Part shown: positions 1 through 56,786 of the stretch, one piece after another
How positions within the stretch are numbered: position 1 is the stretch's first letter
How the letters are laid out: each line of letters begins with the position of its first letter
NCBI GenBank assembly: GCA_903893625.1
Contig: CAITND010000104.1
Span: forward strand, 1-56,786
Direction of reading: 5' to 3'
Length of the DNA stretch: 56,786 bases
Source of the DNA: an uncultured Oscillatoriales cyanobacterium
GTDB lineage: Bacteria > Cyanobacteriota > Cyanobacteriia > Cyanobacteriales > Microcoleaceae
Program-made: the position numbers and the translations under genes
The notes under the pieces: model-generated
The model's database searches: none
Told to the model about the DNA's origin: nothing
The model's input: the letters and a program-made list of their open reading frames with translations, nothing else

Positions 1-414
1 GATGTAGTCGCCTACGAAGATTTAAGTGTTAGAAATTTGGTTAAAAACCACTGTTTAGCTAAATCAATTAGCGATGCTAGTTGGTATTTGTTCAGAAAAT
101 GGATAGAATATTTTGCAGCTAAATTTGATAAATTAGCAATTCCTGTTGCACCCCATTACACTTCGCAGAAATGCAGTAATTGTGGGGTAATAGTGAAAAA
201 ATCTCTATCAACCCGTACCCATGTTTGTAATTGTGGATGTCAGTTGCATAGAGATACAAATGCTGCAATTAATATTCTAAATTTTGGTAAACAAACTAGG
301 GGAGGGCATCCCCAAAGTAACGCTAATGGACTGGAAACCTCTACTCTGCTTGGGGAAACCCTGGTCGAGCAAGTATCCAGGTTGAAGTTAGAATCTCAGT
401 GTCTTCAGACCTGA
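1..414 (+). CDS. tnpB: TnpB (IS200/IS605-type OrfB), C-terminal part, cut by window edge
   Basis: This is the C-terminal part of a TnpB protein, the RNA-guided nuclease carried by IS200/IS605-type elements. The reading frame is open from base 1, so the gene begins outside the window; the first in-frame start codon here (TTG at base 37) is internal. Seen: the RuvC-II acidic segment (YEDLSVRNL) right at the edge, a four-cysteine zinc finger (CSNCG, then CNCGC), and the RuvC-III motif DTNAAINI with its aspartate. The stop codon lies inside a strong hairpin that marks the element's right end. In this family the 3' end of tnpB also encodes the guide RNA (omega RNA). No tnpA transposase is seen in the visible part. 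The catalytic C-terminal residues look intact, so it may be functional if the upstream part is complete. Confidence 0.9.
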   Translation, partial: DVVAYEDLSVRNLVKNHCLAKSISDASWYLFRKWIEYFAAKFDKLAIPVAPHYTSQKCSNCGVIVKKSLSTRTHVCNCGCQLHRDTNAAINILNFGKQTRGGHPQSNANGLETSTLLGETLVEQVSRLKLESQCLQT

Positions 415-421
415 GAGTGTC
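391..421 (+). ncRNA. Right end of the TnpB element / omega-RNA 3' scaffold hairpin
   Basis: A perfect 6-bp stem (TCTCAG/CTGAGA) continues, after one bulged base, into GTC/GAC around a TTCA loop. It overlaps the tnpB stop codon and is followed by GTGTCAA. In IS200/IS605 relatives this is the position of the subterminal right-end hairpin and the 3' scaffold of the omega RNA, with flanking DNA supplying the guide. The exact element end (just after TCAA) is inferred from family knowledge. Confidence 0.45.
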
Positions 422-435
422 AATTAATACGGATA

Positions 436-1275
436 TTAACTGATCAAATTGGATTTTAAAGTAATAATTGTAACTTCTGGTGGACAATTCCAACGCCCAG
501 GTAAATAGGTTCCTAAACCCCGATTTACATATAAATAATTATTTCCAACTTGATGCAATCCTGATGCCCAATTCCAATGTTTATAAATTAAATTGCAATT
601 TGATATAAACGGAATCCACCGACGATAAGGTTTAGGAACATAGCGACGAATAGAAGGTAATAAAGAAGGTAATACCCCTAACTTGGGTAACACAATTTGA
701 CCGCCATGAGTATGACCAGAAAGCTGTAAATCGACTCGCCATTGTTTTAAGATTTCGGCAGTATCCGGGTTATGAGATAAAATAATTCTTGGCATTGTTT
801 CATCTAAGGTATTCATTACCTTGTGAGGTTGAAATTGTTTTGATTTTAAATCTCCTAATCCAATTAAAGCCAGTTCTACTCCCAACGGATAAGCAATTTG
901 ATTACATAGCACCTGAATTCCAATTTGATTTAAGGCATCAGTAACGGTTTTTTTGGAATGGAAATAATAATGATCATGGTTGCCTAAAACGGCATAAACT
1001 CCGGCTTTGCTGTATAATTGTTTCAGGTAAAATGTGAGTTGATGAATCGGTTTTGGATCATGGGTGACATAATCCCCTGTTAATACAATTAAATCGGGTT
1101 TAGCTTGATTCGTAACAGCGATCGCTTCTTTTAATAATTTTTTAGATAATCGCAACCCATCATAATGAAAATCTGTAAGCTGTACTAATTTTATTCCACT
1201 GAGTTTAGGGGGGAGGTTAGCGATCGCAACGGTTAACTGTTCAATCTTTAATTTTCCCGTTAAAAGCGGATACAT
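436..1275 (-). CDS. Calcineurin-like metallophosphoesterase (YkuE type)
   Basis: A 279-residue metallophosphoesterase. The metal-binding motifs appear in the family order: DFH (D35, H37), GD (67-68), GNHD (98-101), SHNP with H168, and GHTHGG (187-192). This pattern fits a dinuclear metal phosphoesterase of the YkuE/membrane-associated group, although no N-terminal membrane helix is visible here, unlike many relatives. The substrate cannot be told from sequence; relatives act on phospholipid headgroups or nucleotides. The ATG start gives a normal family length. It lies downstream of pfkA on the same strand, separated by a 124-bp gap with an inverted repeat, so co-transcription is possible but not evident. 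Confidence 0.88.
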   Translation of the reverse strand: MYPLLTGKLKIEQLTVAIANLPPKLSGIKLVQLTDFHYDGLRLSKKLLKEAIAVTNQAKPDLIVLTGDYVTHDPKPIHQLTFYLKQLYSKAGVYAVLGNHDHYYFHSKKTVTDALNQIGIQVLCNQIAYPLGVELALIGLGDLKSKQFQPHKVMNTLDETMPRIILSHNPDTAEILKQWRVDLQLSGHTHGGQIVLPKLGVLPSLLPSIRRYVPKPYRRWIPFISNCNLIYKHWNWASGLHQVGNNYLYVNRGLGTYLPGRWNCPPEVTIITLKSNLIS

Positions 1276-1325
1276 AAAGTTAAATCCATTGATAAATGAT
1301 CCAACTCTAATATTGTAATCAATAT

Positions 1326-1356
1326 CCCCTTCCCCTATCAGAGAAAGGGGAAGGGG
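1326..1356. repeat. 11-bp perfect inverted repeat between pfkA and the phosphoesterase
   Basis: CCCCTTCCCCT and its reverse complement are separated by nine bases. No clear T-run follows on either strand, so this looks more like a dispersed cyanobacterial intergenic repeat than a standard terminator. Confidence 0.6.
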
Positions 1357-1399
1357 AAGGGGGTTAGGTCATGAATTGATCAAGGAGAATAAAACTGAA

Positions 1400-2482
1400 T
1401 TAATCTCCTAAACAAATCCCCATACTTCGAGCCGTTTCTACTAAGATATCATTAGCATTAACAGCACGATATTGAGCGATCGCATCCAGAATCGGAATAC
1501 TCGACACCTTACGATCTCGCCAAACAACAACCTGATCATATTTCTCCTCAGCAATCAAATCTACTGCGGCTACTCCAAAAGCAGAAGCAATAATTCGATC
1601 TATTGGTGAAGGAGTTCCCCCCCGTTGAATATGACCGAGAACAGTAACGCGAGTTTCTGCGCCACTGCGATCGCAAATTTCATCGGCGAGATATTGTCCA
1701 ATTCCTCCTAAACGAGCTTGTCCCATGCGATTAATATTAGTCACAGGTTCTCCCGTTTCCGTTTTAACCGCCTCTGCAACCACGACTAAACAATAGTTTT
1801 TCCCTTGTTTTTGTCGTTCTACAATGTGCTGACAAATGCTATCCAAACTGTAAGGAATTTCAGGAATTAGAATAATATCTGCACCACCTGCAATTCCCGC
1901 ATGGAGGGCAATATGTCCTGCATCTCGCCCCATAACTTCTAAAATCATGACGCGGCTATGACTAGCGGCGGTAAAATGTAGCCGATCTAATGCTTCCGTG
2001 GCGATATCAACGGCCGTACTAAACCCAATGGATAAATCGGTACTCCCGACATCATTATCAATGGTTTTAGGAATCCCAATTAAGTTGATATTTCCCTGTT
2101 GGGCAATGCGTCGCAAAATCGCTAAACTGCCATCTCCCCCAATTCCAATTAAGGCATTGAGTCCCAAGAGATTATAGCCTTCGACAATCTCATTAGAGCG
2201 ATCTAGCAAACTCCCATCCGGCATCGGAAAGGCAAAGGGATCACCCTTATTGGTGGTTCCCAAAATCGTCCCCCCGGCGGTGAGAATATTATCGACTTTA
2301 TCAATAGTCAGAGGAACACTGTTCACGGGACGACACATGAACCCTTGGGTGGCTTCTCGAATCCCGAAAACTTCCCACCCCAAGGTTCCTGCCGCCCGAT
2401 AAACGACAGCCCGAATCGCTGCATTTAAACCTGCACAGTCTCCCCCACTGGTTAAAATACCAATGCGTTTGTGTTCTCCCAT
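1400..2482 (-). CDS. pfkA: 6-phosphofructokinase
   Basis: A 360-residue phosphofructokinase that phosphorylates fructose 6-phosphate in glycolysis. Seen: the N-terminal nucleotide loop TSGGDCAGLNAA (11-22), GGDGS (115-119), PKTIDND (138-144), and GHIQRGG near the C-terminal third. The glycine in GGDG is the ATP-type state of that position, whereas the lysine in PKTIDND is typical of pyrophosphate-dependent and mixed-clade enzymes. That combination is known in the so-called group III/P-clade PFKs, which include ATP users. The phosphoryl donor is therefore not settled by sequence. The start ATG has MGEHKRIGIL directly before the nucleotide loop, as expected. The protein is cytosolic. Confidence 0.95.
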   Translation of the reverse strand: MGEHKRIGILTSGGDCAGLNAAIRAVVYRAAGTLGWEVFGIREATQGFMCRPVNSVPLTIDKVDNILTAGGTILGTTNKGDPFAFPMPDGSLLDRSNEIVEGYNLLGLNALIGIGGDGSLAILRRIAQQGNINLIGIPKTIDNDVGSTDLSIGFSTAVDIATEALDRLHFTAASHSRVMILEVMGRDAGHIALHAGIAGGADIILIPEIPYSLDSICQHIVERQKQGKNYCLVVVAEAVKTETGEPVTNINRMGQARLGGIGQYLADEICDRSGAETRVTVLGHIQRGGTPSPIDRIIASAFGVAAVDLIAEEKYDQVVVWRDRKVSSIPILDAIAQYRAVNANDILVETARSMGICLGD

Positions 2483-2774
2483 ATTTGGTGAATTCTGGAT
2501 TAACAGATCTAAATTTTTAGATTACGTCCTGTTTAGGGATAATTCTGTAATTCTTCGATCATCCTTAAGATTTTGGCAAGAAGACAGGAAGAAGCAGGGG
2601 TGTGGGGAAGCAGACAGGAGGCTATTTGAGAGTTTCTGGATTTATATTGCGATCTGGGCTACCCAAATCAATAAAAAAAACACAGTGTTGAAACCATGAC
2701 TCCGCTTGAGTCTGATCAGATCAAGAGTTATTGTATAAACTAAACTGTAGATTTTCCGGTTTAAATAAACAAAT

Positions 2775-3812
2775 ATGAAGTACAAAAAATTAGGTGATAG
2801 TAACCTACTTGTCTCTGAAATCTGTCTAGGAACGATGACCTATGGGCATCAAAATACCCGTGAAGAAGCTCAACAACTGTTAGATTATGCTGTTTCTCAG
2901 GGAGTCAATTTTATTGACACTTCTGAAACCTATCCTTTCCCCAATAAAGCGGAAATACCGGGAATAACTGAAGAATATATTGGACAATGGTTAATGAATC
3001 AGCAACGTGACCAATTAATTATTGCCACTAAAGTAGCGGGAGTCAGTCCCCAATTAACTTGGATTAGAAAGGGTCAAAATCGCATCGACCGGGCTAATGT
3101 TACAGAAGCATTAGAGTCAAGTCTTAAACGTTTACAAACGGACTATATTGACTTATATCAAATTCATTGGCCTGATCGCTATGTGCCTCTGTTTGGTGAT
3201 CCTGATTATGACCCGAAACGGGAGCGAGATACCGTACCCATTGCAGAACAGTTAGAAGTCTTTGCTAATCTGATTCAAGCGGGTAAAATTCGTTATTTAG
3301 GTGTTAGTAATGAAACGGCTTGGGGTGTTTGTGAATTTTGTCATGTTGCTCAACAATTGAATTTACCAAAAATTGTCTCTATTCAGAATGCGTTTAGTCT
3401 ATTTAACCGAATTTTTCACATTAATATAGCTGAAGCTTGCCGTTTTAATCATGTCGGATTATTAGCTTATAATCCCTTAGCATTTGGCTTTTTAACGGGT
3501 AAATATCTCTCGGAAATTCCCAAAAACTCGCGTTTGGATTTATTTGGAGGAATGTATTCCCGTTATGATCAAGCTAATATAAACGCAGCCGCCCAATGTT
3601 ATGCTGATTTAGCACATCAACACGGAATCACTCCCGCACAGTTAGCATTAGCTTATGTCAGATCTCGCTGGTTTGTTACCAGTACAATTGTCGGAGCCAC
3701 AAAAATAGAACAACTCCAAGAAAACTTGAGCAGTGTTACGATTGAATTAGATGAAACAATGTTGACAGAAATTGATCGGATTCATCGTCGTTATCCGAAT
3801 CCAACTCCTTAG
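2775..3812 (+). CDS. Aldo/keto reductase, Tas-like
   Basis: A 345-residue aldo/keto reductase close in length to the E. coli Tas protein. The catalytic tetrad is visible: D48 and Y53 (FIDTSETYP), K86 (IIATKV) and H131 (YQIHWPDRY). It should be an NADPH-dependent cytosolic TIM-barrel reductase of carbonyl compounds; the physiological substrate is unknown. The long insertion after the catalytic tyrosine (PFPNKAEIPGITEEYIG) is a mark of the Tas subgroup. The gene stands alone, divergent from pfkA across about 290 bp in which I see no other convincing gene. Confidence 0.92.
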   Translation: MKYKKLGDSNLLVSEICLGTMTYGHQNTREEAQQLLDYAVSQGVNFIDTSETYPFPNKAEIPGITEEYIGQWLMNQQRDQLIIATKVAGVSPQLTWIRKGQNRIDRANVTEALESSLKRLQTDYIDLYQIHWPDRYVPLFGDPDYDPKRERDTVPIAEQLEVFANLIQAGKIRYLGVSNETAWGVCEFCHVAQQLNLPKIVSIQNAFSLFNRIFHINIAEACRFNHVGLLAYNPLAFGFLTGKYLSEIPKNSRLDLFGGMYSRYDQANINAAAQCYADLAHQHGITPAQLALAYVRSRWFVTSTIVGATKIEQLQENLSSVTIELDETMLTEIDRIHRRYPNPTP

Positions 3813-4084
3813 ACTTGACCCAGGGCTGTTTAATTATAGTTTATCTGGTTCAAGAATCTCACGGTTTTACCCAGAATTCTGTAAATATAAAATAAGTTTG
3901 TAATTTACACTTCCTGTTTTTCTGTAATCGGTAAATATTGACCTTGATCACGATATTCACTTCAAATCCGATATTAGCATAATAATAATCATTAATTACA
4001 AAGTAATGTTCCCCACTAGATTGCAATAAGCCAAGTAGTTATCCTAGTTGTTGATCTTGCTAATTGTTCAAAAAAGTGATATTT

Positions 4085-4837
4085 ATGATCAAAGCAAATT
4101 TCAAATTTCAGGAAAAAATATCCGACTTAAATATGACAAAAGATCCCGTATTCTTGACGATTTGTGATGCAGGTAGTCCCAAAGTAGATACCCTGCGTTT
4201 ATCGCTTCATGGCAACCTACGCATATTAGAAACCTATTGCCCCCAGTTGGGATTGCTTTCTAAAATCTTTAAAGTCCATGAATTTCTCAATGCTGACACC
4301 ACTATCCCCGACGACAATATCATTGTTTTTACGGATGCCTACGATGTGGCTTGTTTACGTTATGATCCCCAAAGATTGACGGATGATTTTAAAGCAACAG
4401 GCAAGGATTTAATTGTCGGAGCCGAGACAGTGTTTGCTCATCATAGCTCTGAGGTATTGCCTTTTTTTCTATCTAATTACTTAACCAGAAAAGCTAAGTA
4501 CATGAATTCAGGATTTATCATGGGCTACAAATGGGCTTATCGGACTATGCTAAATTATATTTGTGATAATTTTGAGAACAGATACAGAACACCAAACAAT
4601 TTTAATGATCAAAGGGTTTTGTCAAAATTTATGCTTGATAACAGCCAATTGCAACTATTAAAAATGGACATTGATAGTGACTTCAAATTTTGTTATACTC
4701 ATACCTACGATAATAATCCCCTAGATTGTGAAAAAATCTCATCCTATTTTATTCATATCACTTGGTTGGCTCTTTCGATACAGGCAGAAGCCTGGGAAAC
4801 CATGAAGGAATTTTATGGGCTGTCTTCTGTTGCTTAA
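4085..4837 (+). CDS. PLOD/procollagen-galactosyltransferase-like glycosyltransferase
   Basis: About 250 residues resembling the glycosyltransferase domain of lysyl hydroxylase/procollagen galactosyltransferase proteins, found in some bacterial glycan loci. Seen: FTDAYD (82-87), giving the DxxD-type nucleotide-sugar/metal motif, and NSGF (141-144), followed by a C-terminal HITW segment that could hold the second metal-binding histidine. It likely adds a sugar to a lipid, glycan or small-molecule acceptor; donor and acceptor are unknown. The frame opens earlier with a TTG at 4064, but the ATG at 4085 is preferred. No convincing ribosome binding site distinguishes it from the ATG at 4133. It is the first member of a neighbourhood of sugar and tailoring enzymes. 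Confidence 0.72.
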   Translation: MIKANFKFQEKISDLNMTKDPVFLTICDAGSPKVDTLRLSLHGNLRILETYCPQLGLLSKIFKVHEFLNADTTIPDDNIIVFTDAYDVACLRYDPQRLTDDFKATGKDLIVGAETVFAHHSSEVLPFFLSNYLTRKAKYMNSGFIMGYKWAYRTMLNYICDNFENRYRTPNNFNDQRVLSKFMLDNSQLQLLKMDIDSDFKFCYTHTYDNNPLDCEKISSYFIHITWLALSIQAEAWETMKEFYGLSSVA

Positions 4838-4930
4838 ATTTAGCTTCAATTGCCTCGTAAAATAGAGCGTTGCTGATTTAGAGACTGTTTTAGCCTTCCT
4901 GGCCCCAACTTTGGGGGGAACAAACTTTAC

Positions 4931-6262
4931 TTAATTAGATTTTCCCCCTTTTTCAAGTTCAATAGATGTAGTCTCAAAAGCCATTGTTCTATGATCAATC
5001 ATTTCTAATAACAAGAATGTGCTTAAATAGTATTTAATACTAGGTTGTATAAAAAGCTCAAGAAAACTTGATAATAATATTGTGATCACAAGCCAAATTA
5101 ATAAACCTAGCCAGAAACTCAAAACTGTTCCCTGCCAAGGAAAGTATTTATTCATTAGGATCGCAATCGGCATATGTAATAGATAAAAAGCATAAGAAAT
5201 ACGACCCATAAAAGTCATTTTTTTTAAGCTATTGGCAGGTATATCATATTTAACCAATAGAATTGCAAGTATAGTGAACAAAGATGCTGCTACCCATTTC
5301 GGATCTGGCAAAATATGTCCTTTAAAAATTATCCAACACAGGTGAAAAATAGGGATCAAGAAACAGAGTAAACGCAAATAAATAAAACCATGAAAATAGC
5401 GACGGGTAATTTCACAGATTATTAATATACATATTGGCAGAATTGTTAAGTCAGAAAAATTGACAAAACTAGCAACTGGATTGACAAAAAATAGAGCGTT
5501 TAAAATCGATTTACCTGTCAAAAAATGATTGGTAGCATGAAATAATAAAATATAGCTAATAACAGGGATAAATGCTCCTTTATGGCTAGATGGTTGTACT
5601 TTCAATGATAATAATAGTCCACTCAACCAAAAAATCCATCCCGAGGCATAACCAGAAATAAATTGTGGAAATGAAGGCAGAAACCAGCCAATAATACTGA
5701 TTAGAAAAGCTCCTAAAAATAAATCTAATATTTTAGGTCGCAACCACCAGACCAAGATAAAAACTAAATAATATAGAATTTCGTAATTTAAACTCCATAA
5801 AGCTGCATCACCCGCTATAGGATGTAGTGAAAAAGAAAAGTATTTATCAAAATTTTGCCCAAAAAATAAATTTCCTAAAACTATATTTAATTTTTCATTT
5901 GGTTCAGCCAATACTCCGAAACAAATAGCAATAAAATAAATTGGTAAAATTCTAATGGCTCGGCGTAATATATAATTATGAACCTGCTGAATTGAGAACT
6001 CTTTTGTGGTCGTTAAGCCAATGAAGTAGCCTGAGAGAACAAAAAATAGTAAAACAGCACTATGTGCCGCTTGTAAATAACCAAAATAAATATTGGGATG
6101 GTAGGTAGGGTCTAAAAAGTTTTTCATAAACAAAACATGAGATGATGCCACTGAAAGTGCTGCAAGTCCTCTAATACCCTCTAAATTATAGTCATAGCTT
6201 GAATTCTTTTCTAAAGAGTAATCACTTCCGTTATCAGGCTTCATTTTTGGATTAATTTTCAT
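4931..6262 (-). CDS. Acyltransferase 3 family membrane protein (OafA/YrhL type)
   Basis: A 443-residue integral membrane O-acyltransferase. The N-terminal motif NLEGIRGLAALSV, with the R-G pair, is the family hallmark, followed by SSHVLF with the conserved histidine and about ten hydrophobic segments to the C-terminus. Family members transfer acetyl or succinyl groups to surface polysaccharides, lipids or antibiotics, with the acyl donor on the cytoplasmic face. The tail after the last helix is short and hydrophilic. It is convergent with the preceding glycosyltransferase gene and on the same strand as the methyltransferase and GH13 genes, which suggests a role in decorating a glycan or glycosylated metabolite. 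Confidence 0.9.
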   Translation of the reverse strand: MKINPKMKPDNGSDYSLEKNSSYDYNLEGIRGLAALSVASSHVLFMKNFLDPTYHPNIYFGYLQAAHSAVLLFFVLSGYFIGLTTTKEFSIQQVHNYILRRAIRILPIYFIAICFGVLAEPNEKLNIVLGNLFFGQNFDKYFSFSLHPIAGDAALWSLNYEILYYLVFILVWWLRPKILDLFLGAFLISIIGWFLPSFPQFISGYASGWIFWLSGLLLSLKVQPSSHKGAFIPVISYILLFHATNHFLTGKSILNALFFVNPVASFVNFSDLTILPICILIICEITRRYFHGFIYLRLLCFLIPIFHLCWIIFKGHILPDPKWVAASLFTILAILLVKYDIPANSLKKMTFMGRISYAFYLLHMPIAILMNKYFPWQGTVLSFWLGLLIWLVITILLSSFLELFIQPSIKYYLSTFLLLEMIDHRTMAFETTSIELEKGGKSN

Positions 6263-6329
6263 GAGATTTCACTAAACGCCCATATAGCAATTCCTCAATC
6301 AGTAAGGTACACCATATCGCACCCAACAG

Positions 6330-6347
6330 GGGGCTTAAGTAAGCCCC
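6330..6347. repeat. 8-bp perfect inverted repeat
   Basis: GGGGCTTA and TAAGCCCC face each other around two bases, in the gap between the acyltransferase start and the end of the methyltransferase gene. It could fold in the minus-strand transcript, but no T-run follows, so a terminator role is uncertain. Confidence 0.45.
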
Positions 6348-6391
6348 TCCCTTGTAACTCATTGGCTTAAGAAGTGCTATATTTTACCAGT

Positions 6392-7123
6392 CTAAATCTT
6401 GATCCCAAGACGTACTTCCTTATCAATCCGTGTCAGCATGGGGCCGGGTACTTGCTTAAAATAATCATCCGTTGCTTTGCGCGATCCCGCCCAACAGCCA
6501 TAATCATCAACGATGAGAACACCTCCGGTCGAGAGTCGAGGGTAGAGTTGCTGAAACTCAACGGCGGTGGATTCATACCAATCGGTATCTAAGCGCAAAA
6601 CTGAGATAGTTTCTGGCTTGGTTTTTGGCAATGTTTCGATAACATCTCCTTCAATAAAATTAATTTCAAACTCAAAATTATGTACAGAGAAAGCCGCTTT
6701 AACGTCATCTAATAAAGCGTAACACCAGCCAATGTCATCCCCATACTTCTCCATCATTTCAAAGCCAGTGTTTCCCCGTTTATCCACATCAAATTCGGTG
6801 GGGGTTGGCATACCCTGAAATGTGTCATATAGATATAGTTTGCGATCGCTGATGTTTCTCGCTTTCATAATTAAGGCAGCCAGTAAAGAGCTTCCTCCTC
6901 GCCACACGCCGCATTCTACAATATCACCAGGTATCTCCTGATCAAGTACATAGTTAACTGATGTATAAAGGGCAAAAACAGCCTCTTTACTCGTCATGGT
7001 GTAGGGCATAACCTGTTGATATAAATCCATGAATACGGGATCTTTATCAATATCTGGCGTGACTGGATCTTTCATAGTCACTTGATGTTTGGTCGAGAAA
7101 ACGATTGTGCGTTCAGTATTCAT
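6392..7123 (-). CDS. TylF/MycF-family sugar O-methyltransferase
   Basis: A 243-residue SAM-dependent methyltransferase of the macrocin-O-methyltransferase (TylF/MycF) family, which methylates hydroxyls of sugars in antibiotics and surface glycans in a metal-dependent way. Seen: the SAM-binding segment VECGVWRGGSS (69-79), YDTFQGMPTP (99-108), LRLDTDWYEST (176-186) and VDDYGCW (205-211), whose acidic residues D179/D181 and D206/D207 match the metal and catalytic sites of the family. Its neighbours include two glycosyltransferases and an acyltransferase, which supports a sugar substrate. The acceptor sugar cannot be named. Confidence 0.88.
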   Translation of the reverse strand: MNTERTIVFSTKHQVTMKDPVTPDIDKDPVFMDLYQQVMPYTMTSKEAVFALYTSVNYVLDQEIPGDIVECGVWRGGSSLLAALIMKARNISDRKLYLYDTFQGMPTPTEFDVDKRGNTGFEMMEKYGDDIGWCYALLDDVKAAFSVHNFEFEINFIEGDVIETLPKTKPETISVLRLDTDWYESTAVEFQQLYPRLSTGGVLIVDDYGCWAGSRKATDDYFKQVPGPMLTRIDKEVRLGIKI

Positions 7124-7236
7124 AACAACAGTAAAGTTTAGGAATGATTTGATAAGATAGGGTTGGCAAAGCTTTCGTGATTATACATGATCCAATGGAT
7201 TAATAGATCAACTTTCTCTACTTAGTATTTAGGTGA

Positions 7237-8853
7237 TTACGATTGATAGATACGTTGGACGATCAGACCTTCATTTCCTCGTAGCTCAACATTGTGTCCC
7301 AATTGTCCCCCCTGGCGATCCATGAATGTAGAAAGGAGAACTGTTGACTGGTTACGAAAGTCTATCGGTAATATCCATTCCTGGTATTCAGAACTGAAAT
7401 TCAAAGCCACAACAATATCTGATGTCTCGTTAAAGCGTTGGTAGCAGAAAAGCTGTGGGGGTGAATATAAAGAAAGGTATTCACCAAGTTGTAGGGCGGA
7501 TTGTTGCCGACGTAAGCGTAACAGCGATCGCGTCAGTGCCAGAAATGATCGAGAATTATGCTTCTGTGCATTGACATTAATACTGCTGTAGTCATGGGTG
7601 ATCGGTAGCCAAGGTGTGACTGATTCCTCACAAAAACCCGCATTAGCCGAGTTATCCCAGAGCATCGGAGTGCGTTCGGGATCGCGCCCCACCCCAATAC
7701 CCGGAGCTTTTATTTCCCAAGGATCTTGGATATGCTCGGCGGGAATCCAGCCATCCTCCATGCCCAATTCATCTCCGTAGTAAATCGTTGGTGTACCCCG
7801 AAGAGTAAGCAATAGCATCATGCCGATTTTGGCTTGAGCAAGCCCAATTCTGCTGGCGACGCGATGCTTATCATGATTGCCCAATGACCAATTCGGCCAT
7901 GCACCGACTGGCAGTAATCTCTCGTAACGCTCAACAATTTCTCTGACGGACTCTGCGCTCCATTGACAGTCAGAGGACATCAATTCTGAATTGAGGGGTA
8001 AATGCAGTTCATCATTGGCTCCATAGTGCTTAATAATTTCTTCTAGGGATTTATATAATTCACCAAGCAAAAGACGATCACCATACTGTTCGACAAGCCT
8101 TCGTAGTAGGCGATTAAAATCGTGAATTTCTGGTATATTCTTGCTAAAAACTTCAATTAAGCGATCGGATGGTTCCATGCCGGGATGCCAGTCGGGATTC
8201 ACGGGATTATCTCGAAACTGCAAATCTTTGAAGGCACGATAAGCAGCATCAACTCGGATACCATCTACCCCTCGCTGTAACCAAAAATGGAGGACATCTA
8301 ACATGGCTTGTTTAGCACCAGGACTACGCCAATTCAGATCGGGTTGCTCCTTCAAAAAAGAGTGTAAATAGTATTGTTCTGTTTGTTCATCCCATTCCCA
8401 AGCCGAAAGTCCGTCAAAACGTCCAAGCCAATTATTAGGAAATTCACCGTTTGGCCCTGGATCTTTCCATATATACCAATCTCGCTTGGGATTAGTCCGC
8501 GAACTGCGGGATTCAATAAACCAGGAATGCTGATCAGAAGTATGGGCCGCAACAAAATCAACCAAAATCTTGAGATTGCGATTGCATGAATTTTGTATCA
8601 AGCTATCTATATCTGAAAGGTTGCCGAAGATAGAGTCAACATTTGTATGATCGCTAACATCATAACCAAAATCGGCCATGGGAGAAGGATAGAATGGTGT
8701 CACCCAAAGGGCATCTATCCCCAGCCACTCTAAATAATCGAGTCGCTGGATAATGCCGGGGATATCACCAATCCCGTCCCCATTGGAGTCCTGAAAACTG
8801 CGTAGATAAGTTTGATAAATAACAGAAGGCTTCCACCAAGGAGAATGAGACAT
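7237..8853 (-). CDS. GH13 alpha-glucosidase / alpha-amylase family enzyme
   Basis: A 538-residue glycoside hydrolase family 13 protein of the alpha-glucosidase/oligo-1,6-glucosidase type. All catalytic regions are present: region I DFVAAH (D99, H104), nucleophile D202 in GIRVDAA, acid/base E265 in LLGELY, and D328 in LGNHDKH. The N-terminal WWKPSVIYQTYLRSF matches the usual start of exo-acting alpha-glucosidases. No signal peptide is seen, so it is probably cytoplasmic. It could hydrolyse or transfer glucose among alpha-glucosides such as maltose, sucrose or trehalose-like sugars. Being set among glycosyltransferases, it might also trim or make a glucosylated product. Substrate specificity is not readable by eye. 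Confidence 0.9.
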   Translation of the reverse strand: MSHSPWWKPSVIYQTYLRSFQDSNGDGIGDIPGIIQRLDYLEWLGIDALWVTPFYPSPMADFGYDVSDHTNVDSIFGNLSDIDSLIQNSCNRNLKILVDFVAAHTSDQHSWFIESRSSRTNPKRDWYIWKDPGPNGEFPNNWLGRFDGLSAWEWDEQTEQYYLHSFLKEQPDLNWRSPGAKQAMLDVLHFWLQRGVDGIRVDAAYRAFKDLQFRDNPVNPDWHPGMEPSDRLIEVFSKNIPEIHDFNRLLRRLVEQYGDRLLLGELYKSLEEIIKHYGANDELHLPLNSELMSSDCQWSAESVREIVERYERLLPVGAWPNWSLGNHDKHRVASRIGLAQAKIGMMLLLTLRGTPTIYYGDELGMEDGWIPAEHIQDPWEIKAPGIGVGRDPERTPMLWDNSANAGFCEESVTPWLPITHDYSSINVNAQKHNSRSFLALTRSLLRLRRQQSALQLGEYLSLYSPPQLFCYQRFNETSDIVVALNFSSEYQEWILPIDFRNQSTVLLSTFMDRQGGQLGHNVELRGNEGLIVQRIYQS

Positions 8854-9124
8854 TTCTTGTATGAGTAACTAAAAACAATGAAAAATGATTTACATTTCAT
8901 AGGAGTCCATTATTACATATCCCTTAACCCAACAAGCCTTTTTTTCTCAGGGTTACTGTTCGTTCCTCTGTAATCACCCCTTGAGAGATGTCAATCGAGC
9001 AATTCTAACTTGGCAAAATCAGGAAAAAGCAAACGAATTAAGCCTGTTTAATGGTGGTACATTTTCTGGTAGGATCGACCATACCAAATAAATTGCCATA
9101 ACAAAAACAACGACTTCACTAACG

Positions 9125-10330
9125 ATGATGATAGCACAGCAAAAAATTAAAGTTACCTGTATCTTTACTCATCCTATTCGTTGGGTTCCCTTTGAATTAG
9201 TAGCCAAATATATTGACAAGAATAAGTTTGACATTGATTATATCATTCTTAATCAAGGTGATCCCATGATCGCTTGTTTAAAATATCTTAATATTCGTCA
9301 TACGGTTACTTCCTTTCCTGACTATAGCAATACTCCAGAAATGGTCAAATTTCTCTATGAACATTTGATCAAAAATAAGACTGATATTGTTCACACCCAT
9401 TGGTTCGCGGGAAGTTTAACTGGAATGCAAGCCGCTTATTATGCCCAGGTTCCAGTCCGAATATTCACTAGAGAACACCCTTCAATTAAATACTATTCAC
9501 GCCATGCGGCTAGTAAACATCGTTTAATCTGGGAATGTGCCACTAATGTTATTGCTGTTACGAATAAAAGCAAAGAAGGCATGATAGAAGACGGCATACC
9601 TGAGAATAAGATCACAATTATACCAACGGGATTTGATGTCAGTGAATATGAGAATGTAGAAATTTCACGCATTGATCAATTGCGAGCTAAATATTTAGCA
9701 AATCACCAAGGCCCCGTCATTGGAGTGGCGGCGAGGTATGTCAGATGGAAAGGCGTTGAATACGTCATTGAAGCCTATAAAAAGGTTCTCGAAACTTATC
9801 CTAATGCAATCTTAGTCCTTTCAGGTACAGGAATTGATCGTACCAACCTAGAGGAAAAGATTAGTAAGGCACGCAAAGAAGATATTGTTGCTCCTCAATA
9901 CGATGATATTATCAGCATTACAGAAAAGTTATCGCAATTACCTAATCATAGTTATATTGAAATCCCTTTTGAAGCGGATCTTTTTGCCCTGTTCAAATTA
10001 TTTGATGTTTTTGTCCACGCGCCTACTGATTCTATTCAAGAGACGTTCGGCCAGGTGTATGTAGATGCTATGCTTTCCAAGATTCCATCGGTTATTACCC
10101 TTGCGGGTAGTGCTTTGGATCATGCTGTCCATCAAGAAAATGCCTGGGTTGTTGATTACAAGAATAGCGATCAAATTGCCCAAGGTATATTAACTCTCCT
10201 AAGCGATATACGCCTTCGAGAAAATATGATTAACAACGCTTTTCTCCGCGCTCAAAAATACGATATCAAGAATCACATCCAACAACTTGAGGAGTTTTAT
10301 ATCTGTGAGCTTCAAAACAGAAGGAAGTAA
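9125..10330 (+). CDS. Glycosyltransferase family 4 (GT-B)
   Basis: A 401-residue GT-B fold glycosyltransferase of the large GT4 family. The N-terminal acceptor domain shows HTHWFAGS, followed by AVTNKSKEGMI. The C-terminal donor domain opens with PVIGVAARYVRWKGVEYVI and carries the E-x7-E region around SIQETFGQVYVDAM, the usual nucleotide-sugar site. No membrane helix or signal peptide is seen, so it works at the inner face of the membrane or in the cytosol. Two consecutive ATGs (9125 and 9128) can both serve as start. It lies divergent from the GH13 gene and leads into the SnoaL-like and ABC transporter genes. Donor and acceptor are unknown. Confidence 0.9.
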   Translation: MMIAQQKIKVTCIFTHPIRWVPFELVAKYIDKNKFDIDYIILNQGDPMIACLKYLNIRHTVTSFPDYSNTPEMVKFLYEHLIKNKTDIVHTHWFAGSLTGMQAAYYAQVPVRIFTREHPSIKYYSRHAASKHRLIWECATNVIAVTNKSKEGMIEDGIPENKITIIPTGFDVSEYENVEISRIDQLRAKYLANHQGPVIGVAARYVRWKGVEYVIEAYKKVLETYPNAILVLSGTGIDRTNLEEKISKARKEDIVAPQYDDIISITEKLSQLPNHSYIEIPFEADLFALFKLFDVFVHAPTDSIQETFGQVYVDAMLSKIPSVITLAGSALDHAVHQENAWVVDYKNSDQIAQGILTLLSDIRLRENMINNAFLRAQKYDIKNHIQQLEEFYICELQNRRK

Positions 10331-10422
10331 TTGCTTTCAGAATATTATTACAAAAACTCTGTACACTGCTGAAACAAAATCTGTTATTATAGTTTGAAGT
10401 ATCTTGATTTAGAGGGAATTTT

Positions 10423-10830
10423 ATGAATGATTTAACCAATAAAGAAATTGTTGCGGGCTTTTTTGAAATCTATAACAATAAAGATTACCAAGCCATGTAC
10501 AGGTATTTTGTGCCTAACTATTACGATCATGGTTTACCCCAAGTCAGAAGTATTGAGGATGCGATCGTCATTTTAAAGCAAACTCACGCCAGTTTTCCCG
10601 ATATTCAAGTAACCATTGATGATCTGATTGAAGAAAATAATAAAGTTGTGTTTCGCGGTCGTTTTACAGCAACTCATTTAGGGGAATTTGTGGGTTTACC
10701 GCCTAGTAGATTGCGAGTGGAATTTGAAGCCTTAGAAATTTTCAAATTGGAAAATCAGAAAATCACAGAATCCTGGGGATATTGGCCGATGACTGACATT
10801 CTCAATCAAATTAATCAGCCTCTTGATTAA
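10423..10830 (+). CDS. SnoaL-like / ester cyclase (NTF2-fold) protein
   Basis: A 135-residue NTF2-fold protein of the SnoaL-like polyketide-cyclase/ester-cyclase group. Typical features are an N-terminal helix with FFEIYNNKDY, then NYYDHGLP, and the later strand FRGRFTATHLGEF followed by a G-x-P-P-S-type loop. In this family some members catalyse ring closure in polyketide pathways and many have no known activity. The ribosome binding site AGAGGGAA precedes the ATG closely. It runs into the ABC transporter gene, so the two are likely co-transcribed and may serve the same product. A catalytic role is an inference from context. Confidence 0.75.
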   Translation: MNDLTNKEIVAGFFEIYNNKDYQAMYRYFVPNYYDHGLPQVRSIEDAIVILKQTHASFPDIQVTIDDLIEENNKVVFRGRFTATHLGEFVGLPPSRLRVEFEALEIFKLENQKITESWGYWPMTDILNQINQPLD

Positions 10831-10864
10831 CAGTGTGATTCCAGTAAACAATATTGAAAAGCCC

Positions 10865-12688
10865 ATGGAAAATAAACCTTTAAAACCTAATTTTGTCTCA
10901 ACTTTTAATTTTATTTGGCATTACTGTTCTGAACACCGCTACGCTATTTTGGTTTTGCTGTTATTGATGACTGCTCAAACTGTTTTACAAGCTTTAGTCC
11001 CGGTTTTGACGGGGAAGTTGGTTAATAGTTTTAACAATTCCATAGAGACATGGACAGTACCCGTCTGGATATGTGCTTATCTAGGTGCAGCAAAACTAAT
11101 CTCTTATCTTTGCCGAATTTGTGCGGCTTCTGTATTGAGTAATACGGCTACACAAGTGATGAAGAAAATTTTCACTGAATCTTTCGATAAAGTCCAACAT
11201 TTCAGTACAGAATGGCATATTGATAATTTTTCGGGTGGTGTAATTAGAAATATTAGCCGGGGGATTTGGGGGTTTGACCAGTTAAGCAATACGTTCTGTA
11301 TGTCGATTTATCCTAGTATCTTGATGATGCTTTCTTTAATCGTTATTTTTTTCTGGAACGGTTTGTGGCTTGGTATGATTGGGGTTTTAGGTTTCGGACT
11401 TTTTTTATATCTTAATTATAATTTATCAACCCATTATTTAGCTCAAGGTTTTGAAGAATTCAACCAAGTAGACACGGATCTCAATGGCAGTCTATCTGAT
11501 GCGGTTATCTGTAACAGCGTAGTTAAGTTTTTTGCAACTGAAGAATATGAAAGCCAAAAATTCCGAGAAATAGCAGAGGAATGGCGAGTTAAAAGTCAGC
11601 GTGTTTGGTGGCGAATAGAAACTTCTTTTTCTGCCCAGAATCTTTTGCTTTGGGTGATGGAAGTTGTAATTATTGGTCTTTCTATTTGGTTATGGTTTAA
11701 AGGTCTTCGTACACCTGGGGATGTGATTACAATTTTGGCGAGTTTTCAGATGGCACAAGGTCAGATGACGACCGTTGGTAATGACCTTCGCCTACTACAA
11801 AAATCAATTATTGATCTAGAAGGATTGGTTAATTTAGATGAAATAGATGCCAAAATTTTAGACAGTCCAGAGGCAGTTGCTTTAGAAATTAAGCAAGGAG
11901 CGATTGCGTTTGATCAGGTAACTTTTAGTTATAAAAATCAGACAAAACCCATCTATGAGAATTTGTCTGTCACCATTGCTGGGGGTGAAAAAGTGGCTCT
12001 AGTTGGACATTCTGGAAGTGGCAAAAGCACCTTTGTGAAATTAATCCAGCGTCTCTATGATATCGAGAGGGGCCAGATCACGATTGATGATCAAAATATT
12101 CAGAATATCACCAAGCAAAGTTTACGCGCTGCGATCGCCGTAGTTCCCCAAGAGCCGATTCTATTTCATCGCTCAATTGCGGAAAATATTGGTTATGCTA
12201 AACCAGATGCTACAAGGGATGAAATTGAACAAGCTGCCCGCCAAGCTTATGCTCACGACTTCATTATCGGCTTACCTGATGGTTATGATACCCAGGTTGG
12301 TGAGCGTGGAACTAAACTTTCCGGGGGTGAACGTCAACGGATTGCGATCGCTCGTGCCATTCTGATTAATACTCCCATTCTCGTCCTCGATGAAGCCACC
12401 AGTAGTTTAGATTCTGTGTCAGAAATTCTGATTCAGAAGGCGCTTGATAACCTCATGACCGGACGTACAACTATTATTATTGCCCACAGATTATCGACAA
12501 TTCAAGCCGCTGACCGGATTCTGGTTTTTTCTCAGGGTAAAATCATTGAGGAAGGTAGTCAAGAAACCTTACTGGCTAATTTTGATAGCCATTATCGCAT
12601 CATCTATTCCCTACAATCCAATGGTTTTCTGCAAGAAACAATGGCAGATTATGATAGCAAAGTTGAGCAACAATTATTAGCACATTAA
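10865..12688 (+). CDS. ABC exporter, fused permease and ATPase (MsbA-like)
   Basis: A half-transporter of about 607 residues, expected to act as a dimer exporting a lipid, glycolipid or small molecule. The N-terminal half has about six hydrophobic helices (ABC type-1 exporter domain). The C-terminal half has all ATPase motifs: Walker A GHSGSGKST, Q-loop VPQEP, signature LSGGE, Walker B ILVLDEATSSLD and switch IAHRLST. The frame continues upstream to a TTG at 10823 that overlaps the end of the SnoaL-like gene. I prefer the ATG at 10865, but the start is not certain because no strong ribosome binding site is present. Its position after glycosyltransferase and cyclase-like genes suggests export of the locus product. 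Confidence 0.92.
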   Translation: MENKPLKPNFVSTFNFIWHYCSEHRYAILVLLLLMTAQTVLQALVPVLTGKLVNSFNNSIETWTVPVWICAYLGAAKLISYLCRICAASVLSNTATQVMKKIFTESFDKVQHFSTEWHIDNFSGGVIRNISRGIWGFDQLSNTFCMSIYPSILMMLSLIVIFFWNGLWLGMIGVLGFGLFLYLNYNLSTHYLAQGFEEFNQVDTDLNGSLSDAVICNSVVKFFATEEYESQKFREIAEEWRVKSQRVWWRIETSFSAQNLLLWVMEVVIIGLSIWLWFKGLRTPGDVITILASFQMAQGQMTTVGNDLRLLQKSIIDLEGLVNLDEIDAKILDSPEAVALEIKQGAIAFDQVTFSYKNQTKPIYENLSVTIAGGEKVALVGHSGSGKSTFVKLIQRLYDIERGQITIDDQNIQNITKQSLRAAIAVVPQEPILFHRSIAENIGYAKPDATRDEIEQAARQAYAHDFIIGLPDGYDTQVGERGTKLSGGERQRIAIARAILINTPILVLDEATSSLDSVSEILIQKALDNLMTGRTTIIIAHRLSTIQAADRILVFSQGKIIEEGSQETLLANFDSHYRIIYSLQSNGFLQETMADYDSKVEQQLLAH

Positions 12689-12711
12689 GTCCGAATGAGA
12701 TCAGTATTAAT

Positions 12712-12756
12712 AACTCCGCCTCCAACCTGGACGGTAATGCTAGATTGGAGGGAGTT
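12712..12756. terminator. Likely bidirectional terminator
   Basis: An interrupted stem AACTC-cg-CCTCCAA pairs with TTGGAGG-GAGTT across a 19-base loop. It lies in the short gap between two convergent genes, where a shared terminator is expected. There is no long T-run, so the call rests mainly on stem and position. Confidence 0.5.
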
Positions 12757-12768
12757 AACAGATATGAC

Positions 12769-13368
12769 CTATTGAAACCGAACGGAAATAGAAGGAGGAA
12801 TCCCTAATTTGATATCAACAATGATATCTTTAAAGAGCGAAATATAAGCACTTTCAAGTTTATCATTACATTTTTTTGCTAACAAGATAGCATTGAGAAC
12901 AGCTATCAGCAGTTTATTATTTTTGTTGTCTGACTTAATCTGTTCAATCATCTCATTTTTGATATTATCAATCGATCCTCGCAAAGAAGTTTTAATTTGT
13001 GGCAAGACTCCGGCTTCAATACTAAAACCCTCTACTTTCAATCCTAATTGTTCTGCATAAGGGAGAAATTTTTGATATTCCTCAAGGATTAGATTAATTT
13101 TTTCTTGGGCGACAGCAGCCATTTCTGTTGTCTGTTCTTGAACCTGATCTATAACTTTGCCTTGAATTTGTAGGGCTTGTTCAGAGATATTTTGAACCGC
13201 TTTTACTTGATTTTTATTTAAAAAATAAACCAGTAAAACCAGAATGACTACAACCACGATAAATAGCCAGTTAGACGAGATAGATGAGGGCAAAGCATCT
13301 AATTGACTTAAAACCGGGGGTAAATTAGCAACAGAGAAGATGGGAGAGAGGAATTCAATAGGTGTCAT
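12769..13368 (-). CDS. Single-pass membrane protein with helical cytoplasmic domain, unknown
   Basis: A 199-residue protein I do not recognise. It has a hydrophobic helix at about residues 34-51 (WLFIVVVVILVLLVYFL) followed by basic NKNQVK, then a long helical, glutamine/glutamate-rich stretch (about 55-145) that looks like a coiled coil or four-helix bundle. A second weakly hydrophobic helix, LLIAVLNAILLAK, precedes the conserved-looking end SAYISLFKDIIVDIKLG. The charge pattern suggests N-terminus out, C-terminal domain in the cytoplasm. It stands alone between convergent genes. No enzyme motif is visible. Confidence 0.7.
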   Translation of the reverse strand: MTPIEFLSPIFSVANLPPVLSQLDALPSSISSNWLFIVVVVILVLLVYFLNKNQVKAVQNISEQALQIQGKVIDQVQEQTTEMAAVAQEKINLILEEYQKFLPYAEQLGLKVEGFSIEAGVLPQIKTSLRGSIDNIKNEMIEQIKSDNKNNKLLIAVLNAILLAKKCNDKLESAYISLFKDIIVDIKLGIPPSISVRFQ

Positions 13369-13505
13369 TGTCTTGTCTTTAAGTGCCTATGGTTTAAGGG
13401 TCTGATTTGCTACAAATAGAATTTTAGCATATAATCAAAAAAACGTAAACTAGGTGATTTCCTTCTTGTTTGGGTTAATCCTTCGGGTCAAGGGGATGAG
13501 AAAAG

Positions 13506-14453
13506 TTAAAAATGATCATCAATGAGATATTTTAAACCGAAACTAGAAGCATAAACAATTTCTTTTTTATCTTTTTGTCCGGGTAAAATACCCTCATACA
13601 GTAAATTTTCTGCTTCAGTTTTATTGCTTAAACGGACAAAACTTAAATGTTCTTCCCAATCATTGGATTCAAAATGATTTTCATCTATCCCCGTATTCAC
13701 AACAAAAACTAAATCAGTTTCACTGGTAAACGGATCTCCCGCCATCCCAATTAAACGAGTATTACTATCATCTAATTGTAGATCAATTCTCGCTTCTTCT
13801 TTTAATTCTCGTTGAGCATCTTGATAAAAATTAATCTGCTCAATTTGTTCGTTAAATGTCGCCAAACCTGCTACAAAATTCAATAACCCAGGACGATCAA
13901 TATTTCCAGCACGTTCCCCAATATAAACCGTACCTTGTACAGTAATTGGAATCACAGTAACAGCTAAAGCCCTAGCAAAATAAACAAAGGGATCTTGATA
14001 AACTTGTAATCCCTTAAGCATTAATTTTAACGCTTCTAGTTTAGACCGAGAACAGTCTTGATGATACCGGGGATAAGTAGTTGGCCCCACTTCTAAGATT
14101 AGACTTTCTTCTTCTCGTTTCCAATAATCCGCAATCTCACCTCCTGACCAACGAATTTTACGATCATCGTAATCATTTTGGTTACTTCCATCAGTGATTA
14201 TACCGTTGAGAATTTGAGGGTTAATTACCTGTTTTAGATAGGTGTAAAAATCCGTATCAATGGGTTCTCCCTCTAAATTTTGCGGGCCATAACCTGTTTT
14301 TATCTGAATTTGAGTGACATTTTCTACTTGTTGCGGTGTTACCCAATCAATAAAATTTTGATCATTGATTAAGGCTTTAGCCAGGTTTTCTCCTTGAGGA
14401 ATCAACATTAATTGAGTAACAACCGTATCTAAATATTGAAGATAATCCCTCAT
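13506..14453 (-). CDS. Divergent Nudix-like hydrolase
   Basis: A 315-residue protein whose middle part resembles a Nudix domain. A strand region ITVQGTVYIGERAG is followed by GLATFNE, a helix, and REL-KEEARI, which matches the REUxEE core of the Nudix box. The spacing between the box glycine segment and RE is longer than canonical and the glycine after EE is an alanine, so this is a divergent member. Nudix enzymes hydrolyse nucleoside diphosphates linked to other groups, such as NDP-sugars. The first 150 residues match nothing I know. The start ATG overlaps the stop of the upstream aminotransferase (ATGA), so the two are translationally coupled, which suggests sugar-nucleotide metabolism. Confidence 0.6.
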   Translation of the reverse strand: MRDYLQYLDTVVTQLMLIPQGENLAKALINDQNFIDWVTPQQVENVTQIQIKTGYGPQNLEGEPIDTDFYTYLKQVINPQILNGIITDGSNQNDYDDRKIRWSGGEIADYWKREEESLILEVGPTTYPRYHQDCSRSKLEALKLMLKGLQVYQDPFVYFARALAVTVIPITVQGTVYIGERAGNIDRPGLLNFVAGLATFNEQIEQINFYQDAQRELKEEARIDLQLDDSNTRLIGMAGDPFTSETDLVFVVNTGIDENHFESNDWEEHLSFVRLSNKTEAENLLYEGILPGQKDKKEIVYASSFGLKYLIDDHF

Positions 14454-15559
14454 AATGCCGAATAAAATTGACGGATATTTTCAATTACATAATCTTGTTC
14501 TTCCGGTTTTAACCCATAGGCTGAAGGTAAAGAAATCCCCCGTTCATAAGCTTGGGTACTCACTGGATAATTTTTCTCAGTATCAAACCAATCTTGATCT
14601 TGATAACAGGGTTGTAAATGTAATGGACAGAAAAATCGCCGAGTTTGAATCCCATTTTCAGCTAAATAATCTGCTAATTCAGCCCGATGATCGGTATAAC
14701 ATGAAGTAAACCAATGAACGGGTTCACAACGATGATCAATCGGCGTGATTTGCAGTTCAGGAATGTCTTTTAGTCCGGCTGCATAGTGATCATAAATTTC
14801 TTGTTTGCGTTGAATAATGGCGGGTAATTTCTGCAACTGAGCAACTCCAATTGCAGATTGCATTTCCGTAATCGAAAAGTTAAAGCCAATATGTTCATGT
14901 ACAAACGTTCCACGATGATCTCGACCGTGATTTTTGAGGCGACGACAACTTTGAGCAATAGTATCACTGTTGGTTAAAATAATACCTCCTTCACCACAGG
15001 TAATCGTTTTATTACCATAAAAAGAAATAGCACTTACATCTCCTCGAAGTCCTACATGATCCCCTTTAAAATTCACCCCAATAGATTGAGCCGCATCTTC
15101 AATAACTTTTAAATTATGGTGAATGGCAAACTCAATAATTTTTTCCATGTCGGCACTCTGTCCATACAAATGAACGGGCATAATGGCTTTTGTTCGTTCT
15201 GTAATTAAAGATTCAGCTTCTTCAACATTTATACCCAAGTTATCTTTTTCTACATCACAAAATATGGGTATTGCTCCTGCCATAATCACTGCATTAGAAG
15301 AAGCAACAAAAGTCAAATCAGGAACAATAACTTCATCCCCAAAACCAATCCCTAATGCTTTTAATCCACAGTATAATGCTGTTGTCCCATTGGATGTAGC
15401 GATCGCATATTTTGCTCCCGTTAAGCTTTTAATCCCCGCTTCAAATTCTTGGGTTAATTTATGTTCTGTCAGGTAAGTAGATTCAATAACACGCTTGAGT
15501 TGTTCTAGTTCACTCTCATCAATCCAAGGTTCAATTTGAACAATTTTGGGTTTAGCCAT
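14450..15559 (-). CDS. DegT/DnrJ/EryC1/StrS PLP aminotransferase
   Basis: A PLP-dependent aminotransferase of about 369 residues, of the type that makes amino sugars from keto-deoxy NDP-sugars. Seen from the preferred start MAKPKIV: SNGTTAL (56-62) for phosphate binding, D155 in VIEDAAQS, and the Schiff-base lysine K184 in SFYGNKTITCGEGG. The frame opens further upstream to 15616, but the extra 19 residues (MLKLSLIVGKIKFYNLIKI) are unlike family N-termini, so the ATG at 15559 is chosen. It is coupled by a 4-bp overlap to the Nudix-like gene. The NDP-sugar substrate is unknown and no sugar dehydratase is seen nearby. Confidence 0.92.
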   Translation of the reverse strand: MAKPKIVQIEPWIDESELEQLKRVIESTYLTEHKLTQEFEAGIKSLTGAKYAIATSNGTTALYCGLKALGIGFGDEVIVPDLTFVASSNAVIMAGAIPIFCDVEKDNLGINVEEAESLITERTKAIMPVHLYGQSADMEKIIEFAIHHNLKVIEDAAQSIGVNFKGDHVGLRGDVSAISFYGNKTITCGEGGIILTNSDTIAQSCRRLKNHGRDHRGTFVHEHIGFNFSITEMQSAIGVAQLQKLPAIIQRKQEIYDHYAAGLKDIPELQITPIDHRCEPVHWFTSCYTDHRAELADYLAENGIQTRRFFCPLHLQPCYQDQDWFDTEKNYPVSTQAYERGISLPSAYGLKPEEQDYVIENIRQFYSAL

Positions 15560-15754
15560 AATTTTAATTAGGTTATAAAATTTTATTTTTCCAACAATTA
15601 GGGACAATTTTAACACATATATTACTTTTTGTTAACCTAATCAGGGTGGGTGAGAGGATCTAGCCTAGAATTGAACAACATTATCCCAGTCTCAGCCATA
15701 CTAGGAGTTTTAATCAAAAGGGAGTCAGGAGGAAAAGTTGGGTAGAAAAGCCGA

Positions 15755-16321
15755 TTAATCTGCTGAAATGATTGCTGCAACTGGAATCTGGATATCTGCA
15801 AAGGCTAGGGGTGTCACTTCACCTTCCGTTAAGGTGATTTTGGAGCCATATTCACCATCACGGGGGTCACGATAAATGATCAGTTCCCGACGCTGTAAGT
15901 TAACTAACCAATATTCGGAGATTCCAGCTTCAGCATAGATGTGATATTTCACTGTTGAGTCTTTTTCTAAGCTGGAGTGGGAATATTCTATCACCCAGAA
16001 AATATTTTCAGGATATGGATGATGGCTGAGATATTCCCGCCCCAAACGTTCCACAATAGCGATATCGGGTTCGGGTTCGGAGTCGTTGGGGAGGGTGATG
16101 GGTTTAGCTGGGCTGACTAAAGCGCGATCGCCAAGTATCCGCATGAGGTACTCGCCAGCAGTTCGACTATAGTAGGCGTGGGGTTCTCCTTCTGGGGACA
16201 TTTGAACAATTTCTCCATGCAGTAGTTCAACGGGGCGCTCGTCGAGTAGACCCATTTCGACAATGCGGTGATAGTCGTCTAGTTTCCATTTTGCGATCAA
16301 TATAGTCATCTTCATCAACAA
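15755..16321 (-). CDS. Uma2 family protein (DUF820, PD-(D/E)xK nuclease fold)
   Basis: A 188-residue Uma2/DUF820 protein, a family vastly expanded in cyanobacteria, with a restriction-endonuclease-like fold and no settled biological role. The family core is visible: RPVELLHGEIVQMSPEG, then EPEPDIAIVE with the active-site aspartate, WVIEYS with the glutamate, and KYHIYAEAGISEYWLVN with the lysine. An ATG at the third codon (MTILIAKWKL is at codon 5) could also serve as start. It is one of three members in this window and sits just downstream of the BstXI-like R-M operon; no functional link is shown. Confidence 0.9.
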   Translation of the reverse strand: MLMKMTILIAKWKLDDYHRIVEMGLLDERPVELLHGEIVQMSPEGEPHAYYSRTAGEYLMRILGDRALVSPAKPITLPNDSEPEPDIAIVERLGREYLSHHPYPENIFWVIEYSHSSLEKDSTVKYHIYAEAGISEYWLVNLQRRELIIYRDPRDGEYGSKITLTEGEVTPLAFADIQIPVAAIISAD

Positions 16322-16424
16322 TTAGGAGTGGGTATTTATAAGATAGCGGATTAGGGTGCGATCGCTTGTTCAACTAAACTTTAGTTGCAGATTTTCAGAG
16401 TAAGCTTCCCTGTGTTTTTATAAT

Positions 16425-17633
16425 TTACAAATCCTCGTCGTCTTCATCTTCCAACTCTTCATCCAAATCAGCCTGTTGAGGAGGAGCATCTTCTGCCTTA
16501 TCTTCACTAATTCGTATCCAAACAGATCCCAAGGGAGAGCGAATAATCCCATGATCGTCACTAATCCAGCCAAAGGTTTCAATGCCTTCAGGTCTGATGA
16601 TACCAACTTTTAAATCTAATTCAATGAGTTCAGCGAGTGAGCGACATCGCCTCTGTCCTAAACGAGTATTACAAGAATGATGTCCCCAAGCAACATTAGA
16701 CGGAATATGTGTGATCTGATCATATACAAGTGGCTCAATATGAAATAGATTTACAATTGTTGAGCGAATAGCTCCCTCAACCTGTCCGGCAGCATTTCCA
16801 GAACTAAGATCATCTTCGTATGTTGCTGAGGCATGAAGCTCTTGATATCCTATGAAGCGAAGGCACAAGGGACAAGTTGATAGACCATGCCTGATTACGC
16901 CTTTGTACTCATAATTAGACACATCAAGTAAATTTTCTTGATGTAAAATTGCTTGTAGATGTTCTGCTTGGGTAGTCACATAAGGACTGCCTACAGTTTG
17001 GGTGATTAACCAAGCTAATACACATTTACAGAGATAATTCGTTTCCTGATCGGCATATTCTGGAGCAAACATTCCTTGTACGGCTCCTTCTTTGCGCTCC
17101 TTCTTACCACCCAACTTTGGAATTCGTAAAACATAATGACCAACATCTCGAACATCTCTACCTCGTTTTTTTGAAGGCTTACCATTTTTTTCGAGATGGC
17201 AAACGCTCCAAGTTTGTAAAGGAGGAAAACTTTCTAATCCTCGATGTGTTCTATATAAAACAAAAGCATTCTGTCCAACAACAATCGAGGATTCTTTCCC
17301 TGTTATAAAGCTTAGTTTTGGAACACCAGCAGATTCAAAATATTGTTCTGGATAGAGGCGAATCACATATCCGTCTTTGTATTCCTGCAAAGGAGCACTT
17401 GACCATCGTTCATAGGGTATTATCACTCGATTACTACGAACGACATGATTTTGATATGCTCCTTTAGCTCCACCGCGAGGAGTCGCAAACCCAGCTTTAT
17501 CTAATTTATTCTTATCCTTCTCCTCCATAAAACTCCAAGCTGAGGTTGGATAAGGATTGTGTTCTCCTGAATGTCCTGAAAATAAGCGACAGCCATCAGT
17601 ACCACAAAGTTTTGGCAGACTCGATAAAATCAT
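16425..17633 (-). CDS. BstXI-like type II restriction endonuclease with HNH-type motif
   Basis: A 402-residue protein that I recognise as resembling the BstXI restriction endonuclease (recognition CCANNNNNNTGG), notably in the N-terminal part with GFATPRGGAKGAYQNHVVRS (49-67). A likely HNH-type metal/nuclease module is seen: CPLC (254-257), NLFHIEPL with H298, and WGHHSCN (316-322) followed by GQRRC. The last 25 residues are very acidic (ending EDEDDEDL), an unusual tail. The gene follows the specificity gene with a 4-bp ATGA overlap and ends the operon. It should cleave unmodified DNA at the site protected by the upstream methyltransferase. The actual site is not known. Confidence 0.8.
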   Translation of the reverse strand: MILSSLPKLCGTDGCRLFSGHSGEHNPYPTSAWSFMEEKDKNKLDKAGFATPRGGAKGAYQNHVVRSNRVIIPYERWSSAPLQEYKDGYVIRLYPEQYFESAGVPKLSFITGKESSIVVGQNAFVLYRTHRGLESFPPLQTWSVCHLEKNGKPSKKRGRDVRDVGHYVLRIPKLGGKKERKEGAVQGMFAPEYADQETNYLCKCVLAWLITQTVGSPYVTTQAEHLQAILHQENLLDVSNYEYKGVIRHGLSTCPLCLRFIGYQELHASATYEDDLSSGNAAGQVEGAIRSTIVNLFHIEPLVYDQITHIPSNVAWGHHSCNTRLGQRRCRSLAELIELDLKVGIIRPEGIETFGWISDDHGIIRSPLGSVWIRISEDKAEDAPPQQADLDEELEDEDDEDL

Positions 17634-18346
17634 ATTAAAACCTCTGTAAATCTAGCGGAAACCTTTGAAACATCTAACTCACCAGATAAAAGCTTTGGCA
17701 AGATAGCATCTCGAATCATACGCAGTCTGCGGTTTTGTTCCTGCATCCTGATCATCTGTTCAGGCGTAGTCATAGACTGCTCAAGGGGAAGCCCAAGCAG
17801 TGAAACATATTGTATAGCACTAATAACACTCAGAATAGCGTCTTGCTCTTCTAAAGTAGGAACTGCAAGATGTAACTCAAACAAATCTGATTTATATAAT
17901 TCTGGATAAGTTGAGCCATTAGCGATCATATTCAAGTAGACTTTATTGGCTTTAAACCAATAAGCTAAGTAAAGAGGTCGCAGTTTAGAACCACACTGAA
18001 AATTCAGAAACCCTTGATTAGTTGACATGGGAACTGCATTGATAGCAACAGCACCAACCGGAGCGCGTTTTGTTAACATTACTGTCCCCGTTGGTAACAG
18101 TTTTGCTGCACTACTCGTTAGTCCTTTCGGTGTAATTTTTCTTTCGGTGTCAGAAACGTAGATTGTATCTATAAAATTGGTTATTTCTTTTGGAGTTAAC
18201 CAAGGAGTTTCACCATCCCAATTTTCTTCATTCTTAGTGCTAGGTGTGCCTCCGCTATCAACATGGGTTATTAATTCACTTTCTAGGTTTGGTTCCAGAG
18301 TAGTATGCAGCCAATGACTAGGACATTTTAGAAGAGGTTCAGCCAT
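17630..18346 (-). CDS. Half-size HsdS-like specificity subunit (single target-recognition domain)
   Basis: A 238-residue HsdS-family protein. Ordinary type I HsdS proteins are about twice this long with two target-recognition domains; this one has one such domain (about residues 20-165) and one coiled-coil conserved region (about 165-228: [14 protein letters not shown], later [14 protein letters not shown]). Family knowledge says single-domain S subunits work as dimers and read palindromic split sites. It overlaps the methyltransferase gene by 8 bp and the endonuclease gene by 4 bp, so it is translated as part of one operon. It is expected to guide the HsdM-like methyltransferase, as described for the BstXI system. 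Confidence 0.88.
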
Positions 18347-19934
18347 GCAACAATTCCTTAAGAACTTTAAAAGCAGAATTAGACGCTTTTGTGATTTCGT
18401 TCAGACGAGTTTCTACATCAGCAAGCTCTGATTGAAGTCGCTCAATATCCCAATGTTTGGTTAATTCCTCGTCAAAGCCGACATATCTTCCAGGAATTAA
18501 TGACATTTTATGGGAACGGATCTCTTTTAAGGTTGTAGATCTACAAAAACCAGGAATATCCCTGTAATGATTAAAAGTTTCTCTACTACGCCAATCTTGA
18601 TAAGTTTTGGCAATTCTTGATATTTCAGCATCGGTAAGAATGCAGTGGGTTCTATCAACCATTTCACCAAAAGAGTAGGCATAAATAAAAAGCGTTTGAT
18701 CTTTACGATCCCGGAATCTAGTGTCTTGTTTATTACCAGCAATAAACCATAAAGTTGCAGCAATTTGTGTTGTATAAAAAAGTTGATTTGGTAAAGCAAC
18801 AATACAATCAATTAAATCAGCTTCAATTAAAGTCTCTCGGATTGTACCGTCTCCTTGACTGTGATTCAAGGCTCCATTAGACAATACGAAACCTGCTACT
18901 CCATCTGGAGCAAGATGAGAAACCATCTGTTGTACCCAGGCAAAGTTAGCATTATTAATCGGGGGAGTACCGTATTGCCAACGTGGATCTTGTCTCAGAT
19001 GTTCACCTCCCCAATCGCTCATATTAAATGGAGGATTAGCTAGAATGTAGTCGGCTTTAAGATTGGGATGTAAATCGTTATGAAAGGTATCTGCGTGATG
19101 CGAACCTATATTTCCTTGAATTCTTCGCAAGGCTAAATTCATTTTGCACAAACGCCATGTCGTAGGATTAGATTCTTGACCATATATTGAAAGATCCTGA
19201 GATTGACCTCCATGAGCTTCTACAAATTTTTCGGACTGCACAAACATTCCTCCTGAACCACAACAGGGATCATAAACACACCCTTTATAAGGCTGAATCA
19301 TTTCAACCAAAAGTTTTACCACTGATTGTGGTGTATAGAATTCACCTCCTTTAGCTTCTGCACAAGCAAATCGCCCTAAAAAATACTCATAAACTCTTCC
19401 TAAGATATCTCTGGAACGACTTTCTGTATCACCTAAACCAATGGTTTCAACTAATTCAACTAGCTCACCTAAACGTCGTTGATCAAGGGAAGAACGAGAA
19501 TAATCTTGGGGTAAAATATTTTTTAACGATGGATTTTCCTGCTCAATTAATAGCATTGCTGAATCGATAATTTTACCAATCTCAGGATTTTTAGAATTAG
19601 CTTTTATATACGACCAGCGAGCTTCTTTTGGAACCCAGAATAAATGTTTGGCTAAATACTGCTGTTTATCTTCAAGAACTTGATAGCGTCCTCTTTGCTC
19701 ACTAACATACAAGTTGTTAGATGGAGTCGCTGTCCACAATTCCAACTGATGATAATGTTCTTCAAAACCATCTGAAATGTATTTTAGAAAGATTAACCCT
19801 AGTACAATATGCTTATACTCAGCAGAATCCATTTGACCACGCAATTTGTCAGCCGTAGCCCATAGTTTCTCCTCAAATCCTAAATTTCCCCTATTACTAT
19901 GCTGCCCATTAATATTTTTTCTGGTACGAGCCAC
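18339..19934 (-). CDS. HsdM-like N6-adenine DNA methyltransferase
   Basis: About 531 residues of a type I-style modification subunit (gamma-class adenine methyltransferase). Seen: the N-terminal HsdM helical domain, [19 protein letters not shown] motif [13 protein letters not shown], and catalytic motif [15 protein letters not shown]. The open frame begins at a GTG at 19943, but the GTG at 19934 has AAGGTGG five bases upstream, so it is preferred. It is the first gene of a tight operon with the specificity and nuclease genes and no HsdR. The methyltransferase with its S partner would protect the host genome from the BstXI-like enzyme. Confidence 0.92.
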
Positions 19935-20114
19935 TGAAACCACCTTTTTTGCAATCTAAACCTTTTAATTTTTTGGGTTCTCCCCAGTCTTTTTTTTCTG
20001 GTAGCAATTCTGTGGAAAATATTTTCCACTAGGTAGCGTTGCTAAAAATGATAATTTTTGCTTGAGTTTGTATCTATCTTGTATCCTGAAGGAGTAAATA
20101 CCAGATCCCTGATC

Positions 20115-20179
20115 GGGCGGTTAACTCAGTGATAGAGTAAATCCCTTACAAGCAAAGGATGCAGGTTCTTTAGTTACAA
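20115..20179 (+). pseudogene. Decayed tRNA-Val copy
   Basis: This stretch follows the tRNA-Val sequence on the opposite strand: identical over the first 15 bases, then similar through the D-arm, and with the anticodon loop CTTACAA kept. The D-loop, anticodon stem and T-arm carry many changes and the acceptor 3' side is missing, so it cannot fold into a cloverleaf and is a pseudogene or att-like remnant. Confidence 0.7.
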
Positions 20180-20251
20180 TGGGCGGTACAAGATTCGAAC
20201 TTGTGGCCTCTTCCTTGTAAGGGAAGCACTCTACCGCTGAGTTAACCGCCC
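20180..20251 (-). tRNA. tRNA-Val (anticodon TAC)
   Basis: A complete 72-nt cloverleaf reads on the minus strand. Acceptor GGGCGGT pairs with ACCGCCC, D-stem ACTC/GAGT, anticodon stem CTTCC/GGAAG around the loop CTTACAA (anticodon TAC, reading GUA-type valine codons), T-stem ACAAG/CTTGT around TTCGAAT, discriminator A. The CCA end is not encoded. It lies between the BstXI-like operon and the DUF2227 gene. Confidence 0.95.
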
Positions 20252-20327
20252 GATTCACACATTTACTTATTATAACATAAACTTTTAGAATCACAACCCT
20301 ATTTTCAATGATTGATCATCCTACCCC

Positions 20328-20999
20328 ATGCCATCAGGTCAAACCCACGACCGTATTACCCTTTGGAGCTTACCCTTGATTGCGGGTTTGACGTTTAGCC
20401 AAACTAGCAGCAGTCACTTAACGTTTCTGGTGACGGGGAGTTTCCTGTTTAGTGGGTTAATGTTTGGCCCCGATTTAGATATTGACTCCCGACAGTTTCA
20501 ACGGTGGGGGATGTTGCGGTGTTTCTGGGTTCCCTACCAAAATAGTTTACGTCATCGGTCGTTTTTATCTCATGGGCCATTTATTGGGACAGCACTGAGA
20601 ATTCTTTATTTAGGAGGGGGTATCGGTATTGTCAGTTTATTGGGGGGACTAATAGCAGAATATTTCGGATTACTTCCCTGGAAACCATTAGAAATTGCTC
20701 AAAATATTGGTCAAGCACTTTCCAACCATCCCAGAGAATGTATCGCCGTTTATTTAGGATTAGAAATGGGGGCGATGAGTCATTCCTTTAGTGATTGGTC
20801 TAACTCTTTTTATAAAGAGTTTAGAAAATGGCTGAAAACAGGAAAAAATCACAGTCCTACTCTTGATCCTCCTAAATCAAAAAAACGCAAACGCCAAGTT
20901 TCAGAGACTTCCACCGTAGAACTTCCTCCGATTAAACCCCAACGTCAAAAGCAGAATTCAACAACGCCTAAAAAATCTTCCCGTCGTCCCAAAAAATAA
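20328..20999 (+). CDS. DUF2227-family putative metal-binding protein
   Basis: A 223-residue protein of the cyanobacterial DUF2227 family, annotated generally as a putative metal-binding protein. Seen: MPSGQTHDRIT at the start, GPDLDIDS, and RHRSFLSHGP, which together supply several His/Asp ligands in the style of membrane-bound metal hydrolases. Hydrophobic segments lie at about 15-50 and 80-110. The last 45 residues are lysine/proline-rich and probably disordered. The reaction is unknown. It precedes mazG on the same strand with a 42-bp gap and may share its transcript. Confidence 0.85.
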   Translation: MPSGQTHDRITLWSLPLIAGLTFSQTSSSHLTFLVTGSFLFSGLMFGPDLDIDSRQFQRWGMLRCFWVPYQNSLRHRSFLSHGPFIGTALRILYLGGGIGIVSLLGGLIAEYFGLLPWKPLEIAQNIGQALSNHPRECIAVYLGLEMGAMSHSFSDWSNSFYKEFRKWLKTGKNHSPTLDPPKSKKRKRQVSETSTVELPPIKPQRQKQNSTTPKKSSRRPKK

Positions 21000-21041
21000 A
21001 TCATTTCACCCATTTTTTGCATCACAATAGAGGTATTTTAA

Positions 21042-21866
21042 ATGAACACAGCAGACAATATTACTTTGACACCCAATTTAATCGCCCTACAAAATTTAAT
21101 CGATGTTGTGGCAAAATTGCGATCGCCAGAAGGGGGATGTCCTTGGGATTTAGAACAAACTCCAGAAACTTTAATTCCATATATTATTGAAGAAGCCTAT
21201 GAAGTTGTTGATGCGATTCGTAGTGGTGATCAAAAGGCTATTGTTGACGAATTGGGGGATTTATTGTTACAAGTGATTTTACAAGCTCAAATTGCCAGTG
21301 AATCTCAACAGTTTTCAATGGCAGAAGTGGCTAATAATATTACAGAAAAATTAATTCGCCGCCATCCTCATGTTTTTGGAGAAGTGGAAGTTAATAGTGT
21401 GGAAGAAGTCCGGCAAAACTGGGAAGAAATTAAAGCAAACGAACAAGGAGAAACACCCGAAACCCAAACATTCAGTTCTAAATTAAGCCGTTATGCCCGA
21501 CAATTACCCCCAATAATGGCAGGGATGAAAATATCTAAAAAAGCGGCAGATATTGGTTTTGAATGGGATAATGTTGAGGGGGTTTGGGATAAATTTGAAG
21601 AAGAAGTTGGCGAATTTAAAGAAGCGATTCAAGGATCGGATAAAGCCCATCAACAAGCAGAATTAGGCGATATTTTATTTGTCTTAATTAATTTAGCCCG
21701 TTGGTATGATTTAGATCCTTATGTGGGATTACAAGAAACCAATCATCGCTTTATTCAACGGTTATCAAAAGTTGAGGAAGCTTGCGATCGCCCCTTCTCT
21801 GAATATAGTTTAGAAGAATTAGACGCCCTCTGGCAAAAAGCTAAAGCTATTTTAGCTAATAAATAA
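21042..21866 (+). CDS. mazG: Nucleoside triphosphate pyrophosphohydrolase MazG
   Basis: A 274-residue MazG, the normal length for the tandem-domain form. It hydrolyses (d)NTPs to monophosphates and pyrophosphate and is thought to clean the nucleotide pool. Seen: GGCPWDLEQT at residues 31-40, the first metal site EEAYEVVDAI with DELGDLLLQ, and the second domain with EEEVGEFKEAI and AELGDILF. Both domains keep the EExxE...ExxD pattern, so the enzyme should be active. It is preceded by a short AT-rich leader with the weak ribosome binding site AGAGGT. Confidence 0.95.
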   Translation: MNTADNITLTPNLIALQNLIDVVAKLRSPEGGCPWDLEQTPETLIPYIIEEAYEVVDAIRSGDQKAIVDELGDLLLQVILQAQIASESQQFSMAEVANNITEKLIRRHPHVFGEVEVNSVEEVRQNWEEIKANEQGETPETQTFSSKLSRYARQLPPIMAGMKISKKAADIGFEWDNVEGVWDKFEEEVGEFKEAIQGSDKAHQQAELGDILFVLINLARWYDLDPYVGLQETNHRFIQRLSKVEEACDRPFSEYSLEELDALWQKAKAILANK

Positions 21867-21912
21867 GTTGATAAACTTAGGATAGGGTGGAACAAAGTTG
21901 AGGTAATAAACC

Positions 21913-22470
21913 ATGACAAAAACTGACGTAAAACTGACGTTTGAGGAATATCTGACTTACCATGATGGAACAGAACGACGATATGAATTTGTTGAGGGAA
22001 AATTAGTTGAGATGCCTCCAGCAACAGGTAAACATGAAGCGATTATTACCCTACTTTTGGTCTGTCTATTTTTAGAAATCAAACGAAAACAATATCCTTG
22101 TCATGCTAGACCCAATGGAATTGAATTTTTTACAGGTATTAGAACCCGTCGTCCTGATGTTTCTGTAATTAGTGAACAACAGAAAATTGAAATCGAACAA
22201 ACATCAGCAATTCTTTATACTCCACCTTTGTTAGTAATTGAGGTGATTAGCCCTGATATAGACATTAAGGATAAGCTGGCTGAGTATCAATCCCTGGGAG
22301 TTCCCGAATATTGGACAGTCGATTGGAATTGCTCAGTCCCTAATGTGACGGTGCGAGTTCTGGGTGAAGAAGGGTTTTACACAGAACAGGTGTTTACTGG
22401 ATTGGATCAGATTACCTCCCCCCTGTTCCCAGAATTAGCATTGACGGTTCAGGATCTTCTGAATACTTGA
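21913..22470 (+). CDS. Uma2 family protein (DUF820)
   Basis: A 185-residue Uma2/DUF820 protein. The core is present: RRYEFVEGKLVEMPPATGKH at about 22-41, RTRRPDVSVIS with the aspartate, LLVIEVISPD with the glutamate, and KLAEYQSLGVPEYWTVDW with the lysine. The fold is that of PD-(D/E)xK nucleases; the role is unknown. It starts 46 bp after mazG on the same strand. Confidence 0.9.
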   Translation: MTKTDVKLTFEEYLTYHDGTERRYEFVEGKLVEMPPATGKHEAIITLLLVCLFLEIKRKQYPCHARPNGIEFFTGIRTRRPDVSVISEQQKIEIEQTSAILYTPPLLVIEVISPDIDIKDKLAEYQSLGVPEYWTVDWNCSVPNVTVRVLGEEGFYTEQVFTGLDQITSPLFPELALTVQDLLNT

Positions 22471-22564
22471 TCGATTCCCTTTCTGTTCATAATGAACTTT
22501 TTGGACTTCCTATAACACGCTTGACTGTGTACAGTTGACAGAGAATGCAAAACAAAGCCCCAAT

Positions 22565-23959
22565 ATGACAACAACGAACTCAAAAACCTGGAGTCAACGG
22601 TTTGAAAAATCTCTGCATCCTGCTATTGCAGAGTTTAACGCTAGTATTGGTTTTGATATCCAACTGATTGAATATGATTTAACCGGATCAGTTGCCCATG
22701 CCAAAATGTTAGCAAAAACGGGAATTATTGCCCATGAAGAAGCAGAACAAATGGTTTCCGGTTTAGAACTAATTCGTCAAGAATATCGGGACGGAAACTT
22801 TAACCCTGGTGTGGATGCGGAGGATGTTCATTTTGCGGTTGAACGTCGCTTAATTGAATTAGTCGGAGATGTCGGAAAAAAACTACATACGGCTCGATCT
22901 CGGAATGATCAAGTGGGAACGGATACCCGTTTATATTTACGGGATCAAATTCAACAAATTCGTCAACAATTAGTTAGCTTTCAACAGGTATTATTAAATT
23001 TAGCGGAAACAAATGTTGAAACGTTTATTCCGGGTTATACCCATCTCCAACGGGCGCAACCCCTAAGTTTAGCTCATCATTTATTAGCTTATGTGGAAAT
23101 GACAAACCGCGACTGGGAACGGTTAGGAGATGTCTATAAACGGGTGGATATTTGTCCGTTAGGAAGTGGAGCTTTAGCGGGAACAACTTTTCCGATTGAT
23201 CGCCATTATAGTGCCGAATTATTAGGGTTTGGTCAGGTTTATGCTAATAGTTTAGATGGGGTGAGTGATCGAGATTGGGCGATAGAATTTCTGGGGGCTG
23301 CGAGTTTAATTATGGTGCATTTGAGCCGTTTAGCGGAAGAAATTACGCTTTGGGCGTCTCAGGAATTTAGTTTTGTTACTTTAACTGATAGCTGTTCAAC
23401 GGGTTCGAGTATTATGCCTCAGAAGAAAAACCCGGATATCCCTGAATTAGTGCGGGGAAAAACCGGGCGGGTGTTTGGGCATTTACAAGGGTTATTAGTG
23501 GTAATGAAAGGATTACCTTTAGCCTATAATAAAGACTTGCAAGAGGATAAAGAAGCCTTATTTGATGCAGTTAAAACGGTGAAAGGTAGTTTAGAATCGA
23601 TGACGATTTTAATGGAAGAAGGCATAGAATTTCGCTCTAGTCGTTTAGCGGAAGCAGTGGCTGAAGATTTCTCGAATGCAACGGATGTGGCGGATTATTT
23701 AGCCACACGAGGAATTCCGTTCCGTGAAGCTTATAATTTAGTTGGAAAAGTCGTCAGAACTTGTTTAGAAGCGGGGAAATTACTCAAAGATTTAACCTTA
23801 GAAGAATGGAAAGAATTACATCCTCAATTTCAGGAGGATATTTATGAAGCGATCGCTCCCCGTCAAGTCGTTTCTGCTCGAAATAGTTATGGGGGAACCG
23901 GGTTTGAGCAAGTCAAACAAGCGTTAGAAAATGCTCGTCAACGGTTGAATAATTGTTAG
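22565..23959 (+). CDS. argH: Argininosuccinate lyase
   Basis: About 464 residues of argininosuccinate lyase, the last enzyme of arginine synthesis, splitting argininosuccinate into arginine and fumarate. Seen: the family start [28 protein letters not shown] with the catalytic histidine, and the fumarase/aspartase signature [12 protein letters not shown] with the catalytic serine loop. The frame opens 30 bp earlier at a TTG, but the ATG at 22565 gives the N-terminus usual for the family. The enzyme works as a cytosolic homotetramer. No other arginine gene is adjacent, as is common in cyanobacteria. Confidence 0.96.
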
Positions 23960-23966
23960 GAATAGG

Positions 23967-24001
23967 GAATTACGAATTACGAATTACGAATTACGAATTA
24001 C
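23967..24001. repeat. Heptamer tandem array, 5 x GAATTAC
   Basis: Five perfect 7-bp units follow the argH stop codon. The rest of the 300-bp gap up to the response-regulator gene holds GGGGAAT-like repeats and two HIP1 octamers (near 24104 and 24126), and no gene that I can see. The array resembles the short tandemly repeated repetitive (STRR) sequences known in cyanobacteria. Confidence 0.9.
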
Positions 24002-24261
24002 GGATGGGTAATGGGGAATGGGGAATGGGTAATAGAGTTTAAATCCATAGTAGTTGATCAGTCCTACCCAGATTGCTCTATTCTGGATCAGACCCCCAAG
24101 GAGCGATCGCCAATTCAAAAAATAAGCGATCGCTTCCTAGAATACATAAAATAATAATTTTGTCAAGTACGGTTAAGGGTGTAAAAACCGTTCTGATGAT
24201 CCGTATAATTCAATTAAAAATTTCGCTACAGTGAAAAAAACGTTGAATTTAGGTCAATGTC

Positions 24262-24999
24262 ATGTCAAGTTCAATCAATCCTCCTGCATCTGAGGCTGAA
24301 GTCTCCCCAGTTCCCGCTAGACTGTTATTAGTAGACGATGAACCCGGACTGCGAGAAGCGGTACAAGCCTATTTAGAAGATAGTAATTTCTCCGTTGATG
24401 CGGCCAGTAATGCCAAACAAGGGTGGGAACTGTTACAACAAAATCTCCCCGATTTAGTGATTACTGATATTATGATGCCGGGAGTGGATGGCTATCAATT
24501 TTTAAAACAAATGCGGGAAGATCCTCGTTTCAAAGCCTTACCCGTTGTTTTTCTAACTGCTAAAGGCATGAAAAGCGATCGCATTCAAGGCTATCAAGCT
24601 GGATGTGATGCGTATTTATCCAAACCTTTTGACCCAGAAGAATTAGTAGTAATTGTCAAAAATTTATTAGCCAGACAAGCTGCCCTTCGCAGTAGCACAG
24701 GGGATGGAAGCCCAGATATTGCTACATTAGCAGGTCAAATTGCGCGCATTGAAAATATGTTAAAAGGTAAAAGTGGGATTCATCAAACACCACCCCCAAT
24801 TAAAATTGATTTAACGCCGCGTGAACAAAGTGTTTTAGATTTAGTTGCTAAAGGATTAATGAATAAAGAAATAGCCCGCAATTTAGAAACCAGTGTTCGC
24901 AACGTTGAGAAATATGTCAGTCGGTTATTTACTAAAACTGGAACTAATAGTCGAACAGAATTAGTGCGTTATGCTCTGGAACATGGTTTAACCGAATAG
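24262..24999 (+). CDS. NarL/FixJ-type response regulator (Ycf29-like)
   Basis: A 245-residue two-component response regulator. The receiver domain keeps DD (25-26), the phosphoacceptor D69 in VITDIMMPG, T99 and K121 (LSKPF). A linker of about 50 residues leads to a C-terminal LuxR-type helix-turn-helix with LTPREQSVLDLVAKGLMNKEIA and VRNVEKYVSRLF. It should bind DNA as a phosphorylation-controlled dimer. Arrangement and sequence resemble the cyanobacterial/plastid Ycf29 group, but I am not certain of that assignment. No sensor kinase is adjacent, so the partner is unknown. Confidence 0.9.
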   Translation: MSSSINPPASEAEVSPVPARLLLVDDEPGLREAVQAYLEDSNFSVDAASNAKQGWELLQQNLPDLVITDIMMPGVDGYQFLKQMREDPRFKALPVVFLTAKGMKSDRIQGYQAGCDAYLSKPFDPEELVVIVKNLLARQAALRSSTGDGSPDIATLAGQIARIENMLKGKSGIHQTPPPIKIDLTPREQSVLDLVAKGLMNKEIARNLETSVRNVEKYVSRLFTKTGTNSRTELVRYALEHGLTE

Positions 25000-25045
25000 G
25001 GAAAAAACTCTCCTGTATCAACATTTGAGGAACTAGCATCATCAA

Positions 25046-25813
25046 TTAAATCCGAAGTAAGACATCACGACCATGGGTGTCTGTGCCGCAGGTGTTCAGT
25101 AAACCATAGCTATCGGTTAACTGTTTAACTTGGTTTACAATTTCTGCGGTTGGTAACCAAGGGTTCGTATGGTGATAGGCATAATACACTTCAACGCCAT
25201 CCATTCCTAAACGAGCCGCTTCTGGAATTAATTCAGTGAAAGGACGACGATACCGGGCTGGATGAGCTAAAACCGCTAACCCTCCCGCTCCTTGGATAGC
25301 AGCTATCACGTTTTCAGCATAATAGGCATCTGTTCTCAAAAAAGTCGTGTCACCTTGCAGATAGGGTTGTAGACAAACTGCATCAGGATCAAAAGCATAA
25401 CCCAGAATATGGACATCCACACCCAATAACTGAGCATTAATTTCTGCTCCTGTCCATAACTGAGGCGCTGTATTAGCAAGTTCGGGATGGTTTTGTTTCC
25501 ACTGGTCTAACCACTGTTGCGCTTCTTTGTAGCCTTGGGTTGTATGGTGATCGGTAATTGTCAGTCCTTTTAACCCAATTTCAATGGCTTGTTGCATGAC
25601 TTCATTCGGTTCAAGTTGGCCATCGGAACGTCGGCTATGCAGGTGAAAGTTATAGGACTTAGGGCAGCTTCTAGCATTCAAGGTTTGAAAGACCTGTTGC
25701 AGTGCTAACCTATTTTGGGCAGGTGGTATCAATAATGACGATTCCACAAACCCCGCTTGGATGTGAAACCACCTCGATAACGACTCAGAAGTTGAAGTTA
25801 GATTAACACTCAT
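25046..25813 (-). CDS. PHP-domain metal-dependent phosphoesterase
   Basis: A 255-residue PHP-domain protein. The metal-binding motifs are FHLHSRRSDGQ (HxH), TITDHHTT, the glutamate in GAEIN, LAHPARYRR, and CGTDTHG near the C-terminus, which fit a trinuclear metal phosphoesterase. Relatives include the YciV/RNase AM type, which act on 3',5'-bisnucleotides or RNA 5' ends. The first 50 residues, rich in serine and threonine, are an extension not usual in the smallest family members. The gene is convergent with the response regulator and in tandem with hetZ, but separated from it by over 200 bp. Confidence 0.88.
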   Translation of the reverse strand: MSVNLTSTSESLSRWFHIQAGFVESSLLIPPAQNRLALQQVFQTLNARSCPKSYNFHLHSRRSDGQLEPNEVMQQAIEIGLKGLTITDHHTTQGYKEAQQWLDQWKQNHPELANTAPQLWTGAEINAQLLGVDVHILGYAFDPDAVCLQPYLQGDTTFLRTDAYYAENVIAAIQGAGGLAVLAHPARYRRPFTELIPEAARLGMDGVEVYYAYHHTNPWLPTAEIVNQVKQLTDSYGLLNTCGTDTHGRDVLLRI

Positions 25814-26024
25814 ACCGTCTTAATCTTAATAAACTGTTACTATAATCTACTGTATCGAATTTACTCGGTAGTTGCTACAAGACAAGGTTAAGATTGACCA
25901 ATTTTCGATTTAAAATTCTTATATAAGGAAATAGGGAATAGGATGTTAACAATATTGACGGTTGACGGTTGAGGGCGAGGAGACCTCGCCCCTACCTCGC
26001 CTGCTCCTAATATTTGACCCTCCA

Positions 26025-27206
26025 TTATGCTAACGCCTCGCTGTTGCGATAGTTGAAAGCCAGATCGAGGAGTTTAGCCCAACGTTTTTGGACTTGTTTG
26101 GGGGTGCATTTGAGGGCAGAGGCGATCGCTTTATCGCTTTCTTGAGTTTCTTTGAGTTGCAGTAACTTTTGTTGATCGGCGGATAATTGAGCTTGGAAGG
26201 TTTCCCATTGTTGGCTGTTCATCCCCAATTTTTGGTTCAGATCAGCGCCTAACCATTCATGGACGAGTTTCCAGTTGGTAGACCGGGCGAATTTTTCAAC
26301 GTGGTATTTAAACCGTTGTTGCAGATAGTCCCGTTGACGGGCGGTTAACCCCATAGCTTTATCAATATCGCAAGCTTGGAGATCTTGCATTTTCAGCATT
26401 AAGTATTTAACACAATCAGTCTGTTCTTGAGATTCTAAATATTGAACCAGTTCAGCAATGACGCGATCTCTTAAAACACTTTCTGCGGGGTCAACGGTTT
26501 CAGACACCATTTTTTCCCGAATTTGCTGCATCGCCGATGTCCGACTTTGAGCTTCCGCTTCTTCGGTTTTGCCCCCTTCAACGGCTAATTCAATATCCAT
26601 AGAAGTTTCGGGAGGTTGACCTTTGGCAAAACTTTGGGCGCGTAACACAATTAACCGTTGACGGTTGCGACCGGGTAAACCAATTTGACGTTTGCCATAC
26701 TGTTCGGTAAAGGCCATGTATTCCGCTAATTCTAAACGGGTGTGGGGAGTATAGTCAGCTTCCATAAGGTGTTCCCGACGGAAAGCTCGTAAACACTCGA
26801 CATAAAACCCTTGCAGAAAGTCTTCAATTAAATTGTAACGGGCTTGAAAGCTTAATTGAGACTCAAAGGAAGCAACGTGACGGTAGACCATCGCGGCTAA
26901 ATTAGAATGCAGTTCCACCCGACCTTGACGAGAACCGAGTTTGTAATATTCTAAGCACTTTTGCAAGCGATGACGGGCTAAACTGAGTTGCCAGGTTTGC
27001 ACTTCGCCAGAATTTTGAATGCGGTTGCTTTTTTCGCAAATGCGTTCTACTTCTAACGCCATCCGCAGCGTCACCGCCCGACCACTAGCAGGAAGGGTTT
27101 TGACGGTTGTTTGTAGTTCTTGTAATAAGAGTTGAGCTAAAGCTTGAGGATTAATAGAATTGAGGGTGACTTGAGAATCTTGAATAGAAATTTCTTGTGC
27201 AAACAT
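26025..27206 (-). CDS. hetZ: HetZ-family protein
   Basis: About 393 residues resembling HetZ, a regulator of early heterocyst differentiation in Anabaena that also occurs widely in filamentous cyanobacteria lacking heterocysts. Recognisable parts are the segment EVERICEKSNRIQNSGEVQ, HRLQKCLEYYKLGSRQGRVE, IEDFLQGFYVECLRAFRREH, and a C-terminal region ESDKAIASALKCTPKQVQKR that looks like a sigma-factor-style helix-turn-helix. The frame opens at a GTG at 27230, but the ATG at 27206 has AGGA nine bases upstream. In a non-heterocystous filament its role is unclear. The assignment is from memory of the family, with good but not total confidence. Confidence 0.8.
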   Translation of the reverse strand: MFAQEISIQDSQVTLNSINPQALAQLLLQELQTTVKTLPASGRAVTLRMALEVERICEKSNRIQNSGEVQTWQLSLARHRLQKCLEYYKLGSRQGRVELHSNLAAMVYRHVASFESQLSFQARYNLIEDFLQGFYVECLRAFRREHLMEADYTPHTRLELAEYMAFTEQYGKRQIGLPGRNRQRLIVLRAQSFAKGQPPETSMDIELAVEGGKTEEAEAQSRTSAMQQIREKMVSETVDPAESVLRDRVIAELVQYLESQEQTDCVKYLMLKMQDLQACDIDKAMGLTARQRDYLQQRFKYHVEKFARSTNWKLVHEWLGADLNQKLGMNSQQWETFQAQLSADQQKLLQLKETQESDKAIASALKCTPKQVQKRWAKLLDLAFNYRNSEALA

Positions 27207-27230
27207 GATGGATGTCCTGGGGTAAAGCAC

Positions 27231-27631
27231 GGTGTACAGAAGGCGAGAGTGAAGGGCGGTTTGGTGTTTCCTGATTCAACTCTCTACACTTTGAATAGTA
27301 GAAGCAGCCCTTTTGAAGTAGTGACAATAATGTTCCACTCTCTGAGGTAACTGATTTGATGCCTTTGTTCATTCCTCTACGTCAAGCAATTGTGCATCAC
27401 CCTGAAAGCCTTATTTAATCGGTATTACAACCATGTTTTATTTTCTTAGATCACACCTGATTTTTGTTGGGGTTGCCGATATTATCAATAGACCAGTTTC
27501 ACAACTGGCTACCTGAATCTTATGAAGAGAGACTGTAATATGGAGTTCCTCTGGTTCTCTAAAACCACGGAGACACAAAGTATTCTTCGTGTCTCCGTGT
27601 CTTGGTGTTTTTTCTGATCTGGCAAACCTAC
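27231..27631. other. 400-bp hetZ upstream region with 11-bp inverted repeat
   Basis: No convincing gene is seen. CACGGAGACAC (27566-27576) faces GTGTCTCCGTG (27589-27599) around a 12-base loop; this is a repeat common in cyanobacterial intergenic DNA. On the plus strand it is followed by a short T-run (TTTTTT at about 27609). The rest is AT-rich and should contain the hetZ promoter, whose boxes I cannot assign. Confidence 0.6.
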
Positions 27632-28225
27632 CTACTGTTGCTCTATCAAGGTAAAATCGACTTTATCGTAAAGATCCAATAGGGAAATTTCAAAGGCAAC
27701 TGAGGCGAGGGATAAGGTGGCAGTTTCGCCTTCATATTCGGACAGTAACCATTTGCCGTTATCAGTTTTTGTGAATTGTTCAACGTACTGATGATATTGA
27801 TCAATTAAAAGATATTCTTGGAAGGTGGGAATAGTTCGATAAGCATGAAATTTGTCTCCTCGATCATATCCTTCTGTGGATTTAGAGAGGACTTCAGCGA
27901 TTAACGTTGGATTGGTTAAAGTGTCTTTTCTGCCTTCTTGAAATTGTAATTCTCCTGAAATTATCATAACATCTGGATAAGTATAAATTCGTTTTTGAGG
28001 AATCCAGAGGCGTTGATCGGTAAAAAATACCTCATAAGGTTGACGTTTGAGGGCAAAATTTAAAGCTGCATAAAAGTTGCCTGCAATTTTGTTATGATTG
28101 GGGGTTCCACCTGTCATACTAACAATTTCTCCATCTAAATATTCATGGCGTTCTTGAGAATTGAGTTCTAATTCTAGGTATTGTTCAAGGGTTTTATGGT
28201 CTTGTTTTTCAATTTGAGCGATCAT
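27632..28225 (-). CDS. Uma2 family protein (DUF820)
   Basis: A 197-residue Uma2/DUF820 protein, the third in the window. Seen: QERHEYLDGEIVSMTGGTPNH, YTYPDVMIISGE with the aspartate, LIAEVLSKSTE with the glutamate, and KFHAYRTIPTFQEYLLIDQY with the lysine. It belongs to the subgroup with the TGGTPNH motif and differs clearly from the other two copies, so it is not a recent duplicate. It ends the strand run of the type III R-M genes but is separated from res by 61 bp. Confidence 0.9.
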   Translation of the reverse strand: MIAQIEKQDHKTLEQYLELELNSQERHEYLDGEIVSMTGGTPNHNKIAGNFYAALNFALKRQPYEVFFTDQRLWIPQKRIYTYPDVMIISGELQFQEGRKDTLTNPTLIAEVLSKSTEGYDRGDKFHAYRTIPTFQEYLLIDQYHQYVEQFTKTDNGKWLLSEYEGETATLSLASVAFEISLLDLYDKVDFTLIEQQ

Positions 28226-28286
28226 AAAGTTTTACCTCATTAGTAATACTAATTAACTTTTATCTCGTTTATCTTGTTTCTAGGTT

Positions 28287-30920
28287 CTAAACTTCTGAGG
28301 CATTTGTAACAACATCAAAATCTAAATTTAGCACATCGAAATGCTGCTGACCACAATGAATTTTTGCGCCTTCACCCCTTCGCAATTTTAGCTGATCTTT
28401 GGTGGCTTTGGTTTCTCGAATTAGGTAGAGTTTTTGTTCATCTTCCGAAACTTGTTTTACGATCGCCCAGTCTGGGTTGTAAGTACCGACAGGGGTTTGG
28501 ACTTTGAACCAGGGGGGCAGTTTGATAAAGAGTTTGATGTCTTCCCGTCCATCTAAAATCTCAGCAAACTGTTTCTCTGTTTCAGATTGATATTCAATTG
28601 CATCATAAATTGAGCGATTTACCGATAACATATTGTCAATGAAACCTGCTAGTTCATGGTCTTCAAACAAGCGCATCTCGTATTCTTCTCCAGCAATCTT
28701 TTCATATTTGATGCCACTAACCATCAGTTGTTGCATTGTGATGCGAATTGTCCGTGTTGCCAAATCAAGAAATTGTTGAGGGTTAACGAAGATATCTGAT
28801 AACCGACCAGACTTTGACAAAATACTAAATAACGTTCCTCTTGTTAATTCGGTTTCTCGTTGTAAGTAGCTAATTAAATCGGGAATGGTAGAAACTCGAA
28901 ATTCTGTTTTACTGCTAGTGACTGACAATAGTTGAGAAGTAAGACCTGTATTCGTATAGCTTAGAGCAACTTTTTCTAAGCGAATCTGAGGTGCTGTAAT
29001 TGGAGGCATTTTTTTGATCTCTTCAGCCGCATCATCGATCAATTTTGGCGTGTCATAATCAACTGAGTAGCGAGTTTTGTGCTTAATGCGTTCCCAAAGT
29101 TCCAGAAAATATGTATTTTCTCGCCACTTGGGAATTAATTTTGCTGTTTGGCGATCGCGATTATTCTTGATCCGTCCTTCAAACTTCACACCACAATCTT
29201 CTTCAATTTCTGTCTGTAAAGCACGGGCAAAATCCGCATAGCTTTCATTGGCAATAACAGTTAAGCGATTAATCGTAGGATCGAATACACGAATGCCTGT
29301 TGCATCGACAGGTAAACGCAAACCTCGTCCGATCGTTTGTCGTCTTTCAACTTTTGATTGCACTTCGCGTAACATACAAATTTGAAAGACATTTGGATTA
29401 TCCCAACCTTCCCTTAATGCCGAATGGCTAAAAATAAAACGTAAAGGTTCAGTTGGCGAAAGTAACCGCTCTTTCTCTTGCATAATTAATTTATATGCTT
29501 CATCATCTGCCGCTGTTGCACCATTTGTATCTTTTGCCACCTTTTTATCTTCAGCAAAGTAACCCTTATGAACAACATCAACAAATGGTAAATTAAGAGT
29601 TTGATAACGCGGTAGTTGAGAAAATTCTTGATAAATCTCAATGAACCATTGACGCAGTTTGCCATCCGCAGGAGCATAGTTAGCTACACGATCGATAAAA
29701 AATAGGGAAATAACTTTAAGTGGGCGATCGGGAATTTGTCTCTTAACAGCTAGTTCTTTGTCTAAATGCTCTTTAATCGTTTCTCTGATTTGTGCTTTCA
29801 TCAAATCATCGCCATAATTGCCGATTGTTTCTCCAATATTGAGGCTGACTCCATTGGTAAAAGAAATATACCCAAATCCTGCATCAATACAATCGACAAT
29901 ATAGCCTTTGTAAAGTTCTCGACCCCCCGACAATTCGTAAAGATCCACCCCATTTTTACTCACCGATACGCTGGTACGAGTAATAGAATTTTGCTTTTGT
30001 ACGTCGATCGTTAATTTAGCTGTGATTTTTGTTTTTGTTGCTTTGATAGACTCTAAATGAACATAAGGCTGATTAAAACTATTCTCTTCCAGAGCCGATG
30101 TAACCGTGATTTGCTTAACGAGTTTCATATCATAAGCTTTCACCGGATCAAGTTTATACACTAGGTTGTATAAATTCTTATGAGTAGCAGAATAGCGTAA
30201 GGCACAGAGGGGATTTAGGCTGGCGATCGCCTCTTTTGATTTATCTGATTCCATGTTCTGTGGTTCATCAAGGATGACAATTGGATTAGTTGCTTGAATA
30301 AACTCAATCGGGCGATGCCCAGATAAACCATCCAGTTCTTTATGAATTATGCTAATGTCTTTTTTATTGAAAGCATCAATATTAATCACCAGAATTTGTA
30401 ATTGATTAGAATTGGCAAATTGCCGCAAATTTGAGACTCGTTTGGAATTATAAACCCAGGAATCAAACGGTTGATTACCATAGAGATATTGAAAGTGTTC
30501 TTTGGTAATTTTTAAAGTATTGAGAACGCCTTCTCGAATCGGTACACCAGGAACTACAATGATGAACTTAGTAAAACCATACCGTGCATTTAATTCATGG
30601 ATGGTACGGAGATAAACATAGGTTTTTCCCGTCCCTGTTTCCATTTCAACAGAAAAATTCATGCTATGTTGAAGGGGTTTCTCTTCTCCTGTTTCTACAG
30701 GTTCAATCTCATTGCGTTCTTGAATTGTTTGAACGTTTACCAAAATTTCTTCAGGGGATAATTCTAGCTGGTTGCCAAATCCCATCTCAGTCATGGCTCC
30801 ACCAAAACCAAGAGCCAAATCAAATTGCCCTTGTGCTAACGGTTGACCATCAAATACATCAACAACGGCGTTAATGGCATCGAGTTGATATTGCTGTTGA
30901 CTATCAAATTGAATCTTCAT
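28287..30920 (-). CDS. res: Type III restriction subunit Res
   Basis: An 877-residue Res subunit. The helicase part has Walker A METGTGKT (93-100), the DExH-type box ILDEPQN, the motif VI-like region RRQTIGRGLRLP, and the motif III-like SATH. The C-terminus carries the nuclease motif: NPDWAIV followed by YLIRETKAT, giving PD...ExK. It needs Mod to recognise DNA, then uses ATP to slide and cut when two head-to-head sites are unmethylated. Its start codon overlaps the mod stop (ATGA), so the two are coupled. No frameshift or stop is seen, so the enzyme looks intact. Confidence 0.95.
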   Translation of the reverse strand: MKIQFDSQQQYQLDAINAVVDVFDGQPLAQGQFDLALGFGGAMTEMGFGNQLELSPEEILVNVQTIQERNEIEPVETGEEKPLQHSMNFSVEMETGTGKTYVYLRTIHELNARYGFTKFIIVVPGVPIREGVLNTLKITKEHFQYLYGNQPFDSWVYNSKRVSNLRQFANSNQLQILVINIDAFNKKDISIIHKELDGLSGHRPIEFIQATNPIVILDEPQNMESDKSKEAIASLNPLCALRYSATHKNLYNLVYKLDPVKAYDMKLVKQITVTSALEENSFNQPYVHLESIKATKTKITAKLTIDVQKQNSITRTSVSVSKNGVDLYELSGGRELYKGYIVDCIDAGFGYISFTNGVSLNIGETIGNYGDDLMKAQIRETIKEHLDKELAVKRQIPDRPLKVISLFFIDRVANYAPADGKLRQWFIEIYQEFSQLPRYQTLNLPFVDVVHKGYFAEDKKVAKDTNGATAADDEAYKLIMQEKERLLSPTEPLRFIFSHSALREGWDNPNVFQICMLREVQSKVERRQTIGRGLRLPVDATGIRVFDPTINRLTVIANESYADFARALQTEIEEDCGVKFEGRIKNNRDRQTAKLIPKWRENTYFLELWERIKHKTRYSVDYDTPKLIDDAAEEIKKMPPITAPQIRLEKVALSYTNTGLTSQLLSVTSSKTEFRVSTIPDLISYLQRETELTRGTLFSILSKSGRLSDIFVNPQQFLDLATRTIRITMQQLMVSGIKYEKIAGEEYEMRLFEDHELAGFIDNMLSVNRSIYDAIEYQSETEKQFAEILDGREDIKLFIKLPPWFKVQTPVGTYNPDWAIVKQVSEDEQKLYLIRETKATKDQLKLRRGEGAKIHCGQQHFDVLNLDFDVVTNASEV

Positions 30921-32809
30921 ACTGTGCGGAATTTAATATCGTGGTCACGCATTTGTAGCTGGGTATTTGTTTTTAGCTGGTCATTACCTCGGAAGGAAGA
31001 ATCGAGGCTAATGAATTGCTTAGGTTTGGGTTGATAATTAAGAATTTGCCGAATCGTATCTTCTAATATCTCATATTCCAGACAAATAAATAACTTCTCG
31101 TCATCAATCGCATAAAATTCCTGTCCGGCTATATCTAATTTTTCAATTTTTGCTGTTAATGGGAATCCAGCTTTGAGCAAGATTTCATAAAGCATTCCCA
31201 GTTTAGTTGCACCGGGAAGAATATTGTCTGCAAACTCTTCGAGCATTAAACTTAATTGTTCGGCATTCTGGGGTGCAGTGCCATCCCAAATCTTAAAGTT
31301 ACTTTCGGTGAGTTTGAAGACTTTGAAGCCTCGGTCTTGTTGTCCTGATCCGTTGAGATCCAGTTTGCCGTTTTCTTCTTCATTGATTTTACTAATTGAT
31401 CGCTTGATACGTTCCTGACTGATCTCCGAAACCTTATTATATCCAGCTTTTCTTGCTTCGGAATTTTCTGGGGTTTGTTCTGGCAATTGAATACAAATAA
31501 AATTTCTGTTGTTTCCTTCTTCTTGGTTCAGTTCCATCAATGCTTGTGCAGTTGTACAAGAACCTGCAAAAAAATCCAGCACAATATCATCAGTGCTAGT
31601 TGTACCAATAGAGATCAGATGTTTAATAAGAGCAATAGGTTTTGGAAAATCATAAATTTTCAGATCATTAAATAAAGCCTTGACTTCTTTAGAACCATCA
31701 GCAGTTGCCCCCACATCTGTTAACCAAGTTCTAAATGGCTTAAATCTAGGATCTACAGAGCGAATTTTTTCATAAACAATATAATTGCCATCAGAACGCT
31801 TGACGAACTCCGCATCTTCTCGTTCAACTATATCAAACATCTTTTTCTTGCCTAATCGCCAACGGCCTTCTGTCCCATCATTGCGAATTGGGTATACTTC
31901 TTCACCATTTGGCCCTGGAATAGGAAAAAACATTGTTGGTCTATCTTCACGGCGAGAGTTAGAACCCCATTTATTAAGTTCACGTCCAAGTCGGTAAGCA
32001 CCCTTTTTATCTTCTCGATTTAGATCTTCTGATTCAATCTGAACTTTCGATAGAGATTGAGCGTCACTGATTTTACCATAGCAAACTACATATTCTTGAT
32101 CGTTAACAACTCCAGATGTATCACTTCCACCTCCTTTTTTTGATTGCCATACAAAAGTTCCTATAAAATTTTCTTGACCAAAAATTTCATTCATAACAAG
32201 TCTTAAGTTATCTATTTCCCGATCGTCTATGCTTACGAAAATTATCCCTTCCTTACATAGAATATTTCGTGCTAAAAATAAACGAGGATACATCATATTC
32301 AGCCACTTAGAATGAAACCGCCCATCGGTTTCTGTATTCGTCGTTAGCTTGATTCCCTCACCGTTTTTCTGCCCCGAATAACGCAAATAATCCTCTAATC
32401 CTTCCCGAAAATTATCAGGATAAATAAACTCCTTCCCGGTGTTGTAAGGAGGATCGATATAAATCATTTTGATCTGGTTGTAATAGCTCTTTTGCAACAG
32501 CTTCAAAACTTCCAGATTGTCACCTTCAATAAAAATATTCTCCGTTATATCAAAATTAACCGATTCCTCCGGTATAGGGGTCAATGTCCCAACGCTTTGC
32601 GCTTGCGAATTGCGAATTGCTTCACTTTTTCCTGCCCAAGATAGCCCGTAGCGTTCCCGCCCTTCATCAACAGATTCTCCTAACGTCTGCTTTAGCCGAT
32701 CAAAATCAACCTTGCCCTCAGTAAACACCTCTGGAAATAATTCTCGCAGGGCTGCAAGTCTTTCTGCCAGAACATCTTGAGAAGTCAACGGTAGTTTGTC
32801 TTTAGTCAT
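30917..32809 (-). CDS. mod: Type III DNA methyltransferase Mod
   Basis: A 630-residue beta-class adenine methyltransferase that gives the type III system its sequence specificity. Catalytic motif IV is IYIDPPYNTG (DPPY at 119-122), and SAM motif I comes later as VLDFFAGSCTTAQAL, in the beta order. The central part between the two motifs (about 190-390) is the variable target-recognition region and looks complete. No simple repeat tract that would allow phase variation is seen near the start codon. It is the promoter-proximal gene of the mod-res pair. The recognition sequence cannot be predicted by eye. Confidence 0.95.
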   Translation of the reverse strand: MTKDKLPLTSQDVLAERLAALRELFPEVFTEGKVDFDRLKQTLGESVDEGRERYGLSWAGKSEAIRNSQAQSVGTLTPIPEESVNFDITENIFIEGDNLEVLKLLQKSYYNQIKMIYIDPPYNTGKEFIYPDNFREGLEDYLRYSGQKNGEGIKLTTNTETDGRFHSKWLNMMYPRLFLARNILCKEGIIFVSIDDREIDNLRLVMNEIFGQENFIGTFVWQSKKGGGSDTSGVVNDQEYVVCYGKISDAQSLSKVQIESEDLNREDKKGAYRLGRELNKWGSNSRREDRPTMFFPIPGPNGEEVYPIRNDGTEGRWRLGKKKMFDIVEREDAEFVKRSDGNYIVYEKIRSVDPRFKPFRTWLTDVGATADGSKEVKALFNDLKIYDFPKPIALIKHLISIGTTSTDDIVLDFFAGSCTTAQALMELNQEEGNNRNFICIQLPEQTPENSEARKAGYNKVSEISQERIKRSISKINEEENGKLDLNGSGQQDRGFKVFKLTESNFKIWDGTAPQNAEQLSLMLEEFADNILPGATKLGMLYEILLKAGFPLTAKIEKLDIAGQEFYAIDDEKLFICLEYEILEDTIRQILNYQPKPKQFISLDSSFRGNDQLKTNTQLQMRDHDIKFRTV

Positions 32810-32968
32810 CGCCTTGTTGAGAAAATAGAGGTTTATTAGTTTTTTGCCCCTCGATCATAATATTACCTCCGATGCCATAATAGCCATGAGGATTCAATTA
32901 TAGCAATATTTGTTATTCTTGTTAACTGTTTCATGGAAATTTCCTGTTAATTATTAATGTTTAATCGC

Positions 32969-33634
32969 TTATCCTTCAAACCATTCTTCTGCTTCTTCCC
33001 AACCTTGACCTTTTCTAACAATTATAGGCTCATCGTTGGTTAAATCAATAATAGTTGAAACTTGACAACCTGGATCTGAGGTATCATCAACAATAATATC
33101 GACTAATTTGCCTAAACCATCGAACAATTTGGCTTTATCAATATGACCTTCTATGGGTAATGCAATCGGGGCTTGACCTTCTTCTTCTGTGGTAATATGG
33201 GCAGAAGTTGATATAATCGGATTTCCTAATGCTTCAATAATAGATAAACTAGCTCGATGGTTCGGAACCCGAATTCCAGTGGTTTTACGTTTAGGAGCCA
33301 TGACTAATTTAGGAACTAATTTAGTCGCAGGTAATAAAAACGTATATGTCCCTGGAATTAAGCGCTTAATTAAACGGTAAGCTGAGTCACTAACGATGGC
33401 ATAATCGGTAATATTTGATAATGAAGAACAAAGAAACGTCAAGGGTTTATCATTGGAGAGTTGTTTGATGCGTCGGACTCGTTCAATGGCTGACTTAACG
33501 GTCAAATCACAGCCAATGGCATAGACAGTATCCGTCGGGTACAGCATCACCGCCCCATCCTTGAGGGCGTCTTTGATTTTCTCTAGGGTGCGTTCTTGGG
33601 GGTTTTGAGGATGAATGTCGTACAGAATTGCCAT
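32969..33634 (-). CDS. Sua5/YciO/YrdC-family protein
   Basis: A 221-residue member of the Sua5/YciO/YrdC family, whose best-known members (TsaC/Sua5) make threonylcarbamoyl-AMP for tRNA t6A synthesis. Seen: LYPTDTVYAIGCD (31-43), RIKQLSNDKPLTFLCSS, and STSAHITTEE, where TsaC proteins normally have STSAN. This histidine, and the shape of the KP segment, point to the YciO-like branch, whose role is less clear. The fold binds ATP and double-stranded RNA. It is divergently placed next to larC and has no apparent operon partner. Confidence 0.88.
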   Translation of the reverse strand: MAILYDIHPQNPQERTLEKIKDALKDGAVMLYPTDTVYAIGCDLTVKSAIERVRRIKQLSNDKPLTFLCSSLSNITDYAIVSDSAYRLIKRLIPGTYTFLLPATKLVPKLVMAPKRKTTGIRVPNHRASLSIIEALGNPIISTSAHITTEEEGQAPIALPIEGHIDKAKLFDGLGKLVDIIVDDTSDPGCQVSTIIDLTNDEPIIVRKGQGWEEAEEWFEG

Positions 33635-33702
33635 AACAAAATGTTGTATTTTAGAGAGTAAATTTTATATTGATTTCAAGACTAGCAGACTAGCGACAAG
33701 TT

Positions 33703-35007
33703 ATGACTAAAATTGCTTATTTTCAATGTCCTACAGGAATTTCCGGCGATATGTGCTTGGGTGCATTAGTCCATGCGGGGGTTCCCATTGATTATTTAAA
33801 AGAAAAATTAGACTTACTAGGAATTGGGTCAGAATATCAGTTTAAAGTGGAATCTGTTCGTCGTCAAGGACAGTTAGCAACGAAAGTTTCCGTAAACTTA
33901 ACCCAACAGCAACCCCACCCAAAAATAACTGATTCCCATGATCATTATGATCATCACCATCATGATCATGAAAATCATCCTACCCATGATATAACTACCA
34001 CCCGTCATTTGTCAGAAATTGAGACGATTATTCTCAGAGCAAAATTACCGAAACAGGTAGAAGTTTGGAGTCTGGCTATTTTTCGGAAGTTAGCGGAAGC
34101 AGAAGCAACGGTTCATGATATTTCTGTGGAAGAAGTGCATTTTCATGAAGTGGGGGCGACGGATGCCATTGTCGATATTGTGGGAACTTGTTTAGGTTTA
34201 GATTGGTTGAATATTGATCAATTTTATTGTTCAACATTACCCACTGGCGGGGGAACAGTTTGGGCGGCGCATGGTCAGTTACCTGTTCCCGTTCCGGCGG
34301 TTTTAAAGTTATTTGAAATGGGGAAAGTTCCAGTTTATAGTAATGGCATTGAACGGGAATTAGTCACACCAACGGGGGCTGCTATTGCGGTTACTTTAGC
34401 TCAATATTTTGGAGAACCTCCGGCTTTATCGATTCAAACTATTGGGTTAGGAGCAGGTTCCCGTGATTTACCCATGCCTAATATTTTACGGCTGTGGATT
34501 GGAGAACAACATCAATCCCTAGATTCTGATATTTTATCAACGGTTAATGTAGAAATTCAAACGATTTCTGAGACAATTTCTGTATTGGAAACCCAAATTG
34601 ATGATTTAAGTCCTCAAGTGATTGCTTATACCTTTGAAATGTTATTTCAAGCGGGAGCAATTGATGTTTTTAGTCAACCAATTACGATGAAAAAATCCCG
34701 TTTAGGGGTATTATTAACCATAATTTGTCATCCCGAACACCGTCAAATTTGTGAAGCAATATTATTTCGAGAAACTACAACATTAGGTATTCGTCATACG
34801 CTGCAAAATCGCAGTATTCTGAAACGAGATATTCAAACGGTTGAAACCCAATATGGTTTAGTTCGAGTTAAAGTGGCTTTTTCGGGAAAAAAGATTACGA
34901 ATGTTCAACCGGAATATGAGGATTGTGCAAAACTCGCTAAACAGCATAAAATTAGTTGGTTAGAAGTGCATCGATTAGCCTTACAAAGTTGGTATAGTTT
35001 GCCTTAA
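33703..35007 (+). CDS. larC: Nickel-pincer cofactor biosynthesis protein LarC
   Basis: A 434-residue LarC, the CTP-dependent enzyme that inserts nickel into the pincer cofactor of lactate racemase-type enzymes. Seen: the N-terminal PTGISGDMCLGALVHAG, VHFHEVGATDAIVDIVG, PTGAAIAVTL, and the C-terminal region starting ETQIDDLSPQ. A histidine-rich stretch (residues 72-96, over ten His) probably binds metal. The gene is one continuous frame, unlike Lactiplantibacillus, where larC is read through a programmed frameshift. No larB, larE or larA is seen nearby, so partners must lie elsewhere or the protein serves another nickel enzyme. Confidence 0.93.
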   Translation: MTKIAYFQCPTGISGDMCLGALVHAGVPIDYLKEKLDLLGIGSEYQFKVESVRRQGQLATKVSVNLTQQQPHPKITDSHDHYDHHHHDHENHPTHDITTTRHLSEIETIILRAKLPKQVEVWSLAIFRKLAEAEATVHDISVEEVHFHEVGATDAIVDIVGTCLGLDWLNIDQFYCSTLPTGGGTVWAAHGQLPVPVPAVLKLFEMGKVPVYSNGIERELVTPTGAAIAVTLAQYFGEPPALSIQTIGLGAGSRDLPMPNILRLWIGEQHQSLDSDILSTVNVEIQTISETISVLETQIDDLSPQVIAYTFEMLFQAGAIDVFSQPITMKKSRLGVLLTIICHPEHRQICEAILFRETTTLGIRHTLQNRSILKRDIQTVETQYGLVRVKVAFSGKKITNVQPEYEDCAKLAKQHKISWLEVHRLALQSWYSLP

Positions 35008-35174
35008 ATTTCTTTGATTTCTTTAATTTCTGATTGATACTTTTTGAGTTTTGCACAGGGAATTTCTATGATGTAATAAGTAACCGTCGCTAAAAGAACG
35101 GATAAAACCATAACCACAAGCAGTTTATGAGAAAATGTGCTGGCGGGGTCACTAACTTGAATAATGGGAGGCAT
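35004..35174 (-). CDS. Possible 56-residue single-helix membrane protein
   Basis: A short frame of 56 residues with ATG start, too short for usual calling. It has one hydrophobic helix at about 18-36 (LLVVMVLSVLLATVTYYII), then EIPCAKLKKY and a lysine/glutamate-rich tail. The part after the helix resembles the C-terminal end of acyltransferase-3 proteins (...YYxIExPxxxLKK), so it may be a remnant of such a gene or a real small protein. Its stop overlaps the larC stop by four bases in convergent orientation. There is no clear ribosome binding site. Confidence 0.35.
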   Translation of the reverse strand: MPPIIQVSDPASTFSHKLLVVMVLSVLLATVTYYIIEIPCAKLKKYQSEIKEIKEI

Positions 35175-35270
35175 AAAAAATTAGAAGCTTCAACCCTAAA
35201 AAAATATTAAGAAATCAAACTTAATCTCTGTTGTTATTTATACTGAAATCAGGATTTGAGATCAAAAATC

Positions 35271-36053
35271 ATGAATTACATTTTCAGTTCTTTTTTTATC
35301 CTACTCGCTTATTTAACCATTGCTGGGTTTAAATTAGATCGAGAATATCAACGGGGAGTGATTTTCAGATTAGGACGAGTGCAGACGGTGAGAGGGCCGG
35401 GATTATATTGGATAATTCCAGTAATTGATCAAAAAGTTCAAGTGGATATTAGAACAAAAACCGTTGATATTGAACCGCAAGAAACGATCACATCCGATAG
35501 TGTTACTATTAGTGTAAATGCTGTTCTTTATTATCGTTTAATTGATCCGTCTAAGGCAATTGTTAAGGTTGAAAGTTATCAAAAAGCAGTTTATCAAGCG
35601 TCTTTAACGACTTTGCGAAATGTGATTGGTCAAAGTAGTCTTGATGATGTTTTACAAAATCGAGATAAAATTAATCAGAAAATTCAAGAAGTTGTTGATG
35701 AAATGACAGAATCTTGGGGAGTTGTGATTGAAAGAGTGGAAATGAAAGATGTTGAAATTCCTACTTCCATGCAACGAGCAATGGCAAAAGTAGCAGAAGC
35801 ACTTCGAGAAAAACGTTCGCGTTTAATTAAGGCTGAAGCCGAACAAGAAGCCTCGATTAAATTAGCAGAAGCTTCTAAAGTAATTATGGCAAATCCCGCA
35901 GCATTGGAGTTAAGACGATTACAAATGCTCTCGGAAATTGGGATAGAAAATAATACGACAACAATTGTGGTGCTTCCCTCAGATTTATTGCCTTTTGTTC
36001 AAAATTTGAGTGTTCCACCCCAACAAAAACCGCCTCTACCCCCGAAAGTATAA
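35271..36053 (+). CDS. Slipin / SPFH (stomatin-like) membrane protein
   Basis: A stomatin/prohibitin-family protein of about 260 residues that forms oligomers on the inner membrane and organises membrane microdomains. An N-terminal hydrophobic hairpin (about 2-18) is followed by the SPFH domain with EYQRGVIFRLGRV, GPGLYWIIPVID and DVEIPTSMQRAMAKVAEA, then a helical EKRSRLIKAEAEQEASI stretch typical of slipins. The C-terminus ends in a proline-rich tail. The frame opens 15 bp earlier at a TTG; the ATG is preferred. The usual partner, a NfeD protein, is not seen here. Confidence 0.92.
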   Translation: MNYIFSSFFILLAYLTIAGFKLDREYQRGVIFRLGRVQTVRGPGLYWIIPVIDQKVQVDIRTKTVDIEPQETITSDSVTISVNAVLYYRLIDPSKAIVKVESYQKAVYQASLTTLRNVIGQSSLDDVLQNRDKINQKIQEVVDEMTESWGVVIERVEMKDVEIPTSMQRAMAKVAEALREKRSRLIKAEAEQEASIKLAEASKVIMANPAALELRRLQMLSEIGIENNTTTIVVLPSDLLPFVQNLSVPPQQKPPLPPKV

Positions 36054-36213
36054 TCTCAAGTATGGGGTCTAGTCTTCAACTTCAACCCTCAAGATGGTTT
36101 GGAGACCAAACCCCTACCATGATTTTAGGGTTGATTATAGACAATATTAATATGCAAAGTAACCCTTTTAATATTAAGCTATAAGTTTGGATGTTGTTTA
36201 TTTAATCGCCGTC

Positions 36214-36741
36214 ATGGACTTCTCGTTATCAACAGCAGAATTGTTAGACGTTTCTAAATGGATAGGAATTGCTACTTTAGTCTTTGCCGGAATTACCGTT
36301 TTAGCCTTTATTTTTAAATGGGCAATTCGGTTTAGGTTAGTAGGAATTACTGGATTTACAGGAGTTTTAACCGCAGGGGTTTTGGGCTTGAGTTTAGGTT
36401 TACTAAACCATGTCCAAATTCCAGGGGCAGTGCGTTTTACGCGCGTATTTGATGATGGGGGTAGACAAATTGTAATTGCAGTTGCACCTAATATTACAGA
36501 AACTCAATTAGATGCCACATTACGTCAAGCGGCGGCGGATTTATATTCTCCTGGACGGGGTGGACAATACCAAGAAGCACTATTAATTCGCGCTCGAACC
36601 CTTATTCATCCTGATGCAGAAGTGTCTCAACCTCTCTATTTAGGTCAAGTGAAACGTTCTGTTATGGAACGAGAAGATGAAAACCTAGAAGTTCAGATTT
36701 TCAAGCAAAATCTTGCCCGTTTACAACAGTTTCAATCTTAA
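36214..36741 (+). CDS. Ycf51-like membrane protein
   Basis: About 175 residues resembling the Ycf51 family, conserved in cyanobacteria and some plastids, with no known biochemical role. Two hydrophobic helices (about 15-34 and 40-62: WIGIATLVFAGITVLAFIFKW, then a glycine-rich helix) are followed by a soluble domain with RFTRVFDDGGRQIVIAV, LRQAAADLYSPGRGG and the conserved end SQPLYLGQVKRSV. The frame begins upstream at a TTG at 36187, but the ATG at 36214 gives the usual family start. It is probably in the inner or thylakoid membrane. Confidence 0.8.
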   Translation: MDFSLSTAELLDVSKWIGIATLVFAGITVLAFIFKWAIRFRLVGITGFTGVLTAGVLGLSLGLLNHVQIPGAVRFTRVFDDGGRQIVIAVAPNITETQLDATLRQAAADLYSPGRGGQYQEALLIRARTLIHPDAEVSQPLYLGQVKRSVMEREDENLEVQIFKQNLARLQQFQS

Positions 36742-36754
36742 ATTCTGTTGAGGT

Positions 36755-37411
36755 TTAATCTGCTTTTTGAACAATTAAATGGGTGGGTTGATATTGAAGA
36801 ATAAATCGAGTCATAATTTCTCGTTCTTCTATCGTTGGTGTTGCTAAACATCCTGATGTTCCCGTTTGCGAAACATACAAAAAAGCCGAGGGATCATAAT
36901 GCACTCCTAACCCTGCTCTTTGAGTTGGAAAAGTGGGTGTAATTCCTGACCAAACTCCCCCAAATTCTCCGGGTGCATCTTCCACGACACCCGGAGCATC
37001 AAAGGTATAAATTCCAAAGGGTAAAGGGGTTTGAGAACCTGATTCATTGGAGGGAATTTGTTGACCAATGCGACCCGAAACACAACGCACGTGATTAATA
37101 ATTTTGCCTGTATTATCAATTAATTGGGTTTGGTAAACCAGCAAACCACCGCCGATTTGTTCCTGGGTTTGTGTGGCAATAATTTTAGCGCCTGGAATGC
37201 TTAGAATGGCCGGATCAACAATCCTTAAAAATTCCGACACGACCCAACGATTTGTACCAATAGAAACCCATATTTCACCCTCAATATTGACGGAAGTTTC
37301 ACTTATTGTAACCTGAGATCCATCTTTCAAAACATCAACAATTTCACCGTTAGGAGTAGAACGAACATTGAGGGTATCACCGGGAGTGTTAACAATAGCT
37401 GTATGACTCAT
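36755..37411 (-). CDS. SH3b domain plus YkuD-like L,D-transpeptidase domain
   Basis: A 218-residue protein. Residues 1-65 form a bacterial SH3 domain (GDTLNVRSTPNGEIVDVL, then WVSIG and RWVVSEFL), which often binds cell walls. The second part resembles an L,D-transpeptidase: GIYTFDAPG, then GLGVHYDPSAF and the S-GC motif in TGTSGCLATP with the likely catalytic cysteine. Such enzymes cross-link peptidoglycan or attach proteins to it. No signal peptide or membrane helix is seen, which is odd for a wall enzyme; it could be exported another way or act as a toxin or lysin-like protein. Confidence 0.75.
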   Translation of the reverse strand: MSHTAIVNTPGDTLNVRSTPNGEIVDVLKDGSQVTISETSVNIEGEIWVSIGTNRWVVSEFLRIVDPAILSIPGAKIIATQTQEQIGGGLLVYQTQLIDNTGKIINHVRCVSGRIGQQIPSNESGSQTPLPFGIYTFDAPGVVEDAPGEFGGVWSGITPTFPTQRAGLGVHYDPSAFLYVSQTGTSGCLATPTIEEREIMTRFILQYQPTHLIVQKAD

Positions 37412-37446
37412 ATCATTATTTAAAAGTTAATTGAGTCCATTTTATC

Positions 37447-38772
37447 CTATTTTTTTGAATATGTCCTCTCTCCCATAATATAAGTGGCTTGAATGGCTCG
37501 ATCATCGCCTAAAATTATCAGTGTAAATACTTTTTCAGCAATTTCTAATCGAGTTTGAGTGGGGAGAATTTGTTGATTTCTTAAAGTCATTAAGGGTGTA
37601 GCATTATAATCTAATACAATAAAATCCGCTTCTTTTCCAATATCAAAATTCCCGATTTTATCTTCTAATTTTAATGCTTTTGCTCCTCCTAATGTGGCTA
37701 AAAATAAAGCTTGAAAAGGGGATAAGGTTTGACGTTGTAATTGAGCAACTTTATAGGCTTCATTAGCAGTTTGTAGCAGGGAAAAGCTAGTTCCGGCTCC
37801 AATATCGCTTCCTAAACCAACATGAATAGGATTGGTTTTAGATTTAGCTTGATGCAGTTTAAACAGTCCACTTCCTAAAAATAAATTGGAGGTTGGACAA
37901 AATGCGATCGCCGATTTTGCCTCTGATAAGCGTTTAAATTCATCATCGGTTAAATGAATACTATGGGCAAAAATTGAACGTTCTCCGATTAAACCCGCTT
38001 GATCATAAACGCCTAAATAGTGTTGAGCTTCGGGGAAAAGTTCGGCGACCAATTCCACTTCTTTAAGATTTTCTGAAAGATGGGTTTGTAAATAAACATC
38101 AGGAAATTCTGTTAATAATTTTCCCGCTAATTTTAACTGTTCAGGACTGGATGTAATTGCAAATCGAGGAGTAATTGCATATAACAAACGTCCTTTTTTA
38201 TGCCAAGTTTGAATTAATCTTTTAGTATCTTGATAAGAGGTTTCTGGAGTATCTTTTAAATAATCGGGTGCATGAGAATCCATCATCACTTTACCCGAAA
38301 TCATGCGTAAATTTCGGCGATAGGCTTCTTCAAAAAAAGCATCAACGGACTGGGGAAAAACTGTTGCAAAAACTAAGGCGGTTGTGGTTCCATTTTTCAG
38401 GAGTTCATCGAAGAAAAAATCCGCTATTTTTTCAGCATATTCTTTACTGCTAAATTTACGTTCTGTGGGAAAAGTATATTGATTTAACCATTCTAAGAGT
38501 TGTTCCCCATAGGAGGCAATCATTTCGGTTTGGGGGAAATGAATATGGGTATCAATAAACCCTGGCATGATTAATAAATCAGGATAATGGGTAATTGTAA
38601 ACCCTTGATATTTGTCTTTTAAATTGTTATAATGATCGTAGTCTTTAATGATTCCAGATTCTACAACTAATAATCCATCGGGAATATAACGAACACTATT
38701 CTGTTCTGATTCATAAAATGGATCATCAATAAAGTCTAAAAATGAGGAGCGAAATAGTTTTAAGTTAGTCAT
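37447..38772 (-). CDS. guaD: Guanine deaminase
   Basis: A 441-residue amidohydrolase matching guanine deaminase, which converts guanine to xanthine. Seen: MPGFIDTHIHFPQTEM with metal ligands H76 and H78 and the guanine-binding QT pair, QTHLSE, FAHSIHLTDDE, PTSNLFLGSG and GLGSDIGAGTS with the metal-binding aspartate. It is the last gene of a run with uraD, uraH and hpxO, all on the minus strand, which together lead from guanine through xanthine and urate toward allantoin. No xanthine dehydrogenase is in the window; that step must be encoded elsewhere. Confidence 0.95.
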   Translation of the reverse strand: MTNLKLFRSSFLDFIDDPFYESEQNSVRYIPDGLLVVESGIIKDYDHYNNLKDKYQGFTITHYPDLLIMPGFIDTHIHFPQTEMIASYGEQLLEWLNQYTFPTERKFSSKEYAEKIADFFFDELLKNGTTTALVFATVFPQSVDAFFEEAYRRNLRMISGKVMMDSHAPDYLKDTPETSYQDTKRLIQTWHKKGRLLYAITPRFAITSSPEQLKLAGKLLTEFPDVYLQTHLSENLKEVELVAELFPEAQHYLGVYDQAGLIGERSIFAHSIHLTDDEFKRLSEAKSAIAFCPTSNLFLGSGLFKLHQAKSKTNPIHVGLGSDIGAGTSFSLLQTANEAYKVAQLQRQTLSPFQALFLATLGGAKALKLEDKIGNFDIGKEADFIVLDYNATPLMTLRNQQILPTQTRLEIAEKVFTLIILGDDRAIQATYIMGERTYSKK

Positions 38773-38796
38773 GATATCAAAGGGTTTGTTAGTTAT

Positions 38797-39300
38797 TTAT
38801 AGATGAACAAGTTCATAGAGACGAAATTGAGCAATTTTATAAATTTCTTCTAAGGCGGTGATTTTTTCGGCTTCAATAGAATGATTTGACCGTCGTTCAA
38901 AAGCAGCTAAAATACTGGCTTTTGTATGGTTTTTAACGGCAATAATAAAAGGAAAACCGAATTTAGCTTTATAATTTTTATTTAATCTATGAAATTGTTC
39001 ATATTCAGAGGGTGTTAAACGGTCTAACCCGACTCCCGTTTGCTCTTTCACGGATGCTTCTGCCATTTTTGCTTTAATTCCTAAGTCGGGATGAGCGCAA
39101 ATTAAGGCTAATTGTTGTTCTGAATCACTATTTTTAACCGCATCAACCATTGTTTGATATAATGATTGAATATTCTGAAATGGTCGTTTTAACCAAGCTT
39201 GTGCTGCCACCCAAGGGGAATCTTCAAAAATAGCTCCTAATGTGGTGATAAATTCCCCTTGAGTCATTTGATTTAATGCGGATAAGGAATAGCTTTTCAT
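38797..39300 (-). CDS. uraD: OHCU decarboxylase
   Basis: A 167-residue 2-oxo-4-hydroxy-4-carboxy-5-ureidoimidazoline decarboxylase, which gives (S)-allantoin as the last step of urate breakdown. Seen: the catalytic histidine H70 in LICAHPDLG, LNKNYKAKFGFPFIIAVK, and RRSNHSIEAEK near the C-terminus. The length matches the free-standing bacterial enzyme. It lies 5 bp after uraH and 24 bp before guaD, so it is part of one operon. Confidence 0.95.
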   Translation of the reverse strand: MKSYSLSALNQMTQGEFITTLGAIFEDSPWVAAQAWLKRPFQNIQSLYQTMVDAVKNSDSEQQLALICAHPDLGIKAKMAEASVKEQTGVGLDRLTPSEYEQFHRLNKNYKAKFGFPFIIAVKNHTKASILAAFERRSNHSIEAEKITALEEIYKIAQFRLYELVHL

Positions 39301-39305
39301 GGGGT

Positions 39306-39668
39306 TTAACTGCCTCGATAGGTACTATAAGACCAGGGAGAAACTAATAATGGAACATGATAGGAAACGGTAGGGTCAGCAATGCCAAATCGAATCGGAA
39401 TTTGATCTAAAAATAGGGGTTGAGGGAGCGATTTATACTGAGTTTTAAAATAGTCTCCCACAGCAAATACTAACTCATAAGTTCCCCCTTTTAATTCTGT
39501 TTCTGCTAATAGGGGATTATCGGTTCTACCGTCTATATTTGTAACTATCGTTTTTAACTGAATTCGTTCTCCTGTTTCTATATTAATCTGCCATAATTCA
39601 ATCCGTAAATTTGCCACCGGACGACCTTGAGCCGTATCTAATACATGAGTTGTGAGTTTAGCAACCAT
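39306..39668 (-). CDS. uraH: 5-hydroxyisourate hydrolase (transthyretin-like)
   Basis: A 120-residue transthyretin-related HIU hydrolase, which opens the ring of 5-hydroxyisourate formed by urate oxidation. Seen: [15 protein letters not shown] at the start with catalytic histidine H8, the central beta strands with [26 protein letters not shown], and the hallmark C-terminal YRGS. It acts as a cytosolic tetramer between HpxO and UraD in the pathway, and its gene lies between theirs in the operon. Confidence 0.95.
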
Positions 39669-39703
39669 AGGATAAAAATTAAAGGGTTAAAACAGACTTT
39701 CCC

Positions 39704-39718
39704 AGAAACCCGGTTTCT
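39704..39718. repeat. Palindromic 15-mer AGAAACC-C-GGTTTCT (copy 1)
   Basis: A near-perfect palindrome between hpxO and uraH. The same 15-mer, allowing C or G at the centre, occurs twice more around 45.55-45.61 kb, so it is a dispersed repeat of the genome. Confidence 0.7.
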
Positions 39719-39725
39719 TAATCTT

Positions 39726-40895
39726 TTAATGAAACGGCCCTCCTAGAATGGTTTTGGATAAAGCATTAATAACATCAGTTTCCGTTTCTTGTTTAAGTTG
39801 TTCATACCATTTTTGGGTTAAATCTGGGTCTTTACCATAAATCATATCGGCTCGTTTTCGAGCTTTGAGAACCAGAGTGGAAGTGCGTTCTTTGCGTTCG
39901 GCTTCATATCGTTTTAAAGCATATTCTACTCCTAAATTTGTGGTTAATAAAAATCGAGATAATATTTCGGCATCTTCCATCGCTTGACAGCCTCCCTGTC
40001 CTAACGTTGGGGTTGTAGCATGGGCCGCATCTCCTAATAAGGCAACTCGACCTTTAACGAGAGTTTCTAAGGGGTCTAAATCATGAATTTCTAAACGGTT
40101 TGACTCATGAGAGTTGAGACATTCAATTAACCGTTGAACGGGAAACGGCCATCCGGCAAAAATCTGTTTTAATTCCTGTTGACGATATTCGGGTTCAACA
40201 ACAGTTCCTTTTGCCATTGGACAACCAAAGAAATAATAAAACCGATGATTTCCAATGGGCATCATCGAGGCACGTTTGCCCTCTCCAACATAAATCACCC
40301 AAGTATTTTTATCACTTAAATCCTCATGAATTTGGACTAAACCATTCCAATTGACATAATCAGCATAACGCAATTCTACCCGATAACCGACTACATAACC
40401 GCGCAGTTGAGAATGAATTCCATCCGCCACAATTAGTACATCTCCACTGGTTTGATAACCATCGGCAAAATAGGCAGTAACTCGATGTTCATCCTGTTCA
40501 ATTCTAATACATTGAGCATTGAGTTTAACCGTTTCAATGTCGGTATTAAAGGCTTTTAAAAGTAAGGATTGTAATTCCGTTCGAGATACGGGATAGGGTC
40601 GTTGTCCAACGGTTTTTACCAGGGGATTTAGATGAATTCGATTCAATAATTCATCGGTGTGACTGCGATATTCCATGACATCCATCTGTCCGCCAATTTT
40701 GGCAATTTCATCCCCCAACCCTAAACTATTGAGAACTTTAACCCCATTTGACCAAATCGAAATTCCTGCACCTGCGGGACGAATTTCGCTGGTTTTTTCA
40801 TAAATTTCAATAGCATATCCGGCTCGTCGTAGAGTTAAACCTGCGGTTAATCCGCCAATTCCTGCACCAATAATAATAACTTTTAAATGATTCAT
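39726..40895 (-). CDS. hpxO: FAD-dependent urate hydroxylase HpxO
   Basis: A 389-residue flavoprotein monooxygenase of the HpxO type, which hydroxylates urate to 5-hydroxyisourate using NADH and O2. Seen: the FAD-binding GAGIGG (10-15), EIRPAGAGISIWSNGVKVL, the middle DG motif ADGIHSQLRG, and the second FAD motif LLGDAAHATTPTLGQGG. It replaces the cofactor-free uricase used by many organisms. Its gene is followed by uraH and uraD, which handle its product, so the functional call is strongly supported by context. Similar salicylate hydroxylases are the main alternative, made unlikely by the neighbours. Confidence 0.92.
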   Translation of the reverse strand: MNHLKVIIIGAGIGGLTAGLTLRRAGYAIEIYEKTSEIRPAGAGISIWSNGVKVLNSLGLGDEIAKIGGQMDVMEYRSHTDELLNRIHLNPLVKTVGQRPYPVSRTELQSLLLKAFNTDIETVKLNAQCIRIEQDEHRVTAYFADGYQTSGDVLIVADGIHSQLRGYVVGYRVELRYADYVNWNGLVQIHEDLSDKNTWVIYVGEGKRASMMPIGNHRFYYFFGCPMAKGTVVEPEYRQQELKQIFAGWPFPVQRLIECLNSHESNRLEIHDLDPLETLVKGRVALLGDAAHATTPTLGQGGCQAMEDAEILSRFLLTTNLGVEYALKRYEAERKERTSTLVLKARKRADMIYGKDPDLTQKWYEQLKQETETDVINALSKTILGGPFH

Positions 40896-40899
40896 AATT

Positions 40900-41778
40900 T
40901 TAAGGGTTAGAAGATGGCTCTAAGGCAATTTGACTATACAGTTTTAAGGCAGAACTCCAAACTAAATAACCTTGTTGACTTAAATGTAAACCATCTGTGC
41001 TTAACTCCGGTCGTAAATTGCCGTCAGTATCCGTAAATAAGGGATGTAAATTAAAATAATAAGCCCCTTCTTCCTCAGCGATTAATTTTAACGCTTGATT
41101 GAGGTTACGAATGCGTTCATTAGAAATTTTTAATAAACGGTCGCGTCCTTCCCAATTAGACTGTTTGCCACTGTGAGGAAGAATAGATTGCACAACGATT
41201 TGAGCATCGGGATGCACCCAACGTAAATCTCGAATAATTTCTCGATAGTTGTTTAATAGAGTGGTATCGTCTACCCCCCGAATTAAATCATTAATGCCAA
41301 TCATCACAAAAATAGTATTCGGTTGAGTGATATCAAACAACTTGACTCGCTTTAATAATCCGGCGGAAGTTTCCCCAGAAATTCCTTGATTTAACCAAGT
41401 TTCTTGTTTAGGTAAAAGTTCAACAGGAAACCACAAACTTAAGGAATCTCCCGCCAAAATATTTAAGTGTTCTGGTGCTTTTGTCGCAACTGCATCAGCT
41501 TCCCGCTTCAATTGTTCAACCCATTGTTCATACGTCCAGCGATGACGGGGCGTAACGGCCGAATTCATCAAAGTTGATTCTGGTATTGATTGTAACTGAG
41601 TTGCCTGAACAACATCCGTTAACGGGGATACAGAGGTTGTACCAGAAATCGATTGCCTCTGTATCATCAATCTAATGACGATGAACAAAAGTAATCCATT
41701 GCCAATTAAGGATATCCAAGCCCAATGGGGAATGGTTTTCGAGCGAATAAACACTGGATTCCAATGCTGCTTAAACAA
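40900..41778 (-). CDS. Membrane-anchored SGNH/GDSL hydrolase
   Basis: A 292-residue SGNH-family hydrolase. An N-terminal hydrophobic helix (about 21-38: WISLIGNGLLLFIVIRLM) acts as an anchor or uncleaved signal, followed by a low-complexity linker. The catalytic blocks are present: AGDSLSLW (serine), GISGETSAG (glycine), IGINDLI (asparagine) and STDGLHLSQQGY with the Asp/His pair. It is an esterase or deacylase likely acting outside the cell on a glycan or lipid. The start is uncertain: TTG at 41778 (used here) or GTG at 41754. It ends four bases before hpxO, so it is read with the urate genes, although its role there is unclear. Confidence 0.85.
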   Translation of the reverse strand: MFKQHWNPVFIRSKTIPHWAWISLIGNGLLLFIVIRLMIQRQSISGTTSVSPLTDVVQATQLQSIPESTLMNSAVTPRHRWTYEQWVEQLKREADAVATKAPEHLNILAGDSLSLWFPVELLPKQETWLNQGISGETSAGLLKRVKLFDITQPNTIFVMIGINDLIRGVDDTTLLNNYREIIRDLRWVHPDAQIVVQSILPHSGKQSNWEGRDRLLKISNERIRNLNQALKLIAEEEGAYYFNLHPLFTDTDGNLRPELSTDGLHLSQQGYLVWSSALKLYSQIALEPSSNP

Positions 41779-41817
41779 GACTGACTCAACCTAATCTGTC
41801 CATTTTACATTTATAGC

Positions 41818-41852
41818 AGGGAACAGGGAACAGGGAACAGGGAACAGGGAGC
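41818..41852. repeat. Heptamer tandem array, AGGGAAC x4 plus AGGGAGC
   Basis: Five 7-bp units, four identical and one with a single change, run into a G-rich degenerate tail (AGCAGGGGG-like) up to about 41900. It lies upstream of the SGNH-urate operon. Confidence 0.85.
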
Positions 41853-41969
41853 AGGGGGAGCAGGGGGGCAGGGGGAGTAGGGGGAGAAGAGGAGCAGGGC
41901 AGAGAATATCAATCACTGAATTATCGATTACTCACTCAACTCAACATTGTCTCAACTTATCAGAAAAAT

Positions 41970-42336
41970 GGGTTTAAAACCCCGTCGTTCCACTTAGGCT
42001 TTGTGTTAGAATATTAGTGGTCTAAACAACCCACCCAACTTTGCAGTCGATATACCATCTACGGAGATGTGAAACCGAGCCTGAAGGAGATCTGGGAAAG
42101 CGGAAGTAAGGCAATGGTGTAAAAATAAGTCCAACCTTGAACGCCAATCAAAACAAGCATTTGTTTGTCTTTAGTCGCGGGAGGTCATTCCGAGACTTTA
42201 AACGGACGCGGGAGAGAGTGTAAGACCTAAGTATTTAGGCAGTTCTCGTTGAACCGTCAACCCCATTCAACGACCATCCGTAAAACGGTGGCGTGGCGAG
42301 AAATCACCGCACTTCTAGGGCGGTGAGGATGTCAAC
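41970..42336 (+). mobile_element. Possible non-autonomous IS200/IS605-like remnant
   Basis: Begins with the palindrome GGGTTTAAAACCC and a promoter-like TGTTAGAAT. It ends with a perfect 6-bp stem (CACCGC/GCGGTG) followed by GAGGATGTCAAC, resembling the hairpin-then-GTCAA right end of the tnpB element at the left edge of the window. Another hairpin, CCATCCGT/ACGGTGG-like, lies at about 42274-42291. Between them there is only a short protein-like frame of about 33 codons (ending KPSLKEIWESGSKAMV), no transposase. The element call is an inference from its ends. Confidence 0.3.
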
Positions 42337-42406
42337 TTAGGAGTTTTTGTGGATTTTTATACCGTTGCTATAGAATCCTTTAGGCGGTGAGGTTTGGGGT
42401 CAGAAT

Positions 42407-42679
42407 TTACAGGCAAAACCGGGGAAAGTTGAAGCCTGAAACCTTAAATAAGAAAATGCAATCTTTGAAGTGTTGACAAATGGAAGGTCGGTTGGGTAGA
42501 GTAACAAGCGTGTGAGGAGCGAACCAGCTAAGGACACCGAGACGAAACACGGCCAGTCGCCGGTGTCCTTTCTGATCAAAAGGAAACATACGTTCTTCGG
42601 AAAACTCCAATTTTGGAGAATGTATTCAAGTTAGTTTTAAATAGTTAAAGGCGGTAAGTTCTACCGTATCTGCCTGTAA
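42407..42679 (+). ncRNA. Candidate structured RNA closed by a 9-bp long-range helix
   Basis: TTACAGGCA (42407-42415) is exactly complementary to TGCCTGTAA (42671-42679), enclosing 273 bases without a gene. Inside are a 10-bp perfect stem AAGGACACCG/CGGTGTCCTT (about 42530-42570), a hairpin CTCCAATTTTGGAG (about 42605-42618), and CGGTA/TACCG (42652-42666) right before the closing strand. This density of nested helices is unlike the surrounding intergenic DNA. I could not match it to RNase P, tmRNA, 6S or SRP RNA. The strand is assumed from the downstream gene; it could also be read on the other strand. Confidence 0.35.
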
Positions 42680-42798
42680 GGTTAAATTTCCTCGGACTTT
42701 GCTCATGAGTGAAAATAATACTAAACAGGAAGCAACCCGGCTCAAGTTTGACTTGAGCTTTGGTTTGTGGAACGGTACAAGCCAGAATTTTATCCTGA

Positions 42799-43923
42799 AT
42801 GACCCAGTATTTTGCCACAGTTGCTAAGGGTTTAGAAGTTATTGCTGCTCAAGAGTTAGAACGTTTAGGCGCTGAAAATGTTCGTCCTGAATTTACGGGA
42901 GTTCATTTCACGGGTTCACGCAAGCTTCTTTATCAAGTCAATCTTTGGGGAAGAACCCTATTTCGGGTTTTAGTTCCCATTGCTGAATTTTCCTGTGCGA
43001 ATGCCCAAGAATTGTATCAGGAAGTCCAGAATATTAATTGGTCGGAGTATTTATCGCCCCTCAATACTTTTGCGGTTAATTGTACAGGCAAGAATCAAGC
43101 CTTAAACCATACCCATTTTACCGCCCTGCAAGTTAAAAACGCCATTATTGATCAACAGCGTTTAGAATTTGGAGATCGCTCGGATATTGATATTAATAAC
43201 CCTGATTTATGGATAAATCTTCATCTCCATGAAAATCAGGGAATTTTAAGTTTAGATAGTTCTGGAACCAGTTTACATCGCCGGGGCTATCGTCCGGCCG
43301 TTGGAATTGCTCCCTTAAAAGAAAGTTTAGCCTCCGCCTTATTAGATATGGCAGAATGGCATCCTGATTTACCCTTTTTAGACCCTTTATGTGGGTCAGG
43401 AACTTTACCCATAGAAGCCAGTTTAAAAGCCTTAAATATTGCCCCTGGGTTATTCCGAGAAACCTTTGGGTTTATGAAGTGGAAAGATTTTGATGCTAAA
43501 TTATGGGAAAGTCTCAAACAAGACGCATTAGACGCACAATTAACCACCTTACCCGCTCCCATCGTGGGTTCAGATCAAGATGAGGATATTCTACATCAAG
43601 CCTCTGCAAATGCTCAACGCTGTGGTGTCGCTAAACAAATTCGTTTACAACAAATCGAATTATCTCAGATAGAACCTCCGGCTGATCATGGCGTAATTAT
43701 TTGTAACCCTCCCTATGGAGAACGCCTGGGAAATATTGAAGAATTAGCTCCTTTATATAAACAATTAGGAGATACATTTAAACAACGGTTTAAAGGCTGG
43801 ACAGCCTATATTCTCACGGGAAATAAAACATTAGGAAAACAAGTCGGTTTAAGAACTTCTCGGAGAATTGCCGTTTATAATGGTTCTTTACCTTGTACAT
43901 TATTAAAATATGAGCTATATTAG
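42799..43923 (+). CDS. RlmL-type 23S rRNA guanine-N2 methyltransferase with THUMP domain
   Basis: A 374-residue RNA methyltransferase. The N-terminal part (to about 160) is a THUMP RNA-binding domain starting YFATVAKGLEVIAAQELERLGA. The C-terminal part has HRRGYRPAVG, GIAPLKESLASALL, SAM motif I DPLCGSGTLPIEA and catalytic ICNPPYGERLG. This matches the RlmL N-terminal half (m2G in 23S rRNA) found as a stand-alone protein in many bacteria. The exact base is inferred from the family. The start ATG is preceded by TTTTATCCTGA without a strong ribosome binding site. Confidence 0.93.
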   Translation: MTQYFATVAKGLEVIAAQELERLGAENVRPEFTGVHFTGSRKLLYQVNLWGRTLFRVLVPIAEFSCANAQELYQEVQNINWSEYLSPLNTFAVNCTGKNQALNHTHFTALQVKNAIIDQQRLEFGDRSDIDINNPDLWINLHLHENQGILSLDSSGTSLHRRGYRPAVGIAPLKESLASALLDMAEWHPDLPFLDPLCGSGTLPIEASLKALNIAPGLFRETFGFMKWKDFDAKLWESLKQDALDAQLTTLPAPIVGSDQDEDILHQASANAQRCGVAKQIRLQQIELSQIEPPADHGVIICNPPYGERLGNIEELAPLYKQLGDTFKQRFKGWTAYILTGNKTLGKQVGLRTSRRIAVYNGSLPCTLLKYELY

Positions 43924-43982
43924 TTCATCAAGTCCGCTCATACTGCCATCAGTCGCCCCAAAAAAATTAATTATCAAAGTAG

Positions 43983-43999
43983 GATGGGCTTCGCCCATC
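43983..43999. repeat. 7-bp hairpin GATGGGC/GCCCATC
   Basis: A tight hairpin with a TTC loop follows the methyltransferase gene. It may end that transcript, but it lacks a T-run; similar GATGGGCTTCGCCCATC sequences are frequent in cyanobacterial intergenic regions. Confidence 0.45.
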
Positions 44000-44094
44000 A
44001 TCACCCCCTACTCCTCTGTAAAATCATCATAAAAAAGCCCTTTAATAATATCTATACCCTTTGTATCTATTAAATTCATAAATTGCCAAAAGAT

Positions 44095-44859
44095 ATGAAA
44101 AAAAACTTGAAATTAATTTTATCAAATCCTAATTTGAAAACATTATTTTCTTCTGATTTTAGACGATATTTAAAAGCGACGAAAAGAGAAATATTAGATC
44201 AGTTATCAGGACAAAAGAGCAAGTTTGTTAAACGACAAATTATGACTCTTGAAAAACAGCAAGATTTTAGAAAACAAATTAAAATCGTTCAAGCGGTTAA
44301 GAAAACAAACCATTTTGAAAATAAAAAACATAATTTAGCCACAGCGATCGCTCAAATTGAAAATATTTTAATTCAACCGGGCGAAATTTTCTCCTTTTGG
44401 CATTTAGTCGGAGAACCTAATACTAAAAATGGTTATCGAGAAGGACGAGCGATTGTTAATAATCAACTAAAATCTGATGTCGGTGGGGGTTTGTGTCAAC
44501 TCTCTGGACTGATTTATTATTTGATTTTAAAAGCGGGTCTGATCCCCTTAGAAAGACATCCCCATTCTCAAGATATTTATACAGAAGAAACCCGTTTTGC
44601 TCCTTTAGGTTCAGACGCAACGGTTGTTTATGGATATAAAGATCTACGGTTTCAAAATACGTTATCTGTTCCTATCTGTTTTCGGTTTTATTTGTTAGAG
44701 GAAGAAATCACCGGATTCTTATGTTCTTCAGAAACACTCTTAGAATTTAAGATTGAGTTTAGAGTTGAAGCGCAACAAGGACTCAAAAAAGTGGATACGA
44801 TTCGTTGGGTTAAAACTGGCGATCAATTCACTTTAATTACTTCTAATATCTACCCCTAA
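44095..44859 (+). CDS. VanW family protein
   Basis: A VanW-family protein of about 254 residues. The name comes from a vancomycin-resistance cluster gene of unknown function. Seen: IAQIENILIQPGEIFSFWHLVGEP, GYREGRAIVNNQL, the hallmark DVGGGLCQLSGLIYYLILKAG with conserved cysteine, and ERHPHSQ. The N-terminal 60 residues are basic and helical, without a signal peptide. The frame opens 12 bp upstream at a TTG; the ATG at 44095 is used. It has no evident operon partner. Confidence 0.9.
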   Translation: MKKNLKLILSNPNLKTLFSSDFRRYLKATKREILDQLSGQKSKFVKRQIMTLEKQQDFRKQIKIVQAVKKTNHFENKKHNLATAIAQIENILIQPGEIFSFWHLVGEPNTKNGYREGRAIVNNQLKSDVGGGLCQLSGLIYYLILKAGLIPLERHPHSQDIYTEETRFAPLGSDATVVYGYKDLRFQNTLSVPICFRFYLLEEEITGFLCSSETLLEFKIEFRVEAQQGLKKVDTIRWVKTGDQFTLITSNIYP

Positions 44860-44938
44860 AACCCATTACACAAACTGGAGAAGCATTCGCTCTAAAAGTA
44901 TGCCATAATTAATTAGAGAATAAAATGAACAATTAAGC

Positions 44939-45187
44939 ATGAAAACTTCCGTTACGAATTTAACGACTGACTTGCTAAACCGCATTACTCAAACTCCAGG
45001 TCAATGTGGTGGTCGTCCCTGTATTCGAGGGATGCGAATTCGAGTCACCGATATTTTAGAAATGTTGGCGGAAAATGTTAGCGTTACTGAAATTTTAGAA
45101 GACTTCCCTGATTTGGAATTAGCAGATATTCAAGCTTGTCTGCTATTTGCCGCACGACGCACTGATTTTCCTAGACTAACAGCATGA
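44939..45187 (+). CDS. DUF433 antitoxin-like protein
   Basis: An 82-residue DUF433 protein, with TPGQCGGRPCIRGMRIRV and ILEDFPDLELADIQACLLFA. DUF433 proteins have a helix-turn-helix fold and are usually encoded just before a PIN-like DUF5615 protein, where they are presumed antitoxins. Here the stop overlaps the next start (ATGA), as expected for such a pair. It probably also represses its own operon; an operator is not assigned. Confidence 0.92.
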   Translation: MKTSVTNLTTDLLNRITQTPGQCGGRPCIRGMRIRVTDILEMLAENVSVTEILEDFPDLELADIQACLLFAARRTDFPRLTA

Positions 45188-45522
45188 AGATTTGGATCGA
45201 TGCTCAACTGCCGCCCACACTGGCAAATTGGCTAACAGAAACCTTTGGGTTAGAAGCAAGTGCATTGCGAGATTTGAGACTTCGGGATGCTCAAGATATG
45301 GAAATTTTTGAAGCGGCACGAGCCGAAAATGTTGTGATTATGACGAAAGACAGTGACTTCATCGACTTGGTATGTCGCTTAGGATCGCCACCTCAAATTT
45401 TGTGGCTAACTTGTGGCAATGTCACTAACCGCAACTTGCGACAATTGTTGACTGCTACTTTGCCTGATGCGTTAGAGCAATTGCGCCAAGGAGAAATGAT
45501 TGTGGAAATTAGCAACCGTTAG
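45184..45522 (+). CDS. DUF5615 PIN-like toxin
   Basis: A 112-residue PIN-like protein of the DUF5615 group. Acidic active-site residues are visible: D6 in IWIDAQLPP, the DAQDMEIFEAAR segment, and TKDSDF. PIN proteins are usually RNases. Coupled to the DUF433 gene by a 4-bp overlap, it forms a presumed type II toxin-antitoxin pair. Both genes are full length and look functional. The RNA target is unknown. Confidence 0.9.
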   Translation: MKIWIDAQLPPTLANWLTETFGLEASALRDLRLRDAQDMEIFEAARAENVVIMTKDSDFIDLVCRLGSPPQILWLTCGNVTNRNLRQLLTATLPDALEQLRQGEMIVEISNR

Positions 45523-45547
45523 TGATTAAAAGACATATTGGTGAGTC

Positions 45548-45611
45548 AGAAACCGGGTTTCTTTCAAAATCTCTGACTTTTTGCCAAAACTGTCTCAGAA
45601 ACCCGGTTTCT
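45548..45611. repeat. Two palindromic 15-mers AGAAACC-S-GGTTTCT
   Basis: One copy with G and one with C at the centre, 34 bases apart, follow the toxin gene; the same element occurs at 39704. The two copies can also pair with each other to make a larger stem. The remaining 140 bases up to the VapC remnant hold nothing I can identify; in particular no antitoxin frame. Confidence 0.7.
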
Positions 45612-45754
45612 CAAGTCTCTGCTATGCTATAATTCAATCAAGTTATAAATTGTAAATAATTAATCAAGACAATAAAAACGTAATTTACTAGATTTAAGCG
45701 GACAAATTCAATTTTCGACTGACTACGACTACAAAGCCTTGCGGTCAAACCGAA

Positions 45755-46054
45755 ATGTTTCTGATTGATACTTCTGTTTGGATCAGTGTTTTCCGCGACA
45801 AGACAGGTGCAGTACGTCAATCCCTCGAAGCAATTATTAACAATGAAAGCATCTTTTTGAGCCGATTTACTCAGATGGAACTTTTGCAAGGTTGTCGAGA
45901 CGATCGCGAGTGGACGCTATTAGAAACTTATCTTCAAGATCAAGACTATATCGAGGCAACTGCCGATACTTGGGTTATTGATGCAGTTACTAGAAATAGA
46001 ACAGAAGCAAACTCAAACGTGCCTACTAAAAGGATGAAAAAATATGAGCATTAG
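45755..46054 (+). pseudogene. Truncated VapC-type PIN toxin
   Basis: The first 75 or so residues match a VapC PIN ribonuclease: MFLIDTSVWISVFRD with the first active-site aspartate, and RFTQMELLQGCRDDREW with the glutamate. After ATADTWVIDAV the frame no longer looks like the family; the expected C-terminal part with its aspartates (about 55 residues) is replaced by unrelated RNRTEANSNVPTKR and a stop. No antitoxin gene precedes it. It is therefore judged a deletion remnant, fused by chance to the leader of the next toxin-antitoxin module. Confidence 0.7.
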
Positions 46055-46283
46055 ATCTTTTCAAGAAATTATAGATTCTGTTGAGAAACTCTCTCTTGAC
46101 GATCAAGATTATTTGTTTGAGCTAATCAAAAAAAGAAGAATTGAAAAGCGACGTTTAGAGATTGCTGCCAATGCTAAAGCTACTTTAGAGTCTTTAAAAC
46201 AAGGAACAGCAAAAAAAGGAAGTGTGAATGATTTAATTGCTGATTTATGGGATGATAAAGACGATGAAAATAGTTTGGGATAA
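46044..46283 (+). CDS. Small antitoxin-like protein
   Basis: A 79-residue protein, helical and charged, with SIRSFQEIIDSVEKLSLDDQDYLFELI followed by KKRRIEKRRLEIAANAKATLE. This resembles the short antitoxins that precede RelE/YoeB-like toxins in cyanobacteria. An AAAAGG ribosome binding site lies just upstream, and its 3' end overlaps the start of the toxin frame by 20 bases. It looks full length, although its toxin is cut. Confidence 0.65.
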   Translation: MSIRSFQEIIDSVEKLSLDDQDYLFELIKKRRIEKRRLEIAANAKATLESLKQGTAKKGSVNDLIADLWDDKDDENSLG

Positions 46284-46464
46284 TCGCTTTAAACGGGCTT
46301 TTAGAAAACTTATAAAGAAGAATCCTGAAATGAGCGACAGGATTATTAATGTGCTTAATTTGTTAAGTATTGATCCTCTTACTCCCTCATTAAAATTAAT
46401 TACAGAAAATTTCTGTATCAAACAAGCTCCCCTGCAAAGGTTTACTAATCTGAGTGTTAAGTAA
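46264..46464 (+). pseudogene. RelE/YoeB-like toxin, C-terminally truncated
   Basis: Starting at ATG 46264, the first 44 residues (MKIVWDNRFKRAFRKLIKKN, then RIINVLNLLSIDPLTPSLKL) fit a RelE-superfamily mRNA interferase. At SLKL, where family members continue with a conserved H-x-L-G-x-L and the catalytic strands, the sequence switches to the complement of the 3' end of the neighbouring DNA methyltransferase gene. The last 22 residues are thus not toxin. The break marks the left boundary of the inserted R-M block. Confidence 0.75.
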
Positions 46465-48690
46465 GTTTAGAGATAGATCGCAGTAATGTTGATGTAGCTC
46501 GATATTAATAGATGCACGAGATTCTCTAGCAGCAACCCTACCCGTAGTCATACTCCCTGCAAAGGGATCTAGTATGATTTCTTCAGATGGCACAATGGAA
46601 AAAAGAAGCTTGGGAAGTGCTTCAGGAAATGGAGCACTATGACCATAAATATTTTTACCTCCAACCATTTTCGTTACAGGTTTTTCTTGAATAACTTTAG
46701 GCAGTTTAGATAGCTCGAAGGCTGGATAACCTTTTGAAAAAATTAATATGTGTTCCCAACAATTTAAAGGAGTCTGATAATAAGGAGAGTTATTACCTTG
46801 ATTGAAATTTCTGTGCCCCTCAATTTCTCCCTTATCCCATGCAATATTTCCTAAATGGGTAAAACCAATATGCCTAAAAATAAAGCTAATATAGCTACTT
46901 AAAATCAGTCTTTTTTTACCCATATCCGAAAAAACTATAATATTTTCATTATCAAAGTAGTCAAATATATTAAATAAGTATGGTGCTCCATGCTTTAAAC
47001 ATCTAAAAACCTCCTTTGATATGTTGTACATATCATACAAATAGCAATAAATATTAGACCACTGAGAATATTCTCTGGCATTATAATATGGAGGAGATGT
47101 TATTGCACCTCCTATAGATTCACTTTTTAATTGGTGAAGCACTTGAAAAGCATCTCCTTGATATAAAGTCACCCCTGGAACTTTGGATAGATTTGAAATT
47201 AAACATTGTTTTTCATGCTCTCGAATACAGATAAACCGCTTAAAGAATGAAAGTTCTCTATATTTTTTTGCAAGCTTATTATCTATTATTTTGTGTATAA
47301 AACCTAAATTTTTGTATTTTATATTTCTTCCAATACTGTTATTATTGAGGTTTTCTTGCTTAGAATAAATGACTACAGTATCACCATATAATGAATAAGA
47401 TTTTATTAAGAATAAAAAAATATCGGCAATTGAATAAGTTTTTACTATATCTCTTCTCCATTTTTTTAAAATATCCTTTTGAATTATGTTTCTATCGTCT
47501 AGGATAGCTTGTTGTCTGATAATAGAAGCCAGAGAATAACGCTTTCCTCTATTGTATTTACTCTTGTCGCCACAAAACAGATTTTTACACTCAAAACTTC
47601 TGACACCAAGTACAGGGTAGGAATTACCTTGAACATTAAATGTTCTACACTTAGGGCAAGGAATCAGAGTCTCATCCCGTTCATTCTTTTCAAAAAGAAG
47701 AACACTTTTTTCTTGCTGATCTACATACACAAGATAACAGTCTTTATAGGTAAATCCCTCATTACCATTCTGAAAATTACAGTTTTTTTGGTCTAAATTC
47801 TTGATATAATCTATGGTTTGACGCTCTACTTCCTGCCATCTGAAGTATGTGCGATCAATGGGTCTTTCTAAAAATTTTTCACAAAAAATTGTGATATCTG
47901 CAATTAAGCTCCATTTGCAGGAAAATTTATCTCCTATAATTATTGCTAAATAACAATGATTTGTTAATTCGTCATAAATTTTAGTAATTTGATCAATTAA
48001 TTGACTTAGAAGTCGATCATAATCCTGGAGTTCATCAAAAAGATTATCGACATCAATTATTGAAAGTCCCTGTTCTCTAGCCACTTGCTTACTATGGAAA
48101 TATTTAAGATGTTCCCAATAGTTTTCAAAATATCGCTCTTGACAATTTTTATTAACAGCTTTATGAACAGTATCTTCAGAGAAACAATAGTAAATATATG
48201 AACAAAAAACAGATGCAATTATATCATTGATGTGTTTTTCTTTTTCTTGCGCTTTTAATAATTTGTCTAAGTCCATAAAATTTCTATTTTTTTTTGTTTC
48301 AATTTCTCTTGCTAAAATTAAAAAATATTCCAGATTTTTATGGGACTGAAAAATATCAGAAACCCATTCCTTGAAATTAATTTCAGGACGATTGATGGCT
48401 TCTCCTATCTCTAATTTTTGATGATAGTTAAATATTTCTCCTTTCTTGACTGCTTGATCAATAAAATATCGATATACCTTTCTGTTCAATTCCAGTCTTT
48501 CATTGATGACAAAAATTAAGGATTGTTTTATATGGTTGACATCACAAATATCTTTTAGAGAAAAGAAAACTAAGTATTCTTCTAGTGCCTGTAGCATATC
48601 CTCAGACGGTTTCCAGCTAGTCAAAGTCCATTCTTGGAAATTCGCAATTAATTTATTGACCAGCACTTTTCTTTCCATTTCAGTTGACAT
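46396..48690 (-). CDS. Large beta-class DNA methyltransferase with zinc-finger N-terminal region
   Basis: A 764-residue DNA methyltransferase. The catalytic domain is C-terminal (about 505-764) in beta order: catalytic motif IV AITSPPYYNARE (TSPPY at 531-535, a form common in N4-cytosine enzymes), then ILDPFAGSMTTGRVAA and INIELHQHYCD. The first 500 residues match nothing I know; they are helical and AT-rich in coding, and contain a likely zinc site (C345, C348, C368, C373). That long extension may read the DNA sequence. The gene is divergent from the XRE and HNH genes. Methylated base and site are unknown; N4-cytosine is an inference. Confidence 0.85.
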   Translation of the reverse strand: MSTEMERKVLVNKLIANFQEWTLTSWKPSEDMLQALEEYLVFFSLKDICDVNHIKQSLIFVINERLELNRKVYRYFIDQAVKKGEIFNYHQKLEIGEAINRPEINFKEWVSDIFQSHKNLEYFLILAREIETKKNRNFMDLDKLLKAQEKEKHINDIIASVFCSYIYYCFSEDTVHKAVNKNCQERYFENYWEHLKYFHSKQVAREQGLSIIDVDNLFDELQDYDRLLSQLIDQITKIYDELTNHCYLAIIIGDKFSCKWSLIADITIFCEKFLERPIDRTYFRWQEVERQTIDYIKNLDQKNCNFQNGNEGFTYKDCYLVYVDQQEKSVLLFEKNERDETLIPCPKCRTFNVQGNSYPVLGVRSFECKNLFCGDKSKYNRGKRYSLASIIRQQAILDDRNIIQKDILKKWRRDIVKTYSIADIFLFLIKSYSLYGDTVVIYSKQENLNNNSIGRNIKYKNLGFIHKIIDNKLAKKYRELSFFKRFICIREHEKQCLISNLSKVPGVTLYQGDAFQVLHQLKSESIGGAITSPPYYNAREYSQWSNIYCYLYDMYNISKEVFRCLKHGAPYLFNIFDYFDNENIIVFSDMGKKRLILSSYISFIFRHIGFTHLGNIAWDKGEIEGHRNFNQGNNSPYYQTPLNCWEHILIFSKGYPAFELSKLPKVIQEKPVTKMVGGKNIYGHSAPFPEALPKLLFSIVPSEEIILDPFAGSMTTGRVAARESRASINIELHQHYCDLSLNLLNTQISKPLQGSLFDTEIFCN

Positions 48691-48838
48691 AACATTTATC
48701 CTTACTGACAGAATTGAAACCTTTACTCTGCAAAGCTTTTATCGCTTTACTGCATCTTCATTACTTTTTATGCTATTTTCGCATATTTTGGCTGTCATGT
48801 CAAGGTTATATTGAACACTGCCTCAATGTCAATTTCGC
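48691..48838. promoter_or_regulatory. Divergent promoter region of the methyltransferase and XRE/HNH genes
   Basis: A 148-bp AT-rich gap that must hold both promoters. An imperfect palindrome ATGC-N7-GCAT lies at 48770-48784, and its half TTCGCAT recurs directly at the XRE start (48834-48840). These are possible operator half-sites for the XRE protein, which in R-M systems often controls both directions. Assignment is tentative. The XRE gene lacks a ribosome binding site and may be read from a leaderless transcript. Confidence 0.35.
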
Positions 48839-49165
48839 ATGACTCCATCAGATCGGTCAGATCGGCGTAGTAGATCAAATGACTGCAACATAAACACCGA
48901 GAGAAATAAAGGACACCCAAAGACCATCTTTCGAGATGAATATCTTCAATTGCTTGGCATTTTAAGGAGTGCGCGGGAGAAACGGAGACTTTCTCAAGCC
49001 GAGCTTGGGATGCTAGTTGGTCAAGATCAAACGTTTGTCTCCAAATATGAAAATGGTGTGCGACGGCTCGATTTTTTGGAGACTCTGGATATTTGTAGGA
49101 CACTCGAAATTGACATTCACATTCTCATAGAGGAATTAGAAAATGGAAATCGGTCAATACCCTGA
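48839..49165 (+). CDS. XRE-family helix-turn-helix regulator (controller-like)
   Basis: A 108-residue protein with a C-terminal-half XRE domain: ILRSAREKRRLSQAELGMLV, VGQDQTFVSKYENGVRRLD and LDICRTLEIDI. The first 35 residues are basic and low in predicted structure, unlike typical controller proteins of about 80 residues, so the true start may be further in, but no other in-frame ATG exists. It overlaps the HNH gene by 23 bases. In type II R-M systems a controller in this place represses the methyltransferase and times nuclease production; here that role is inferred from position. Confidence 0.8.
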   Translation: MTPSDRSDRRSRSNDCNINTERNKGHPKTIFRDEYLQLLGILRSAREKRRLSQAELGMLVGQDQTFVSKYENGVRRLDFLETLDICRTLEIDIHILIEELENGNRSIP

Positions 49166-49736
49166 CGATAGCAAAAATTGGTCAGATGAGAATTGGTGTA
49201 ACTTCCTAAATGATTTGATTAATAGCGGTTTAATTTCACAAAAAGAAGTCTGTTCCCTAGTTTTGGGTCATCTAAATCCTTCACAAGTCGGTACATCTAT
49301 AGCGTGTAAAAAAACTTTTCAAAGTCAATATCCGAAGCGAAAATGCTGGGAGGCTGTAAGAAAGTGGCACTTTGATCAAAGTGGCAAGTGTGTAGATTGT
49401 GGGACAAGACTTGGACTTCAAGCTGATCACATTATACCTAGACAAGAGCTAGGGGACAGTGCTGATAATCTTGAAAATATGACTCTACGTTGTAGGCGAT
49501 GTAATGTTATACGTCGTCCTTCTCATGAACAGGGTGGATTAACAGATTTGACGGCAGAAGCTGCACTAATGTGGTTACTTTTTACTAAGCAACCTTCTAC
49601 CTATCAAGAGTTTAAAGATTTATGTAGAAACTATGGTCTGACTATGGCGGATATAAGATTTCAGGAAGCTTGGGCAATGGCTAAATGGCTGGAAAGAGAA
49701 GAAAAGTATTGTATTAGTGATGACTCCCGATATTAG
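49143..49736 (+). CDS. HNH endonuclease, probable type II restriction enzyme
   Basis: A 197-residue HNH nuclease. Seen: zinc-binding CVDCG (C83, C86), the catalytic ADHIIPR (D95, H96), NLENM with the central asparagine, and CRRCN (C117, C120). The N-terminal 65 residues and the C-terminal helical part (TYQEFKDLCRNYGLTMADIR) could carry dimerisation or DNA recognition. It starts inside the XRE gene, so the two are co-translated. Together with the divergent methyltransferase it makes a plausible type II R-M system; other HNH nuclease roles are possible. Confidence 0.85.
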   Translation: MEIGQYPDDSKNWSDENWCNFLNDLINSGLISQKEVCSLVLGHLNPSQVGTSIACKKTFQSQYPKRKCWEAVRKWHFDQSGKCVDCGTRLGLQADHIIPRQELGDSADNLENMTLRCRRCNVIRRPSHEQGGLTDLTAEAALMWLLFTKQPSTYQEFKDLCRNYGLTMADIRFQEAWAMAKWLEREEKYCISDDSRY

Positions 49737-49987
49737 TTCTGGGTTAAGGCAGTCTAGCAAATTACTTCACTTAAACCGCCCTCCGGTTGTAAAATTTGAC
49801 ACAACCTCTCCTATTGAGATGTGATCGCTTTCCTACTCTCCTGTTGAGGTGCAATGCCTACAGGTGGCGGCTACGCCATCACACTCCGTCGAACTCACGT
49901 TGATTTAAGACGTGATCGCGCTATCTATCCGTTCTGAGTTTTGCTGTGTATCGGTATTGTCTTTTGGGGATCAAAATTTAATAAATA

Positions 49988-51139
49988 TTACTCTTCTTCA
50001 CTGAAATCTTCACATAAATCCTGTAACGTTTGATGTTGAAAACGACGGGAAGAACGACGATATTTTTTAGTCGCTAATTTCGGTTCTAATTGTTGTTTAC
50101 CTCCTGATTTCGTTTTAGATTTAACATTAATTTCTACATCTCGTTGTTGGTGAATTGCTTCTTGATGCGCGATCGCTGCTTCTAAAAAATCTAAATAAAT
50201 CGGATAGCGTTCCCAGTCTCCCCGGACAATACAATTAGGTTCATCTCGATGAGAACAATCACTAAATTGACATTTTCCGGCACAAAAACGGCGTTTTGCT
50301 TCGGGAAAATAATCGACTAATTCTTCTGGGGCACATTCTAATTCTGGTTGATTAAATCCCGGTGTATCGGCTAATAATCCTCCTGTTGGTAATTGAAATA
50401 ATTCAACGTGGCGAGTCGTATGTCTTCCCCGTCCTAACTTTCCTGAAACCGTGGCAACTCTTATATTAAGACTAGGAATTAATTGATTAATTAAACTCGA
50501 TTTTCCCACCCCAGAGGGGCCGGAAATTACTGTAGTTTTATCTTGAAGTTGATGCAGTAAAGTATTCTCTTTAAAAGTATTTTCAGCTTCAAATAAGGAT
50601 TTTTGAATAATTTTATGCTCAGAATCAACCGTATACTCTAAACCATTATTAACACTAATAAATAAAGCCTCATAACCCCAATTTAATAAGCGATCGCGCC
50701 ATTCTAATAATTCATCTGAAGAGACTAAATCGCATTTATTTAAACATAAACACACCTCTAAACCCGTTGATTCTGCTTTAACTAAAAACCGACTTAAAGC
50801 TGTTGCTTCTAACTCCGGTTCTGCGATCGCAAACACTAATAAAATTTGATTCGCATTAGCAATAGGAGGACGACTCAGTTCTGTAATTCGGGGAAAGACT
50901 TGAGCAATAGCTCCCCGTTTTCCTGACCAGTCCGGTTCCTCCACAACAACCCGATCACCGACCATCACCTGCTGACCCATTTTTTTCAACAGAGAACGAC
51001 GGGTACACAGCAGAAACCTTTCCGAAGGTAAAACCCTCTGGATTTCTAGTTGAACCTGATAGAAATTCGCTTGAACTGCTACAACCGTTCCCACCAGTTC
51101 CGTTGTCTTCAACGGATCATTGCTTTCCGTTGAACTCAT
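49988..51139 (-). CDS. rsgA: Ribosome-maturation GTPase RsgA
   Basis: About 383 residues of the circularly permuted GTPase RsgA, which helps the late maturation of the 30S subunit. An N-terminal OB domain is followed by G4 NKCDL, then G1 SGPSGVGKSSLINQL and G3 DTPGFNQ, and a C-terminal zinc site CAGKCQFSDCSH with C in EPNC. A lysine/arginine-rich tail of 60 residues follows. The frame opens earlier at a TTG (51157), but the ATG at 51139 overlaps the tusA stop (ATGA), a coupled start, and is preferred. Confidence 0.95.
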   Translation of the reverse strand: MSSTESNDPLKTTELVGTVVAVQANFYQVQLEIQRVLPSERFLLCTRRSLLKKMGQQVMVGDRVVVEEPDWSGKRGAIAQVFPRITELSRPPIANANQILLVFAIAEPELEATALSRFLVKAESTGLEVCLCLNKCDLVSSDELLEWRDRLLNWGYEALFISVNNGLEYTVDSEHKIIQKSLFEAENTFKENTLLHQLQDKTTVISGPSGVGKSSLINQLIPSLNIRVATVSGKLGRGRHTTRHVELFQLPTGGLLADTPGFNQPELECAPEELVDYFPEAKRRFCAGKCQFSDCSHRDEPNCIVRGDWERYPIYLDFLEAAIAHQEAIHQQRDVEINVKSKTKSGGKQQLEPKLATKKYRRSSRRFQHQTLQDLCEDFSEEE

Positions 51140-51393
51140 CTGGCGGTTACAGGACAACGAACTTGAATGGAAAAAAAGTCAGAACAATCTTTGATTTGCT
51201 CAATATCATATCCCGCCATTGTCAAACTATCAGGAACTTGCTCAATGGGTTCTCCCGCATCTAACCAAACTTCCAACACCGAACCCGGTGTCATCTGTTC
51301 TAAGCGCAGTTTCGTGCGAACAAAATTCAGGGGACAAGGCGTTCCCCGTAAATCCAATTGAGCATCCGGTGTTAACGTATTAGTTTCTGTCAT
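51136..51393 (-). CDS. TusA-family sulfur carrier protein
   Basis: An 85-residue SirA/TusA-fold protein. The persulfide-forming cysteine is C20 in LDLRGTPCPLNFVRTK; the motif reads CPLN where TusA usually has CPxP. The rest (GSVLEVWLDAGEPIEQVPDS) fits the fold. Such proteins relay sulfur for tRNA thiolation or other uses. It is coupled to rsgA and follows dnaJ on the same strand, an order I recall from other cyanobacteria. Confidence 0.9.
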   Translation of the reverse strand: MTETNTLTPDAQLDLRGTPCPLNFVRTKLRLEQMTPGSVLEVWLDAGEPIEQVPDSLTMAGYDIEQIKDCSDFFSIQVRCPVTAR

Positions 51394-51433
51394 AAAAAGG
51401 GGTGTGTTGTCTGTTCTCTGCTGTCTGTTGTCT

Positions 51434-51468
51434 GTTAACCGTTAACCGTCAACCGTCAACCGTCAACA
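51434..51468. repeat. Heptamer tandem array, GTTAACC/GTCAACC x5
   Basis: Five 7-bp units (two GTTAACC, two GTCAACC, one GTCAACA) lie in the gap between dnaJ and tusA, flanked by CTGTCTGTTG-like sequence and its partial complement CAACAGACAACA. Confidence 0.85.
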
Positions 51469-51482
51469 GACAACAAACAAGT

Positions 51483-52613
51483 TTATTTTTGCTGGAATAA
51501 ATTACCGAGAAATCCTTCAATTCCGCCCTTTCCCGTGCGATCGCCCCGAATTTTAATCAACTGTTCCAGAAGTTCCCGTTCTTCAGGCGTAACCCTTGTG
51601 GGAATATCTACAAGAACCGTAATTAAATGATCTCCCCGACTGACCGGATTTCCCAGACGAGGAACCCCTTTATTTTCCAGGGTTAATACTGTTCCGGGTT
51701 GAGTCCCAGGAGGAATCGTTAACTTCGTGGGGCCATCAACAGTATCTACATCAAAGTTAAAACCCAGGATCGCCTGGAGATAGCTAATTTTGACTTCCGA
51801 TAGAATATTAATCCCATCCCGTTTAAATTTCGGATCAGGGGCGACGGATAAGAACACATACAAATCCCCAGGTGGCCCACTGCGTTTTCCGGCATCCCCC
51901 TCATTAGCGACCCGTAGACGAGTGCCATTATCCACCCCGGCGGGAACATTAATTTTAAGTTTCTTCGTGACTTCATTTAAGCCCCGACCGCCACAGATGG
52001 AACATTTATCTTCAATCATCTGTCCTGTGCCATTACAGTTAGGACAAACAGAAACCTGAGTAAAACTGCCAAAGGGGGTACGAGTTGCCCGTCGCACTTG
52101 ACCACTACCGCCACAGGTAGAACAAGTTTGGGGGCGAGTTCCCGGTTTAGCACCTGTTCCGGTACAGGTTTCACAAGTTTCTAAATGCTTAATGCGGATT
52201 TCTTTTTCCCCGCCGAAGATCGCTTCTTTGAACTCTAAACGCAGGTCTAAACGGAGGTCATCCCCCCGAACCGGGCCAGTGCGCTTGCGAGTTTGGGCAT
52301 TGCCCCCCATACCTCCGGCGAATCCACTGAAGAAGCTTTCAAAAATATCCGTAAACGGATCAGTAAAATTGGGGTCAAAGCCACCTGCACCAGTAGATAC
52401 CCCGGCTTCTCCAAAACGGTCATATCGCGCCCGCAACTCCGGTTCTTTTAACACCTCATAAGCGCGGCTAATTTCTTTAAACCGTTCTTCCGCGCCTGCG
52501 TCCTTATTGACATCCGGGTGATATTTGCGAGCTAGGCGACGATAGGCCCGTTTAAGTTCTTCTGTATCTGTGTCGCGGGAGACACCCAATATTTCATAAT
52601 AATCGCCTGCCAT
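51483..52613 (-). CDS. dnaJ: Chaperone DnaJ
   Basis: A 376-residue type I DnaJ with all domains: J domain (1-70) with the HPD motif in [11 protein letters not shown], a Gly/Phe-rich linker, four zinc repeats ([32 protein letters not shown]), and the C-terminal substrate-binding domains. It stimulates the DnaK ATPase and delivers unfolded proteins. It lies downstream of dnaK on the same strand with a 148-bp gap holding a heptamer array. Confidence 0.97.
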
Positions 52614-52627
52614 AGAGTATTTTGCCT

Positions 52628-52662
52628 AAATCAGTAATCAGTAATCAGTAATCAGTAATCAG
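52628..52662. repeat. Heptamer tandem array, TAATCAG x5
   Basis: Five 7-bp units (the first AAATCAG) lie between dnaK and dnaJ, only 15 bases upstream of the dnaJ start on the minus strand. They may affect the leader of dnaJ. Confidence 0.9.
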
Positions 52663-52761
52663 TGTAGAGACGTGCCATGGCGCATCTCTACGAGTCAACC
52701 AACCGTCAACACCGGACACCCAACACCCCCGGAATCAGATCTTTCCGAGTCTTGTTGCCTG

Positions 52762-54783
52762 TTAAGCTGTTCCCCCGCCCGAGGTGAAAGGATTGCCTGG
52801 ATCTGGATCAGAGAAAGTGTCTATTCCAGAGGTAGTCTGGATCATGCTGTTGTTTAAGAGCGATAACTCGCTGCTATTGTTGTCTGCATCTTCTGCATTG
52901 TCTGCGGCTTCTTGAGAGGCATCAAATTCTGAATACCCAGAAGCGGAAGACGAAGAGGGGGAAGGATTCTGGCCGGCTTGTTCATAAATGGCCGAACCCA
53001 AAGCATACAGCATTTCTTGGAACGATTCTACCTGTTGTTTCATCTCCTCGTAGGAGATAGTGGAACTGGCTACTGCCTTTTTCAAGGCGGCAGCTTCTTG
53101 ACGGACTCGTTCTTTGAGTTGATCACTGATCAGGTTGGCATTGCCTTTCAGGGTCACTTTACAATTATAGAATAGGGTTTCGGACTGATTTTTCAGATCC
53201 GCCACCAAACGGCGTTTTTCGTCTTCATCGGCATAAATTTCCGCTTCTTGACGCATCCGTTCAATTTCTGCTTCTGTCAATCCTCCAGTATTTGTAATTT
53301 CAATACTTTGTGCCTGTCCTGTGCCTTTATCTTGAGCCGCCACTTTCAAAATTCCATTGGCATCAAGATCAAAGGCTACCTCAATTTGAGGAACACCTCG
53401 TTTAGCCACCGGAATCCCATTCAGGAGGAACTTCCCTAAACTTTTATTATCTTTTGCCATTGCCCGTTCCCCTTGGAGAACGTGAATTTCAACGGAGGTT
53501 TGTCCGTCAACGGCGGTGGAAAACATTTGAGAACGGCTGGTGGGAATCGTAGTATTGCGTTCAATAATTTTAGTAAATACTCCCCCTAAAGTCTCTAATC
53601 CTAAAGACAAAGGAGTGATATCTAATAACAATAAATCTTTGACTTCCCCCGCTAAAACCCCCGCTTGAATTGCGGCTCCTAACGCAACTGCTTCATCGGG
53701 ATTCACCGAACGATCTGGGGCTCTGCCACCAAAATACTCACTAATCGCTTGTTGAACTGCCGGAATCCGGGTAGACCCCCCAACTAGAATAATCCGATTG
53801 ACTTGATTCGGCTGTAAACTCGCATCTTTCAGGGATTGAATCACGGGTTCAATCGTACTGTCTACTAAATGCTTGACTAAACCCTCAAATTCGCCCCGAC
53901 TGAGTTCCAGTTCTAAATGTTTTGGCCCGGAATCATCGGAGGTAATAAACGGCAAATTAATCGAGGTTGTGTTGCGATTAGATAACTCAATTTTGGCTTT
54001 TTCCGCAGCTTCTCGTAACCGTTGCAGAGCCATTTTTTCCGTCAATAGGTTGATGCCTTCGGTTACTTTGAATTTTTGGATCATCCATTGCACCAGACAG
54101 TTATCAAAATCATCTCCGCCGAGATGGTTATTTCCCGCCGTTGATTTAACTTCAAAAATCCCATCACCAAGTTGCAGAATTGAGACATCAAAAGTACCGC
54201 CTCCCAAGTCAAATACCAGAATTTTCTGATCTTGATCTTGTTTATCCAAACCATAGGATAGGGCGGCTGCTGTGGGTTCGTTGATAATCCGTAAGACATC
54301 TAAACCCGCAATGGTTCCCGCATCCTTAGTCGCTTGTCGTTGAGCATCGGTAAAATAGGCTGGAACCGTAATCACCGCTTGAGTCACCGTTTGCCCTAAA
54401 TAGGCTTCAGCATCTTCTTTGAGCTTTTGCAACACCATCGCCGAAATTTCTTGGGGGGTGTAGACTTGGTTGCGAATTTGGACATTAACAGTATCGTCCT
54501 TGCCTTTGACACAGATATAAGGAACCCGTGAACGTTCCTCTTCGGTATCCTCCCATCGGCGACCGATAAACCGCTTAATACTGTAAACCGTATTTTCAGC
54601 ATTAGTAACCGCTTGGCGCTTGCCCAATTGACCCACTAAGCGATCGCCATACTTGCCAAACCCAATAATACTCGGAGTGGTTCGTCCGCCTTCGGAATTG
54701 GCAATGACAATCGGTTTACCGCCTTCCAATACTGCAACACAACTATTTGTTGTTCCTAAGTCGATGCCAATGACTTTGCCCAT
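52762..54783 (-). CDS. dnaK: Chaperone DnaK (Hsp70)
   Basis: A 673-residue Hsp70. The ATPase domain has [45 protein letters not shown] and [13 protein letters not shown]; the linker [16 protein letters not shown] leads to the substrate domain with [14 protein letters not shown]. The C-terminal 60 residues are serine/asparagine/aspartate-rich and end SGGGTA, not the EEVD/EEK type of other Hsp70s. Cyanobacteria have several DnaKs; the neighbours grpE and dnaJ suggest the main stress-responsive one (DnaK2-like), an inference. Confidence 0.97.
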
Positions 54784-54791
54784 AGCTCCTC

Positions 54792-54826
54792 TTATCAGTT
54801 ATCAGTAATCAGTTATCAGTTATCAG
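54792..54826. repeat. Heptamer tandem array, TTATCAG x5
   Basis: Five units (four TTATCAG, one TAATCAG) lie 8 bases upstream of the dnaK start on the minus strand. They are complementary to the array at 54908-54942, so the grpE-dnaK spacer can fold into a long stem. Confidence 0.9.
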
Positions 54827-54907
54827 TGTAAGAGTAATCAGTTTTTTCAGTCGTTAGTTTTGGGCTAATAGTTGATGGTTATCAATTACCAACTATTAAC
54901 TATTCCA

Positions 54908-54942
54908 CTGATTACTGATAACTGATAACTGATAACTGATTA
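54908..54942. repeat. Heptamer tandem array, CTGATAA x5, inverted relative to its partner
   Basis: Five units (CTGATTA, three CTGATAA, CTGATTA) overlap the grpE stop codon. Almost every position pairs with the array just upstream of dnaK, giving a possible 35-bp stem in the grpE-dnaK transcript around an 81-base loop. Confidence 0.9.
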
Positions 54943-55677
54943 AGGGGTTTCTTCGGCTGTAGATTCTGTAGAATCGGGTTCAGGGGCCGTTGCCACTTTG
55001 ACCATGGCATGACGTAAGACCCGTTCTCCTAACTGATAACCGTGCATTAAATCTTCAAGCACCGTTCCTTCAGGATAAGCATCCGTCGCTTCTCGCATCA
55101 CGGCTTCATGTAAATTGGGGTCAAAAGGCTGCCCTTCTGGACGCATCACCGATACCCCCAGTTGTTTGAGAGAATCCACCATTAATTTATAAACCCCTTG
55201 GTAACTCTTGTGGATGTTCATTTCCTCATCGGTTTGGGGTTTAATTTGGGATCTGGCGCGGTCAAAGTTATCTACAACTGGAAGTAAAGGCTTCAGGGTG
55301 GAACCTTTGATCGTGACTTCTAACTCTTCTTTTTCCTTTTGAGTCCGTTTGCGGAAGTTCTCAAAATCTGCGGCTAAACGCCGATATTGACCACTGACAT
55401 CTTCCAGTTGAGCTTTGAGGGAAGCGTTGGCTGACCCTAAGGCGATGACCTCTTGCTGAAGTCCGTCGCTGCTTGACTCAATTTCCTGGCCAAACGTTGT
55501 TTCAGTTTGGGCGACCGTTGCGGTCTCGTCCGTCGCTACAGAAGGTTCAGAGCTTGATTCAGTCGGTGTCGTAGCATCAGCCTCAAGATCACCGAAGCTT
55601 GGAGCTTCCGATGGGGAAGTTGAATAGGATTGACCTGTTAGTTCATCAGGAGTATTAGCCGTTGAATTAGACACCAT
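54940..55677 (-). CDS. grpE: Nucleotide-exchange factor GrpE
   Basis: A 245-residue GrpE, which releases ADP from DnaK. The N-terminal 90 residues are acidic and serine/threonine-rich, longer than in E. coli (197 residues total) as usual in cyanobacteria. A long coiled coil (about 75-135) contains [20 protein letters not shown], and the C-terminal beta domain has [15 protein letters not shown] and [19 protein letters not shown]. It heads the grpE-dnaK-dnaJ-tusA-rsgA run. No CIRCE element is seen upstream. Confidence 0.96.
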
Positions 55678-55816
55678 AATCGTACTACTTGTCCTTGTTA
55701 ATCACGGAAAATCGGCGCGAGAGTACCAAACCTTTCCAGGTATTAGGAGCAACCCTGCTATCAATCATCATGACATTTCGTTACTTTAAAAATTTTAACT
55801 TACACCGCCGGGAAGT

Positions 55817-55849
55817 CCCCCGCTCTACCTGTACCCAGGTGAGCGGGGG
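55817..55849. repeat. Strong 13-bp hairpin next to the crcB remnant
   Basis: CCCCCGCTC pairs with GAGCGGGGG, and after one unpaired base ACCT pairs with AGGT around a six-base loop. GGGTCAAC follows at 55861, reminiscent of the GTCAA ending of the tnpB right end. It could be a solo element end or a structured leader of grpE. No T-run is seen. Confidence 0.5.
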
Positions 55850-55851
55850 GA

Positions 55852-56010
55852 TCAGAGGCGGGTCAACTCCGTACCTACGTTGACCCCATCTTTAACAAGG
55901 TTGGCAAGTGCTACTCCTATCATCACTAAACATCCCGTCAAATTAATGATAAATGTTCCGTAGGGAAATTTCAGCCCTAATTTAGCTTTCGTCCATTCAA
56001 TATCAGTATC
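55852..56010 (-). pseudogene. crcB (fluoride channel) fragment
   Basis: A 52-codon frame without start reads WTKAKLGLKFPYGTFIINLT, then GCLVMIGVALANLVKDGVNV. This is the part of CrcB/Fluc fluoride channels around the FPYGT...NLxG motif, the first-second helix region. The rest of the expected 120 residues is missing on both sides: a TAG stop lies just upstream, and the frame ends where the strong hairpin begins. It is judged a remnant. Confidence 0.65.
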
Positions 56011-56045
56011 CTATGAAATTAAGAAATTCGATCAAAGAATTAAGC

Positions 56046-56786
56046 TTAGATAATTGAGTTGAGATTTTCAGCCGCTTGATTCAGTTGTTTCATTCCGATT
56101 TGGGTTTGAGCAATACCACCAGCCGTTTCTTTTGCTGACTGATTGAGTATATTCATGGCATCAACAACTTGTTGAATAGCGATCGCCTGTTGTTGGGCAG
56201 TTTGAGAAATTTGTTGATTTTTAAATAGCATATTGTTAACAGCATTTGCCACCCCAGAGAAAGCATCTGCCGTTTTTTGAGTAATTTTGCTTCCTGATTC
56301 TGCTGTCTTAGTACCTTCATCTGTCACCACTATGGTAGAATTGATTACCTTATTAACATCCATGATCAGGTTATTAATATCTTTGGCAGATTTCTTACTT
56401 TGATCTGCTAGTTTGCGAATTTCTGTAGCGATGACAGCAAAACCTTTGCCATTTTCACCAGCCCGCACGGCTTCAACTGCGGCATTGAGTGCTAGCATAT
56501 TAGTTTGATTCGCTAAATCTGTCACCAGATTAGAGATACTGCTAATCTGATTAGTTTGTTCATTCAAGCGCTCAATTTGTTCGGCAATCGCCCCGACTTT
56601 TTGTTTCAATATTGTCATCAATTCCAGAGTTTCCTGCACGGCAAGACTTCCCTGCTCAGTGATGGTTAGAGCTTGCTGTGCCGATTCTGTGGCAGATTGG
56701 GCTTGACGGGCTGATTGTTGGGAAGATGCCCCCAACTCATCCATTGTAGTCGTAGTTTGATTCACAGAAGCAGCTTGCTGGGCGGC
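56046..56786 (-). CDS. Methyl-accepting chemotaxis protein, C-terminal signalling domain, cut by window edge
   Basis: The C-terminal 247 residues of a chemotaxis/phototaxis transducer; the frame is open to the window edge, so the GTG at 56765 is internal. Seen: the coiled-coil methylation helix, [21 protein letters not shown] around the hairpin tip, [27 protein letters not shown], and the second helix to NSII. This part binds CheA and CheW. The sensor region is outside. In filamentous cyanobacteria such proteins guide gliding motility, often phototaxis. The tip sequence is intact, so it should signal. Confidence 0.95.

Follow-up and report, generated by a model that had tools for sequence, protein, structure and literature searches.

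Three neighbouring genes of an uncultured Oscillatoriales cyanobacterium quite probably make up one C-controlled type II restriction-modification system, whose methyltransferase (M) would be a single-chain enzyme with a reading and a writing half. It also seems likely that this one-chain reader-writer arose when a methyltransferase was duplicated or fused and each copy then lost what the other retained, and that an HNH nuclease family and a non-GACT C operator go with it. The set is rare and horizontally scattered across bacteria. It lies in a stretch of 56,786 nucleotides, analysed as a whole and called the window below, for which an earlier note made from the sequence alone had proposed a divergent restriction-modification module.

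Gene layout, linkage and the HNH nuclease

The M gene (46396..48690, minus strand) encodes a long-form beta-class amino methyltransferase of 764 residues, matching Pfam N6_N4_Mtase at 76.8 bits for a cut-off of 26.7. Divergent from it, across a spacer of 148 bp (48691-48838), the plus strand carries the gene of C, an XRE-type controller of 108 residues (48839..49165; HTH_3 at 35.2 bits, cut-off 23), and that of R, an HNH nuclease of 197 residues presumed to be the restriction endonuclease (49143..49736; PF01844 at 30.3 bits, cut-off 21.4). The C and R genes overlap by 23 bp. Coordinates and Pfam matches thus confirm the three genes as the earlier note had located them, a TSPPY methyltransferase of the beta class facing an overlapping XRE/HNH pair across the 148-bp gap.

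This is the arrangement of the C-controlled type II systems PvuII and Esp1396I, in which a small XRE gene overlaps or abuts R, M is divergent and an operator lies between them. It differs from them in that R is an HNH protein, M is a 764-residue long form and the operator has no GACT/AGTC core. M is flanked by the C-R genes and by a toxin-antitoxin-like cluster; no Res helicase-nuclease was found among its neighbours, so it does not qualify as a type III Mod. The window carries two further restriction-modification sets, of which the type III set lies at 28287-32809.

The layout recurs well beyond the window. Full-length relatives of M number 18 and are spread over several phyla (L039, covering residues 684-760 only, was excluded). 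The HNH gene adjoins M in 17 of them, and in 15 the XRE gene also sits between the two. A small XRE gene 5' of R, overlapping or abutting it and divergent from M, is thus found in the window, in G153 and in these 15 relatives; the spacing of R and C refers to the window, G153 and 14 of the 15 (L036 left out). M and R were found in the same two of 386 genomes, one being the window's own. This conserved linkage, whose absence the earlier note had set as a refuting condition, supports its system call, and the separate methyltransferase and nuclease genes, conserved as a pair, point to a type II system in which R presumably restricts. L025, L027 and L037 have no C, and L025 has no R either. The viral relative L059 shows a weak XRE match beside R (E 2.5e-4), with none at the level of the other relatives, and was not counted among those without C. 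Against plasmid and phage proteins (35 and 17 records, respectively), M found no match spanning 80% of its length, and a plasmid search with one target recognition domain (TRD) returned none.

In R, the motif region C83-C86-H96-N112-C117-C120-N121 (49389..49505, plus strand) has all seven residues invariant in 18 aligned proteins; with the PF01844 match above cut-off, the four cysteines, H96 and N112 define an HNH domain with a Cys4 site. The type II enzymes KpnI, Hpy99I and PacI also combine an HNH motif with a CxxC...CxxC site (PMC4081073). R itself has no sequence match to any solved HNH restriction enzyme at E values up to 1, the one row obtained being an IscB at 0.65, and no clear match came from VIA-align when run on the model of the HNH protein. 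Rather than the cognate restriction enzyme, the protein could be a suicide effector or a nuclease of the modification-dependent or homing type, found beside M and C by chance, given that HNH domains are used in many systems, that R matches phage HNH families (best 1.4e-10) and weakly PtuB (3.7e-4), and that the viral contig L058 has the HNH gene with no M of this family in the 12.5 kb covered. We consider this quite improbable: the HNH gene is present at the 17 M loci counted above, in two different gene layouts, and in the measured loci C overlaps or abuts it as C does R in classic C.R operons.

The operator and the control of M

A pseudo-palindrome, TATKCKAWTTTSGMATA, lies 5' of C in all 17 C-M regions examined at up to two mismatches (13 exact, three with one mismatch and one with two), a count made on the same sequences from which the pattern was derived. 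In the window it takes the form TATGCTATTTTCGCATA (48769..48785, plus strand), and its conservation in front of C makes it a putative C-protein binding site. At the same threshold it was absent from the three relatives lacking C, and L061, a further long form with another genetic code that stands outside the 19-row counts below, has one operator-like site with two mismatches about 5 kb from M. A single match in the window at up to two mismatches is near chance (mean 0.67), and the single-strand hairpin folding of the operator is unremarkable (z -1.23). Beside the classical C-box, other classes of C-protein operator exist. The core of the C-box is GACT/AGTC (PMC5282649), and the operator described here does not contain it.

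A candidate -35 box of the M promoter, TTGACA, stands 12 bp from the operator (48798..48803, minus strand), with the candidate -10 box inside the operator; the promoter scan by itself was not above shuffles (two found, mean 1.2). Because the operator overlaps this candidate promoter, C is likely to control M. That gene set and operator recur together in distant phyla places the module beyond chance. It is hardly probable at all that the locus is a decaying remnant: a congener, G009, does have a broken M copy beside which R and C were not found, but the window has all three frames open and retains the residues invariant in the family as well as the operator and the -35 box.

The two halves of the methyltransferase

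The C-terminal half of M looks like an active enzyme. Its catalytic domain (residues 506-751; 46438..47175, minus strand) has motif IV as TSPPY (residues 531-535; 47086..47100) and motif I as DPFAGS (residues 708-713; 46552..46569), and motifs IV-VIII precede X and I-III, as in the beta class. All 50 solved-structure matches listed by VIA-align for the whole-M model fall on residues ~476-756. The TRD that beta-class enzymes carry between motifs VIII and X is missing here: between the catalytic halves, the slot (46687..46731, minus strand) holds only 15-17 residues in all 19 aligned long forms, and the TRD homologue is N-terminal.

This homologue is a four-cysteine domain of residues ~338-421 (47428..47679, minus strand), whose C345, C348, C368 and C373 are invariant in 19/19 long forms, which bears out the four-cysteine site seen earlier in the N-terminal region. 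The same domain is found in short viral methyltransferases (seven, with six distinct sequences), where HMM matches run in the order ~499-660, 335-422, 668-753; because this order fits the beta-class slot as described in PMC4490356, the domain is placed in the TRD slot of these enzymes. The TRD alignment comprises 12 of the 19 long forms and six of the seven short forms. A solved-structure search with its profile gave one weak row only (E 0.078). The domain, which presumably binds zinc, would represent a family of zinc-type TRDs for which sequence comparison shows no convincing counterpart among solved structures.

The position of the domain in short relatives and the empty slot in M both suggest that it supplies specificity. 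Some small beta-class enzymes have short TRDs, and M could accordingly be the enzyme of an ordinary type II system that recognises DNA through loops of its catalytic half, its N-terminal region being merely accessory. With a homologous cysteine domain in the slot of the short relatives and 15-17 residues left in that of M, this appears most improbable.

Before and after the relocated domain, the sequence still resembles the first and the second half of a methyltransferase core, respectively. Residues ~206-337 (47680..48075, minus strand) correspond to a degenerate first half on the motif IV-VIII side, with no SPPY, and residues ~422-462 (47305..47427, minus strand) to a remnant of the motif X/I half, with neither GHxAPFP nor DPFxGS; by pattern, motifs IV and I are absent from this N-terminal copy in 19/19 long forms. 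Against the short forms, the profile of residues 195-500 scored 234.0. With the TRD left intact and the columns on both sides of it shuffled, the mean fell to 183.2 (sd 2.3) and 0/60 reached 234.0. Decoys from real proteins gave 206.4-206.8 with the preceding flank replaced, 212.0-212.7 with the following one replaced and 184.1 with both (the duplicate L067, identical to L066, was removed from profile comparisons and from the slot, motif and decoy analysis). Blastp gave 18 rows, or 13 once L067 is set aside, in which the alignment extends from the region before the TRD through the TRD itself (E values 1e-21 to 3e-12); they belong to nine of the 19 long forms, the other ten having no alignment of this kind through that region.

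The TRD alone may have moved to the N-terminus, onto an unrelated scaffold, with neither duplication nor a dead methyltransferase half. It does dominate the similarity, contributing 164.4 of the 234.0, and profile comparison of both flanking halves with the catalytic domain of M itself gave no match (76/100 and 25/100 shuffles reach the score). Yet the preceding and following flanks, in the expected order, each score higher than real-protein decoys, by ~27 and ~22, and in the AF2 model the secondary structure elements of the region are ordered as in the catalytic half; we regard relocation onto an unrelated scaffold as unlikely. The best reading remains one chain in which a dead reader copy, with a presumed pseudo-methyltransferase fold, is fused to an active writer copy.

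Ahead of this core, residues 1-200 (48091..48690, minus strand) are mostly helical by AF2 secondary structure and have Pfam rows below cut-off only; a profile of residues 60-200 showed no resemblance to the methyltransferase core (24/100 shuffles reach its score). The N-terminal extension therefore looks like ~200 mostly helical residues followed by a TRD inside an apparently dead methyltransferase core. The region of about 500 residues described in the earlier note is indeed present; its nature, then left blank, can now be outlined, since ~85 residues make up the cysteine domain and a large part of what remains resembles a degenerate core. The idea that this extension provides specificity is supported, with the refinement that the extension is more than one large recognition domain.

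Mechanism, known systems and significance

In the mechanism that we propose, M would methylate host DNA at its target site and R would cut the same site when unmethylated. C would bind the conserved operator, switch its own operon of C and R, and repress M, whose candidate promoter overlaps that operator. A beta-class methyltransferase ancestor whose TRD was of the zinc type may have been duplicated, or fused to a relative, after which the N-terminal copy would have kept the TRD and lost the SAM-binding and catalytic motifs, and the C-terminal copy kept catalysis and lost the TRD. The reader half would then place the writer half on DNA in cis.

As such, M is already catalogued. The earlier note had found no system to name, whereas M matches PADLOC MTase_II PDLC03236 at 1.5e-89, the best stretch covering residues 328-741 in order; 12/12 relatives' genomes searched also match, and a second stretch passes the cut. 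This entry is a database label with no described architecture or specificity, and among the open-licence literature matches listed, no description of the M family, the HNH nuclease family or a non-GACT C operator was found. A record of 2305 bp from S. saprophyticus holds a truncated M next to a nuclease of the BstXI family; kinship with BstXI was rejected, M.BstXI itself being type I-like (PMC4335341).

METTL14 is non-catalytic, and we know of no TRD of the four-cysteine kind in METTL3-METTL14, a pair that, unlike M, is mammalian, encoded by two genes and directed at RNA adenine. In this beta-class pair, recognition is attributed to one member and methylation to the other (PMC4490356). According to the same source, one methyltransferase copy of the EcoP15I Mod2 dimer reads through its TRD and the other methylates. 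The beta class and the division between reading and writing copies, proposed for M, are common to both enzymes; EcoP15I, however, has two Mod subunits and a helicase subunit, where M would have fused and specialised copies. In MhoVII M1-M2, two methyltransferases are likewise fused in one type II system, but both are active, on complementary motifs (PMC12898733), whereas one half of M is predicted to be dead.

If this reading is true, M would be the prokaryotic equivalent, joined covalently, of the way EcoP15I Mod2 and METTL3-METTL14 divide their labour, and would show how the halves of a symmetric beta-class dimer can become specialised for reading and for writing. One polypeptide would then allow recognition and catalysis to be mutated independently, and the division of labour proposed for EcoP15I and METTL3-METTL14 would become directly testable in bacteria. 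The system would also add a rare putative family of HNH restriction enzymes and a family of zinc-type TRDs.

Architecture of the methyltransferase

In the 764-aa beta-class methyltransferase, M, a four-cysteine domain appears to lie out of its usual place. For METHYLTRANSFERASE, the key came from profile matches on viral contigs. Seven short beta-class methyltransferases of 308-472 aa (L063, L064, L065, L066, L067, L070 and L074, with L066 and L067 identical in sequence) match the model in the order ~499-660, then 335-422, then 668-753, which places their four-cysteine domain between motif VIII and motif X. This gap is described as the standard beta-class slot for the target recognition domain, or TRD (PMC4490356). 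A Staphylococcus phage carries a similar enzyme, 50.3% identical to L066. In all 19 long forms, as we call M and its like, the slot is 15-17 residues, and in the window's M the four-cysteine domain ends about 85 residues ahead of the catalytic half. The TRD match is strong, at 156.9 where shuffles give 18.8 at most, and the four cysteines of the domain are invariant in 18 of 18 aligned rows (12 long and 6 short forms). On these sequence comparisons, relocation of the TRD is well supported and very probable.

Matches to the short enzymes extend, in order, to both flanks of the relocated TRD, pointing to a dead methyltransferase copy as the origin of the TRD-bearing N-terminal half (reader half). 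The half before the TRD scores 29.2 and the half after it 33.8, values reached by none of 100 shuffles each (maxima 21.7 and 17.1), while residues 60-200, taken as a control, score 12.5, reached by 24 of 100. Taken whole, residues 195-500 score 234.0, versus a mean of 183.2 (sd 2.3; 0/60) with both flanks shuffled; replacing the flanks by reversed or real decoys gives 182-213. In the AF2 model of M (pLDDT 83.5, pTM 0.85), elements at 209-335 and 415-460 are ordered like those at 528-653 and 666-731. By pattern, no SPPY-type or DxFxGS-type motif was found in the reader half of the 19 long forms, and motif X, GHxAPFP, is gone from it in alignments judged by eye. Pairwise alignments spanning the pre-TRD half into the TRD (18 rows, or 13 once the duplicate L067 is dropped; E from 1e-21 to 3e-12) cover nine of the 19 long forms; the lack of one for the other ten speaks against a dead copy, as does the failure of either flank to match M's own catalytic half (scores reached by 76 and 25 of 100 shuffles). 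With evidence on both sides, we rate a dead-copy origin as probable, below the relocation itself.

The three genes and their neighbours

M (46396-48690, minus strand), the 108-aa XRE-type controller C (48839-49165, plus strand) and the 197-aa HNH nuclease R (49143-49736, plus strand) lie where the earlier note had placed them, all with open frames and above the Pfam cut-offs for N6_N4_Mtase, HTH_3 and HNH, respectively. The classic type II layout that it had recognised is borne out, with C overlapping R by 23 bp and M divergent from C across 148 bp. Judged by layout and parts, M-C-R is a predicted C-controlled type II restriction-modification (R-M) system. Its suggestion of something undescribed stood in part: M as such is already on record, since PADLOC catalogues its family as a type II methyltransferase (PDLC03236), but among the open-licence papers searched none was found to describe the operator, the family of the HNH partner, the relocated TRD or the reader half that appears dead.

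Seventeen relatives share 44-75% identity with R, and C83, C86, H96, N112, C117 and C120 are invariant in 18 of 18. A subgroup of 378-409 aa (L022, L030, L031, L037 and L038) bears a C-terminal extension, as does the 371-aa R of viral contig L059. No sequence match between R and solved HNH restriction enzymes was found at E up to 1, and its best PADLOC restriction-enzyme profile gives E 0.0091.

Other systems share the window. On the minus strand, a type I-like methyltransferase, a short specificity protein (238 aa) and a gene matching a PADLOC type II restriction-enzyme profile (8.8e-131) form one block at 16425-19832, and a type III R-M set (Res and Mod) occupies 28287-32809. Adjoining the 3' end of M, a plus-strand group at 44939-46464 comprises a DUF433-DUF5615 pair, a PIN-domain ORF and two small ORFs without Pfam match, looking like a toxin-antitoxin cluster.

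Putative operator and candidate promoter of the methyltransferase gene

The putative operator, TATKCKAWTTTSGMATA, is present in all 17 C-M regions examined (window, genome G153 and 15 relatives; 13 exact, three with one mismatch, one with two), a count that is partly circular because the pattern was derived from the same sequences. In a less circular test, none of the 16 loci whose site is perfect or has one mismatch holds an equally good second one anywhere in the locus. In the window it is the sole match at up to two mismatches (shuffles, mean 0.67); across the 5.8-Mb genome no other exact copy occurs, and at up to one mismatch there are two matches versus five for a control pattern. At up to two mismatches there is none in the C-less loci L025, L027 and L037, nor in L059, and one in viral contig L061, ~5 kb from M.

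On the M strand, a candidate -35 box, TTGACA, is placed 12 bp away from the operator in the three intact cyanobacterial-type loci inspected (window, L026 and L045), and the candidate -10 that goes with it falls within the operator; a congener's broken copy has TTAACA instead. A promoter scan did not rise above shuffles (two found, mean 1.2). This overlap fits a repression of M by C, as in known C-controlled systems. Unlike the classical systems, whose C-box core is given as GACT/AGTC (PMC5282649), the operator lacks that core.

Distribution and linkage

A non-exhaustive, pattern-based scan, in which each bacterial or archaeal species was represented by one genome, matched 59 stretches, resolved into 19 loci. 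Eighteen hold full-length M relatives at 37-59% identity, which come from Bacteroidota, Pseudomonadota, clostridia, Gastranaerophilales and Nostoc; the remaining locus, matching residues 684-760 only, was left out. With Nostoc as the closest relative that has a name, the window's host is probably a cyanobacterium. The co-occurrence that the earlier note proposed to check was found, an HNH gene adjoining M in 17 of the 18 and an XRE gene being present in 15. Neither gene lies within 6 kb either side of the long-form M of L025 (5788-8286), a Thiodictyon MAG. In L027 and L037, where C was not found, R is downstream of M and convergent; L059 has the same layout, with only a weak XRE match (E 2.5e-4) adjoining R.

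Several further records were observed. Viral contig L058 has an HNH gene at 5959-6531, and no M of this family was found in the 12.5 kb of the contig that was covered. L061 (IMGVR_UViG_3300022851_000031; 5242-7725) and its twin L062 encode a viral 827-aa long-form M. In L061, TGA apparently codes for glycine (code 25), with 23 codons of the M ORF differing from the table 11 reading; nearby are genes for GTP cyclohydrolase I, PTPS (QueD-like) and QueC and a radical-SAM gene with an intein. L141, a 2305-bp S. saprophyticus plasmid record (NZ_CP054439.1) that may be an assembly fragment, has a truncated M, its slot without TRD, beside a BstXI-family nuclease, so a different nuclease may partner a long-form-like M.

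The congener's broken M survives as pieces matching window 46387-47204, 47618-47816 and 48456-48807, in a different gene neighbourhood where neither R nor C was matched over the 12 kb examined. Scoring only the best candidates per genome, a search of 386 genomes from the window's phylum found M (E up to 1e-40) and R (E up to 1e-15) in the same two, one being the window's own. The PADLOC family of M was found in none of 14 control genomes; in sets of 299 and 296 genomes centred on two other hosts it was found in one each, every time the centre genome itself. This rare and scattered occurrence suggests that the system has spread by horizontal transfer.
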